Below are positions 1-64,000 of a stretch of 64,000 nt of DNA, one piece after another. The first letter of the stretch is position 1, and each line of letters starts with the position of its first letter. The translations under genes were made by a program, and so were the position numbers. Below the pieces are notes generated by a model. The model saw nothing but the letters and a program-made list of their open reading frames with translations, ran no database searches and was not told where the DNA came from. The stretch comes from Gentiana macrophylla (taxonomy: Eukaryota > Streptophyta > Magnoliopsida > Gentianales > Gentianaceae): contig CM047806.1 of assembly GCA_026214975.1 (NCBI GenBank), positions 4,625,822 through 4,689,821 of the forward strand, written 5' to 3'.

Positions 1-750
1 ATTTTCTAGAGAGAGAATTGTCGTACAATGAAAGATGGAGTGAGCAGAGTCACGTTCCTTTCCCTCCCAAAATATTCTCACTGTGAATTTATGGGTCATT
101 GTAGTCTTTTAATTTTCTCAAGCAATGCCTTTATTCAACTTTCACGGTGTCACTTTTGAGGCCATTGAAATTGGAACAAGTGGAAATCCAATGACTGCCA
201 GGCCCAATTTTCCATCTCCAGGCCCGGCTGACTTGGTTTGTCATATTTTAGAGGCCCAAACCCAACTAGACTAGAGGCCTTCCTCTTTTTTTTTCTTTTT
301 TTTTTTTCAGAGATTTAAATACACACAATCATCTGACGAGCTACTTAATTTGGTCTCCTCATTATTGAAGTTCTGGTTTTCCCTCATGATTTATATACTA
401 ATGAAAAAAAAAATAGATAAATTTATTTAACTAATGTTTTTACTTTGTTGTACACCAACAGTTTGTAATTTATTTTTACATATATACTTTGTATTGAAAG
501 TAAATATCGATCTTCTGTATGCTATACAGAAATGAAATACACCAATATGAATATTGAGCCGAGAATTATTCCAATTGATGAAGATACAATATGTTGTACA
601 AGTATGTACATTTAAATTATTAATATTTTGTATCTATGGTTAAACCGTGTTTATACCGACGATTTAATATTTGATGAACGAACCATGTATTTGAATGTTG
701 TCGATCTTATGTTTGGTAGAACATAAATAAAAGAAAATACTGATATGAAT
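1..750. other. Intergenic DNA, no gene seen
   Basis: This stretch is AT-rich, with short T-runs near 290-310 and A-runs near 405. I see no open frame of useful length, no splice-bounded exon and no terminal repeat. It ends at the poly(T) run that forms the tail of the neighbouring LINE. Confidence 0.6.
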
Positions 751-1237
751 TCTTTTTTTTTTTTTTGAAGAACGAGCACTTAATTAAATCCAGAAGCCAA
801 AAGTGGAACAAATTACATCAAATGTGCCAACAGGTTACCATAGTGGTAGGCCTGTAGGAAACGACGGAAAGAAAAAAAAAGACATAATTACAAATGCCAA
901 GCAATTTTCAAGTTCTTGACTCGATTGAAAATACTTAACACCACAAGGTGGGGAGGTGGCCTCTCATCACACTGTTGGTGCAACACTTGGTTTCTCCAGT
1001 GCCATATGCTATTAACAGCTTCACGAAAAGTGTAAGCCCAAAGTCTATCGCCTGGGAATCCCTGAAAATTGAGCTTGATCCAATCCTCAATCGAAGAGGA
1101 AGAAAAGAATGATGAATGTGCAGTAGGGGGCAAAATCTCCTTCCAAATTTTTTTTCCCCAGGTGCAATCCTGGAGAGCATGAATGTTGGTTTCATCAGCT
1201 CCTTGTCGACAAAGGGAGCTAGTCGAGTTGCACGGGA
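751..1237 (-). mobile_element. 5'-truncated LINE (non-LTR retrotransposon) 3' end
   Basis: On the minus strand one frame from about 1215 down to 888 reads as the C-terminal part of a plant LINE ORF2. It shows the zf-RVT-like piece LCRQGADETNIHALQDCT followed by KKIW, then the REAVNSIWHWRNQVLHQ segment typical of plant LINE reverse-transcriptase proteins just before the RNase H region. After the stop come about 120 bp of 3' UTR-like sequence and a run of T on the plus strand (about 752-765), which is the poly(A) tail of the element. The RT core is absent, so this is a 5'-truncated copy. I did not find a convincing target-site duplication; the element abuts gypsy-derived sequence at 1238-1281. 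Confidence 0.75.
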
Positions 1238-1281
1238 TTGTAGCTCTTGTTCGATGTTGATTTTGTAGCTCTTGTTCGATG
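1238..1281. repeat. Two 19-bp direct repeats at LINE/gypsy junction
   Basis: The string ttgtagctcttgttcgatg occurs at 1238-1256 and again at 1263-1281. The second copy runs into the gypsy-derived block at the exact point where homology with 27303 onward begins. It could be a filler duplication made when the two segments were joined. Confidence 0.7.
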
Positions 1282-2340
1282 GCATTCTTTGTTCTCTGAC
1301 TCGGGTTCTACATCTTTCCTGAATGGTACTGCATTTTCAACATCATACTCTCCTTACACTTCCATTCATTATCTTTATTTTATACTCGTATTCCCATTCC
1401 CAAGGCAACTCAAATCTTTGATTGTCAGTGATAATTTCTGCCTTAAAACACTGTAAAGATAAAACTTCCACAATTTCAAGGTAAAACTGCCACTGCAATT
1501 TTCAGTTCACGAGTATTATGATTCTTTTCATAAAACTTCAACCGTTTGGAACAACATCACCTTAATTGAAGACTTGTGGAAAAGTTTACACTTTTGTATT
1601 AAACAGCTTGCTTTTAAAGCTGGATAGATGGTTCACCACCACTGACCATTCATTCAGTTCAGTACACTATTCTTTCTACCTGTAAAAAACATAAAAACCT
1701 TTGAAAAGATCCACACACACTTTCTGTCTTAGCTAGCTAAGACTACACACTTCAAAACCATGCCCTTGATTTTGGTCAAAGTGATACAAAACTTTTCTGG
1801 AGAAGACCATTCCCAATCCAACTCTCTTCCTGGAAACACATGCTTCATGATCTTACTTGATCACCTAAAAGATACACTTACCAACACCTTTCCCCTTGAA
1901 AGTTCGCTAAGAATTTTAAGATGTTTGCATTTTCCTTTTTCATTATCTGATCATACCTTGATGTCATCTATGAATAAATTCACAAAATTATCCATGTATG
2001 AAATGAAAACTTGTCGTATTAGGCTTAAGAATGCATGGGAGCATTATCGAGTTCAACAAGATAACCAAACACTTGACAACTGTCCTTAGTATGAACAATA
2101 CTTTAACTTTAGCTAAATGTATCTTGAACTCATACTATACTCAGAGAATCGAACCGGTGATTTTCTCCCATAACCACTAACTAGGGTGTCTCTAAAGAAC
2201 TCATTAGACCACCCGGCTTTTATACTAGTCTGCTCGACTTTCTGATAACATTGCATCTGGTCACAAACTGAGCAATGTCTAGCTTCATACCAGGTCACCA
2301 GAATCCCTTCTTAAGATCCCTCTCTACCTCTTAGTAGTAC
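1277..2340 (-). mobile_element. Degenerate Ty3/gypsy pol remnant, rearranged
   Basis: Minus-strand translation shows several gypsy landmarks in broken frames. Near 2330-2210 is an integrase zinc-binding region with DLKKGFW, PGMKLDIAQFVTRCNV. Near 2060-1900 is an RT block with DNAP and the catalytic LFIDDIKV (plus-strand 1955-1978), followed by CKHLKIL. Near 1550-1400 an RNase H-like stretch reads LKLWKFYLY. In an intact gypsy element the integrase zinc finger lies after RT and RNase H, but here it comes first in the reading direction, so the remnant is rearranged or made of two pieces. No LTRs were found. The same order occurs in the copy at 27181-28390, so the rearrangement predates the segmental duplication. 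Confidence 0.7.
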
Positions 2341-2389
2341 ATGGATGAACTGCAACAGAAAACTAAGATCTTTCTTTTCCTTGTAGCTA

Positions 2390-3800
2390 ACTGAGAAGGA
2401 CATCAATTCTAAACAATGGGTGTTTTATTTCCATTTTTTTTGAACTGCAGTTCATTTTTTTTTTTTTGTTAAAAAGAAAAGGTTAGGGTTTAAAATGTAA
2501 TATTTATTTATGTGGTGTCATAAGTTGATTATGTGGTCTTAGATAAAAACAAAAAAAAAAATGTGACTAAATGAAAATAGTCGAGTGCCAATAAATATAT
2601 TACCCATAACAAACACGATGACGAGTAGCAACAATTTCAAATATTTTACCCTAAACACGACGAGTAACAAATAAACGACACATGACACAAGTCAACATGC
2701 TTACAACATCCAAGGCGAATATATAAAGTACAAATATCATGTCATAGTTTAACTAGTACTAATACATAACTTTCACCATATCATCACATCTCTTCCAACT
2801 TAGAAATGAAGCTCCATCATTGCCCTCTCTCTCAAGTTGCAATGCACCAGATCTGTAGAGGTAGGCCTGCAAATATAAAGTATGTTTACGCATTTGAAGC
2901 TTAGGAGATAGTAGAAGCCTAGCTTGAGGGTATCTTTGCTCATTAGAGAGTCCAGTCCATCACACAAAGGCCTGGTTTACAACATGTTTCAACTATTCAA
3001 CAAAGCAATGAAAAGCGCACATCTGAAAAGTAAAAATTAATGTCTAACGACCAAACTATTAATTTAGTTGATGCAAACAATAATATACTAATAGTTTTAA
3101 CATTATTTCAATGCTAAGACTTAATAGACATTTTAGACTTTCCAAATAACAGGGTGGCGTGGGGTTGATGGTGCAAAGGGGAGGAGTAAACAGAGAAAAA
3201 ATGGGGACAGGGAAACATTGAGAATAGGAAGGGTGGCTAGCCTGGGTGGTGAATTTATCAAGGGGAGTAGTTTAGGAGGTACAGGAAACAAATGAGCAAG
3301 CAATGAAAAGCATGCGACTAAAAAGTAAGAACAATTGGACATATTAGGAGGTACAGGAAACAAATGAGCAATTATAAGGATAACAATAATTGGATGACAA
3401 ATAATTTCTTTCAACCAATATCTGATATATATACTAAAAGCATTGATGTACAAAAACCCCCGATAAGAAAAGCATTGTTTCTTTGTACTGCAGCTACTCT
3501 TACCACAGACAGATGGGCAAGAGAAAAAACTTTAAACTCCCATGAATGTCTATAAAATTAAACTAGGTTACTCATGAATCTTATTAATAGATATACCCCT
3601 AACAGAAATAATAGCTTTAGGTTCCTGAAATAATAGAATCTGAAAAAACCACCCTTAACAGGTAATGTGAATACCAATGTCATATGGGATTACATGTGAT
3701 TAACGTGTATATACAGTATAGGGTTGCAAAAGTGAAGGGAAACTAATATTACAGAAAATCTAATTTCTTCCTGACACAGCGAAAAAGGAAACCAAGAAAG
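2390..3800. other. Non-coding duplicated block between gypsy remnant and kelch gene
   Basis: There is no credible gene here. 2450-2840 matches sequence 3' of the second kelch gene (32220-32620, reverse complement) and also 28395-28860 (direct). Within it, 2598-2781 is inverted relative to 28627-28812. The part at about 2846-3793 is present in unit 2 at 28870-29980 but absent downstream of the second kelch gene. Its two ends both carry AGTTGCA. Confidence 0.7.
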
Positions 3801-4081
3801 TTGCAGCAAGGCGTAACATACAAGTAGTGTGTGAATAGTAGGGTCATACAACTGCATCATCAGAGAAGAGAAACATTTGAAAGAATATATTTATGGTTTT
3901 GGGTGCAAAGAAGAAATAACTGAGAGAAGACAAGTTAATCAGTTATCAAGGGGTTATGACAATAATAGTGGAAATTAACTTTCGGGCAGAAAATACCAAA
4001 TGACCAAAAGCAGTGAAACTGAGTACGAAGAACAGCAGCAACAACTATACATAATGAGTGAAACAAATTACTTTACCTTAC

Positions 4082-5154
4082 CTAGAGAGCAAGGCAGCGA
4101 TAAAGACCACAGCAAGAATCAAGATCATAGTAACGGGAACGGGAAGGAAGCGGAGTGACAATCACCTCCTTTGTGCCATTATTGTTGATGAGCTTGACTT
4201 TGAATTGCACAACATGAACAAGGGTGGTTAGGCTTTGGTCGGATTCACGATCCTTATATCTCGAAGTAAGCAAGCAGAGTATGTCATTGCCCAGATGTAA
4301 CAAACAAGGATAAATGGGTAAAGGTAGATAAAAGTTATAGTTTTCAACAGCATCAGAGGTAACGTTGAGCCATTCTTGGGTGGCTATATCAAAAGCCATA
4401 AAGAAGCAACTAAGTTTGGATCGATGAAGATATATAACCCCGTCTACAATTGTTACTGGTTGGAGATAAAAAAACCATCTTCTATAGCCCTCCACCAAAA
4501 AGCCCTCCACCAAACACTCCCATCGATCCTCACAAGGATAGTAGGCGTACATTGAACAGATATTGTTAAGAAATACAATGATTCTATTATTTTTGTGATC
4601 CGCCAGTACTGGAGTACCAACCGTGGGATGTATTTCAGCTCCACCTAGTGTAGGTGTAGATTTTATGCAACGCCACTGGGGCTTAGGTAGAGTAGGATAA
4701 AAAACCTCGAAAGGCAAGAAAAATCATCAGAATTTCTAAAGAAATACATCTTGCCATCAAATGCGACACCACCGCCTAATGGCAACCGATCGGTAGTCAA
4801 AGGATGGGCTCTTTTCCAACAAGATGATGATGATGATTTTTGGGAATCGGCCAGATCTAGAAAATAAGAGGAGCATGGTTCTTTGGAATCAGAGTTATTT
4901 ATTTGCCTTCCAAAGATGTAAATTTTAGATCCCAAAGCCACCATGGAACTCATGGAACCTTGATCCTGCACTGTACGAGGAAGGATTGAGACATCACCAG
5001 TATGGAGATCCAGACGATAGTAACCAGTAGTATTGAAACGCCTAACATTAGAATAGTAACCAATCTCCTCAGGGACGTCGTCGTCGGTCTGCTTGGCCTG
5101 CAATATAATAAACCTGTTACCCAATGAATCTGCATCCCCTCCCATCACGCTCAT
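4082..5154 (-). pseudogene. Kelch-repeat protein gene, copy A (single frameshift)
   Basis: The gene encodes a kelch-type beta-propeller protein of roughly 355 residues without an F-box. Two frames tile it: 5154 to about 4710 (starting MSVMGGDADSLGNRF) and about 4717 to 4082 (ending GLYRCLAL). Kelch-like strands are visible, for example ALGSKIYIFGRQ, GGGVAFDGKMYFFRN and VTIVDGVIYLHR. The frame breaks near 4700-4712, where this copy lacks one base relative to copy B (CTTTCGAGG against CTTTGCGAGG). The stop codon is followed at once by GTAAGG, and a matching acceptor lies at 3852-3854, giving a 3' UTR intron of about 230 bp that is conserved in copy B. Kelch propellers usually bind other proteins, and no catalytic role is visible. 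The single frameshift could be a real mutation or a sequencing error. Confidence 0.8.
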
Positions 5155-5457
5155 CCTCTCCGCCTCTTCTTCTTTTCCAATTGATGTCCTTCAAATTAGG
5201 GTTTCGATTGGGGTGCGCCGCCGCTTCTTTTCTAATCGATTTGGATTATTATAATATATAACCAAATTAGGGAGTTGGATTTCCCTGTTTCCACTACTAC
5301 AACTTGAATGTGGTCAAAACATTAGTAAAAAAAAAAAATCTTAACTCAAGAAAAAAATAAGGAAGACTTGTATATATTGACTCTGCAACACGAAATGCTT
5401 CTAAGCATTATTATGCACAATCAGCATTACTTAACCCATCACTTGCAACTCAACAAC
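5155..5457 (-). promoter_or_regulatory. 5' flank of kelch gene copy A
   Basis: This is sequence upstream of the minus-strand kelch start. The first ~50 bp (5' UTR) match the region before the second kelch gene (30780-30867). 5290-5457 matches 38790-38943 and ends at the copia 1 insertion. I cannot point to a confident TATA box. Confidence 0.4.
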
Positions 5458-5719
5458 TGTTAAAATATAGGTGTATATAGGTCCCTTATAGTCTTCTTTT
5501 ATGTTTTTCTTTTTGTCTTAAGTGTCCTAAATATGTAATTAGAATGACTTTCTACTGATTTCTGTTTTTACTACTTTTGGCCAGAGTCTGCTGTTCGTGA
5601 GCGTTGGAGCAGTGTATTCTAGCCGTTTGGGGTTTTGCCTATTTATTGTAATCTTCTAAGCTTGTTATCTCTATAAAGAAGCTATCGATAAAATCTTCTT
5701 TCCTCCTATCTTTTTCTAC
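5458..5719 (+). repeat. 5' LTR of copia 1
   Basis: It matches 10171-10432 closely along its length, with scattered substitutions and 1-bp indels. It begins TGTT and ends near TTTTTCTAC. It carries a run of promoter-like AT-rich sequence (tatttattgtaa, ctctataaag) before its end. Confidence 0.9.
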
Positions 5720-5720
5720 G

Positions 5721-5732
5721 TGGTATCGAGGC
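5721..5732 (+). other. Primer-binding site of copia 1
   Basis: TGGTATCGAGGC sits directly after the 5' LTR. The usual plant copia PBS is TGGTATCAGAGC (iMet tRNA 3' end), so the CAG is disrupted here, as it is in the other three copia elements of the window. Confidence 0.8.
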
Positions 5733-6029
5733 TTGTCTTTAAAATCTTCATCGTCTTCCTCAATCCCATTTTACGAGTTTTTCAAAAACCACAAAAATAA
5801 CCTATCTTGATTCCACTTGATTCTACTCCATCTTCAAGTGGAGTTATTCTCAATCGAGGGGTAGCAATGATAACTCTCATCTTCTCTCACAAACCATAAG
5901 TTTGATGGGAACAATTATCACTATAGTCAGATCTCTTCTCGTGTTTATTCTTTGGGAAAAGCGAGAGAAGGATACATTTAGTGAAGTCAACTGAACCACC
6001 GGCAAATGATCCTCAACTCGAGGCAATTG

Positions 6030-6665
6030 AAAATTTGAAAACAATGTTATCATGTCCTGGCTGATTGGATCCATGACCAAGGATCAAAGTGAAAACTTTA
6101 TGTTTTACAACACTGCTGCTGAGATTTGGGCTGCTGTCCATGATCTATACTCAAAGAAGGACAACACCTCAGAAATCTATGATCTCAAATCCCAACTAAA
6201 GGACCTGAGACAAGGTGATTTAAATGTCACTCAATACTACAGTCAACTGACCAAGATTTGGCAGCAACTTGATCTTTTCAATGATCACAAGTGGAAGTGC
6301 CCTACTGATGCTAAGATCCACAAGAGCAACCTTTGAAAATGCGAGGGTCTTCTCTTCCTACAATGGGATTAAATCCTTGTTTGGATGATGTTGGGGTAGG
6401 ATTCTTGGCAAATCCCTCTTCTACAGCCTCAAGTCTGTTTTTTACGAGGTCAAACATGAGGAAAGCGAGGAGGAAGGTCATCTTTGGGAACTCAACCTCC
6501 TCTATTCTTACTCAATCTATTCTTACTCAACCGAGAAAGCTCTGCATCGCTCTCACTATCAAAGGGTAATCAACACCAAAAGGGCAAGAAAGAGGGCCTT
6601 CGTGATCACTACAAGAAGGTTGGACATTCCAAGGAGACTGCGGAGACTCATGGAAAGCCCTCTTG
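6030..6665 (+). pseudogene. Copia 1 gag remnant
   Basis: The clearest frame, 6052-6336, carries a retrotransposon gag signature: FYNTAAEIWAAVHDLYSKKD, then LKSQLKDLRQGDLNVTQYYS and IWQQLDLF. After a frame change, 6600-6665 holds a broken zinc-knuckle region (HYKKVGHSKET followed by HGKPS) in which the expected cysteines are missing or out of frame. Gag would form the particle that packages element RNA. As written, the frame is not translatable end to end. Confidence 0.75.
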
Positions 6666-6894
6666 ATTGGAAGCCAAAATCTGGGACTGGAAGGGAATAC
6701 CAAGGCAACCTTTCAACTCAATTGGATGAAGGAACACCTAGGGAACCTTCTGTTTTCTCTCAGGAACAGATGGAAGTTCTGAAAAGGCTTACACACCTGC
6801 TCTGGATCATCACCCATTCAAATACCTCCGCTTTACGTGGCACACTCGAGTAATCATGCTCACTCTACATTATATCGACCTTGAAAAACAACTC

Positions 6895-7330
6895 TGGATT
6901 GTTGATTCGGGGCCTCGAGAACATATGACGAGGAAATAAGGGTTGTTTCACTCCTTAATTCCCTGTAAACATGAAAGATTTGTGAGAATTGCAGATGGAT
7001 CCACTTCCAAAGTGCAAGGAATTGGATCTATCAATTTTTCCAAGGATCTGATCCTTGATCAGATTCTGTATGTACCAAATCTGTCATGCAATCTCTTATC
7101 AGTGAATAAACTGGTAAAGAGACAAAACTTATCAGTCATGTTTCATGAGAATAAGTGTATCTTACAGGAGAACAGCTCTGGGAAGATGATTGGCAATGCT
7201 AGTGTTACCTCTGGCCTATACATGCTACCTACTGATGCTGGTTCTCTGGATACCAAAAACTCTGCTTTGGTTATTGATTCTGTTGATTGTAATAGTGACC
7301 TATTGTTTTATGGCACTTTATAGATTGGGG
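6895..7330 (+). pseudogene. Copia 1 protease and pre-integrase remnant
   Basis: The aspartic protease active-site region reads WIVDSGPREHMTRK, which fits the copia WIxDSGAxxHM pattern with the alanine replaced. It is followed in another frame by GSTSKVQGIGSINFS and ILYVPNLSCNLLSVNKLV, the standard downstream portion of copia protease. Near 7320-7345 RLGHPNF marks the GAG-pre-integrase segment. A stop interrupts between the active site and the rest. Confidence 0.75.
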
Positions 7331-7437
7331 CACCCCAATTTTTGTATCACGAAAAGGCTTATGCCTCAGTTGTTTATCAATAAGAATGTATGCGATTTTC
7401 GATTGTGAAATCATTGTATGGCTAAACAAAGTAGGGT

Positions 7438-7950
7438 GTGTTTCATACTAAGTCTTATGCCCCTCCAAGCCTTTCCATCTTATACATAGTGATATTTGGG
7501 GACCTTGAGGGCCAAGAATATCACTGGTACAAATGGTTCATCACCTTCATTGATGATCACACCAGTTGTCTTTGGGTGTTCTTGATGAAGAGAAAGCGGC
7601 AGAGGGCTATCTTCATGAACTTCTTTCTCATGATTAAGACTCGGTTTGAAAGCGATATTAAAATCCTCAAGTCGGACAATGGAGTGCGAATATTTTGAGA
7701 ACCATCTGGGGAAATTCTTCAAAGAGAAAGGGATTATTCACCTAACTTCATGTGTTGATACTCCCCAACAAAATGGGGTTGCGAAAGAAAGAAAAATAGG
7801 CACCTCGCTTGACCTTTGCAAGGGCACTTATGTTTGCTATGAAAGTGCAAGCACTTTTGGGAGAAAATCATGTCTAAGCGCCACATATCTCATTAACGAG
7901 AATGCCATCAGGGTTTTGAAATTCAAAACCCCTATGGCGATCTAGCTGAA
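7438..7950 (+). pseudogene. Copia 1 integrase core remnant
   Basis: The rve integrase core is recognisable over two frames. The first catalytic Asp region is WFITFIDDHTSCLWVF. The second is ILKSDNG, followed after a frameshift near 7690 by EYFENHLGKFFKEKGI. The Glu region is TPQQNGVAKERK. The DD-E residues are therefore all present in the DNA, but in different frames. Confidence 0.8.
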
Positions 7951-8749
7951 TGCATAGCATCTTCCCACTTAATTCAAAATCGCCCCTAAGGTGTTTGGGT
8001 GCATTGCATATGTTCACAACCACCCACAGAACCAAACTTGAACCTAAGGCATTCAAGTGCATTTTCCTTGGCTATTCACGAGGCGAGAGGGTTACAAATG
8101 TTTACGCCCTCAAACTAGAAAATTCTTTAATTCAATGGATGTAACCTTCTTTGAAGGTAAAGCCTTCTACCATCAGAAGGGAATCACTGGACTATGTCAC
8201 ATCCTCTCAAGGATGGGATATGAGTCTGGAACTTTACACTCTGCGGATAAAGGAAGTATAAATCAAGGGAAGTTACTACCCACGATAATACTCAAAATCC
8301 TTCAACCTCATTCGAAATGGAGTCTTTTAACCCTAGACCTCCAATTCGGAGGGTTTATACTAGAAGAAGCAGGAATGAACTTGAGAATCAAGAACATCAA
8401 CCTCATTACGAGAATGATGATTCTTTAGAACTTCATGACACTTATCGGGATCAACTTTGAGGATGGTACTACCTCAGAATCACCTAAAAGATCTATTAGC
8501 ACAGTCAATTATGATGATAGACCTATTGCTTTGAGAAAGGAACAAGGGCTTGCACCCGATATCCTTTATATAATCTCACGGCAATAGACTAGATTTCTAC
8601 TTCTATCAAGTTTTCATACAAAGCTTGGATAAAAACAAAATTCCTCACTCCATTCATGAAGCCTTGGGAATTCTGAGTGGAAACAAGGCATCAATGAGGA
8701 ATTACACGCTCTAAACAATAATCACACTGGACACGACTCTCTCTTACAA

Positions 8750-10080
8750 GGAAAGAAAGCGTTGGGGTGCAAGTGGATTTTCACCTTGAAATACAACTCG
8801 ATGGCACCATTAACGAGGCATAAGGCTAGATTGGTTGCTAGGGGTTACACTCGGACTCATGGCATAGATAACCAGGAGACTTTTGCACGGTGGCAAAGTT
8901 AAACACCATCGAGTGCTCTATCTATTCTTTGTGAATCTAGATTGGTACTTACACCAACTAGATGTAAAAAATGCTTTCTAAATGGTGACCTAAAAGGAAG
9001 TTTACTTAAAGTTGCCTCGCTGGAATTGACTATCCAGGGAGTGAAAATAAGGTGTGTAGATTACACAAGCTCTTTATGGACTAAAGCGAGTCCACAGAGC
9101 TTGGTTTGGCGATTACCAAAGTTGTTAAGAACCTTGGGTTCATACAAGGTCAAAGTGACCACACTATGTTCACCAAGTGTCACATACGGAAAAAGAGTCA
9201 TCCTCATTGTATATGTGGATGACATTATTGTCTTGGAGATGATGCCCGTGAGATTGAGTCTACTAAAGCATTGTCTTGCAAAGGAGTTTGAGGTTAAAAC
9301 CTTGGGCCGGATGAAATACTTCCTTGGAATGGAAGTGGCTAGAGTCTAAGGAGGGATATTCATATCTCAAAGGAAGTACATTTTAGACCTTCTTTACAAA
9401 GCAGGGGATGCTTGAGTGCAAACTGCCTCACTCTGTTGATCACAGGGTAAAATTGGAAAAGGAAAGTAAAAGCGCACTGTGGATGTTGGCGAGATATCAA
9501 AGGCGGTGGGAAAATTGATTTACTTGGCTCATACTAGACCAGGACATATGCTATCTTTGTGAGTGCAGTCGGCCGATTTATCATCATCCTTGTCAAGAAC
9601 ATCTTGATATTGTTCATAGGATCTTTGAGGTATCTAAAAGAATTGCTTTGGTCAAGGTCTTATCTTCAAGAAATCCAAAGATAGAAGGATCCATGTCTTC
9701 TTTGATCTTTGATTAGGCGAGTGCTGTGGTTGATAGAAGATTTACTCACGGCTATTGCTCTATTTTTGGGAAATCTCACCACTTGGAAGAGTAAGAAACA
9801 ACTTTGTGGTTTTAGAAGCGATCTGAAGGTGAATTGAGGGCCTTGGCCCTTGGTATTTAATGAAGGATTATGGCTCGGGGAAGATCTAGTTGACACAAAG
9901 ATCAAGAAAGAGCATCTGTACTTCTCTCTTGTGATAATGTATGCGCTTATCAATATGTCTGAAAACCCCATTCATCATGATAGATCCAAACATATAGACA
10001 TTGTGAGACACTTTATCAAAGAAAAATCGAAGATCAAGATATCAACATTGAATTCATACCTCTCCGAGATCAAGTGGTGA
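8750..10080 (+). pseudogene. Copia 1 reverse transcriptase and RNase H remnant
   Basis: The best frame, 8942-9349, contains the RT catalytic motif LIVYVDDIIV (around 9206-9235) and further on LGRMKYFLGMEVARV. Upstream pieces in other frames match the N-terminal RT fingers. The RNase H C-terminal part is at 9850-10078 with NMSENPIHHDRSKHIDIVRH. Frameshifts and stops separate these blocks. Confidence 0.8.
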
Positions 10081-10170
10081 TATTTTTACTAAAAGTGCAC
10101 TCTACTATATTCACGAGAATGAGATACAAGCTAAATTTGTTATTACATACACAACCAAGCTTGAGGAGGG

Positions 10171-10432
10171 TGTTAAAATATAGGTGTATATAGGTCCCTT
10201 ATAGTATTCTTTTATGTTTTTCTTTTTGTCTTAAGTGTCCTAAATATGTAACTAGGACACTTTCTACTGGTTTTCTGTTTTTTCTACTTTTGGCCCAGAA
10301 TACACTGTTCATAGACGTTGGAACAGTGTATTCTAGCCGTTGGGGGTTTTTGCCTATTTATTGTAATCTTCTCCTTGTTATCTCTATAAGGAAACTATCA
10401 ATAAAATACTTCTTTCCTCCTATCTTTTTCTA
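10171..10432 (+). repeat. 3' LTR of copia 1
   Basis: This is the second copy of the ~262-bp LTR, preceded by the purine tract aagcttgaggaggg. The right flank is caactcaacaactcaacaatc, which continues into sequence shared with 38943 onward. Confidence 0.9.
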
Positions 10433-10721
10433 CAACTCAACAACTCAACAATCAGTAAATAGAAAATTCACTACAACATACAGTGATTTTGGAATCTCGG
10501 CTAAATCGATAAGGCCACTTTATGGTAGATTTGGATACTCACCAAGTTTCATTGTCGCAAACTAGAGCATCTCTCCAGGGTTTGCAAAAATAAATCAAGT
10601 TCATCGCTGTCAAATGGGAAGTATTAACAAAAATAGTAGCCAACAAATTAACAAGTAACTATCTTTTTTTCTTTTGAAATAAACTGAAGATGTAAATTCA
10701 AAATGAAGTAAAAGATAAAGT

Positions 10722-13141
10722 CTTACCTACTCTGACCCTGAAGGTCATTTCCATAGGACCACATAGTATCATATAGAATAGTGTATATTTTAGGAAACAC
10801 ACTATTAATTCGCAGTGCAATGTCAACAGAGGTCAATTTCTGAAAAGAATTGATAAAAGGGTTGAAGTACTCAACAACAAGATAATACATAAATAATGGA
10901 AGAAGATAAAGTGCTTACGGTATGACCACGATGATGGTTGTAGCTGTGGTCATTAGCATAGTTAAGAACACATAAGTATGAAATGGATAATATAAGTTTG
11001 AGATCGGAACCATAACCACTATCGCCTTTAAAATTGTAAATTGCATTCAAAGGTTGTCTTTAGAGATAAATGACTTCCAACCCTTGATTTAGCTGCCCAT
11101 CAAGTAGGTAGTAAACATGGGTTCCTCAATTAACCACAATGCGAAAGCATCATTTAGAATCACGATAAAATCGACTTATGCTCCAATGGCCAGAAGAATG
11201 GATGATCGATCAACCATGTTGTTTGAATCATATGATCAGACCTGCGTGAAAGGTAAAAAACATAATCAAATATTTTATAATTGTTAATAAAACAATTAAA
11301 TCTTAGGGCAAATTTCAATATTCCATCTTCACCAAGTATATATAAGATAACAAAATCTAAATACCTTTTTAGCATTACTGGACTTGCAGTATGTATTTAA
11401 TTAGTTTTCTAATTTTGATTAAAAGGAAAATACTAGATTATTATATACTTACACTTTCTTATCTCTTAAACTCGTAATAAAAAGTGATACAACTCGGATG
11501 GCAGTTTATAAGAATCTACAAATTCCTTGTGCCAAGCTTCCTGATCTATTCTAGTCCTTGGGTTGATTAATGTAACAATAGCTTCCATAGTGGATAACAA
11601 ATCATCCAAATCTTTTTGAGCTTTAGATTTAGAAAAAAGTTCACCACTGACGCAAAATATTCTTCCTTGTCCATCATCAGTGACATACATGGAAGAATCC
11701 AGATCACCACAAGTCATCTTTGCCGAATGAATAGCATACAACCCACATAATATTTCACTGCAAATAAGGAATAACATATTAAACTAATGCAAAAAAAAAG
11801 AAAAAATAAATAAATTAATTGACTAAGGAAAAAATTAATTACCGAAAAATTGTCTGAAAGCATTCACGGATGAATTCCCACCATTTCCTTTCATTTTTAG
11901 TATTAAAATCAGTTTCTTTATTGTTACTATTAAAACAAGTCAACTTTCGCTCGAAAAATACTTGGATAGGAATAACCGGCTCAACAACATATAAGTTATC
12001 CAATGATGATTGTAGTAAAAATTCAGATTTTAATATGTTGCGCCGGCGCCGCAACATATTTTCTGACAACTGCAAATAGCGTATACTTATTAGTAAAAAC
12101 GTGAGGAAAATGGATTAAAACAAAAAACAAAACAAAATTATTGAAATTACCACTAATGATTCTGGTTCTGCGGTCTTTTGTGATGAAGAAGCCACGGTAA
12201 TAGGGGAGCATGCTACCGAGGAGGTTGAGGGGACCATGCTGCGGTCTTTTGAGGCGAAGAAGGGAGCATGCTACCGAAGAGGACTCGGCAACTAGCAGTT
12301 GGACTCGACAACTCCACGGGAGAATCGACCTTTGAAGTTGAGGAGGAGGATCGAGCTTTGAAGTTGAAGTTGAGGAAGGAGGATCGAGCTTTGAAATTGA
12401 AGTTGAGGAGGAGGATCGAGCTTTGAAGTTGAGGAGGAAGAGAGTTTATCGACTTCAATTTCCTTTATAAGTTGCTCGGCTTTTCGATTGTGATTCGACT
12501 ATTTTGGATCTAATTCAAGTATTTCCTTTATAGAATCGATTTTGCAACATTGGCGGGTTTTATCATCTATATCCTTATGGCCAAGAAGATCCTTAAACAA
12601 GCGATATGCATCCTCATGATTTGAAAGATAAAAGTTGCAAACAACTGCAAGACATTTCACAAGTATTAATTAATGTCAATCTTTGCTATTATACTGCCTT
12701 GTGCAGCACACATATATATATTAAAATGAAAACATAAATTCTCACGCTTCACGGAATAATGTTGACAAAGATTTATCGCTATGTCCGTGGGCCTTATGAA
12801 GGCCTATCAGTGCCAATGCCTCTGATCAAAACATAATTAATTAAAAAAATGACATTAATGTATTAATAATCGGAACTTGAAAACTTAAATTGTAGTTAGA
12901 AAAGATAAGAAATTTAGATCAATATAAACTCACCTTCATATCTTTCGGTCATCACATTGCAAACGATTGCACTTTCATAGATTTTAAAATTACGCATGGC
13001 ATTACCATCTATGGTGCTAATATACTCCAAGCACTTCTCATATTCTTCTCCAGAGCACAATTCATCAACTTTCTTGGATTTATCTCTCAGCTTTTTTTTT
13101 TCTTTATCTCTTCTCTTTTTTGCATCTTCTTGATCCTCCAT
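10722..13141 (-). CDS. Putative TPR-like / pseudokinase / KEN-domain protein (IRE1/RNase L-related), 7 exons
   Basis: I built this gene from GT-AG exons on the minus strand: 13141-12934, 12821-12746, 12644-12151, 12069-11843, 11757-11472, 11241-10919 and 10839-10722 (stop TAA). The start MEDQEDAKKRRDKEKK is highly charged. Exons 1-3 encode TPR-like helices (GEEYEKCLEYISTIDGNA; FYLSNHEDAYRLFKDLLG) and a Ser/Gln/Leu-rich repeated linker. Exon 4 (QSSLDNLYVV) and exon 5 (EILCGLYAIHSAKMTCGDLD) resemble the C-lobe of IRE1-type kinases, but HRD has become CGD and the DFG position reads CVSG, suggesting a pseudokinase. Exon 6 has DHPFFWPLEHKSIL, like the HPxFW start of the KEN nuclease domain, and exon 7 has RINSVFPKIYTILYDTMW. 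The reading frame has a phase problem between exons 2 and 3, a stop in exon 3 and breaks in exon 6, so it is a pseudogene or carries sequence errors. The IRE1-like reading is inferred from motifs only. Confidence 0.6.
12330..12440 (-). repeat. Short tandem repeats in KEN-gene linker exon
   Basis: A ~30-36 bp unit containing gatcgagctttgaagttga recurs three to four times. It encodes a low-complexity Ser/Gln/Leu linker in the third exon of the gene, and a change in copy number would lengthen or shorten the linker. Confidence 0.75.
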
Positions 13142-14075
13142 TGTGGTTAAGATTTATAAGCAAATCTAAACACAAACAAAACAAGATACTAATGAAACAT
13201 GTTTTCGATACCAAAAAAACATTACGATAGTGAAAATCCATAGTGTAAACCAGTATCTGCATCCGTGTCATATAGAATAAGCAGCTTTCCATAGCCACCA
13301 CAGGAAACCCCCCAATAAGCAAAAGCACAAAGCACAATATGATTTGAGGAGTAACAACAACACATAACGCACAAGAAAGAAACAGTTTGAGGAGATGACT
13401 AATCAGTGATCATTGTTATTACGAACCCTCTTTTTTTTTTTACCATAAAATCAAGAAAGAAAGAATGAAACCCGAAAATTAGTGTATTCCCACGAACCCA
13501 CCACTACTAGTGACATAGCAACTATACGCAGCTTTACGATGCCACACACCGATCAATATACGTGAACAAAGTGGATACTTACAGTAGCTATATTATATTC
13601 TATGTTGCGTATACAAGTCACCGGAAGCAAGAAGTATTATATATCTAAGTAGAACACATTTTGCAAATTGAACTACTGACCTTATGAGAAACTGAGCTTC
13701 ATGCTAATAATAGAGCATTCATGTTGGGATAGACTTCATATGTTGAGCTATTTAGAACCAAATACCAAGCACAATGTTGCTGAGAATAACTCAAAACTAA
13801 GTATGACTAAATTAATGTCAACACCGAAAGGCAACCAGAATATTATTCAACCACTTTAAGTAATCTTCAACATACTACCTATTCAATTTCAGGCAAAGTA
13901 AATAGTAGGATGCAAAATTACCGAAGCAGAATCAAGTTCAGCAAGCCTACAACAACTGATTACATATCCTAAATCGGTCCATCTTTTGTGCAGCGGTTTT
14001 TTTTTCCCGCATGATCCAAAAAGAGACCCCAGGAGTTATGATTTCCAGCTAAAATTTCACCTTTCGATTCAATAC
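13142..14075. other. Upstream region of KEN gene, no gene seen
   Basis: It presumably contains the promoter of the minus-strand KEN-type gene. It holds a T-run at 13430-13441 and no convincing coding frame. It ends at the target site aatac (14071-14075) of copia 3. Confidence 0.5.
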
Positions 14076-14196
14076 TGTGGTAATTGAGTATTGTATTGAT
14101 ATGTCAAAGTGTTACAAGATTACAGTATATATACTAGTACAAGGGTTATAAAAGTAAATACACATTAGCTAGGTATTGTTAATTATATCTTCAACA
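14076..14196 (-). repeat. 3' LTR of copia 3 (121 bp)
   Basis: It is identical to 16973-17093. On the minus strand it runs TGTTGAAGAT to TTACCACA. The purine-rich tract before it (minus strand) corresponds to 14197-14212. Confidence 0.92.
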
Positions 14197-14239
14197 CGCC
14201 CCCGCAATCCCGTGGGTAGGGAGTAGACACGGAGATTGT

Positions 14240-15052
14240 TCTTCAACATAGTAAAGCGTGGATTTCCCAAAGGCTTGGTGAGTAAATCCGCAAGTTGGTC
14301 CTTGGAAGTGAGGAAGGCAGCGTTGAGCTTCTTGGCGCAATTAGCTCGCGAACATGGTGGAAGTCGATTTCAATGTGTTTGGTGCGGCGTGGAAAACCAG
14401 GTTGTGGCGAGGTATGTGGCACCAATATTGTCACACCAAAGTCGGAGTAGGAGTGACAATGAGCATATCACGTGAAGACTACTAATCCTTTGAATTTCAG
14501 ACGCGGTGTTGGAGAGGGTCTTGTACTCGACCTCGGTGCTACTCTTAGAAAGCGGTGAGATCTTTGTTTGGGCGCCCGACTAATAAGGTTATCCCGAGAA
14601 AGATGCAATAGGCACCGATGGAGGCGGCGATTGTCGGGATCGGCCCAATCTGAGTCGAGATGCGCCTGCAGTGCGGAGAGAACGCCGGGGAGAAGAATAA
14701 GCCGTCGAGACCGTGGCTTTAAGGTAGCAAGTAAGCGTTTGGCTAGCGACCAATGATCCTCGGTAGGGGCATGCATAAATTTACTTGCCTTGTGAACCGC
14801 AAAGGCAATGTGCAGACAGTAAAGCCGAGGTATTGAAGGCCACCAACAGCGATGCGATAGAGGGCGGATCCGAGAACAAAGGACCGAGATCATAGTGCGA
14901 TCGGGGTGGGCGGCCATAGGGGTGGAACACGGTTTGGACTTATCCATGTTCGCTATACGGAGCAATTGAAAGATATACTTGCGTTGCGTGTGAAAGAGAC
15001 CATCCGGTGTATGAAAAGCTTCAAATGCCGAGAAAGTAGGAAAGAGGGACAT
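14240..15052 (-). pseudogene. Copia 3 RNase H and C-terminal RT remnant
   Basis: Minus-strand frames show ALEAFHTPDG-type sequence after a short SYFLGI-like motif, then KYIFQLLRIANMDKSKPC, HIAFAVHKASKFMHAPTEDH and SDWADPDNRR. These are the thumb/connection and RNase H landmarks of copia polyproteins. Farther down, near 14400-14350, WCDNIGA and an AKK..AAFLTSKDQLADLLTKPL-like ending appear in other frames. Several frameshifts separate the blocks. Confidence 0.75.
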
Positions 15053-15054
15053 TA

Positions 15055-15400
15055 CTATTCGGCGTCTGTTATCACTTGGCTAACATTTCACGAGGTTGGC
15101 CACGCCGCCAAATTGACATTCAAAATCGTTTCTTCATGGCAACCTTACGAGGCGGTTTATATGGCCCAACCCCAGGATTTGTCCACCACGACCATCCCAC
15201 TTATGTTTGCCGCTGAAAGCGCGATCTATATAGTGAAAGCAGGCTCACGGGCATGGTTCTCTCGCTTCATTTGATGTACTCACCTCGTTCGGCTTTCTTG
15301 GCTCTAAAAGCGGATCGTCACTCTACATTTACTCTCGGGGATCTATTCGACTTTACATTCTTATTTATGTGGATGACGTACTTATTAGGAAGTAAAATAT
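15055..15400 (+). pseudogene. Copia 3 reverse transcriptase core, inverted
   Basis: Plus-strand frames carry the RT palm region. Near 15112 QIDIQN with FLHGNL in a neighbouring frame, then AVYMAQPQDLSTTTIP and RAIY, and at 15354-15389 ILIYVDDVLI, the copia catalytic YVDD. Everything else in this element reads on the minus strand. The first RT residues lie next to the RNase H block and the YVDD end lies next to the pre-integrase block, which is the arrangement expected if this ~340-bp piece were inverted in place. Confidence 0.75.
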
Positions 15401-16867
15401 TTAAAATGCGTAAAGCAGCGAAGAACTTGGTGGGGCGGTGACCGAGGCGGTGATGCCATGGAGTGGAGGAGGAGCCGTGGGTGATGAGCATGGGCGAGGG
15501 CTACGAGGAGGGTCGCCCGAGCGGTAGAGGCCATCGTGGGCGGTGCCTTTAAGAAGAGTGGTGCCGAAAGATCCTTCACAAGAAAGAAAGAATCATGAAA
15601 TTCAAAATAAGCGAGTTGTCGGCACAAAAGCGTTGAGCGACAATAGATTTTTAGTTAGCGGGAGACACAAGCACGTTAGAAAGGTGAGTGCGTGTGAGAG
15701 GTGTGTAAAATTTAGATGAGCGAGTGTGTGATAGGCAAACACTGAGCCATCGCCAATGTGGACTTGATCGGGACCATCATAAGGTTGAAATTAATGTTTA
15801 GATTGCGAAGGTCATTGGTGAGGTGATGTGTGGCACGGTATCGGGAAGCCATTGAGTTAGGGTTGTAGTGCGGGGGTAGCATCGGCTTGAGGTGGCGAGG
15901 TTTCTGGTGGGGTTATGGGGGGTGGGGTGGGCTGCGAGTCTGTGATTCGCTATACTGTAATAACACGCATAGGCGGTATGCCTACTACTTTACATATTTG
16001 ACAAGTAATAGAAAAGTCGTTACGGTGTTATTTGGCGTGAATTACCACGTCGCGACCACGACCACCACGACCTCGATAATTTGGTGAATGACCTGCGCCA
16101 CGAGTAGTGTTGTTGTGATTGGAGCCTTTGTTAGGCCCATAATTATTATTACCATAAGTGCCACCATTATTACCAGGGGCGAGTGTAATTGGCCTGGCGG
16201 TGGAAGCGGCGATCGGGGGCCATAGCGAGAGAGGGCGGTGGCCCGAATTCGTGACTCGGTGGTGAGAAGAGCGCGTAAAGCTCATCGGGGTAATTGACTC
16301 TTTTTGAGTCACCATGGTAACGAGGAATCATATTGAGGCCCAAGGCGGCGAGTAGGTAGGATTCTGAAGTCCTCGTCGGAGAGAGGTGACCGACCATGTG
16401 TAGTTAAATGCGAAAGGTTCTTGAGTTTGAAGTAATATTGAGATCTGAGGCAGGTGATCTTACCGGGTGGAGGCCAATTATTTCGGAGTTGGACCCGATT
16501 TCTTGCGGCTTTGTGATGCAAGCGGCGTCTGTATTTATCAAATTGCGGCGGAGGTAGTTCTTTGTGTAGACTTGGAGCAACACTTCGTCAGACGATGATG
16601 AAGTTATGGTGGAAAGGATCATCGATCCGTCTTAGTCGGTGCAAGATCGGTGTCATAGTCGGGGTTGGCTTCAAGCTTTCGGCGGCGTTGAGGGCTGCGG
16701 TGGAGAGGCGATGGAGCCGTCGATAAACCATTACGCCATGGCGCGTAGATAGGGTAGAAGGCCGAGCTCTCGAGGTTGTAGTTGAGGCGTGTCAATTTGG
16801 TGACATGAATGGAAGAAGCGGGGTGTGAGCGTTGGGTAACGTTGGGCAACACCGGTGGGGCTGTCAT
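15400..16867 (-). pseudogene. Copia 3 gag, zinc-region and pre-integrase remnant
   Basis: Gag begins near 16867 with HVTKLTRLNYNLESSAFYP and continues in shifted frames with STITSSSSDEVLLQVYTKN and SDEDFRILPTRRLGPQYDS. A Gly/Asn/Arg-rich end, NYRGRGGRGRD, lies near 16060. At 15627-15480 FHDSFFLVKDLSA and, in another frame, HDGLYRL mark the GAG-pre-integrase domain. No integrase DD-E core follows. Confidence 0.7.
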
Positions 16868-16972
16868 CGTCGGACATGGTGAAGCTTGGAGGAGGGGCGG
16901 CTAGGGTTTTGTTTTTTGAAGAAGAGAGAGGGCTGAGGTTTTTTTGGAGGATGGATCAAGGCTCCGATACCA

Positions 16973-17093
16973 TGTGGTAATTGAGTATTGTATTGATATG
17001 TCAAAGTGTTACAAGATTACAGTATATATACTAGTACAAGGGTTATAAAAGTAAATACACATTAGCTAGGTATTGTTAATTATATCTTCAACA
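16973..17093 (-). repeat. 5' LTR of copia 3 (121 bp)
   Basis: It is identical to 14076-14196. It is followed by the TSD aatac at 17094-17098. Confidence 0.92.
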
Positions 17094-17504
17094 AATACCC
17101 ATAAAAAATTAACACAAAAACTTACTATACCATAAGCAAAGGCTTTTTAGAATCAGACTCAACCACCAGCAACATTGAAATAGAAATCGAAACAGCTGCC
17201 GAAAGGATTAATGAACAAATTAAAAGTAGCACATAGAGCAAACCTGTTACACAGATGCGAATGATGAACAGCTTCAGCCACGTTTAGCAGAGTTCAATTC
17301 GATCTCTGTTTCTCTTCCAATTCGATCTCTGTTTATGGATGCGAATGATGAACGCGTGAGCACGACAATGAAAATAGCGGCTAGGTTTATGTATTTGATT
17401 AAGCATACGAAAATGGAAAAAAAAAAAGCGGCTAGGTTTATGTCTTTAACCTTAATTTCATCGCCACGTAGCACCTACGTGTCATCCACGTATATATATT
17501 AAGC

Positions 17505-17845
17505 TAAATAGAGATTTTTAGTCGTCACAAAAAATATTTGTTGTCTCAAATAGTTTAAAAAATAGGCAAGAAATATCCCGGTAAAAATTTTTTGGTCTTG
17601 TTGTGACAACACAATTATTTGTTGTCTCAAAAAAAAGTTCCCGCAAAAAATTGGCAAAAACCGGGAGAATGGCGGGACATTATTTGCAACAACGTTGTCT
17701 TAAAAAATGTTATTTGTGTCAACATGTAATTTATTTCAATCGTAACATCATTTGTGTTAACATGTTGACGCAAAAAACGACTTTTTGGGTCAACTTTGTG
17801 TTGATGCAAAAACTTTCGTCTCAAAAGACATAAATTCTTGTAGTG
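17505..17845 (-). mobile_element. CACTA (En/Spm) transposon terminus
   Basis: Read on the minus strand, the right edge at 17845 starts CACTACAAGAATTTATG, the standard CACTA-superfamily terminal inverted repeat in plants. Inside it are repeated subterminal motifs (ttgttgtctcaaa near 17538 and 17610; gttgtgacaac; ttgtgtcaacatg and ttgtgttaacatg), as expected for transposase-binding repeats. I did not find the other CACTA end, so this is either a fragment or a deleted derivative with a decayed left end. No transposase frame is present. Confidence 0.6.
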
Positions 17846-17953
17846 CACCCCACCCCATACAAAGTATAAACAGAGTATAGAAAAAAGAATGCACAAGCAT
17901 AAACAAATAAATGTTACACTCTTAAAGTCTTACTCTTACCACGTTAAGAAGCT

Positions 17954-18194
17954 TGATAAAGAAAATCAGAATAGTGGAAGAGACTCTGAAAGGTAGTTTC
18001 TTATTGAATTGTTTTTTTTTTCCAATGATACAATAGAGAATTTATAGGCTTATACTACTTAGCATCTAAGCAACATTTATTACAAAGATCATATGTAATC
18101 AAAATACAATCATAAGAATCATTTAACATTAATTATAAATTATTACTGCATTAATGGTGTGATCATTTGTATCTTCAAATTTTGTTTTCTATCA
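17954..18194 (-). repeat. 3' LTR-like direct repeat of small LTR element
   Basis: It matches 18976-19211 with small indels. Shared landmarks are ttcttattgaattg, tacaatagagaattta and cttcaaattttg followed by the terminal tctatca. Confidence 0.7.
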
Positions 18195-18250
18195 CCCTCC
18201 TCAAGCGAGGCGGGGTTTGGAAATTTGAGTTTGTCTTGGCATAATTTGGA

Positions 18251-18530
18251 GGCATCTCCATTTCAGGCAGTTCTTCGGAGTCCATAGTTGTGATTTTGGA
18301 GGCATCTCCACTCCGGTTGTTCTTCGGAGTCCATAGGTGTGATATTTGTGGAGGCATCTCCACTCCGGTATACGTCTTTTCGGCTCTCCCGGAGTCCATA
18401 GTTGTGATTTTGGAGGGCATCTCCACTCCGGCGATTACTGTCGGAGTCCATAGTTGTGATTTTTTTAGTTGGAGAGGCATCTCCACTTGGTATACGTTTT
18501 GTTCGGCTCTTCCGAGTCCATTAGTTTGGA
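18251..18530 (-). repeat. Five imperfect 50-63 bp tandem repeats
   Basis: The core ggcatctccactccgg begins units at about 18251, 18301, 18353, 18416 and 18476 (spacing 50, 52, 63 and 60 bp). Most units also hold gagtccatagttgtgatttt. On the minus strand a 145-codon open frame (18612-18175) runs through the array and encodes variants of VEMP, KITTMDS and LWTP. That frame ends inside the LTR, so I do not claim it as a protein-coding gene. Confidence 0.75.
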
Positions 18531-18975
18531 GATTGATTACGATTGTGGTAGAAGAATATTTGTGACATCGGCCTCGATTGTGATTCACACTGTGACTGCA
18601 TTCTTTAATCACGTAAATAAAATAGATGTAGAACAGATACCAAAAATAAATAAATAATAGATGCTATGTATATAAGATTATTTATTTATTATGAATAATA
18701 AAAAAGTTGGAAACCGGCTAGAAAGAAAAAGGGTTTTTTTTTTTTTTCCCATGGAATTCACACGTAAAACTAAAAGCTGGATTCATCAACAACATGATAA
18801 AGGAAATAGGAATAGTGGGTTTCAAAACATAATGAATTGGTGGTATATGGAAAAGTTGATGGGGGATTATGCTTGGGAATGGGACGAGTCTAAAGAAAAT
18901 GTTAAAAAGCGGAAGAGGATCGGGCGAGGGTTCGCCGATGTTAAAGTATTTCGACCCCATGCTGCATCTACGATC

Positions 18976-19211
18976 TGTAAAGAAAATCGAGAATAGTGGA
19001 AGAAGCTACGAAATGTGGTTTCTTATTGAATTGTTTTTTCCAATGATACAATAGAGAATTTATGAAACTTATACTCTTAGCCTCTATGGCATTTATTACA
19101 AAGATCGTATGTAATCAAAATCTGATCATAAGAATCATTTAACATTAATTATAAGAATTATTCTGCATTAATGGTGTGATCAACTATATCTTCAAATTTT
19201 GTCTTCTATCA
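18976..19211 (-). repeat. 5' LTR-like direct repeat of small LTR element
   Basis: This is the partner of 17954-18194. On the minus strand it ends TTTCTTTACA, and the next bases are not an iMet-type primer-binding site. Confidence 0.7.
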
Positions 19212-20025
19212 CTTGAAGAAGATACAAAGTACTACAGAAGCCAACAAGAATCGAAGCCAAGAAGAATCGATTAGGGTTAGCAGCCGCACCCTTTCCCAGT
19301 TCTCGTTTTTCACTTTTGTGCTTTTTGCAATTGATTTTTTTAGGGTTTAGATATATTACTATAATTTACTATGTTATATTTTATTCTGCCGACACAAAAA
19401 AGTGAAAAAATTGATAGTTTTTAAAACCGTCCGGGTCGGTCTCAAACCGTCCGGGTCGCCGGTTGAACCGTCGGATTTACCGTCTGTTCTGGTTAGCTCT
19501 TTAAGTGGGCCAATTAGTGAACTGGACCAGTTGCGGCATCGGGCCACCGGTTTGGGCGATAAGTGACACCGTATTTTTCTCATTTATTGTACATTTATAT
19601 GATGAATAAGTCGTCACCTAATGTAAGAAGAAATATAATATTTCATCAATATGTGACGCTAAATTCATCACATATTCATATAATATGTGACGCTTGATGC
19701 GGATATATACAACGAAGTCTCCATGACCATGCTCATATTGTATCCTATTTTCCTCACATTTGCATATTAAGAATGATTTAGACATAATAAAATATTTCAA
19801 CAACAAAAAATAGCAAAACCAAAACTATTTGATAATTAAAATATGCATAACCGAAGAAAAGGTTTGCATTATAACAGATTAAAGAAGTATTACACATAAT
19901 AAATATTCACTAATTAACAGGTTCCAAAGAAAATGTAAAACAAACAATTAAAACAATCGAGTTCTAGTAAAGTCATAGGATTTCTATGTACCACAAGTCT
20001 CTGTGGGCTTGTACCATCATCTAAG
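19212..20025. other. Intergenic DNA with TE-like motifs, no gene
   Basis: No coding frame is supported. At 19425-19475 the phrase aaaccgtccgggtcg occurs twice. Near 19565-19700 gtgac/gtcac-rich, partly inverted sequence (atatgtgacgct at 19649 and 19688) looks like a decayed DNA transposon end, but I cannot assign it. Confidence 0.45.
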
Positions 20026-22186
20026 GAGTTTTACTCTGAACAAACTTTAACCACCTTCCAGTTAAAATCTTGCTCGAGATCTGCATTTATATTTTCAAAT
20101 TAAGCTAACCACCTCTCGATTTTCATTCATCTATTTCCATTTGTATAAATTTGAGCTGCTTCATAGTAAAAAAGCTCAATCAACAATCAAACTTTATTTT
20201 CATATGTTTTATTTTTATTCTTCTTAATCATTATCGTCACATTTCATTTTGTTTCTATTTTTTATTTTCCTTTCCATCTTGGTTCATGGGTATGTGAAGT
20301 CAATACTTTTATAATTCATGGTATTTCTCTTCCTAAAAAATATTCGATGTTGATTCATTTCAGTGGAAGATGCATTTTGCATGCGATTTTGATGATTAAT
20401 TGCTATTCCGTGCGATGTGATTAACACCGTGATGATGTAACAAAGCGATCTTATTTTTCATATATTTATTCATAGTTGTATTATGTTTCGTTATTTTTCA
20501 AGGTAAAATCTTGATGGGATCTTTAATAATATTAGTTTTTTGGATAAACCACCTCCATGATCATTCCTACGTTTGTTTTAGCGAGCAATTAATTCAGTAA
20601 TACCCCATACAACAATGAAGGATGCCCACCTACACAACTAATTAAATCACTATCAACAAAAAAACAGATAAAATTGGTGCGGTTGCTAAGTTAAGTCCAC
20701 AAGCTTTCAAATAGATTGTCCATTTGAATTTCTGGAAACAGTGTACAAATTTATATGAATGTTCTGCATTCTTTTTGTATAAGAAGGCCGTGTTCCTTCC
20801 GGCTTCCGGTGTTTGTTTGATAAGTAGTTGAAATCTTTGATTTTCTTTATTTTAAACGTTGTATCACCAATTTCTGTAATGGAATATTACTCAAGTCTTT
20901 TCCTCCTCTCACCCAACCAAAAAAAAAACAAAAAAACAAAAAAACAAAAACAAACACTGTTCCGGGATATAAGGTTTGTTAAAAAAATCCCAATCAGAGG
21001 TCAAGGTTTCTTACTACCAATGCTATGTGTTTTGCATGTGATATGGTGGCACAAGAGAGGATACCATGGAAATGTTGTTGAGTATCGAGAATTTATGGTA
21101 ATTTCATTTTTTAGTGGGTACCAACTTTTTATATCTTTTAATCAAAACTGGAAGCTGGAAGCAAGATTTGTTAAATTCATTGAAAGAATTTCTAAAAATA
21201 ATGAGCGTGTTTTTAGATCAATGTTTTTTCTTAAATTCGAGAATTGGCTTACTATTATCGTCTTCAGAAATATTGTTTTAATTTTTCAAATAAGTTTCTT
21301 ACATTTTCTTTTTCTTTTACCGGGGGAAAGTTTGATAAAAATGTTTGATATTAAAAGGAGGAGAGGATGTAACTCATTTGCAATGCATTAAGATGCTTGA
21401 ACAAATTATGGAAAATGATTTTTTTTTTTCACATTACTTACACCGCTAAACGGATACCAAAGATAACTAAGTAGAGTCGGAGTTTGTGGATACAGATGGA
21501 AATAAATAAATAAATAAATATATATATATATATGAACATCATGTAGAGTAGTTTGTAAACTGATCTGGGGAATATCATGGATTATTTGTTTTGTAATTTG
21601 AGATTTTGCATGTGTTTATGCGGAGGTCTTGAAGGAAGCGAGGATACTCTCAAGTAAAGGGTCAAATCTGATTAGTTTTCACAAATCAGCAGTCGTATTA
21701 TTTTCGTATTTTAGGTGTGTTGTTAGATAATTCTACTTGAGTAACACTAACACTGGCTTCTTGGAAGGGATATGTGTGTGTGTGGTTTTTGTTTTTTTTT
21801 TTGTTTTCTTCCCTTCTCAAAATGGTAGTTTAAGATAAAGTACACTCAAGTGATGATTTATAGCTTCACTTTCTTTGTGCATTGTGTATATCTTATTTTG
21901 GAAAATAAGTTGGAATATCTTTGAAGAAATTTTGATTCCATACAAGAATGTTCATGCTGGTCTTCATAAAATCATGTTTTGCGTTATGTGGAGCAGTGAA
22001 GCTCAGTGAGTTGGCGCAAGTTTTCGATGAACATTGAATTACTTTCTTATCCTTGGCAGCATGTTGATAAAGATATCGACGTTGTCTATAGAATTTGTAA
22101 TAATAAGTCCATTTTTAGTGAAATATTTCATTCGTCGTTTTTATATTTTCACAAATCCCGTGCATGAGCACGGGTTAATGACTAGT
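20026..22186 (+). mobile_element. Helitron copy in unit 1, 5' part missing
   Basis: The 3' end has the classic Helitron form: a 7-bp stem CCCGTGC/GCACGGG with loop ATGA at 22157-22174, then TTAATGA and the terminal CTAGT (22182-22186). The body matches 40590-42637, but the ~490 bp at the start of that copy, including its TC end, are absent here. A 187-codon frame at 20828-21391 is broken in the other copy and resembles nothing I know. No Rep/helicase is present, so the element is non-autonomous. Confidence 0.65.
22157..22186 (+). other. Helitron 3' hairpin and CTAGT terminus
   Basis: A perfect 7-bp stem with a 4-nt loop is followed 7 nt later by CTAGT and then T, which fits Helitron insertion between A and T. 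The paralogous site at 42606-42637 has small changes in stem and terminus. Confidence 0.75.
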
Positions 22187-22927
22187 TATATTATATACTT
22201 AATTTAAAATGAATTTTTACCCCATGCCATTTTAATTTTTTTTTGGGTGAGAAATAATCGAAAGAAAGTGGTATGTTTTTTTTAAGGAACGACGGTGCTT
22301 TTCTAGGGAAGAAAAAACGATAATTAATCATATTCTCGGAGGCAGAACCAGAACCTAATCCGTGGCATTTCACCAGGCTCGTTTGATAGTGAATGTCCTT
22401 CCGAGTGCAATTGTTGGGTTGTTTATAATGTCTAGATAAGTTGAAAGTTTGGTCCAACACATCGACGACATGATATGAGGTTTGTGGCAATTCAACTTGC
22501 CCACCTATTGATGATTGTCTGGCGGTTGTTGTTGCGGTTTACTTAAGGATGGTCAAATAATATACGTCTTGTCTCAAAAGCCAAGTTAGCAATCGAAAGC
22601 ATATTTGTAAGTTTTTAGCATATCTTTTAAATTTATTATTAAAAACACATCGATCTCACTAACAATGAAACATACTGAAACTATTGATGACAAATTGAAA
22701 CATTAATGAAATATACAAATCAAAAACAGAAATTGTACCTAACCGGTGAAAGATAAATCAAAATACACATAAAATAAAGGATAGTGGGACCATGGGATTG
22801 TCATAGAAAAGGATAATTATGTTTTAATTTTTATATATGAGGTGTCGTTGTGTTTTATTTATAGATTTCTATAAGCCAAATACCCACAAGAAGCATCACA
22901 ATATTAATAATTTAGTAATGATTCTAT

Positions 22928-22968
<41 letters not shown>

Positions 22969-23388
22969 TCTATCATGATAACCAACTTAGTATTTAATAA
23001 ATGAGATAATCCAAATACAAATGATTCAATCCACTTCCTCGGAAAAAAAAATAATTCAATCCACATGAATGAAAGCACCATTATAATAAATAAATAAATA
23101 ATACAATGAAAATTTGAATATATTCTACAAACTAGCCAACAAAGGAATCCAGACCAATTGATATGTATATCCCATCGTCTAAAACTTCATTCCACAACGT
23201 AATTGTCGGAACAATGTTACACATTAAAATAAAAATCATATTAAATATGATTAATAATGCAAAAAAATGTGTTGTATAACTTTATAGTGACGATTTTGTT
23301 TAGAGCTAACAACACAATGCCTTGTAATTGACCATCATACCCTTATCAAGTGTCCAAAACACCACAAAAACACCAAAAATCACCAAGG
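22187..23388. repeat. Duplicated flank downstream of Helitron
   Basis: It matches 42638-44622 except that unit 2 has about 810 extra bases (42781-43592) between positions corresponding to 22340 and 22350. It contains a 36-base A run at 22929-22964 that is only about 15 bases in the paralogue. No gene is seen. The match stops at caccaagg near 23388. Confidence 0.8.
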
Positions 23389-24365
23389 GCATTTCTCCAA
23401 ACCGCAACTCAGTAATGCCTAAATCGGGTAATATATTTTTGATTTCGTACTAGATCTAAAATCTGGTAACTTTTGTTAATCCGAGCCTAATTCGTCTCAG
23501 ATCTAATTTGTTGTCTACAAGCTCTGTAAATGCTTAGATCTAAAATATCCGTGTTTGATTTTACATCAAAAATTAGTGTGTCAAAATGTTCTCATCTCAG
23601 TCTCTACATCTTTGTGAAGCTGATATTTTGTTAAGTGAGTTAATCGAAAATTTGTTGATTTAATATATCTTTCCACTATTGTGCTATTATGCAGTAAATG
23701 TTTAGTTTGATATTTAGTTAGTGTGATCCTAGCAAGATTTTTTGAAACAATTAATAAACATATTCTTTGTGATACATATCTTTTATTAATATCCTTGCTT
23801 TGTGCCTTATTATGGACAATATCTTTTTATCAAAATATATAATAAGTATAGTCCAAAATATATGTGTGTCACGTGCATTTATGTGTGGCAGTGTAATATA
23901 TAAATATGTATACATGTGCAGCTTATATGTATGCATATGTACTATCTGTGACATACATATGTTTATTATATATATATATTATATGTTATATTTTCAGACT
24001 TGTGTGTAGCCATAAAATAATTTATGATGATCTGTGAAATTAATTAGTATATAAATTAATTATTATATGTGCATCATGCGTCTTATTTTTGTATACATAT
24101 GTATTCATATTTTGTGTACCATATGCATAATAATTATAAACTTGATATATGTAAAGCTGCATTTATATGTGTGCATGGGAAAAGGTGTCTTGCTTGCTTA
24201 TATGTGCATTAATGTTTACATCTTTACCGCTGCACTTCAATATCTCTAGAGAAGTAAAGCTGCGTCATATTTTTATATATTTCTACTTGAGATCTTGTCT
24301 TGATACATTTATCTTGATTTATGTGAAATGTGCTATGTTTAATGTGATTCTTTGATAAATGTGTA

Positions 24366-24401
<36 letters not shown>

Positions 24402-24499
24402 GTACACTTGATATCTTGATAAATGTGTTTTATCTCACCCAAGCCATAAGAAAGCCTATGCCTGCACTACATATTATTTTCTACCATAGATATAATTTT
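23389..24499. other. AT-rich intergenic DNA
   Basis: Dominated by alternating purine-pyrimidine sequence (tatatgtgcat-type words) between 23850 and 24200, with a CT microsatellite at 24371-24397. Short frames here are products of low complexity. Confidence 0.6.
24371..24397. repeat. (CT)n microsatellite
   Basis: An uninterrupted CT dinucleotide run of about 27 bp. Confidence 0.95.
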
Positions 24500-25695
24500 T
24501 GCTGTCAAGTGTGCAGGCATTTAATCTCATAGGAAAATCTCAATAAAGCCGTTGGATGAAAGCTGGACTACAAGCTAAAAGACAAAAAAGCAGGCTGGAT
24601 TGAAAAGTCAAGTTCAATACTCTACACATCCTCTCTTATTGTCTAGTTGTATATATACCACTCCAGCCCCTTCAAGAACTGTAGAACAGCCTTTCCAAAA
24701 AGACAACATTTATTTACTAAGTCTCTTCTCTATTTTCTTAACACTTGTATTCTGAAATCAGTGTTCATTTCTTGAGTGTTAGAAAAGTGAGGTGTGAGTG
24801 TGTTAGAGTGTAGCTCTAAAGAAACCTTTAGTGAGTTGTGTTGTAGTGTTGGGAGTGTTCTCCACTTGTTATTGAGGAGCAATAACAAAGACACACGGCT
24901 GTAAGCGTGGTTCGTGATTCGGGTTTGAGTCTCTTTGATTCTGAATTCACGGAGATGAATTCATGTTCAGAAATCGAGGCGGTGATTCTTGGTAAGTACT
25001 CGCTTTGGTGAGTGAGTGTGTACAAATCTGTTGAATGTTATTTACTAATGATTTAGGACATCTTAGTGTTAGTTAAACTTAAGACTAACACTAATTTGAC
25101 TATCGGTTAGTAACAACTACTTGATGAAAGTGTTGTAATTTTATTTGTTTTTGTTTTGTTTTGTAATTAAACTCAAACTACATCTAGTGAAAAACTTTTG
25201 TGTGTGGGTGTGATCTTTTATAGATCACACATATGTGCTTAGGTAGTTTATTACTTTGATACACACCTTAGAATTGCATGTCTTAGGCTTAAACAAGATA
25301 AAACCTGAACCTGCAATTCTGTGATATTTGTTGAACACATAGAAGCTGCATGTTATAGGCTATCAACCTAAAATCTGAATCTGCAAGTTTGCCATTTTGT
25401 TTTGTCTAAGTTTCAGTCTGCATAGCAAAGTGTATTATTTGTCAAACTGAACTTCTTGTAGAAACTCTTCAACTGAAGTTAACTTAGGTTCCTTTAGTTA
25501 ATTGAAACTAGATCTTTCGCCTAGGATCATTAACCGAACTAAGTTAAGTGTTTACTCCGATTTTCTCTGTTAAACCACTGTTTTGTTTTAATCTGCATAA
25601 GTGCTTTGAAAAGTGGTTAAAGAATTTTTAAAAGACCATAATACTCTATCCACCCCCCTCTAGAGTATTCATTGCGCATTCTTGATCCATCACAA
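24500..25695 (+). mobile_element. Solo-LTR-like block, possibly SIRE/Tork-type copia
   Basis: A promoter-like core (gtatatatacc at 24649) lies about 1 kb before an end reading ctatccacccccctctagag (25656-25670 area) and gatccatcaca. A C-run followed by CTCTAG close to the 3' edge is common in long LTRs of SIRE-type copia elements. The next bases, aattgggtatgtaggg, resemble a decayed TGGTATC-type PBS. There is no partner LTR or internal domain nearby. The left boundary is uncertain and no TSD was identified. Confidence 0.4.
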
Positions 25696-27180
25696 ATTGG
25701 GTATGTAGGGAGTTGTCACCTCTAGTAGATGAGTCATGGAGGATGGAGATGGGTGGAACTATTGTAAGTGAGCCGCTCATGACTGTTTAAACATGGAGAT
25801 CTGTCAGGTCAGGTGGGGTTTTCACTCTGAGAACTGGCCAATTTCCTTTGGTTTATGAAGTTGACCAACTCATCTCGGCTCAGGCATTTGTTCTCTCAAT
25901 AGCAATTGTGAGAACCAAAAGTGTAGGTGAAAGAGTAACCGTACTAATGGTCGTATAAAGATGTTATCTTGCTTTCATGGGAAGGGGCGAGGAGGAGCGG
26001 CCTTTTTAGAGGCTAGCCGATGAGATTTTGTGTAAAATGTGATCCATCTCCATTAAACCGTCATATACCATACTTGGCGTATATCTCAATTAAACCGTCA
26101 TATACCATACTTGGCGTTAGATTAAAAAGTGAGCAATTTAGTAGGACAACTTGTTTGTATCTTGTTTTAAGAGCATTTTGCACTATGTCGCGATTATATG
26201 TTTTACCATTCGAATGCTCAACTTTGAAATCGATCACAACCACAGAAGAACTTAACAAGATAAAAGAAAAGATTAATCAATTGAAAACCGGATATCGATT
26301 GACATGCAACTATAATGCACAGGTACATGCAACAACATTGACCCCCACCACTATTTTAACATTTTTTGGACATTTTAATAATGAATTGTTTATCATGTTC
26401 CACTAATTGTTAATGGCATCATCAAGAACTACTAGTTGAATGAATGATATGACATCGGTCTTGCGAGCTCCTTGTAGCGTGAGGTGAAACCGGTTGGAAT
26501 CATTGGACATGAGATTCCGTGCATGTTGACCTCCATACACAGAAATATTTTCATCTTTTGGGCTCAACACACCCGACTACAATATATTATCCGACTTTGT
26601 TGTGTGTTAGTTTACTTTTGTATAGTTTGTTTGTTCTTGAGCTAGTCCAGAGATCTTGTTCCGATGTTTGTTTCACTTTTAATAAAATATTTTCTTGTTT
26701 GTGGGAAAAAGAAGGTCTCGCATGAATAGGAAACACAACATTGTATTGAATAAAACTGTGAAGGAAAAACATTGCATTCGAACATCCATGCAGAAGGTTA
26801 AATACCTTTATAACCCAAAAACACTTTTGTTGATAGGACATGAACCGACGACTCTTTAAGTTTATTTATACTTTATCACTTAGATCATAATACATCAGCG
26901 TTAGGTTGAGTCTCTATAATGACCCTTTACCATTTTATTACGGTATTTCCACAGATTCATCAACCTCACAAACCATGAACCACCAACACCACTTAATAAG
27001 GTGATGACATTGCATGTGGCCAACCTTAGGTAAACCGTAATGTCATACTTTATACATAACTCTTTGTTTCCAATCATCATGGTTGACACCCATAGACAAT
27101 CACCGGCAACAAAGGTTTATCTCTTGCTACCTCTTTCAAAACTTTAGAGTATGATTCATATTTTGACTTGACTTGACTTG
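25696..27180. other. Intergenic DNA, no gene assigned
   Basis: A 128-codon open frame at 26020-26406 has no recognisable domain and contains the tandem duplication at 26052-26117. I do not support it as a gene. The rest shows no exon-like structure. Confidence 0.5.
26052..26117. repeat. 37-bp tandem duplication
   Basis: The string attaaaccgtcatatacca with its continuation tacttggcgt occurs at 26052-26080 and at 26089-26117. Confidence 0.9.
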
Positions 27181-28390
27181 CTTTGTTATCACTCAATTCT
27201 CATCTTGCCACAAACTATACTAAGGCACGAAACCGCACTTACGATGTTTAACCACTTGAAGCTTTATCGCCCAGTGATCAATCAACCTTTAAAGTACCAA
27301 AGCGATGGCATTCAACTTTGTTCTCGACTCGGGTTCTACATCTTTCTGAATAGTCTTGAATTTTCAACATCATACTCTCCTTACACTTCCATTCATTATC
27401 TTTATTTTATACTCGTATTCCCGTTCCCAAGGCAACTCAAATCTTTGATTATCGGTGATAATTCTACCTTAAAACCTTTGTAAAGATAAAACTTCCACAA
27501 TTTCAAGGTAAAGCGCCCTTTGCCATTTCGAGTTCACGAGTATTATGATTCTTTTCATAAAACTTTAACCGTTTGGAACAACATCACCTTAATTGAAGAC
27601 TTGTGGAAAAGTTTACACTTTTGTATTAAGCGACTTGCTTTTAAAATTTGGATAGATGGTTCACCACCATGACCATTCATTCGATTCGATTACACTATTC
27701 TTTCTACTTGTAAAAAACATAAAAACCTTTGAAAAGATCCACACACACTTTACTGTCTTAGTGGCTCGGACTACACACTTCAAAACCATGCCACTTGATT
27801 TTGGTCAAAGTGATACAAAACTTTTACGGAAGACCATTCCCGATCAACTCTCTTCCTGGAAACACATGCTTCGTGATCTTACTTGATCACCTAAAGATAC
27901 ACTTACCAACACCTTTCCCCTTGAAAGTTAAGCTAAAAATTTTAAGATGTTTGCATTTTCCTTTTTCATTCTTGATCATACCTTGATGTCATCTATGAAT
28001 AAATTCACAAAATTATCCATGTATGAAATGAAAACTTGTCGTATTAGGCTTAGAATGCATGGGAGCATTATCGAGTTCAACAAAATAACCAAACACTTCA
28101 AGTGTTCATAGCTAACTTTATCTTGTCCTTAGTATGAACAATACTTTAACTTTAGCTAAATGTATCTTGAACTCATACTATACTTAGAGAACCGGTGATT
28201 TTCTCCCATAACCACTAACAAGGGTGTCTCACAAGAACTCATTAGACCACCCGGCTTTTATACTAGTTTGCTCGACTTTACGATAACATTGCATCTGGTC
28301 ACAAAGCGAGCAATGTCTAGCTTCATACCAGGTCACGAGAATCCTTCTTAAGATCCCTCTCTACCTCTTAGTAGTACATGGATGAACTGC
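27181..28390 (-). mobile_element. Degenerate Ty3/gypsy pol remnant, unit 2 copy
   Basis: From 27303 onward this is the paralogue of 1277-2340: the same RNase H, RT (FIDDI region at about 27984-28005) and integrase zinc-finger pieces in the same rearranged order. 27181-27302 is additional sequence upstream of the shared block that may continue the RNase H region. Compared with unit 1 it carries several changes at CAG/CTG positions, for example actgagc becoming agcgagc near 28305. Confidence 0.65.
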
Positions 28391-28394
28391 AACA

Positions 28395-29980
28395 GAAAAC
28401 TAAGATCTTTCTTTTCCTTGTAGCTAACTGAGAAGGTCATCAATTCTAAACAATGGGTGTTTTATTTCCATTTTTTTAACTGCAGTTCATTTTCTTTTTT
28501 GTTAAAAAAGAAAAGGTTAGGAGTTTAAAATGTAATATTTATTTATGTGGTGTCATAAGTTGATTATGTGGTCTTAGATAAAAAAAAAAAAAATATGTGA
28601 GTGCAAATGAAAATAGTTGAGTGTCTTAATAAAAAGTTATGTATTAGTACTAGTTAAAATAAGACATGATATTTGTACTTTATATATTAAGCTTTGGATG
28701 TAAGCATGTTGACTTGTGTCATGTGTCGTTTATTTGTTACTAAATCGTGTTTAGGGTAAAATATTTGAAATTGTTGCTACTCGTCTTCGTGTTTGTTATG
28801 GGTAATATATTTATGAGAGCTTCATCACATCTCTTCCAACTTAGAAACAAGCTCCTTCATTGCCCTCTCAAGTTGCAACGCACCAGATCTGTAGGTAGGA
28901 ATGCAAAAATAAAAAGTATGTTTACGCATTAGAAGCTTAGGAGATAGTAGAAGCTTCACTTAAGGTATGCCTAGATTGAGGTATCTTCTTTACTCATTAG
29001 AAGCTTAGGAGATAGGAGTCCATCACACAAAGGGCTGATTTACAACATGTTTGAACTATTGAACAAAGCAATGAAAAGCGCACATCTGAAAAGTAAAAGA
29101 AAATAAATTGACATATCACCAGGTACAGGAAACAAATGAGCAAACTATTAATTTAGTTGATGCAAACAATAATATACTAAAAGTTTTAACATTATTTCAA
29201 TGCTAAGACTTAATAGACATTTTAGACTTTCCAAATAACAGGGTGACGTGGGGTTGATGGTGCAAAGGGGAGGAGGAAACAGAGAAAAAATGGGGACAGG
29301 GAAACATCGAGAATAGGAAGGTGGCTAGCCTGGGTGGTGAATTTTATCAAGGGGAGTAGTTTAGGGGCCATTTGTAAAACTATTTGAAAGATTGGTTAAA
29401 GATGGTAGAAGCTTCACTTCAGGTATGCCTGGATTGTGGGTATCTTAACACGTACTGTATTAATTAGAAGCTTAATTAGGAGATAGAGAGTCGATCACGC
29501 AAAGGCCTGATTCAGAATATGTTTGAAATATTGAACAAGCAATGAAAAGCACGACTAAAAGTAACAACAATTGGACATATTAGGAGGTACATGAAACAAA
29601 TGAGCAATTATAAGGATGACAAGCAATTATAAGGATGACAAATAATTTCTTTCAACCAATATCTGATATACTGAAAGCATTGATGTACAAATACGTACCC
29701 CCGATAAGAAAAGCACTGTTTCTTTGTACTGCACGCAGCCTACTCTTACGACAGACAGATGGGCAAGAGAAAAAACTTTAAATTCCTATGAACGTGTATA
29801 AAATTAAACTAGGTTACTCGTGAATCTTATTAATAGTATACCCCTAACACCAGCTTAGGTCCCTGGAATAATAGAATCTAAAAAAAACCACCCTTAACAT
29901 GCATGTAATGTGAATACCAATGGCATGCAAAATTATGGGATTACATGTGATTAACGTGTATATACGGTATAGGGTTGCAA
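28395..29980. other. Non-coding duplicated block, unit 2
   Basis: It matches 2390-3730 in direct orientation except for the inverted stretch 28627-28812. It also has extra, partly self-repeating sequence around 28950-29010 and 29395-29480, where variants of cttcaggtatgcctggatt and ttagaagcttaggagat recur. No gene is seen. Confidence 0.65.
28627..28812. repeat. ~185-bp block inverted relative to unit 1
   Basis: It reads agttatgtattagtactag to gtttgttatgggtaatatat, the reverse complement of 2598-2781, while the sequence on both sides stays collinear with unit 1. A third copy, in the same orientation as this one, lies 3' of the second kelch gene (32270-32440). Confidence 0.8.
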
Positions 29981-29981
29981 A

Positions 29982-30551
29982 ACTCGTCAAAAGAAAACTG
30001 GTGTTTCCGAGGATTTTGTTGTGATGGTTAGTATACGGGTTTTGACCTTTTTTATTGTCTTTGAAAAGGCGTCAAGCGAAGACACATCGCTCACGAGCTT
30101 ACAACTCGTCAATGTCTTTTCATCACATATACACATACATGTGTCTCGTCGTAGTTAAAAATGACAAAAACAAAGCTGGTGTTTTTAATGATTTTTCATG
30201 ATGGTTAGTACCACGGGTTTTGGCGTTTTTGATTGTGTTGTAAAGGCGTCTTATCTTGCTTGTAACTTGCTATATTTGATCACATTACTATTATAACGTC
30301 TTACATGCTACTCTAGATTGGTTGCAAAACCCGTGTACACCATCACAAAAAAGCCTCGAAAACACCAGTTTTTGTCATTTTAACCACAGCGAGGCACATG
30401 TATGTATCGTGATGGAAGAGCGTTGACAAGTAGTAAGATCGTGGCGATTTGCCTTCTGTTTGAGGTCCTTTATCACAATCAAAAAGCGTCAAAAACTCGT
30501 GTATTAACCATCACAAAAATCCTCAGAAAAAACCAGTTTTTCTTGGCGAGT
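29982..30551. mobile_element. Foldback/MITE-like element with nested inverted repeats
   Basis: The outer arms are inverted repeats of about 70 bp: 29982-30050 (ACTCGTCAAAAGAAAACTGG start) and 30480-30551 (ending CCAGTTTTTCTTGGCGAGT). An inner, related pair lies at about 30157-30245 and 30300-30400. All arms share the words ctggtgttt, ttgtgatggttagta and gggtttt. There is no coding capacity. No clear TSD was found. It lies exactly where direct homology with unit 1 ends and the inverted kelch block begins. Confidence 0.65.
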
Positions 30552-30867
30552 AGTAAGTAATGTGAGCAGTAGTTTTATGGTGGTCGGGATGGCAAATGCA
30601 ATCTTGTCTCTAATAAATTTCTTAAAAGATGGGCAAATTTGTAAAAGCATGTCGTTTATATTTTTCTGCGGTGGATGCTGTGTGTTTTCTTGATTTATTG
30701 GTTACGGATCGTGAAGTCATCTTGCAGTCAGGAATAATAAAAACTACGAGTAACGAATGGTGATTTGCATGAACGTGAATCGAAACCCCTAATCAAAACC
30801 TAATTTGAAGGACATCAATGGGAAAAGAAGAAGAGACGGAGAGGATGGTTGTGGAGAGGAGAGCGTG

Positions 30868-31924
30868 ATGGGAGGGGATGCAGATTCATTGGGTAACAGG
30901 TTTATTATATTGCAGGCCAAGCAGACCGACGACGACGTCCCTGAGGAGATTGGTTACTATTCTAATGTTAGGCGTTTCAATACTACTGGTTACTATCGTC
31001 TGGATCTCCATACTGGTGATGTCTCAATCCTTCCTCGTACAGTGCAGGATCAAGGTTCCATGAGTTCCGTGGTGGCTTTGGGATCTAAAATTTACATCTT
31101 TGGTAGGCAAATCAATAACTCTGATTCCAAAAAACCTTGCTCCTCTTATTTTCTAGATCTGGCCGATTCCCAAAAATCATCATCATCTTGTTGGAAAAGA
31201 GCCCATCCTTTGAGTACTGATCGGTTGCCATTAGGCGGTGCTGTCGCATTTGATGGCAAGATGTATTATTTTAGAAATTCTGATGATTTTGCTTCCCTTT
31301 GCGAGGTTTTTGATCCTACTCTACCTAAGCCCCAGTGGCGTTGCATAAAATCTACACCTACACTAGGTGGAGGTGAAATACATCCACGGTTGCTACTCCA
31401 GTACTGGCGGATCACAAAAATAATAGAATCATTGTATTTCTTAGCAATATCTGTTCAATGTACGCCTACTATCCTTGTGAGGATCGATGGGAGTGTTTGG
31501 TGGAGGGCTTTTTGGTGGACGGCTATAGAAGATGGTTTTATCTCGAACCAGTAACAATTGTAGACAGGGTTATATATTTTCATCGACCCAAACTGAGTTG
31601 CTTCTTTATGGCTTTTGATATAGCCACCCAAGAATGGCTCAACGTTACCTCTGATGCTGTTGAAAACTATAAATTTTATCTACCTTTACCCATTTATCCT
31701 TGTTTGTTACATCTGGGCAATGACATACTCTGCGTGCTTACTTGAGATATAAGGATCGTGAATCCGACCAAAGCCTAACCACCCTTGTTCATGTTGTGCA
31801 ATTCAAAGTCAAGCTCATCAACAATAATGGCACAAAGGAGGTGATTGTCACTCCGCTTCCTTCCCGTTCCCATTACTATGATCTTGATTCTAGCTGTGGT
31901 CTTTATCACTGCCTTGCTCTCTAG
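30868..31924 (+). pseudogene. Kelch-repeat protein gene, copy B (frameshifts)
   Basis: Paralogue of 4082-5154 in opposite orientation. I chose ATG at 30868 (MGGDADSLGNRFI) because the ATG at 30818 runs into a stop in its own frame. The first 170 codons are open and retain the kelch-like strands ALGSKIYIFGRQ and GAVAFDGKMYYFRN. A base lost near 31384 (catccacgg against catcccacgg in copy A) shifts the frame, which continues in another frame from about 31458. A second loss near 31743 (acttgag against acttcgag) creates an early TGA; the last 60 codons continue after it. The stop at 31922-31924 is followed by a GTAAGG donor, with the acceptor ending at 32159 (3' UTR intron). The breaks differ from those in copy A. 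Confidence 0.8.
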
Positions 31925-32159
31925 GTAAGGTAAAGTAATTTGTTTCACTCATTATGTATAGTTGTTGCTGCTGTTCTCCATACTCAGTTTCACTGCTTTT
32001 GGTCATTCGGTATTTTCTGCCCGAAATTAAGTTAATTTCCACTATTATTGTCATAACCCCTTAATAACTGATTAACTTGTCTTTCTCTCAGTTATTTCTT
32101 CTTTGCACCCAAAACCATAATTATATTCTATCAAATGTTTCTCTTCTCTGATGATGCAG

Positions 32160-32620
32160 TTGTATGACCCTACTATTCACACACTACTTGTATGTTAGAC
32201 CTTGCTGCAACTTGAGAGAGGGCAATGATGGAGCTTCATTTCTAAGTTGGAAGAGATGTGATGATATGGTGAAAGTTATGTATTACTAGTAAAAATAAGA
32301 CATGATATTTCTACTTTATATATTCACCTTGGATGCTGTAAGCATGTAGACTTGTGTCATGTGTCCTTTATTTGTTACTCAAGGGTAAAATATTTGGAAT
32401 TGTTGCTACTCGTCGTGTTTGTTAAGGGTAATATATTTAGGTGTGTTGTATTGGCGCTCATTATTTTAAATTAGTGCAGCGTATATTTTGTTTTTGTTTT
32501 TGTTTTATTTTTATTTTTATTTATAGTGTGCATGTCAGCTAATAGCGTCGCGTAAATAAAAAGTGAAATATTACATTTGAAACCCTATCCTTTTCTTTTT
32601 ACAAAAAAAAAAAAAAAAGA
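32160..32620 (+). other. Kelch copy B 3' UTR and downstream homology
   Basis: After the 3' UTR intron, 32160-32216 matches the copy A 3' UTR. The junction at 32210-32220 (ttgcaacttgagagaggg) then jumps directly to the equivalent of 2840 and proceeds to about 2450 (reverse complement). The ~950 bp present at 2846-3793 in unit 1 are missing. It ends in an A run near 32601-32616. Confidence 0.7.
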
Positions 32621-33720
32621 AGAAGACATTTAAAACGACTCATAGCAAACTTTCAATAATGATAGGAGGAGTTTTCCTTTAATTTGAGCTGTTATCCAAT
32701 AATGATATTTTACTGCTACAATTACTAGTAACATTACCAGCACCCACAAGTCTTTTAAGGTTTATGTTTATGAAGATTTTTTTGGATAAATTATTAGAGT
32801 TCAAATTTAGAGGAAAAGTTACCCCATGGCAATAGAATTAGGTAATAATACTCAAATTTCTGGGGGCCTAAAAAAAAATCCAGATATTATAAAGATATAT
32901 TTCTAGGGGACTAAATTGAGCCCTTTATAAAGATACTTCACCTTTCTTTTCTTTCTTCCTTGCGCTGGGAAACTCACTCTTCATTAGTGATTACTGATAT
33001 AAACTTGCTTCAGATAACTGCTCAGGGTGATGCACCTTCAGAATGACGAATTAAATCTTTTCTATAACATGCTCCAGGGTGAGCAACTTTAATCTGAAGC
33101 AAATATTGACTCCATATATATTATACATAAATCAACCCAAACTCAGAGATTTTCATACAAAATATAACTTGACCTTTATGAGCTCGTGATTATGCGCGTG
33201 TTTTCATTGATTTTACTCGAGGATAACGTATGTAATATTGATAGCAAAAGTTAGTATCGCCGGTGCCTAGTAAAATTGATGCGCTACATATCAATATTAA
33301 TAAGCTAAACATTACAAGCAGCTCTCCACAGTTTTAGTCCACTATCTTAGATAGATGCCCACTTGAAAACTTTTCTCCTCAAGTGGAAAAACTACAACAT
33401 AGCCATCGTTTAATATCTTAGGATGTTTGTTATAATTGTAACGACACATCACCGAATCGAATTGAACTGAACATGACGATCATGCGTTCTAACCACCTGC
33501 ACAACATTGCGACAAAGGTCCACAAGTACTACTACTTGTAGTCTAATGCTAATTATGATACTTCACAATATGAAAAGCCAATAACATTACACACAAGAAT
33601 GCTTTAATACTTGACTAAATATGTAAGTAGAAACCTATTAAAATCAAAACATTAACTATGGTGCTATTGCATCACTCTTGGAAATCCATTAAAGCTTTAC
33701 ATATGTTCCTTGAATTTTGT

Positions 33721-33751
<31 letters not shown>

Positions 33752-33810
33752 AAAACTAAGTCTTCCAGAATCAAACTACTAAAGCTGTTAAAACTATTAC
33801 TGCAACTATG
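32621..33810. other. Intergenic DNA, no gene
   Basis: AT-rich, with a 28-base A run at 33728-33755 after a CA repeat. No coding frame or repeat partner was recognised. The last five bases, ctatg (33806-33810), are the left TSD of copia 2. Confidence 0.55.
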
Positions 33811-34185
33811 TGTTGAAATGTAAACTTGATTTTGAGCCTTAATTTCTCAAGAGTCCAAAATTAAATAGGCCTTAAGGTCAAGTTCTAGAAACTTGTATGA
33901 GTTAATCTAGAATTATGTTGTAGGATGTACTTGTGTGGAGAATTCTAGAGAGTTAATAAATTATCTTGTATGGAAGACACTAGAATAAGGTAGTAAAGGA
34001 ATAAGGTGGAAGGCTCAGAAATAATCTAGTTGAAGACTAGTACTATAAATAGGACCCAAGCCATAGTGTTTGTATCAAGCAAAAAATCAAGAAGTTTTGA
34101 AGTAATAAAGAAGTCTCTTCCATCAAATCTTCCTACCATCTTCCACTCTCAAATACTTCTCCATTAATAATATCTCATTCCAACA
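33811..34185 (+). repeat. 5' LTR of copia 2
   Basis: 375 bp, TG...CA ends. It contains ctataaatagg (about 34044), a good TATA-box candidate for element transcription. Confidence 0.92.
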
Positions 34186-34227
34186 AAGTGGTATCGAGAG
34201 GCGCAAGGTTAGTGATCATATCAAGAA

Positions 34228-35060
34228 ATGGCTAGCGGCATGGTACCCTTTCAAGTCGATGCTCAACAAAATCAATTATGATAATTGGAGCATCAAGATG
34301 AAAACCCTCTCTTGGATCATAAGATGTATGGGAGATAGTAGAGAAAGGCTACGATGAGCGAATAATGAAAGTGGTTTATCTCGAGCTCGGAAGGATAGTT
34401 TGAGAGACTCGAAAGAGAGACAAGAAAGCTCTCTACCTCGTTTATCAAGGGTTGGATGAGGATGCTTTTGAAAAGATATCGGAAGCAAAAGGCGCAAGAG
34501 GCATGGGAGAAGCTTCAAACTTCTATAAAGGCGAGATCCGGTCAAGAAAATCGTCTTCAAACCTTAAGAAGTGAGTTGAAGCTTTGCATATGAAAAGAAG
34601 GAGAAGTCGTCTCCGACTATTTCTACAAGTATTAACCATTACTAATCAACTAAAGAGGAATGGTGAAAAGCTCGATAGCGTAAAGATCATGGAAAAGATT
34701 CTTGATCGCTAAATCTCAAGTTCGAGCATATTGTTGCTATCATCGAAGAAACTAAGGACTTGGAAGCCATGACTATAGAACAACTCTTGGGTTCTTACAA
34801 GCTTATGAAGAAAGAAAAAGAAAAAGGAAGAGATTGTGGAACAACTCTTCCAAGACTCAATTAATCAAGAAAGAAACAAACAATCATAATGAAAGTCAAC
34901 ACATTCGCCACGGGGATATTGTAGAGGCGCGGTCGAGGGCGAGGGCGTGGACAAGGATATGGACAAGCGTCGACAATCGATTAGCGACAACGACAATTTT
35001 CAAAGGGAGGAACTCCATCACGAGGGCGTGGAAGAGGCAACTCAAAATCAAGGAATGATA
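34228..35060 (+). pseudogene. Copia 2 gag remnant
   Basis: The start ATGGCTAGCGGCATGGTACC (34228) encodes MASGMVPFQV and is followed in a shifted frame by NKINYDNWSIKMK, a typical copia gag opening. Further pieces read ALYLVYQGLDEDAFEKISEA, AWEKLQTS, RNGEKLDSVKIMEKIL and KFEHIVAIIEETKDLEAMTI in different frames. Where the family would have GCAGATCAGG the sequence has GCGAGATCCGG (about 34530), one of the CAG-site anomalies. Confidence 0.75.
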
Positions 35061-35068
35061 AGTCATAT

Positions 35069-35560
35069 GTGAAGTGTTATAATTGTGAAAAACACAGTCC
35101 TTATGCCTCCGAATGTAGAGCTCTAAAATTAATAGAGTTGAAGAAAAGGCCAACTATGTTGAAGAAAGAAATCAAGAAGATGGTACTCTACTTACAGCTT
35201 ACAAAGGCCATGAAATTGGAGAAGGATGGTACTTGGATACGGTGCAAGCAATCATATGTGTGGGAGAAAAAGCATGTTAAGTGGAGCTTGATGAATCGTG
35301 AGCGGGAATGTATCTTTTGGAGATGACTACAAAATAGCGATGAAAGCGGAGGTAAAATTCTTATCCGATTGAAGAATGGACAACATCAATTCATCTCGAT
35401 GTCTATTATGTCCCAAACATGAAGAGCAACATCTTGAGTCTTGGGCAACTTTTGGAGAAAGGTTATGATATTCACTTAGAGATAATAACCTTTACATAGG
35501 AGACAAAGCGAGACAACTTAATTGCTAAGGTGCGATGACAAGGAATAGGATGTTTGTGAT
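35069..35560 (+). pseudogene. Copia 2 zinc knuckle and protease remnant
   Basis: KCYNCEKHSPYASECR at about 35072-35118 is a CCHC zinc knuckle in which the histidine position is occupied by proline. The protease active-site DNA follows at about 35227-35262 (tggatacggtgcaagcaatc), where one missing base destroys the LDTGAS-type frame. Downstream, YVPNMKSNILSLGQLLEKGYD (about 35410-35470) is the usual end of the copia protease. Confidence 0.7.
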
Positions 35561-35574
35561 AAACATTCAAAGCG

Positions 35575-36300
35575 ATGTTGCAAAGTGTCTCAAGGCATGC
35601 TACAAAGATGCATCTTGGCTTTGGCATCTTCGATATGGGCATCTCAATTTTGGAGTGCAGAGTTGCTCTCCAAAAGGAGATGGTGAGAGGATTACCCGAC
35701 ATTCGTCATCCCGATCAAGTATGTGAAGGTGTCTACTTGGAAAACAATTTAGGAAAAGTTTTCGAAGAATCCACTTCAAGAGCTCAAAAGCCACTAGAAA
35801 TCGTACATCTGAGGCGTGTGTGGTCAATCAAACCAAGCTCTCTTGGTAAGAGTAACTATTTCCTCCTCTTCATGATGATTTTCAAGAAAAACATGGGTGT
35901 ATTTCTTGAAGCAAAAATCGAGAGGTCTTTGAGATGTTTAAGAAATTTAAAGGCTGCCGTGGAAAAGAGAGTGGCTAGAGATCAAAGCCTTGAGATCGAC
36001 CGGGAGGAGAATTCACCTCAAATGAATTTCAAGAGTTTTGTAGTGCAAATGGAATCGTCGGCCATTGGCGGTTCGAGTCCCCAAACAAAATGGAGTCGCG
36101 AAAGAAAGAATAGAACAATCCTTGATATGGCGAGGAGTATGCTCAAAAGCAAGAGACTTCCAAAGGAGCTGCAGGCGGAGGAACATTGCATCTGCGGTGT
36201 ACTTGTCAAATCGGTCACCAACAAAGTGTATGGGGCAAGACACCACAAGAAGCATGGAGTGGGAGGAAGCTTGGAGTCTCTCATCTACGAGTTTTAGGAG
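35575..36300 (+). pseudogene. Copia 2 pre-integrase and integrase remnant
   Basis: WLWHLRYGHLNFG (35616-35654) is the GAG-pre-integrase HxxxxH region. The integrase core appears in pieces: KPSSLGKSNYFLLFMMIF (the first Asp region, with FIDDF lost), and PQQNGVA-like coding DNA near 36080 read as PKQNGVAKER. The 240-codon frame at 35575-36297 shifts between domains and is a composite rather than a natural product. Confidence 0.7.
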
Positions 36301-36719
36301 CATAGCCCATGTTCACATACAGCGAGCATAGAAGAAAGTTGGATGATAAAAGCGAGAAGTATATTTTTATTGGTTACGACTCGACACCAAAGGATACAAG
36401 CTTTACAATCCGAATACTAGAAAAACAATCATTAGTCGAGATGTTATATTTAATGAAGAAGGAGAATGGGATTGGGAGACATGTGAGGATGACTATAACT
36501 TCTTCCACTTACATTGTGAGGGCGACATGGAGCAACCAAGAGAGGAGCCACTACCCTCGGCTTCACGGTTGCAACTACCCAAGAAGGCGTATTGTCATCA
36601 AATGAAAGCTCGGAAGAAAGAACTCCACACTTTAGAGTCTACAAGAAATATATGAGGTGTGAAAACCAAAATGATCTTACCTTATTTTGCCTTTTTCTTG
36701 ATTGTGAGCCAATGGACTT

Positions 36720-38220
36720 TGAAGAAAGGCTGCGAGAGCCAAAAGCTGGAAGAGCGCAATGGATGAAGAAATAAAGGCAATTAAGAAGAATGATACTTGG
36801 GAGTTAGCTACACTTCAAAAGGTCACAAGGCGATCGGTGTGAAGTGGGTATATAAAACAAAGAAAAATGCCAAAGGAGAAGTTGAAAGATATAAAGGCGA
36901 GATTAGTGGCAAGGGTATAGTCAAGAGTGGCATCGACTACGAAGAGGTTTTGCTCCGTTGCTCGACTAAGCTATAAGACTAATCATTTCTTTGGCGACTC
37001 AAAATAGGTGGAAAATACATCGAGATGGATGTAAAATGCCTTCTTAAATGGGATTCTTGAAGAAGAAGTGTATATTCGGCAACCACCGGATTCTGAAATC
37101 GAGGAAGTGAAGACAAAGTTTTGAAGTTAAGGAAGGCACTTTATGGGCTAAAGCAGGCTCCTCGAGCATGGAATAGCCGCATAGACAAGTATTTTCAAGA
37201 AAAGCTTTAAGAAGTGCCCATCTGAGCATGCTCTACATGTTAAAAGAAAAGCGAAAACATTTAATAGTTTGCCTATATGTGGGCGATCGATCTTCACGGC
37301 AACAATCCGAAAATGATTGAGGAGTTAAAGAAGGATATGGCCAAAGAATTTGAGATGCGGATATTGGACTAATGGCATATTATCTTGGCATTGAAGTAAA
37401 ACAAGAGGATCATGGAATCTTCATCTCACAAGAAGGATACACAAGAGATTCTCAAAGGTTCAAAATGGAAAATTGCAAGCGGTAAGTACACCGATAGAGT
37501 GTGGAATCAAGTTGTCAAAATCGACAAATCGGAGAGAATAGACCCTGACACTCTTTAAGAGCATGGTTGGAAGTTTACGATTACGACTTGTACAAGACCC
37601 GACATTCTCTATGCGGTTGGAGTAATCGATCGTTACATGGAAAATCAACAATAACTCCTTTGGAAAAGTGCAAAGAGAATTCTCCGGTATCTCGAAAGAG
37701 CGATAGATTATGGATTATACTATTCGGTTTGAGACAAGTACAAGCTTGTGGAGTTCTGGCCGATAGTGATTGAAATTTGGAGATGTGGATGACCGTAAAA
37801 GTACAAGCGGCCGCATTCTATATGGGAGACACCACTTTCACATGGATGTCAAAGAAACAACCGATAGTCACCACTTTCTTCATGTGAAGCGAGAATATGT
37901 AATTGCTACCTCGTGTGTTTGTCATGCGATCACAGCTCACGAAATCATTAAAGGAGTTGGGTTTGGCACAAGAAGATCCAACTACTATTGGCGTGGATAA
38001 CAAGTCGGCTATAGCTTTGGCCAAAAACCAGTCCATCATGATCGAAGTAAGCATATTGATCTGGCGCTATCACTACGTAAGGAGTGCATTGCAGAAAGAA
38101 TGTGCAAGTGGAGTATGTGAAGACACATGATCGGTGTGGACATCTTTACAAAACCACTTAAGCAAGAAGTCTTTGTGAAGATGAGAAACTTGATTGGAGT
38201 AAAGAAAAATCAAGTTTAAG
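36720..38220 (+). pseudogene. Copia 2 reverse transcriptase and RNase H remnant
   Basis: RT landmarks include WKSAMDEEIKAIKKNDTWEL-type sequence near 36745-36805, [13 protein letters not shown] near 37134-37170, and the catalytic region at 37274-37305. There the YVDD motif reads YVGD, and two further bases are missing where CTG and CAG would be expected (gatcgatcttcacggcaac). AYYLGIEVKQEDHGIFISQE follows at 37375. RNase H pieces lie at 37770-38150 (ASWSKKQ-like, then VDNKSAIALAKNQ at 38000). Confidence 0.75.
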
Positions 38221-38224
38221 AGGG

Positions 38225-38604
38225 TGTTGAAATGTAAACTTGATTTTGAGCCTTAATTTCTCAAAGAGTCCAAAATTAAATAGGCCTTAAGGTCCAAGTT
38301 CTAGAAACTTGTATGAGTTAATCTAGAATTATGTTGTAGGATGTACTTGTGTGGAGAATTACAGAGAGTTAATAAATTATCTTGTATGGAAAGACACTAG
38401 AATAAGGTAGTAAAGGAATAAGGTGGAAGACTACAGAAATAATCTAGTTGAAGACTAGTACTATAAATAGGACCCAAGCCATAGTGTTTGTATCAAGCAA
38501 AAAAATCAAGAAGTTTTGAAGTAATAAAGAAGTCTCTTCCATCAAATCTTCCTACCATCTTCCACTCTCAAATACTTCTCCATTAATAATATCTCATTCC
38601 AACA
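38225..38604 (+). repeat. 3' LTR of copia 2
   Basis: 380 bp, 5 bp longer than the 5' LTR through single-base insertions. It is followed by TSD ctatg. Confidence 0.92.
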
Positions 38605-39226
38605 CTATGTTACTCTTCTGGAATCAACAGCAGAAATCTTCCACAACCATACGAGAGTCTTGCTACAAAAGTCTGTCAAAATCAACCAATTACTCATGTT
38701 ATCCTCTGCACAAAATATAATAAAATCACAAGGTTTTTGGAATTATAAACCAGCAGCAGTCAAAACACTACTACAACCTGCCACTACTACAACTCGAATG
38801 TGGTCAAAACATTAGTAAAAAAAAAATCTTAACTCAAGAAAAAAAGAAGGAAGACTTGTATATATTGACTCCTGCAACACGAAATGCTTCTAAGCATTAT
38901 TATGCACAATCAGCATTACTTAATCCATCACTTGCAACTCAACAACTCAACAATCAGTAAATAGAAAATTCACTACAACATACAGTGATTTTGGAATCTC
39001 GGCTAAATCGATAAGGCCCACTTTATAGTAGATTTGGATACTCACCAAGTTTCATTGTCGCAAACTAGAGCATCTCTCCAGGGTTTGCAAAAATAAATCA
39101 AGTTCATCGCTGTCAAATGGGAAGTATTAACAAAAATAGTAGCCAACAAATTAACAAGTAACTATCTTTTTTTCATTTTGAAATAAACTGAAGATGTAAA
39201 TTCAAAATGAAGTAAAAGATAAAGTC
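38605..39226. repeat. Paralogous empty-site region of copia 1 and KEN gene 3' flank
   Basis: From 38790 the sequence matches 5290-5457 and then continues without interruption into the match for 10434-10721. At 38940-38960 the motif caactcaacaactcaac is unbroken, showing the site before copia 1 insertion. Confidence 0.85.
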
Positions 39227-39460
39227 TTACCTAGTCTGACCCTGAAGGTCATTTGCATAGGAACACATAGCATCATATAGAATAGTGTATACTTTAGGAA
39301 ACACACTATTAATTCGCAGTGCAATGTCAACAGAGGTCAATTTCTGAAAAGAATTGATAAAAGGGTTGAGTACTCAACAACAAGATAATACATAAATAAT
39401 GGAAGAAGATAAAGTGCTTACGGTATGGCAGTGATGATGCTTGTAGTTGTGGCAATGAAA
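39227..39460 (-). pseudogene. KEN-domain gene remnant, 3' exons only
   Basis: This is the paralogue of the last exon of the gene at 10722-13141. The exon is 39343-39227 with its acceptor (ctg at 39344-39346) and the same stop (TAA after GGTCAGACTAGG). Next to it, 39422 to about 39460 retains the end of the preceding exon with its GTAAGC donor. Homology stops there, so the kinase-like and TPR-like exons are absent from unit 2. Confidence 0.65.
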
Positions 39461-40100
39461 GAAAACATCTCAGAAGCTATTACATAACAACTGCACAAAA
39501 GTACTTTTGATCCAACAACTGTTCCCCCCACAAATTTACATCCAATTAAGTTTCTTTCTTTCTTTCTTTCATTGTGTGTATATGGCAGAACTGCTAAGAA
39601 CTGTGAAAACAAAAGTGAAGATGACACAACCATCAAAACCAACAATTAGGGTGGAAGAGGTACGTCTGTATTAAGTGCAACCCTTCAGTTAATTATAGTA
39701 TGACATATTTATGGATGTGTACCTTATATATTGCTTAATCAAGGGTTACCGATGCACTTAGCATTGTGTGCCTATAAATACGTAGTTACAAAATGGTTTT
39801 TTTAAGGGAAAAATGCTTATATTATTAAATCAAATCGGAACCGAGACAGTGATTATATCATGAGTAGGAAGCATACAATCTACAAAGCATCTGGCGAAAT
39901 CAAGCCCGTAAATGCATTAAAAGATGAGTTTGCAGTCATTTATTTCCGTTACGAAATGGTTATACAAATGATATAATATTGTGATGATAGAATTATTTCT
40001 AGATTTATTTTACCATCCAGTCAACATCTATCCGTTTAAAATTTGTAGTGGTAAAACTGAATCATTTGACTAAAACCAGATTTTGGTTACCAAATGAATT
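39461..40100. other. Intergenic DNA
   Basis: It contains a (TTTC)n tract at 39551-39570. No gene is seen. It ends with caaatgaatt immediately before the TC start of the Helitron. Confidence 0.55.
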
Positions 40101-42637
40101 TCTATATCTATATATATTTAAAGGAGAGTTTAAGCCCGTGCAGGGATATCGTTAAAACCCATTTTGACCTGGCTTATACCCGGGAAAGAAAATATGTATA
40201 CCTTAAAAATAAAATAAAAAAAAAAAAAAAAAACCATTTTCTGTTTTGAGATTTTCAGTTGTGAATTTGATTGTTGAACATATGATATCTCTAGAATTTT
40301 TTGTGGTTAGAGATTTAGGTATTTTCCCTTATCCTTACGTATTCTCCCCAATCACATTTACAAAAAAAAATTTAATATAAACTATTGATAAAACTTTCCC
40401 GAAACAAACTTCTGTGTCCATGTACGCGTTACTTTTTTTAGAAGCATTACGGATATACACAAATCTCTCTCCCGATCTATAGATAAATCTTTTAAATATC
40501 AACCATCACCCACGTAAAAATTTAACAGAAACAAAAATCTTTTAAATCTGAACAAACTTTCAAATATTTAGGGACTCCTAAGGAATTTTACTCTGAACAA
40601 ACTTTATGAAGCTTTCAAGTTAAAATCTTTGCTCGAGATACACATTTATACCTTCAAATTCATTGACCACCTCTGCCGATTTTCATTCATCTATTTAATT
40701 TGTATAAATTTGAAGCTGCTTACGTAGTAAAAAAGCTGTCAACAATCAAACTTTATTTTCATATGTTTTTATTTTTATTCTTCTTAATCATTATCGTCAC
40801 ATTTCATTTTGTTTCTATTTTTTATTTTCCTTCCCATCTTGGTTCATGGGTATGTGAAGTCAATACTTTTATAATTCATGGTATTTCTCTTCCTAAAAAA
40901 TATTCGATGTTGATTCATTTCGAGTGGAAGATGCATTTTGCATGCGATTTTGATGATTAATTGCTATTCGCGTGATGTGATTCTTTTCATGGATGGCGCT
41001 TGTAATAATGATGCTCTTTTTCATATATTTATTCATAGTTGTATTATGTTTCGTTATTTTCAAGGTAAAATCTTGATGGGATCTTTAATACTATTAGTTT
41101 TTGGATAAACCACCTCCATGATCATTCCTACGTTTGTTTTAGCGAGCAATTAATTTAGTAATACCCCATACAACAATGAAGGATGCCCACCTACACAACT
41201 AATTAAATCACTATCAACAAAAGTAGATAAAATTGGTGTGGTTGCTAAGTTAAGTCCACAAGCTTTCAAATAGATTGTCCATTTGAATTTCTAGAAACAG
41301 TGTACAAATTTATATGAATGTTCTGCTTTCTTTTTGTATAAGAAGGCCGTGTTCCTTAGAACTAGGTATCTGTTTGATAAGTAGTTGAAATCTTTGATTT
41401 TCTTTATTTTAAACGTTGTATCACCAATTTCTGTAATGGGATATTACTCAAGGCTTTTCCTCCTCTCACCCAACCAAAAAAAAAAACTAACAAAAAAAAC
41501 AAAACAAACACTGTTCAGGATACACTCTTATAAGGTTTGTTAAAAAAATCCCAATCAGAGGTCAAGGCTTCATTACTACCAATGCTATGTGTTTTGCATG
41601 TGATATGGTGGCACAAGAGAGGATACCATGAAAATGTTGTTGAGTATCGAGAATTTATGGTAATTTGATTTTTTAGTAGAGTCTGAACTTTTATATCTTT
41701 TAATCAAAGCTGGAAGCTGGAAGCAAGATTTGTTAAATTCAATGAAAGAATTCCTAAAAATAATAGGCGTGTTTTTAGATCAATGTTTTCTTAAATTCGA
41801 GAATTGGCTTACTATTATCGTCTTGAAATATTGTTTAAAATTTTCAAATAAGTTTTTACATTTTCTTTTTCTTTTTCGGGTGAAAGTTTGATAAAAATGC
41901 TTGATATTAAAGGGAGGAGAGGATGTTACTCAATTGTATATGTATATATGTATATATACATATATATGTATATGAACATCATGTAGAATACTTTGTAAAC
42001 TGATCCAGGGAAAACCATGGATTATTTGTTTTGTAATTTGAGATTTTGCATGTGTTTGTCACGGAGGCCTTGAAGGAGCAAGGATACTCTCAAGTAAAGG
42101 GTCAAGTACAATTAGTTTTACACAAATCAGCGGTCATATTATTTTAGCATTTTAGAATCGTGTGGTTAGATAATTCTACTTAAGTAACACTAACACTGGC
42201 TTCTTGGAAGGGATGTGTGTGTGGTTTTTTATTTTTTTTTCTTTCCCCTTCTCAAATGGTAGTTTAAGGTAAAATACACTCAAGTGATGATTTATAGCTT
42301 CAGAAATATTACCGACTTTCTTTGTGCATTGTGTATATCTTATTTTGGAAAATAAATTGAAATATCTTTGAAGAAATTTTGATTCCATACAAGAATGTTC
42401 ATAGCTTGGTGCTTCGTAAAATCATGTTTTGCGTTATGTGGAGCAGTGAGACTCACGAGTTGGCGCTAAGTTTTCGATGAACATTGAATTACTTTCTTAT
42501 CCGTGGCAGCATGTTGATAAAGATATTGGCGTTGTCTATAAATTTATAATAATAAGTCCATTTTTAAGTGAATTATTTCATTAGTCGTTTTATATTTTCA
42601 CAAATCCCGTGCATGAGCGCGGAGTTAATGACTTAGT
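40101..42637 (+). mobile_element. Helitron copy in unit 2, both ends visible
   Basis: The 5' end TCTATATCTATATATATTTA follows a T, as Helitrons require, and is soon followed by aagcccgtgca. The 3' end at 42606-42637 has the stem CCCGTGC with a degraded partner and CTTAGT in place of CTAGT. It is 2.5 kb long. The short frame at 40700-40960 has no recognisable domain, and no Rep/helicase or RPA coding is seen, so it is non-autonomous. An A run lies at 40214-40232 and an alternating TATATG stretch at 41938-41975. Confidence 0.65.
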
Positions 42638-42780
42638 TATATTATATACTTAATATAAAATGAATTTGTTACCCCATGCCATTTTAATTTTTTTGGGTGA
42701 GGAAATAATCGAAAGAAAGTGGTATTTTTAAGGAATAGCGGTGCTTTTCTAGGAAGAAGCGATAATCATATTCTCGGGGA

Positions 42781-43592
42781 GGAAAGAGGCGAAGAAGGAA
42801 AAACTAGATTAAGTAAGATATATGGACTATGAAAGTATGCATGGTTCAAACTCGATATATCTGAACATTAACGTTGAGCGAGTCACACATAACTAATGCA
42901 ATATTCGGCTCAAACACTTGCGGCCAAGCTTGATTATGCGCTTATACCACAAGTCCCGTCCAACAACAACAATAATAACAAGGGGAATGAGGAGAAGGAC
43001 AAAAATATTTAAATGATTGAGTAGAAGAATGATCTTTTGAAAGCTTTTGCGTAAAGAATAGCTATTTATCATTATCGAAATTACTTGTGTTGAAATTCAT
43101 TTATTTAAATTCATTGCTTAGAAATTCATTTATCGAAATTCACTAATTTTCAAAATTCATTGTCGGGATTCAGCGATTTCGGGATTATTTGTCAAAATTA
43201 TTATCGAAATTTCATGATTTGGGATTATTAAGGAGATTATTTGATTTTCGGGATTATTTGTTTGTCATTACCATTTATAAAAATTATGCGATTGTCATTC
43301 ACATATAAAAAATATGTAGTTGTCGCATTCTTAATAATATTCAGTTGTGTCACTTATCATAATTTCTCATAATAACAATAGTAATAATAATAATAAAACA
43401 TGCATGCATAATGTTATTTTCATAAAATACTATTTGCGGCATTTTCTCATTACTTTACCAATATGTTAAAAAATACACTTCAATGAACATTATTATACTA
43501 TTATTTTACAAGTTTAGATAGTTTTGTGCAAGTCCTTTCACATTATAATTTTTTTTCTAAAATAACATTTAATTTTGTTTAGAAATATGTTG
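42781..43592. other. ~810-bp segment present only in unit 2
   Basis: Flanks match unit 1 on both sides (ctcgg/gagg on the left; gcaagaaccagaacc on the right), but this stretch has no counterpart there. It contains runs of related words such as gaaattcattta, cgaaattcac and cgggattatttg between 43085 and 43260. I see no coding frame or terminal repeats. It may be an unclassified insertion or a deletion from unit 1. Confidence 0.6.
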
Positions 43593-44636
43593 CAAGAACC
43601 AGAACCTAAGATCCGTGGCATTTCACCAGGCTCGTTTGATAGTGAATGTCCTTTCGAATGCCATTGTAGGGTTGTTTATAATGTCTAAATAAGGTGAAAG
43701 TTTGGTCCAACACGCCGACGACATGATATGAGGTTTGTGGCAATCGAAACTTGCCGGCCTATTGATGATTAATACGGCGATTTCTTTGTTGAGTCGTCTT
43801 GTCTGCCAACCAAGTTTATGATCGAAAGCATCTTGTAAGTTTTACTTAGCATATCTTTTAAATTTATTATTAAAAAACGCATCATTCTCACTAACAAAAA
43901 AACATACTGAAGCTATTGATGCAAAATTGCAAAAGTGAAACAATGAAATATACAAACTCAAAAACAGAAATTGTACCTAACCGGTGAAAGATAAATCAAA
44001 ATACACATAAAATAAAGGATAGTGGGACCATGGGATTGTCATTGAAAAGGAATAATTATGTTTTAATTTTTATATATGAGGTGTCGTTGTGTTTTATTTA
44101 TATATAGATTTCTATAAGCCAAATACCCACAAGAAGCATCACAATATTAATAATTTAGTAATGATTCTATCAAAAAAAAAAAAAAAGTAATCTATCATGA
44201 TAACCAACTTAGTATTTAATAAATGAGATAATCCAAATACAAATGATTCAATCCACTTCCTCGGAAAAAAAATAATTCAATCCACATGAATGAAAGCACC
44301 ATTTTAATAAATAATACAATGAAAATTTGAATATATTCTACAAACTAGCCAACAAAGTAATCAAACCAATTGATATGTATATCCATCATCTAAAACTTCA
44401 TTCCACAACGTAATTGTCAGAACAACGTTATACATTAAAATTTTACATCATTAATCGTATTAAATATGATTAATAATGTAAATATATTAATATAAACTTT
44501 ATAGTGACGATTTTGTTTAGAAGCTAACGTTGCGTAATTTGATTTCTCTACAGCAACGTCGTGCGCTTATGGTGGCCATCATACCGCTTGTCAAGTGTCC
44601 AAAAACACCACAAATCACCAAGGAATTTGAGTCATA

Positions 44637-46115
44637 AAGAGAAGGAATCTCCTACACCTTTGTGAAAGGAAGACTTTGCAATCATCCTTTGGAACAATGG
44701 TAGGAACATAGGCAATATCATCACAGCCGTCCATTCGATCCTTTTGAAATCAATCAACATGTAAACATAGCCACAAAAGCATCAGATGGTTAATAGCATA
44801 CCTCTGGCCCACACACTGGTGGGCCCCTGCATAAATGCCAGGTAGTTGTTCTTGTAAACCCGGTCTCTCGTCTCTCCTCCATGAACCGGTCCGGGTCAAA
44901 CATTTCCAGTTCAGTGAACCCCTGAAAACATGAATCAAAAACAGAGGAAAAACAATCGTCCCCTTTGGAATCATATAATCCTTTGTTAACCAGAAGTCAA
45001 CTCCGGCAATGTGAGGCACCATAGTTGCCGGAGCTCTGATTCTCACAACCTCCCTCACCACCGCCTCCGTGTACTTCATCTCCCTCAGCTGCATTCCGGT
45101 GATGGGCTCATCTGATTCGGGCTCCAAATTTTCGCCACCTCTGAACGAACCTTTTCAAGAACATGAGGATGTGAATCTAACAAAGTTATAGCCCATAACA
45201 ACGACGATGTTGAAGCATCTTGTGCAGCAAACAAGAAATCAAATAAATGGCTCCAAGTTCTTTGTGATTGTATGTTTTTCAGCATCCTCTGTTTTTGCTC
45301 TTAAGTTTTCTTGCATCAGAAATCAATCAAACAACTTGGATCATTTCCGTTTTGCATTTTCTTCTCGCTTTCTTCAGCACAAACTGCAAGAGTATCAATC
45401 AATCTCGATACAGCTAATCTTGCATTTCTAAAAGCAGAACCCGGGAAATCAAAGGCAGTTTCATCAAGCCAACATTGAAAAAATTGTAATCAATATTGAA
45501 TCTTTTCCGGGCATCTTCCTTCAAATAAGGTCCGGCGAAAACCGTCTGTGAAGTCTCAAATTCATATCCTGCAAAGAATTCGAAGCGAAATCGCCTCAGA
45601 CGGATTCTTCTCTGTTTCTTGTAGCCAAGATTTTAAATGTTTGAGAATTATACGATGCTGAATCGAAGTATAAGTGGACAAAGCTTTCGGCGTAAATTCA
45701 GAACTATACTTCGCCGGAGATCCTTATGTTCTTGTCCAAACATATAAATCAAATTATGTTCTCCAAATAGCTTCTTACCAAAAGGGTGACCAATCAAATG
45801 AAAAGCATCAGGTCGAACATTAGCAAAGATTTTACGAGACAATTCGGTTGAATAGACGTACAGAATGAACTTTCCGACGATATAGTTGCCGGATATTCCA
45901 AGAGGAGAAGATTTAGCTAAAGTGGACTGATGATTCCAAAACTTTGTGGGATCTTTCACCATGGAAATGGCACTACCTATAAAGGCAAAACAAAAATTGG
46001 GCCTGGTAAAAATTGTTTCTTTTTCAGGTAATTGATTTGTTCAAGAAGAAGAAGAAATGCTGGAAGCTATTAACCATGGAGTGTAGTGTGAAATAACTGC
46101 CCATATGGAGATCAT
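44637..46115 (-). pseudogene. CYP710A: CYP710A-type cytochrome P450 (sterol C-22 desaturase), frameshifted
   Basis: CYP710A enzymes sit in the ER membrane and desaturate the sterol side chain (beta-sitosterol to stigmasterol). The gene is intronless here, as in other plants. The start at 46115 gives MISIWAVISHYTPW, an N-terminal anchor, then [20 protein letters not shown] (frame changes near 46045). The frame 45962-45648 is strongly CYP710A-like ([38 protein letters not shown]). The I-helix reads [16 protein letters not shown], the K-helix ExxR is in AVVREVVRIRAPA, and the heme region AGAHQCVGQRYAINHLM carries the Cys ligand. The C-terminus ([20 protein letters not shown]) is present in another frame. 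At least five single-base frameshifts separate complete domains. All motifs survive, so either the gene decayed recently or the consensus has indel errors. Confidence 0.88.
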
Positions 46116-46196
46116 GATTGTGTTGCAACCTGCAAGAGAATGTGGAGCTTATAGATGATAAAAGAGATGGGTTTTGGATGAAATTGAATGAAGAAA

Positions 46197-46208
46197 GCTT
46201 ATATAAGG
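46197..46208 (-). promoter_or_regulatory. Putative TATA box of the CYP710A gene
   Basis: CCTTATATAAGC on the minus strand lies about 85 bp upstream of the ATG at 46115, a normal plant spacing that would leave a short 5' UTR. Confidence 0.55.
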
Positions 46209-46209
46209 A

Positions 46210-49200
46210 ATTGAAAAGGCTGCGGTAATGGGTAACGAGGAAAGTGGATAATGGAGAAAGATGAGAAGAAAGTTATGAAGGAAAGGTTAAAGCATTAAAA
46301 GGTTGAATTTGAATGGGGTTTTAATATTCAAATTTTACTAGAATGTTGGGTTGACTATTGTGTGAATGGATGCTTTGGATTGACTGCTGATGCAGGAAGG
46401 AAGAAAGGTGAATGGAGGTTCAAGGGGTGGGGGAAGAAAAGTTTTATACTACAATTACCACTTCAAAAGTTTCATGTATCAAACCTGAAATTGGGAAGAC
46501 TCATTTGAAGTGGTGTTCGTTTCAGTTGAGGTATTGAAGTAGTGGTGTTATTTAAGTTTTAGTTTATTTGAAATATGATGATTAAATCTGAATTAGCTTT
46601 GAGTATGAATTTGGTTCTGTCTGGTAGTCATAAATCTGAATTCGGTAAAAACTACATCAGGTTATTTTAGTCAAATTTCTAATGTGTCATTGTAAGCGGC
46701 TAAGAGTCGTGATTCTATGGCTATAAATACGCATATATATGTTGTAACATAGTTCAAATATTGCAAGTCTATAAACATTGTGATAATATAATCTTTAGTT
46801 TACATCCAGTGATTTAGTCGACGTATTCTGACAACCGTGTTAAATTATGTATTTCTTTTCTTTGTGTGTTTGATTTGGTAGTATGAATTTTTGTTCTTTC
46901 TCAAATCTGATAAATTCTCTCCACGATCCGTTACAGCAGTGTATATCTTAAAAGGCGATAGAAATTTATGATTATAATGTAATGTATGGCAAAAAAAATT
47001 CACAGGATTAGTAAATTATAACTCTTATGTTGTAAGAATGCAGTGTGATCCCTTAATGTGACCACTTGTTGTATCAATTCCTTTAGTGTGATACCCACGT
47101 TAAAGACAAGTAGGTATGTGTCAGGTAATTCTAACTGTCAGCTTTATTCTGGTAGTAAAGGCAGCGTGTCGATGATCGCAGGCCATGTGATTTGAATTTG
47201 AATTGAAGCGTGTAGTTGATCATCGCGTGTTTTTCTTTCATCAAATGGGCCAGTTGTAGAAGAACTTCGGATGTGTTTACCTTTAGAATGCAATGTAAAG
47301 TGGTTAAACTCTAACCAGCTAAGATCTTCATTCTCATGTATCATGGGATAAATGAATATGTTAATCAGAACAACCCGATGGCTCTGTTTTCTGTCTGTGC
47401 GACCCACTCTCTATGTCGGGGTATGAGTGGATATATTAATCGCATGGCGCAGTGAGCAGAGTCGTAGGTTTCTTTATTATCTGCATATAGCTCAATTTCA
47501 TTCTGTTCATTAGATCGTCTTCAATTGACCTTTAAAATACAATGTATATGTGGATATAGTATCCAGAAACTTTCTTAGTATGAGTTGTCAAAGGGTGAAA
47601 ACCGAAAAGTACAGAGGAAAAATAAAGGATTTATTGTTTGTGTGGGGGAATCTGACGTGATCGCTTAGGACAACAGAAATACAGAAGACTTTCGCTTGCA
47701 TCCCCTTTTTTGAATTGAATTATATGAGCACTTGGGCCAGCCAATTGTATTTCAAACATTTGATAACTTATGATTTAGCTGTTTTAGGTGTTATTAAGTA
47801 ATTATTATTATATTATGACTCAAATAATGTAATTAGATTAAAGTTTTAGGACTTACAGATATTATCAGAGCTGATTTAGAGATGAAATTTGTGAGGTGGT
47901 GGAGCCACATCTAAAATCCTTTTATAGAGTCAAAACATCGGTTTCCTAAAACAGGAAAAATGTAAATATACCACTTTGAAAATGTGAGATAGATATTATT
48001 AATGTATAAAGTTGAGATATGATGGATTTTTTTTGTTTGTTTGTTAAAGCTTCAGTATTGGGGTCCAACTGCGTGGATTTATCTCAGAGTTGATCAGAGA
48101 TTAGTATGCATGTATAGTCGACTGACTATTGGCCGAGGCGAAAAAGATCGCGCCAATACATTTGATGGTCAAATCTGATAAAAGCGCTAAAGCGGCGTCG
48201 TTTTTGCTTGTATTCTACAGCGTAAAGCAGCGTCGTTTTTTGTGTGTTTTATTCTGCATTTTAAGCGTCAGTGTATATTGTCGGAATCAAAGTCCGCCGG
48301 AGATAAGATACATGCAAAACTCTTTTCCAACTTGCCTTGTGAATAAACATGATGAAGCTTGATAAATTATTTTAGGCCAAACGAAAACAATGAGTGTATT
48401 TGGTTGTTGGATTAATTTATGAGCATACCCTTAAGATAAAAAATAAAAAGTCGAGCCCAAACCTAAAGATTTCCCTTTGTCCATGAGTGGAGTTTTCATG
48501 GATGATGTAAATCGATATCGCGTTTCATTCGTTTAGTTTGCAAGGCGTTGTTTGTATTTTATTTTCTTGAGAAAAGTTAATTTAAGCGATCTAGCTCAGT
48601 ATTTTAGCTTGAAAGTCAGAAAGTATTCTGTTTCTCTAATTGCATATTTTACCCATTGGGTATGGCTGGGCCAACCTACGGTGTGAAAAAAAAAAAACAT
48701 TTTATTTTGATAAAAGACATTTTTAAAAGAAAGAAATGTTTCTTAAAAAAATAAATTTTTTGGAATGATTAAGCCAAATGCTGTTTGAAGCTTAATTGGT
48801 TATTCCTGCATTCTTTTTTCCTCAATAATTCGATATCGTCACTGCTTACAATTTTCCTTTTTATTATATGTTGTTCATTTTAGTTTCAACAATGTGCAGA
48901 GTCTCCTTTACTGTAACCTTAATACTTGTATCATTCAACATGCCGAATTCCAGCATATTAAAACTCAGAACATTTTTTTACCGAACTGCTAGCTCAAGTT
49001 TGAGCTTGAAGTGCTAAAAATTTTCAAGCTGTCGTGCAGAACTCAAGCATAATCAAACCGATCTCAAACATTTTTCCCGCTCAAGCGAACACCAGCCAAG
49101 TTCATGCATTCTTGTTTTAAAGGATTGCTCGACTCGTAAGTGATTGCCCCTAAAATTCCTAAAATTTTCCATTATCTGCATTGCACCTTAGCATTATCTC

Positions 49201-50059
49201 AATGATTATGCAGACTAATTACCAGTAAACACAAAGGTTAAACCTAAGAAATCATCAAGCAATAAAAACATGTTTCTTAACCAGCCTCCAGATTGAAAAC
49301 ATGGTGAAATTTCTTCTACAAAGGTGGTCATTAGTATAAGATAATCAAAAGAACATCATACAACACCACCACACATGAATCTTCGTCTAACAAGTTACAA
49401 GCACATAGAGTTACAAAACAAAGATATGGTTATTATAATTATTATTATCTCAAATGCAGAAATCAGGATAAACAGATTGCACAAAACATGTGAAGGAAAT
49501 CCAGACAGAGACAGACACACACAACTAGCTTGTCGGTGCCAGGAACCAGAGCTCGACCGCCCAATTGCAAATCCTCTAGTGCCATCTGGCATTCTAGGTC
49601 CAGGAGGAGGCTTTGAAACTTCCACATTATGAGCAGGGCTGCTCCATGACCTGTAGGCAGCATTTTAGTGCAATTTGAGTAAAAGGTTAATCCAAAGATA
49701 TGGATATATACATTTTTTTGTCCCTTTTGTTTCATGATTTTCCACTTCTATCCTCGATGTTTCATTTAACAAGAAGCACCTTTACCTCCTAATTTGTGAG
49801 ATTGTTTACATTTTCAATCCCTAATTTGCTCGTGTCAAACAACCAACATTGAAGGTAGGACATGCTCCAACCAAATAAAAAACATGACCGCATAGCGAAA
49901 ATGGACTGCAAAAGGTAAAGAAATGCATAAATGAGGGGGGTAAAAGTGTTAAGATGAAAACATTGGGGATATAAGTGAAAAATAGTGAAACAGGAAAGAC
50001 AACAAAAAGTGTCTTTATATCAGTTCTTAGGAGACAAAGAAGAAGAGGGCATTAAGTGT
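46210..50059. other. Intergenic region, no gene supported
   Basis: Only short frames occur. 46650-46800 (ctataaatacgcatatatatg, then tgtaacatag) looks like the promoter part of a decayed LTR, but no partner was found. Around 48190-48240 the phrase aaagc(a)gcgtcgttttt occurs twice. 48970-49090 is plain non-coding sequence. Confidence 0.5.
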
Positions 50060-50305
50060 TCAAATACCATGAGCGTTTGGACAGCTGCCATGTTTCTGTC
50101 GCCTTCCTTGACCATGGCCTTGACCATGAACCTGGCCATGGCCATGGCCTTGGCCTTGACCTTGACCTTGATGATATCGATTCTTATGTTCATTCTTCTC
50201 TTTCTGTACGTGATGATAGTCCCATTCTTTTGTTTCTTCATTTTCTTTTCCTTCTGCATTTGTTCCCCCGCCTTTATCCTCCTCCATACAAATGCTCTCC
50301 TCCAT
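50060..50305 (-). CDS. Hypothetical His/Gln/Gly-rich protein, 81 codons
   Basis: The frame starts MEESICMEEDKGGG, has a charged middle (ENEETKEWDYHHVQKEKNEHK) and ends with a repeat-rich tail of GQ, GH and VHG units before RRQKHGSCPNAHGI and a stop. The tail comes from a 6-bp-period minisatellite (caaggc/catggc) at 50105-50170, which also keeps the overlapping frames on both strands open. I recognise no family. It sits 40 bp from the scaffold gap, so the gene model may be incomplete, and repeat-driven openness is an equally good explanation. Confidence 0.3.
   Translation of the reverse strand: MEESICMEEDKGGGTNAEGKENEETKEWDYHHVQKEKNEHKNRYHQGQGQGQGHGHGQVHGQGHGQGRRQKHGSCPNAHGI
50105..50170. repeat. 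Hexanucleotide-period minisatellite
   Basis: Alternating ccatgg/ccttgg/ccttga words with a 6-bp period (for example ggccatggccatggcc near 50132). Confidence 0.85.
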
Positions 50306-50345
50306 CCTTCAATTGCAAAATGTTTCATCAAGCTAGTATAGACAA

Positions 50346-50445
50346 NNNNNNNNNNNNNNNNNNNNNNNNNNNNNNNNNNNNNNNNNNNNNNNNNNNNNNN
50401 NNNNNNNNNNNNNNNNNNNNNNNNNNNNNNNNNNNNNNNNNNNNN
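50346..50445. other. Assembly gap of 100 N
   Basis: Exactly 100 N, a conventional scaffold-gap placeholder. The true distance and adjacency across it are unknown. Confidence 0.99.
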
Positions 50446-52217
50446 TCGTGAAATTAATGAATGATCATTATAATATTATAGTGTAATAAATTACACATTA
50501 CGTAAATATATTAGAAAACATAGTGCCTACCTACAAACAATGAATTGTGGTCTTTTGTGTGGACACATAGGCAGACCTCACTCAATCATACAGCTTGAAG
50601 CAAGAAGAATAACTTAGCTCCAGCCAAAAATACACATATCTATCTAGTTTCTTTTTTCCTCCTTTTTCTTTTAAATCAAGCTAGTTTCTTTTTAAGGAGT
50701 CTACTTGGGGTAGGCTGTTAATTTGCTTAAGTAATTATAACTTCCTGAAAGTAGTTTGTTTGGTTGCATGAAACACATGAATTTTGATGATAACTTTTAA
50801 GCAAATTGAATTATTAGTGATCTTTCCTGTCGAGATGTGGAGACCGAGTGGTTTAATATGAAGCTAGCGGTTGCGTTTGTGTGTTTAAGCGCTATTTAAT
50901 TTGTGCGTGTAGTTACCGTGCGTTTCATTAATTAGTCAACTGATCAACAAGTATGTTCTTATTGTAGTGTTTCCTGAGTATTATAGGAGCCTATTATGCG
51001 AAATCAAAACTACTCTACTGAAAATGGACACCAATTATTTGGACAATTCTTATAGGAGTGTCCTCCAATAAAGTGTCTTGAATAAAAGATATGTTACTTT
51101 GAACATTAAAGATGTGTGAGACCTGCGCATCTGCGACAGATGCAGACCTCAAGCGCATGTAGTGAGTGCACTAACAAATTTTAATTAGTATAACATTTAC
51201 TATTTTCTTCAATTGGTGGGATAAATTAATACAAACCCTATTAGATTATATGTGTGGCATCTACCTCTAGATAACATGATTTTGGTATGCTTGTGGTGAT
51301 TTACATTGTTTATCGCTTGCTTATTTGTAGCGTGGCGTGACGTAGTATGACTTGTTTGATTTAATCTGGATGGATTTACTCATTTGGCGAACAACTCCAC
51401 CGTAAAATTTCTCGAATTATCGGGCATCCATTCAACTATTATGCAAAATGGTGAAGAATATGGCCGAAGAACCGTTTAGACCATAAAATCTACGCCAAAG
51501 ATACTGAGTTAGGTGGTCAAACATAGTATAGGATTCTGAGTATAAGGTCAGCCTTCTACGTGAATGTTGAGGTGAGTATCAAAATCGGCTAGCTCGTTTG
51601 GTGCGAACAAACATAAAGGAAAGTGAAGAAAATTAACAATTAAATCTAAAGTATAACAAATCTAAAATAATAACCAACAAGATGAAAAACACTAGTAAGA
51701 TATCTGCTTCAAGTATAGTTTTTCTTGATATGATTAGCTTAGGATGATTAATCTACCAATTGTGCTTATTTATTATTATTATTTTTTGGAGGGGGTAATT
51801 GTGCTTTCTTAAGGTTAATAATAGTGCAATTCCCATTTATAACCTAGTGTTAGCTCGATAAACCTTCACAATGAAGTATTAAAAATACGAATCCGTAACC
51901 CGAAGACAAAACATACTCTAAAAGCTACTAATAATCCGATAATCATGTGTTTCGAGATCAAAATTAATGCAAGTATCCTATCCATTTTAAACTTTATAAT
52001 AATAATAAAGTTATAAATATTTCATTATATATATGTAGAATAAACCTACATCAAGCATACAACAAAAAGATATTTATTTAATGCAAAAGTAGAAATAAAG
52101 GAAATATATGGACTTGCATATATGATATATATGTATGTATATTTTGTTGTCTTTCTAGCCTCTAGCTAGTCTAACTGCAATTTTAGTCCCATGGTCCCAT
52201 TTTTCTTATAGTACTAT

Positions 52218-52279
52218 GTTTTTGTCGTTTTTTTTGTTTTTGTTTTTGTTTTTGTGTTTTGTTTTGTTTGTTTTGTTTA
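52218..52279. repeat. (TTTTTG)n-like simple repeat
   Basis: Imperfect runs of T4-T6 separated by single G. Confidence 0.9.
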
Positions 52280-53201
52280 TGTGTATTAGTAAACAAAACT
52301 TACAAATTGAATAGATTGAGCAATATCTCAGTTTTAGCACGTCATTTTATAAATTAAATTCCACGATCATTTCAGTAACAATAATTATCGTTTCTTTTGC
52401 GTCTTAAGTATGATGAATTTGTGGCGTGATTAATACGTCATGTATTGTAAAATAAAGATTAATTGTATCTCAACTTACATTGGCGAGTGTTTTTAAAGTG
52501 GCGATGCGTTCGTAATACGTAAAAGTCTTGAAATATCCGTTTCTTCAGGAAATTGAAATGATATAATCTAGCATTAGCGCATTATGAAGTGTTGCGTTCT
52601 GCTCGTTATGACGTAACGTATGTGTCATAGCGAAGGACGACACAAAAGCAGGTGATATATATAGGATGGTTAAGCCAACTCAATGGTAAAAAACAAAAAT
52701 CAAACTAAAGAATTATACATAAACCCGATACAAAATCATTCTTATCACGTACATTCGATCATCTTAGCGGAGTTTATTAGGCACAACGAAAAAATAAAAT
52801 TATACTGCAAAATCATCGATATGATTGCATCACATCCAAGAAAGTTGACAACAACTTGGTTAAGTTTGTCCAAAAAAGAAAAAATTATAGGTAATAATAA
52901 ATGAAAGCACTAGCAAGAGAACGTACCAAGTTGATTGATGCTCTTTGTCCATATTGGAGAGATTTTTAGGTGGCACCTGTAAATGTGGTGATAACGTGTA
53001 TCAAGTAATTTAAATTAATAATTGATTTCCCATTGTCATTTTAAAAATGTGTACGTGAGGTAAAATATTTATATATTATATAAACACAGTTAATTTTAAT
53101 ATATGTCTAAGTGTTGATTTATAACAAAGAATCTTAACCAACATATGATACGTAATAAGAATGTTATATTAAAAGACCACGCATACTAAATAGAATGGAG
53201 T

Positions 53202-53203
<2 letters not shown>

Positions 53204-53269
<66 letters not shown>
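53204..53269. repeat. (AT)n microsatellite, ~66 bp
   Basis: An uninterrupted AT dinucleotide run. Confidence 0.97.
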
Positions 53270-55434
53270 AAATATATTTGAAAAAAAAAGCTTCCATTAT
53301 ATAATGGGGATCAATTAATAAAAGAACACAAAAGGGTTCTCACTTTCTGTCAGTACTACCACTACATGGTCAATGGCTAGTAGATATTTTTGAGAAATAT
53401 TATTAGAGTAATGATTGTGTCCTAACGAAGCGAGTAACGTAATATTTTTATATATAATTATGATGTAAGATTTCTTGATCGTGATATAAAGTCGAAGAAA
53501 ATAACCAAATATGAAAGTGTCTTTGATTTGATCAATCGTTATCTCATAACCTTTGTGATAGTAGTAGTATCGGCGTATCTATATCTTTTATATTTTCCGG
53601 TATAAACTAACACATCTAAACTCGATATTTATCCCAGAAGCTTATCATGGGAAGACAATTTTGTCGGGATGTTTGAGCTCAAAGGCGTTCTCTTCGATCA
53701 CTGGAATTTAAAATTTTATTTTCTCAAAACTTAAAATGATCTTGATAAAAATGATTACTTTATAAACTTCAAGAAAACAATTTCTTTGTTAATTAAAACA
53801 TTTCCATTCATGCGGTGCCTATTTGTTTTGCATCTAATATTTCCCACCAATTCTTTAAGAATCATATATATAGAGAAGCGATATGGCGTAGCAGTTGTGT
53901 ATGCCTTATGCCACAACAATATACGTATCAATATCGTTGATTACAATATAAACTCATTTGATCATTAATATTATATCAATCATGATTAATTGTGTAAATT
54001 CAGAAAAGAAAAAGGTGAAAAAATAGGCAAGAAGCCAGGTTTTGAAGCTGTACCATTATGATGAGTAGTTAGAAGCATACCCAGTTAGGCTAAATACGTA
54101 ATTCACATTTAAAAATTATGCAGGAAATAATATCATCTGAACCCCATTATTATTAGATGGGTATGTATTAATAACTTCAGCCAGGAAATTTGGGTGGGGT
54201 GTCAATTTGTTTTTACCTGTGTTAGTATTGAGCCATGCTTGGAAGGCGTGGCATTCCGTTTGTTTTGAGTTGGAGTTTTTATAGGTTTTTAATATCTTAG
54301 TGAATAATAAAATATGATAAAAATGATTGAAATAATAATTAGAAAGTTAAAATGTTTTTAAAATTTAATGTAGATAAAAGAAATGAGTGGTGAGAGAAAT
54401 TGAAATAAGATAGTATAATGAATAAAATAATGTTAAAAAAGTAATAAAATAGATAAAGTGAAATGGTGAGAGATAATTTAATTTTTTTATTTGTAGTTGA
54501 AGAATTGATTGGTGAGAGAATTGTAAGAAATGATTGGTGATTTGATGTATAAAACCAAAAAGAACTCAGTATAAAACAAACAAAGCTACAATGTTTTAGA
54601 TTAAAAGAAAAAAAAATGCGTGTAGATCCCGTGCGATCCTAGCACAATATAATGTGGCACAAATTTTTTCTGCTTGAAAGCGATAAAGCCCCTAAAAAAT
54701 TAAGCAAAAAAAAAAAGAAGACATACAACACAAATTTTATATTTATACATAAACCAAGTTTTATTATTATTATTCATGGTTTGGAAAACAAGAAAAAATA
54801 TATTATAATATTATAATATTGTATATATATATAGAAAGAGCAAACAAACAATGAAACAAAAATAAAAATCAATTGTCCCCTCAAGTCATCCTTATCCCTG
54901 CCTCTAGCCTCTCTCTCTGCTTTCTTCTTTGATTCTTCCTTTTATTCTTAACTTTTAATTTACATGATTAATAATACGTTATCTGCATTTAAAGCCCGAA
55001 TTCTAATCTCAATCTTGAGTTATTAGTTATAATATCAAGCAAACGTCAATCTATCACTGAACAAACAATATGGCTGCAAGTTCTTAAGTAGAGGTAAATA
55101 AGTAATTTTCTTATAGTTACAAGCCCCTAATCTTTTGATAGTCATTAGTTTGATTTTGAAATTTTTCTTATTGTGAGGCTTTGTATCGTATGAATTTGAT
55201 TTTGTTTAAATGTCTTTGGAAAGCTAAGAAAATACTTCTTTTGTATGTATGTTTCGAAATTTATCGATAATTGAATTTTGTATCTCTGGATGTTAAAAAG
55301 CGATATTGAACTAATATTTTATAAGTATGTTTTTGGAAAAAAGCAATTCAAATAAAAATAACAATTAAGTGAATAGTGATTAGTTATGGCTAAAAATCAG
55401 GGCCAGTACTTTAGTTGTGTTAGTATCATTAATC

Positions 55435-55435
<1 letters not shown>

Positions 55436-55490
<55 letters not shown>
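55436..55490. repeat. (TA)n microsatellite, ~55 bp
   Basis: An uninterrupted TA dinucleotide run. It also inflates the open frame 55417-55779 (Tyr-Ile repeat), which is therefore not reported as a gene. Confidence 0.97.
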
Positions 55491-55494
<4 letters not shown>

Positions 55495-57158
55495 TTCACC
55501 TGCATGAAATATATATATCAAGCTTTTATGTATATATATATACTTCACCTTGACGTGTGGCTTAGGATATTTATCCCACAGCTGTGTCATTGTTATTCAA
55601 ACACATATGATACATACCTCGGCCTTCCCCCACCCCCACATCCCATCCTCTCACACATACCCTCCCCCCCAGAGACTGGTATAGCCCCTGCCCAACTTGT
55701 GCACTACATGGCCAAAATTGTCATATATGACCTTAAGAAAGAGTTACTTAAAGTGGGATGTGACCATAAATGTGATTAAAGTATCCTTGGACTTATTTGG
55801 TTAAAGTTAGACTTATTTCATTGAAACTGCTATTTAAATCACTGATTGCTATGCTATAATTATTTCTTGATTTTGACTTGTTCTAAATCATATACCCACA
55901 TAAATAAAGGAAACTTTTTTTTTTTTAAAAAATAAAATGAAGCTTGAAAAAATATCTTAAAAAGTTAATTATTTGTGTGATATCGCATGAAATAATAACA
56001 TTTCTGAAATATGCAGAAAGCGTTTCGTTGCGTATTAAATCACCAGATTTCTTCTGTAATAACTCTGAATTTTCTGAGCGTATTTTTGAATGTTATCTCT
56101 TTTGAAAGCATCATATGAATAAAAATCTTTTAAGCGTATTTTATCAAAGTTTCACTGAATAAAACCATCTATAACATAATTCGAAGTGTATTATATTTTA
56201 TTGACTTTCGATTGGATAGTCATGAATCACGTAGGGTTGGTGAAACAATCGATAAATTCGATAAAAAGATAAATCGACGATAATAATATTTAAAACAAAT
56301 AATAATATTCAAATTATATTATCTCCACGATCTAATATATGGACTATGATGTCATTATATTGATCTTTAAAGTGACTTTTTTAATACAAACTATAATTAC
56401 ATAATGATTCATTTTCAACATTTGCGTTGTTCAAAACAAAACAAAACGAAAAAACCGTAATTTGAAAATTTCTAAGGAAAGAAGTATAAATAAGACTTAC
56501 TATTGGGTGCGGGAGTAAAATATACTATATGAGATGTCGATTTACGATCTGAAACCAGATAGATATGGATAAATTATTTACATTTTATTTATATAAAAAT
56601 TAATACATCCCAAAAAATGAAACATCTATGGGGAATTGAAAAAAATAAATGAAAAAAAAAAAACAAAAATACAAGGCTTATGCATGGTTTCCTTTGGTTT
56701 TGGCGTTTCAATTTCTTGAATGAATCCCTATACAAATATATATTTTACGTTTATGATTTGATGAATTCTGAGTTGTTTATCAATGCCAAGGTATATGAGA
56801 ATGTGATGCTTAGGTATGAAACGACATTAGAAATATTTGAATATCCATTTAGCATAATATGAGGAGAATATAAATATAAGGATTTCAATTTGCATGAGTA
56901 ATGTGTAGGGTATGAGTAAATAAAATTTGTGGCGATTAGAGTATGAATTTGCGATGATTGGTGTAGTTTGGGATAACATCACGGTAGTTGGGTATCGTCC
57001 AAAAGTGAGGGTAGGATAAATAGAGTCGTGAGGTTGGTGGTGATTTTTTATCCTTAAGTCGTGTTTTTATTATTTCATTCAATATGTTTCACTATATATT
57101 TTATGGAATGAAAATAAACAATTTGATATTCTTTTGGCGTATTCTGCTTGATTTGAAT

Positions 57159-57362
57159 TGTTGAGATAATGATAAAATGAAGACTTGATCTGAGCCTTAC
57201 ATTTGTCACTGCCGGATGTGTAATAATCTAAAGTCTAGATAATCAGTTAGTTAAAGATTTGTTATTAGATTCTCTTATGAGTGGTATTTATGGACTATGA
57301 TGTAATGTCGAGTCTATTCAGATAAAATGAATACATTTTCTTGGGGTTAACTTTTCTTTACT
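57159..57362 (+). repeat. 5' LTR of copia 4
   Basis: It matches 61982-62178. The main differences are in the segments cttacatttgtcactgccgg against cttacatcttcgctgct, and around 57310-57325. Confidence 0.85.
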
Positions 57363-57374
57363 TGGTATCGAGCT

Positions 57375-58560
57375 ATGGTATCCTCGGCCATGAGCTCCAC
57401 TAACTATTCCACGGACACCACGGTGTTACTTCTGAAGCCACCACAAACCACCGTCGTTTCTCGGCGGAAAGTAACCCGGCTTCTACTATTTCTCCGGTCC
57501 CGCGATACCGGGAGCTCAATTTCTTTCTCTCTTCACTGTATACTGTCGGGTACCATCATTTCCACTCACTTTTCCGACCTTTTTCTCGTTCCATGGACTA
57601 CCGGTGGTTATGTCTGCGGAATCACTTACATGTCGTCTTTAGGTTTCTTATCTCAAGTTTGGATCATTTCCATCTATTCTTCGTCCACGGCAACTCTTGC
57701 TCCGCGTTCACGGGCAATCTCGATCAAGCATGCCTTAAGCTCACTCGTGACAACTATTTCTGTGGAAATACACCGTACTTCCGATCATAAAAGGGATACA
57801 ATCTTGAGCCACTTTTTGGTGGTATGAAACCAAGACCTCCTGCAGATTCTCTTTGATGGAGGAGTTGCTCGTCATAATCTGATTTGTTGTTGCTCGAGTG
57901 GGATTCCACGATCATCTTCTTAAGAGTTGTTTGTTAAGTTATATGGCGGCAATGAGGCCTGGCTTGAGATTACGAGGCGTGAAACATCACAAGAAGTGCA
58001 GTCCCCTCTCGGCGTTGTTCAATAGCCAATCGAGCTAGGATGCTTGAATTCAAAGTGCTCTTACAAAAGCGAAAAAGCGTGAGATCTATGGCGGATTATC
58101 GCTCACAATGAAGTCGTATCTTTGATAAACTTGCATTTCTTGGTTACCCAGATGTCTAAATCGGAGTTGATCGCCAGTAGTTACGGTGGCACGAGCGGGG
58201 ATTATGAATAAACCAATCGTCAACATCACAACAAGGGTTGGTTATGAATTGGCAAAGTACAATCCGACTTAGCACACTCACGAGCGACTCTAGCTCGTTT
58301 CAATCCCAATTCAGCCGTTGACGGTCAAACCACTGATTCATTTGCGCAATATTATGCATTTGACTCGCCGTGGTCAATCCGAATTACGATATCGTCCTCG
58401 GTGCTCTACAATTACTGGCGAGGGGCGGGCGGTTATCGGTGGTGGCCGTGGTGGTCGGGGCCGAGGAGGTGGTAGAGAACCAATCCTAATAACGGGAGCA
58501 TATGCCAGCTTTGTGGTAAAATGGGCATCTGATTGCTTGAATCTGGCATCGATTTGATCC
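57375..58560 (+). pseudogene. Copia 4 gag and zinc-knuckle remnant
   Basis: Gag pieces include FTGNLDQACLKLTRDNYF (about 57705-57765). A Gly/Arg-rich stretch, GGGRGGRGRGGGREP (58438-58485), precedes a CCHC knuckle whose coding DNA (about 58503-58550) reads CQLCGKMGHLIACWN across a frame change. Stops and frameshifts are frequent between 57840 and 58310. Confidence 0.7.
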
Positions 58561-58639
58561 TAATTTCTGAGTCCTCCTCCTTAAATGCTCCTAATTGCAG
58601 TCTGAACAAATGCGCCCTCATTGCTTCTCTCTCAATCAT

Positions 58640-60000
58640 GGTGACTCGGCTGGTATATGGACGGTGGGGCTACACAAACCATGTCCTGGAAGCTCAACAA
58701 CTTGCCATGAGTTACGGATATAATGGTAATGGTACACTCTCGATAGGTAATGGTGAGCAACTTAAGATTCATAATATTGGTCAATCTATATTTACCTAAT
58801 TCTTTCCTTAAATTACATTCAATCCTCCATGTTCTCATATAACCAAAAATCTTCTTAGGTGTATCACTAAACTTTCTTGTGATAATGATGTGCTTTATTG
58901 AGTTCAATGAATCTTTACTGTTTGGTGAAGGACAAGAAGTCGAGGGTATTCTTCTCGAAGGGTAATGGAGGATGAGTGCTGTACAAGATGGTCAATCTCA
59001 ATAGAGACCCCAAGAGCTCCTCAATCCAACCAACTGTTCAGTTTGATTGTCTTCTTGGATTACATTAGAGTGCGATAATGTAGGAAAGAGTCTTGATGTA
59101 TGGCATATAAGGCTTGGCCACCACTCAAGAAAACTTTGAGTTTAGTTCTTCAAGAATGTAATGTTGTTTCTTATTAATGAAAGTTTGTCTTTACGTGAAG
59201 CATGCCAATTTGGCAAATCTCATGCTATTCTTATCTCGATTCTATTTCACATCTTTGCTCATATGTTTGACCTTATTCATACTGAGATGTTTGAGGACCT
59301 TCTCTGTTAAATCCACAGGCTGAACACTTATGTTATGTGCATTTCTAGATGATCACTCTAGGTTTACTTGGATTTACCCTCACAAAAGCTAAATCGAAAT
59401 GTGTGATGTAGTTAAACAATTTCACAAACTTGTTCATACCACAGTTCTCTACTCAAATTAAGTGCATCTGATCAGATTTGGGGTGGTGAGTATAGGAGCA
59501 TAGAAGCACGGCTTAAAGATCGAGGGCATAGTTTTGAGACACTCGTACCTCATGCTGCATGGCCAACATGGCGAGATGAGAGAAAACATAGGCACATAGT
59601 AGAACTAGGGCTCACCACTTCAGCTCGAGCCTCAGTGCCTCTCACTTTTTGGTGGTATAGTTTTCAGTTTGCTACTCTTACAATCAACAGTTTACTACTC
59701 TCGTGTTACAAAACAAGTCCCGCATGAGATCTATTTCATGCTAAACCAAACTATAACATGTTTAAAGTTTTTGGTTTTGCTGTTACCCATGTTTAAGACC
59801 ATATCAAGCTCATAAGTTTCAATTTCATTTCCACTAGATTTGTGTATCTTGGCCTAAGCCCCTATCCACAAAGGTCATATGTGTCTTGAGGAGAGTGGTA
59901 GAATATACATCTCTAGAGATGTAGTTTTTGATGAGCATTTCTTTCACTTTTCCACCAAATTTTAACAGGGGCATCACGGATCCTTAATTCTTGATATGTC
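58640..60000 (+). pseudogene. Copia 4 protease, pre-integrase and integrase remnant
   Basis: A protease active site reads WYMDGGAT (about 58653-58676), with Gly in place of the usual Ser/Thr. The pre-integrase domain reads DVWHIRLGHHSRKTL (about 59095-59140). Integrase is recognisable only in short pieces between 59300 and 59960 (for example DDHSR..W near 59350 in broken frames). Confidence 0.6.
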
Positions 60001-60439
60001 TAAGCCATCTCTAGTTTCTCTCTTAGTATATAGCCACAAACTATCCACTCACAACACAGTCTTTGCTTGATTGTGATCTGATGGATCCTATCTCCCCAAC
60101 TTTGATCGGATCTCGGATCCTGCACCACATCAAAGCCCCTTCACATCATATCTCATCACATCAAAGTCCACATCCGGTCCTTCACATTCTACCTCTAGTT
60201 TTGTGATCCTGATCTGTATCACCTCATATCTTTAGTCCCATCGATTACGAGTTTGTACCTCACACTTCCAGTCGGTCACTGCTTACAATCCTTCTCCAAG
60301 TCATAGTGTTACTTCTTCTTCCTCTCTCTGCACACCTCCACCTCATGTCAGATCGCTAATACTAAATCCTATGAAAACCAGGGCCAAACTTGGCATTTTC
60401 AAACCTAAAGTCTATCTTCTTGATTCTTCTATTGCTCAT

Positions 60440-61905
60440 TATTACGAACTGAAAGTGTGCCACGAGAATTATCGATCCCTCATGGAAAGGCGCCATGGAT
60501 GAAAATTTTACTGCATTGCAAAGAAATCACACATGGACTTTGGTTCCTCTATTCCAGTCAAACATTGGTTGGCAATGAGATGTGTTTTTAAACTTAAACT
60601 TAAAGGCGATGGCGTTATCTTTGAAACATAAAGCAGATTATTGGCAAAGGGTTTAGCCAAACATATGGGGTGGACTTTTCTGAGACCTTTAGTCCAGTTG
60701 CCAAGGCTCCACTATTAGAATTGTGCTTTCCACACGGGTGTCTTATAAGCTGCCAATTCATCAAATAGATATCAATAGTGCCTTTTTGAATGTCCCCCAC
60801 TGACATCTTGTGTATATGCCTCAACCAGGAGGGCTATGTTGATCCTTAGAAACCTAATTATATCGCCAACTTCATAAGGCTCTTTTATGGGTTAAAGCAG
60901 GCCCTAGAGCACAGTTTGAAGCCATGAAATTCTAATTTCTTTGTCTTGAGATTTTAAGCAATATATGTGTGATAATTCTCTTTTATTCTCAAACAACGGC
61001 GGCTCACATACTCTTTGTTTTAATCTATGTGGATGACATTTTGGTGACAGGAGTTCCGTGCGGTGTGATTCACAAGTTCATCAAGATGTTGGATTCCACA
61101 TTCTCACTCAAAGATCTAGGAAGTGTCTCTCACTTTACGGGTATCACGAGTTTTCGGTATGACAAGCTGGCATGTATCTTACTCAAACACATTATGCCAA
61201 ACAAGCTGTTGAAGAAGTTCAGCTGTGAATCTCTTAGTACTGTCCTACTCATAGTTCTCAACAAGAAGTTAGAAGAAGACCACGGTGACATCTTTTGAGA
61301 ATGCCATATTATCTGAAGCATTCTTGGGGGCTCTGATACCTCGCTCAAACAAGACTGATATCACTTTTGTTGTGAAGCTGTCTCGGTCGTACATCACAAT
61401 CACCTTGTGTTGAAGCCTTTGGAAAGCAAGCGTTTACTTAGGTATGTTCAAGGCCACGATTGACTATGGACTTCTATTTAAACCTCTTTACAACTTTGTC
61501 TCTTAATGGTTTTGAGATCTTTGATTGGGGGTTTCCATTCTTTGATAGAAAATCGGTTGGTGGTTATTGTGTTTATTTGGGGAATCCTTGGTGTCTTGGT
61601 CTTCAGAAGCGGTGTGGTATCCCGTTCTAGTCTGAGTCGAGAATATCGGGCCGCTATGATTTAACATCTAAAATGAAATGGATCACTTATCACGCTTTGA
61701 AATCTGATTCCTCTTGCAAAGGTACCCAGCTGCGTGGTGTGATAACACTAGTGCCTCTTTATCAGCACAAAATCCAATCTATCATGCTCGTACCAAACAT
61801 ATAGAGATTGATGTTCATTTTGTGAGAAATGAAGTGTTAGCCAGAAAATTTGCAAGTGCATTATGTTCCCTCAATGAGATCGCTAGCCTAGTATTTGCTT
61901 GACAA
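60440..61905 (+). pseudogene. Copia 4 reverse transcriptase and RNase H remnant
   Basis: RT pieces include VFKLKLKGDGVI (about 60580), HQIDINSAFLN and VYMPQPGGYVDP near 60755-60845. The catalytic block FVLIYVDDILVTG (61013-61052) runs into DSTFSLKDLGSVSHFTGI. RNase H ends with ARTKHIEIDVHFVRNEVLAR near 61783-61842. The frame 60969-61298 (109 codons) is the longest intact piece. Confidence 0.8.
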
Positions 61906-61981
61906 AACCTCTTGCTCTACTCGGTTTGACATTTTCGATCCAAACTCAATGTTGTGGTCACAACCTTGAGTTTGAGAGAGA

Positions 61982-62178
61982 TGTTGAGATAATGATAAAA
62001 TGAAGACTTGATCTGAGCCTTACATCTTCGCTGCTGATGTGTAATAATCTAAGAGTCTAGATAATCAGTTAGTTAAAGATTTGTTATTAGATTCTCTTAT
62101 GAGTAGTATTTATGGACTATGATGTAATCAGTACTATTATAAAATGAATACATTTATGTTGGGTTAACTTTCTTTACT
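61982..62178 (+). repeat. 3' LTR of copia 4
   Basis: The second LTR copy, immediately downstream of the purine tract. Confidence 0.85.
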
Positions 62179-62179
62179 T

Positions 62180-64000
62180 CCTTATCTACAAGTGTTTAGA
62201 TAGTAAAGCTAGGGATTAGTCAATAAAGAATTCATTTTTTCCTTTTTTTAAATAAAAAAAAAACAACAGTAATTCTCGTTGGATCATCTATATCCAAGCA
62301 CTTTAAAGCGATATAATGAAAGAAAAACAATTTTCTTATACAATCAATCCTATTAATTCAAGCGTGACGTTAGAAAACAAACATGATGTAGGTGTTTTAT
62401 TACTATTACAGAAATAATACTATATTCATCCCAAATGTAAGTGATTTTAGAAATTTTCATATATATTAATAAAGTGATTAAATATTGTAGACTATAATAT
62501 ATGATATACTGAGTTTGATTATCATTAATGAAATAATTATAAAATAATAAAATTGATTGAACATTATAATTATTACTTTTCTGGTGGTAACATAGATCGA
62601 GTTACATTACAATAATAAGTAACAATAATAAATAAATAAATAAATAAAACATTATCTTGAAATTTCTTAAATTCTCTAGCTTTTTTATTATACATGTTAC
62701 ATTGGTTGAACACCGGCATATCAAAATCCAATTCAGGTGGGGCTAGCATCAATCCTTTAGTGTTTTATTATGGGTCATTTTACACACTTTTTATTTTATA
62801 CATTAATCAATGATCAAATAATCATTGCAGCCTAGACATATATATGATTTAAAATCAAGTGACTCTTGTAAATTACTTTATTTAAATTACTAATTGGGCA
62901 CAAAGTTAGTTGGATGTAGAAGAGGAACCAATAAATTCTACAAGTGCGGCGGCTCCGGTGCTTTGCCACGACTAGAATGCTACGTGTCGAGCAAATGTCT
63001 TGGCCCCTTCCTCTTGAGGTCCATCGTATCTCAATACGAGCATTCGCGATCTCGGGTCAGCATGTCTTGATCTGATGCGTGTGCGACCATTGTGCCTCAT
63101 CTAGCTAGCATGCAGCGTGTCGAGCATGTGCATTTGCCCTGCACATCCTAAGGTCCAACATGCCTCATTGTGAGAATGTTCACAACCTCGGAGTCCTGCA
63201 TGTCACGCTATTTATGAACATGTGCGTAACGCCCGGTGTCTACAGGGCCTAGTATGCCATGCATCTAGCATGTCGTTGGCCCACACTTTTTCTGGTTTAG
63301 CTAGTTACAGGTGTGATGACCATGCTTCCAACTATCCTCAGGGACCGGTGTGATTGTTGAGCTTGTTCTACGAATGATTATTTGATTTTTATTTTAATAT
63401 CTTTAATAGCGGAAGAACCGCTTTTTCTTGTGAGTGCTTCACCAATCGTGAAGTATGGCCTTATGTCGACTCAATTCTCTATTTATTTTAGTTTTCATTG
63501 CTCACATTTCTAACATCATGATGTCATTGTTATAAGACTTACATGTCCTACAAAACACGTGATGCACTATGATGCATGGATCGTGGGTTTTCGTATCGCG
63601 TAGCGATCTGCGCATGCGGATCACGGATCGCCGAGGATCTGCGATGGGATACGTATTGGGTGATTTCTAGTTTTGAAAAGCTGCGTCACGTCACGGTGTT
63701 TGGATCTGCGAATTACGATAAGATCACGGCGTATCCGTCTTGAATCTGGCTACAATGAGAAAAGTTGATTTTTCATTTTGTTTTCATAATGTCGTGAAGA
63801 TTAAGTTATGTGTCCTTTCAAAGTCCCAAAATTCCTCCGTCCCAAGAATTGTAAGCTTTTCTTTCAATCTTAACATTAATCTCTATATGGACTCTTGGGT
63901 ATTCATATTTACAATTTTGTCCTCGCGTTTTAATTATTTCTGATTTGGTCCTTATATTTTCATTATTTACAAATACATCCGTGTGTCCGTATCATATATT
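62180..64000. other. Intergenic DNA downstream of copia 4
   Basis: No gene is supported. An AATA-type simple repeat lies at 62625-62650. 62984-63271 is a two-unit tandem repeat (separate entry). 63570-63720 is unusually rich in CG and in gatctgcg/gatcacgg words compared with its AT-rich surroundings. Confidence 0.5.
62984..63271. repeat. Diverged tandem repeat, two units of ~133 and ~155 bp
   Basis: Unit 1 (62984-63116) and unit 2 (63117-63271) share gtgtcgagca, aggtcca, agcatgtc/gcatgtc, atctagc(tag)catg and gtgcg-words in the same order. Sequence is GC-richer and CATG-rich. It resembles a decayed minisatellite or satellite fragment. Confidence 0.55.

What the first reader, a model, noticed from the sequence alone, without database searches (positions are those of the whole stretch)
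10722..13141. TPR-like / pseudokinase / KEN-domain gene resembling a stripped-down IRE1 or RNase L
Exons on the minus strand join TPR-like helices, a charged N-terminus, a variable low-complexity linker, a kinase C-lobe lacking canonical motifs (CGD for HRD, CVSG for DFG) and a KEN-like end with HPFFW and FPKIYTILYD. The KEN RNase motif region reads VLNYANDHSYNHH, which keeps the Asn and His of the plant IRE1 RNK..H pattern but lacks the Arg. There is no signal peptide or lumenal sensor, so it would act in the cytosol or nucleus, unlike classical IRE1. TPR plus pseudokinase plus KEN is a combination I do not know as a characterised plant protein.
Basis: partly seen in the sequence, partly recalled or inferred. 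Interest (0 to 1): 0.8.

Follow-up and report, generated by a model that had tools for sequence, protein, structure and literature searches.

The report
Broken copy of IRE1-like plant gene
The stretch holds a damaged copy of what looks like a real eight-exon plant gene whose second half resembles the kinase-plus-RNase half of the stress sensor IRE1 but has lost the known catalytic motifs; much of the damage may come from the genome assembly.

Summary
One relative was found (P0001, 381 aa, unnamed public contig); it matches the second half, E 1.9e-75 to my joined reading. As assembled the copy is broken: 14 frame-changing indels and one nonsense change against copy L024, 0.77 Mb away, which reads 601 aa to the stop but lacks the exon-4 donor GT. 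Ten of the 14 sit in runs of one base, between stretches without differences, in a 50-kb duplicate that ends at an assembly gap: this fits assembly error, but true decay is not excluded. The identification is weaker than claimed: no piece hits Ribonuc_2-5A or kinase in Pfam. The KEN-like half beats 200 of 200 shuffles against an IRE1 profile, but only with the HPxxW motif included. TPR is suggestive only. The RNase motif RNK..H is not kept; kinase motifs are degenerate. Most likely a sensorless, catalytically dead IRE1/RNase L-like protein acting by binding.

The parts
12934..13141 (-). exon 1: start ATG, charged N-terminus, first TPR-like helices
   Evidence: identical to L024; donor GTGAGT
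12746..12821 (-). exon 2: TPR-like helices (EALALIGLHKAHGHSDKSLSTLFREA)
   Evidence: identical to L024; GATCAG / GTGAGA borders
12151..12644 (-). exon 3: last TPR-like helices and Ser/Pro-rich linker; nine frame-changing indels against L024
   Evidence: in L024 an open stretch of 212 codons covers it, 0 of 1000 Markov-1 random sequences reach that
11843..12069 (-). exon 4: stretch that I take for the end of the N-lobe and the hinge of a kinase (NLYVVEP..FFER; my reading, no call); intact donor in the window
   Evidence: matches P0001
11453..11757 (-). exon 5: kinase C-lobe-like part (CGDLDSS, FCVSG); two-base insertion near 11483 puts a TAA in frame
   Evidence: 59-61% identical to P0001; lesion
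10919..11241 (-). exon 6: HPFFW and first part of the KEN-like domain with NYAND (NHAND in L024); four frame-changing indels and one nonsense change
10727..10839 (-). exon 7: KEN-like end (FPKIYTILYD)
   Evidence: identical to L024; matches P0001
   Evidence: GACAG acceptor, phase fits; LERCSS shared with P0001
38935..39452 (-). second partial copy (3' end of the gene, 97.1% identical) in the window's tandem duplicate

Best explanation
A genuine eight-exon plant gene of a small, poorly sampled family. It encodes about 600 residues: a charged N-terminus with TPR-like helices, a Ser/Pro-rich linker, a kinase-like C-lobe with degenerate HRD and DFG motifs, and a KEN-like domain without the RNK..H motif of the RNase. 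I infer that it descends from an IRE1/RNase L-like kinase-RNase, lost sensor and catalysis, and works in the cytosol or nucleus by binding: the TPR-like part holding a partner, the KEN-like part pairing with itself or another KEN protein or holding RNA. Shown: gene structure, conservation of the second half with P0001, absence of the known motifs. Inferred: descent, fold, dimerisation, function. The window copy as assembled cannot make the protein; I think most of its small indels are assembly errors in a duplicated stretch.
For: P0001 runs through four positions that are introns here (exons 4-8), so it was read from intron-free sequence. L024 gives one 601-residue reading over eight exons with fitting phases; my L024 reading and P0001 share 187 of 325 aligned residues. 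KEN-like half against an IRE1 profile: score 32.4, 0 of 200 shuffles reach it; 0 of 300 with four sequences. The HRD-like and HPxxW/KEN matches are in the same order as in IRE1. No transmembrane-like stretch. Assembly error: exons 1, 2, 7 and 8 have no difference from L024 while 14 frame-changing indels crowd into exons 3, 5 and 6, 10 of the 14 in a run of the same base; identical runs up to 649 bases against at most 119 in 200 random placements; 1306 indel columns to 1511 substitutions over the 51,131-column alignment, which ends at a 100-N gap; palindromes of 5.8 and 1.2 kb in sister loci.
Against: Pfam, NCBIfam and a PDB profile search do not name it. A single-sequence PDB search lists kinase STK24 at E 0.0016 for the whole sequence, but the kinase stretch alone has E 1.2. 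The KEN match depends on HPxxW; the kinase half is not significant. L024 lacks the exon-4 donor GT, so none of the seven places found in this genome is intact throughout. One exon-6 lesion is also in L027 on another chromosome and three exon-3 contractions are also in one or other arm of L025, which could mean shared true decay. P0001 does not contain the TPR-like part. No expression data.
Confidence: 0.5

Rival explanations
1. The window copy is a true pseudogene: a segmental duplicate that decayed after duplication, whatever the family does elsewhere.
For: 14 frame-changing indels and a nonsense change; of the other places, all but L024 hold only parts; lesions shared with L027 and L025; retrotransposon reverse transcriptase nearby.
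Against: Differences are bunched between perfectly identical stretches, 10 of 14 frame-changing indels are in runs of one base, and other duplicates show palindromes that look like read artefacts.
Confidence: 0.35
2. The protein is a largely helical plant protein unrelated to IRE1; HPFFW and FPKIY are a coincidence.
For: No family-library match; without HPxxW the KEN match falls to 14.8, reached by 45 of 300 shuffles; the kinase half is at chance level.
Against: With HPxxW the alignment runs through the whole KEN domain and no shuffle reaches it; an HRD-like stretch lies at the right place upstream.
Confidence: 0.3
3. The KEN-like domain is still an RNase with a rearranged active site, using the conserved His of HAND, or in P0001 the pair R303 and H309.
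For: H, HAND, the Y-N pair and an Arg after them are the same in all four rows of A2; P0001 has one R-x5-H (RIIHFIH), which formally fits the HEPN signature R-x4-6-H.
Against: R303 and H309 are Tyr and Leu in the L024 reading and do not line up with RNK..H of IRE1 without a gap; L024 has no Arg before the HAND motif from its second GSE on (by eye).
Confidence: 0.1
4. Exons 1-3 and exons 4-8 are two neighbouring genes.
For: P0001 starts its own reading without the TPR-like part.
Against: Exon 3 ends in phase 0 at a donor and exon 4 starts in phase 0 at an acceptor, and L024 is open through the linker; both parts also lie together in L025.
Confidence: 0.12

Closest known systems
IRE1 (kinase plus KEN RNase; two ordinary genes in this genome, L001 and L002)
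   Same: order of kinase-like C-lobe, HPxxW junction, KEN-like end with FP..(L/I)..Y
   Different: no lumenal sensor or transmembrane-like stretch, no RNK..H, degenerate kinase motifs, TPR-like N-terminus instead
Arabidopsis IRE1C (AT3G11870; PMC6788458, passages seen)
   Same: an IRE1-like gene whose product lacks the sensor domain
   Different: it forms its own cluster within the tree of IRE1 proteins there; that it keeps catalytic motifs is recalled, not checked
RNase L
   Same: kinase-like part plus KEN with a cytosolic repeat domain in front (recalled)
   Different: ankyrin rather than TPR-like repeats (recalled); active RNase; not listed in my PDB searches with this family
Lineage-specific KEN expansions in monocots (PMC3710099, passages seen)
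   Same: plant KEN domains apart from classical IRE1
   Different: the passages speak of KEN expansions apart from the kinase, of fusions to UBI or BRCT, and of the motif as conserved in 95% of KEN domains; no TPR fusion of KEN in the passages seen

Membership tests
KEN / Ribonuc_2-5A (PF06479) | match above the Pfam cut-off | tested here: not met
   no hit for nine exon pieces, P0001 or the L024 reading; the genome search with PF06479 gave nine matches, none in the window
KEN / Ribonuc_2-5A (PF06479) | R-N-K..H RNase motif (R-x4-6-H) | tested here: not met
   in a gapless alignment R and N are replaced (L-A or H-A) and His is kept in the four A2 rows, Tyr in the window; P0001 alone has an R-x5-H elsewhere, not shared by L024
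IRE1 | HPxxW junction followed by a KEN-length domain ending in FP..(L/I)..Y | tested here: met
   0 of 200 and 0 of 300 shuffles reach the score, but 45 of 300 once HPxxW is cut
IRE1 | HRD, its Asn, and DFG of an active kinase | tested here: not met
   HRD reads CGD (Asp kept); the loop Asn falls on Ser, Met or Ile depending on a gap; DFG falls on YVG in P0001 and CVS in L024 by the STK24 alignment
IRE1 | lumenal sensor and transmembrane segment | tested here: not met
   highest 19-residue hydropathy 1.23 in the L024 reading and 1.18 in P0001; the eight-exon model starts with a charged stretch. Exons further upstream were not sought
IRE1 / RNase L | kinase-KEN fold | not testable with these tools
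TPR proteins | TPR match above cut-off | tested here: inconclusive
   ANAPC3 E 0.005, SRP_TPR_like 0.047, TPR_2 0.069, all below cut-off; a motif count is no better than shuffles, 263 of 1000

The most novel reading that the evidence does not exclude
A plant family of TPR-bearing, sensorless, doubly dead IRE1 relatives (pseudokinase plus pseudo-KEN) that keeps a conserved HAND..YN motif and acts as an RNA-binding or KEN-pairing regulator, possibly a brake on IRE1.
Probability: 0.3. Interest if true: 0.6.

Novelty: new variant of a known kind. Interest (0 to 1): 0.4.

Why it matters
If the fold holds, it would show that plants have turned the IRE1 output module into a non-catalytic cytosolic protein, a natural test of what pseudokinase-KEN pairing does without catalysis. 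It also warns that frameshifts in this assembly cannot be read as gene death without reads.

Tried and rejected
Pfam and NCBIfam scans gave no family name. The first protein search found P0001 alone among 5144 candidates scored, the search with alignment A1 found only P0001 again, and the N-terminal part found nothing (71 candidates). PDB sequence searches gave only weak kinase lines, IFT56 at E 0.21 for the N-terminus and granulysin at E 1.9 for the profile. L007 and L008, other degenerate kinase-KEN genes here, were tried as a bridge: no link to this family (81 of 150 shuffles reach the score), though L008 matches IRE1 over the 23 columns around RN..HH (0 of 150). Paper searches (20 of 260 listed; 9 of 9; 15 of 18; on IRE1C: 12 of 32) gave the HEPN survey as the one listing I judged relevant to plant KEN proteins outside IRE1; only titles and abstract starts were seen for the rest, so this does not show that nothing is in print. 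My first view, plain pseudogene (note), was given up as the sole reading.

Full report
Where it lies. The gene is on the minus strand. Reverse transcriptase RVT_2 is at 8660-9346; repeats that look like LTRs lie at 5458-5719 and 10171-10433, 89.9% alike, the second beginning about 115 bases past the stop codon. Two pieces at 14172-15079 that I took for copia by eye had no Pfam match.

Gene model. Eight exons, 13141-10549, with GT-AG borders in the window and phases that fit in the sister copy L024. L024 reads 601 residues without a stop, except that its exon 4 ends without a donor GT, where the window has TTTTCG|GTAATT. The window has the donor but is broken in exons 3, 5 and 6.

The damage. 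Against L024 there are 14 frame-changing indels: exon 3 nine (plus one three-base insertion), exon 5 one, exon 6 four (recount, which lists a fifteenth at the exon-4 border where L024 is the odd one); 10 of the 14 lie in a run of the same base. Exons 1, 2, 7 and 8 have no difference, exon 4 none up to the border. One GAA-to-TAA change lies in exon 6. Of the four exon-6 indels, one is shared with L027, the other three are in the window alone among seven rows; three exon-3 contractions recur in an arm of L025, two in one and one in the other. Over 7002-16827 identical runs reach 649 bases, where 200 random placements of the same 939 differences gave at most 119. The window's bases 2-50345 match C2:3.860-3.911 Mb at 94.5%, up to a 100-N gap at 50346-50445, with 37 of 256 bins of 200 columns free of differences and 6 with 40 or more. 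L025 holds a 5.8-kb palindrome, L026 a 1.2-kb one, and parts of L026-L028 are near copies of each other. I read this as poor consensus in false or recent duplicates rather than true decay, without certainty; reads would decide.

Relatives. One protein scored among the 5144 candidates that the word search drew from about 5.8 billion: P0001, 381 aa, its frame crossing four intron positions, hence from spliced RNA or a retrocopy (inference). The own genome shows 15 exon matches in seven places (counts are lower bounds): L024 (exons 1-8), the window, L025 (5' part, twice, inverted), L026-L028 (exon 6), L029 (exons 5-7, DNA match to 10530). Some of these may be assembly duplicates.

What the protein is. 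The second half of P0001 plus my L024 reading was compared with an IRE1 profile of two plant, one yeast and one human row. The KEN half scores 32.4, with 0 of 200 column shuffles as high, and aligns from HPxxW to FP..Y; the kinase half scores 17.9, reached by 19 of 200. With HPxxW cut on both sides the KEN score is 14.8, reached by 45 of 300. A PDB search lists kinase STK24 at E 0.0016 for the whole of P0001, but its kinase stretch 111-165 alone has E 1.2, and a four-row profile finds no IRE1 or kinase. So the IRE1 likeness shows in order and spacing, but rests on few residues.

Catalysis. Where IRE1 has VIRNKLNHY, the rows of A2 read FILAVLNHA or FIHAVMSHA if laid without gaps from the preceding Ser, so His may stay but Arg and Asn are gone; hhalign places its gap elsewhere. 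The L024 reading has no Arg there; P0001 has one R-x5-H, R303 to H309, at residues that L024 does not share. HRD reads CGD, with the Asp kept; DFG falls on YVG (P0001) or CVS (L024) by the STK24 alignment. I expect neither kinase nor RNase activity (inference). The HEPN survey (PMC3710099, passages seen) says that Arg and His of this motif are needed in the KEN domain and that some HEPN domains lacking it probably bind RNA.

N-terminus. TPR-type models are among the best Pfam lines but below cut-offs, the one PDB match is IFT56 at E 0.21 (that it is a TPR protein is recalled), and a simple motif count is no better than shuffles. TPR-like is a fair guess, not a result.

Verdict. Real gene, broken copy, plausible IRE1-derived pseudo-enzyme; interesting if the fold is confirmed.

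Noticed in passing
window 2-50345: 94.5% duplicate at C2:3.860-3.911 Mb with strongly uneven differences, ending at a 100-N gap (50346-50445); possibly a false duplication.
   Followed up: partly
window 1277-23310 and 27303-44528: Tandem duplicate inside the window, in pieces and partly inverted; the second unit has the site without the copia-like insertion (around 38935-38947) and only the 3' end of the gene.
   Followed up: partly
L007 1501-1668 and L008 1501-1608: Other kinase-KEN-like genes: PF06479 matches with RN..HH kept, and neighbouring frames with a kinase-like stretch where VSS stands for HRD (by eye); a further PF06479 match at C3:137.52 Mb was not fetched.
   Followed up: partly
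L025 1586-7367; L026 4487-5641: Palindromes with arms about 90% alike that look like fold-back read artefacts.
   Followed up: partly
L026, L027, L028: Near-copies on C3 holding only the KEN exon with similar borders (window 10837 or 10851 to 11206 or 11422); exon capture by a mobile element or assembly duplicates.
   Followed up: no
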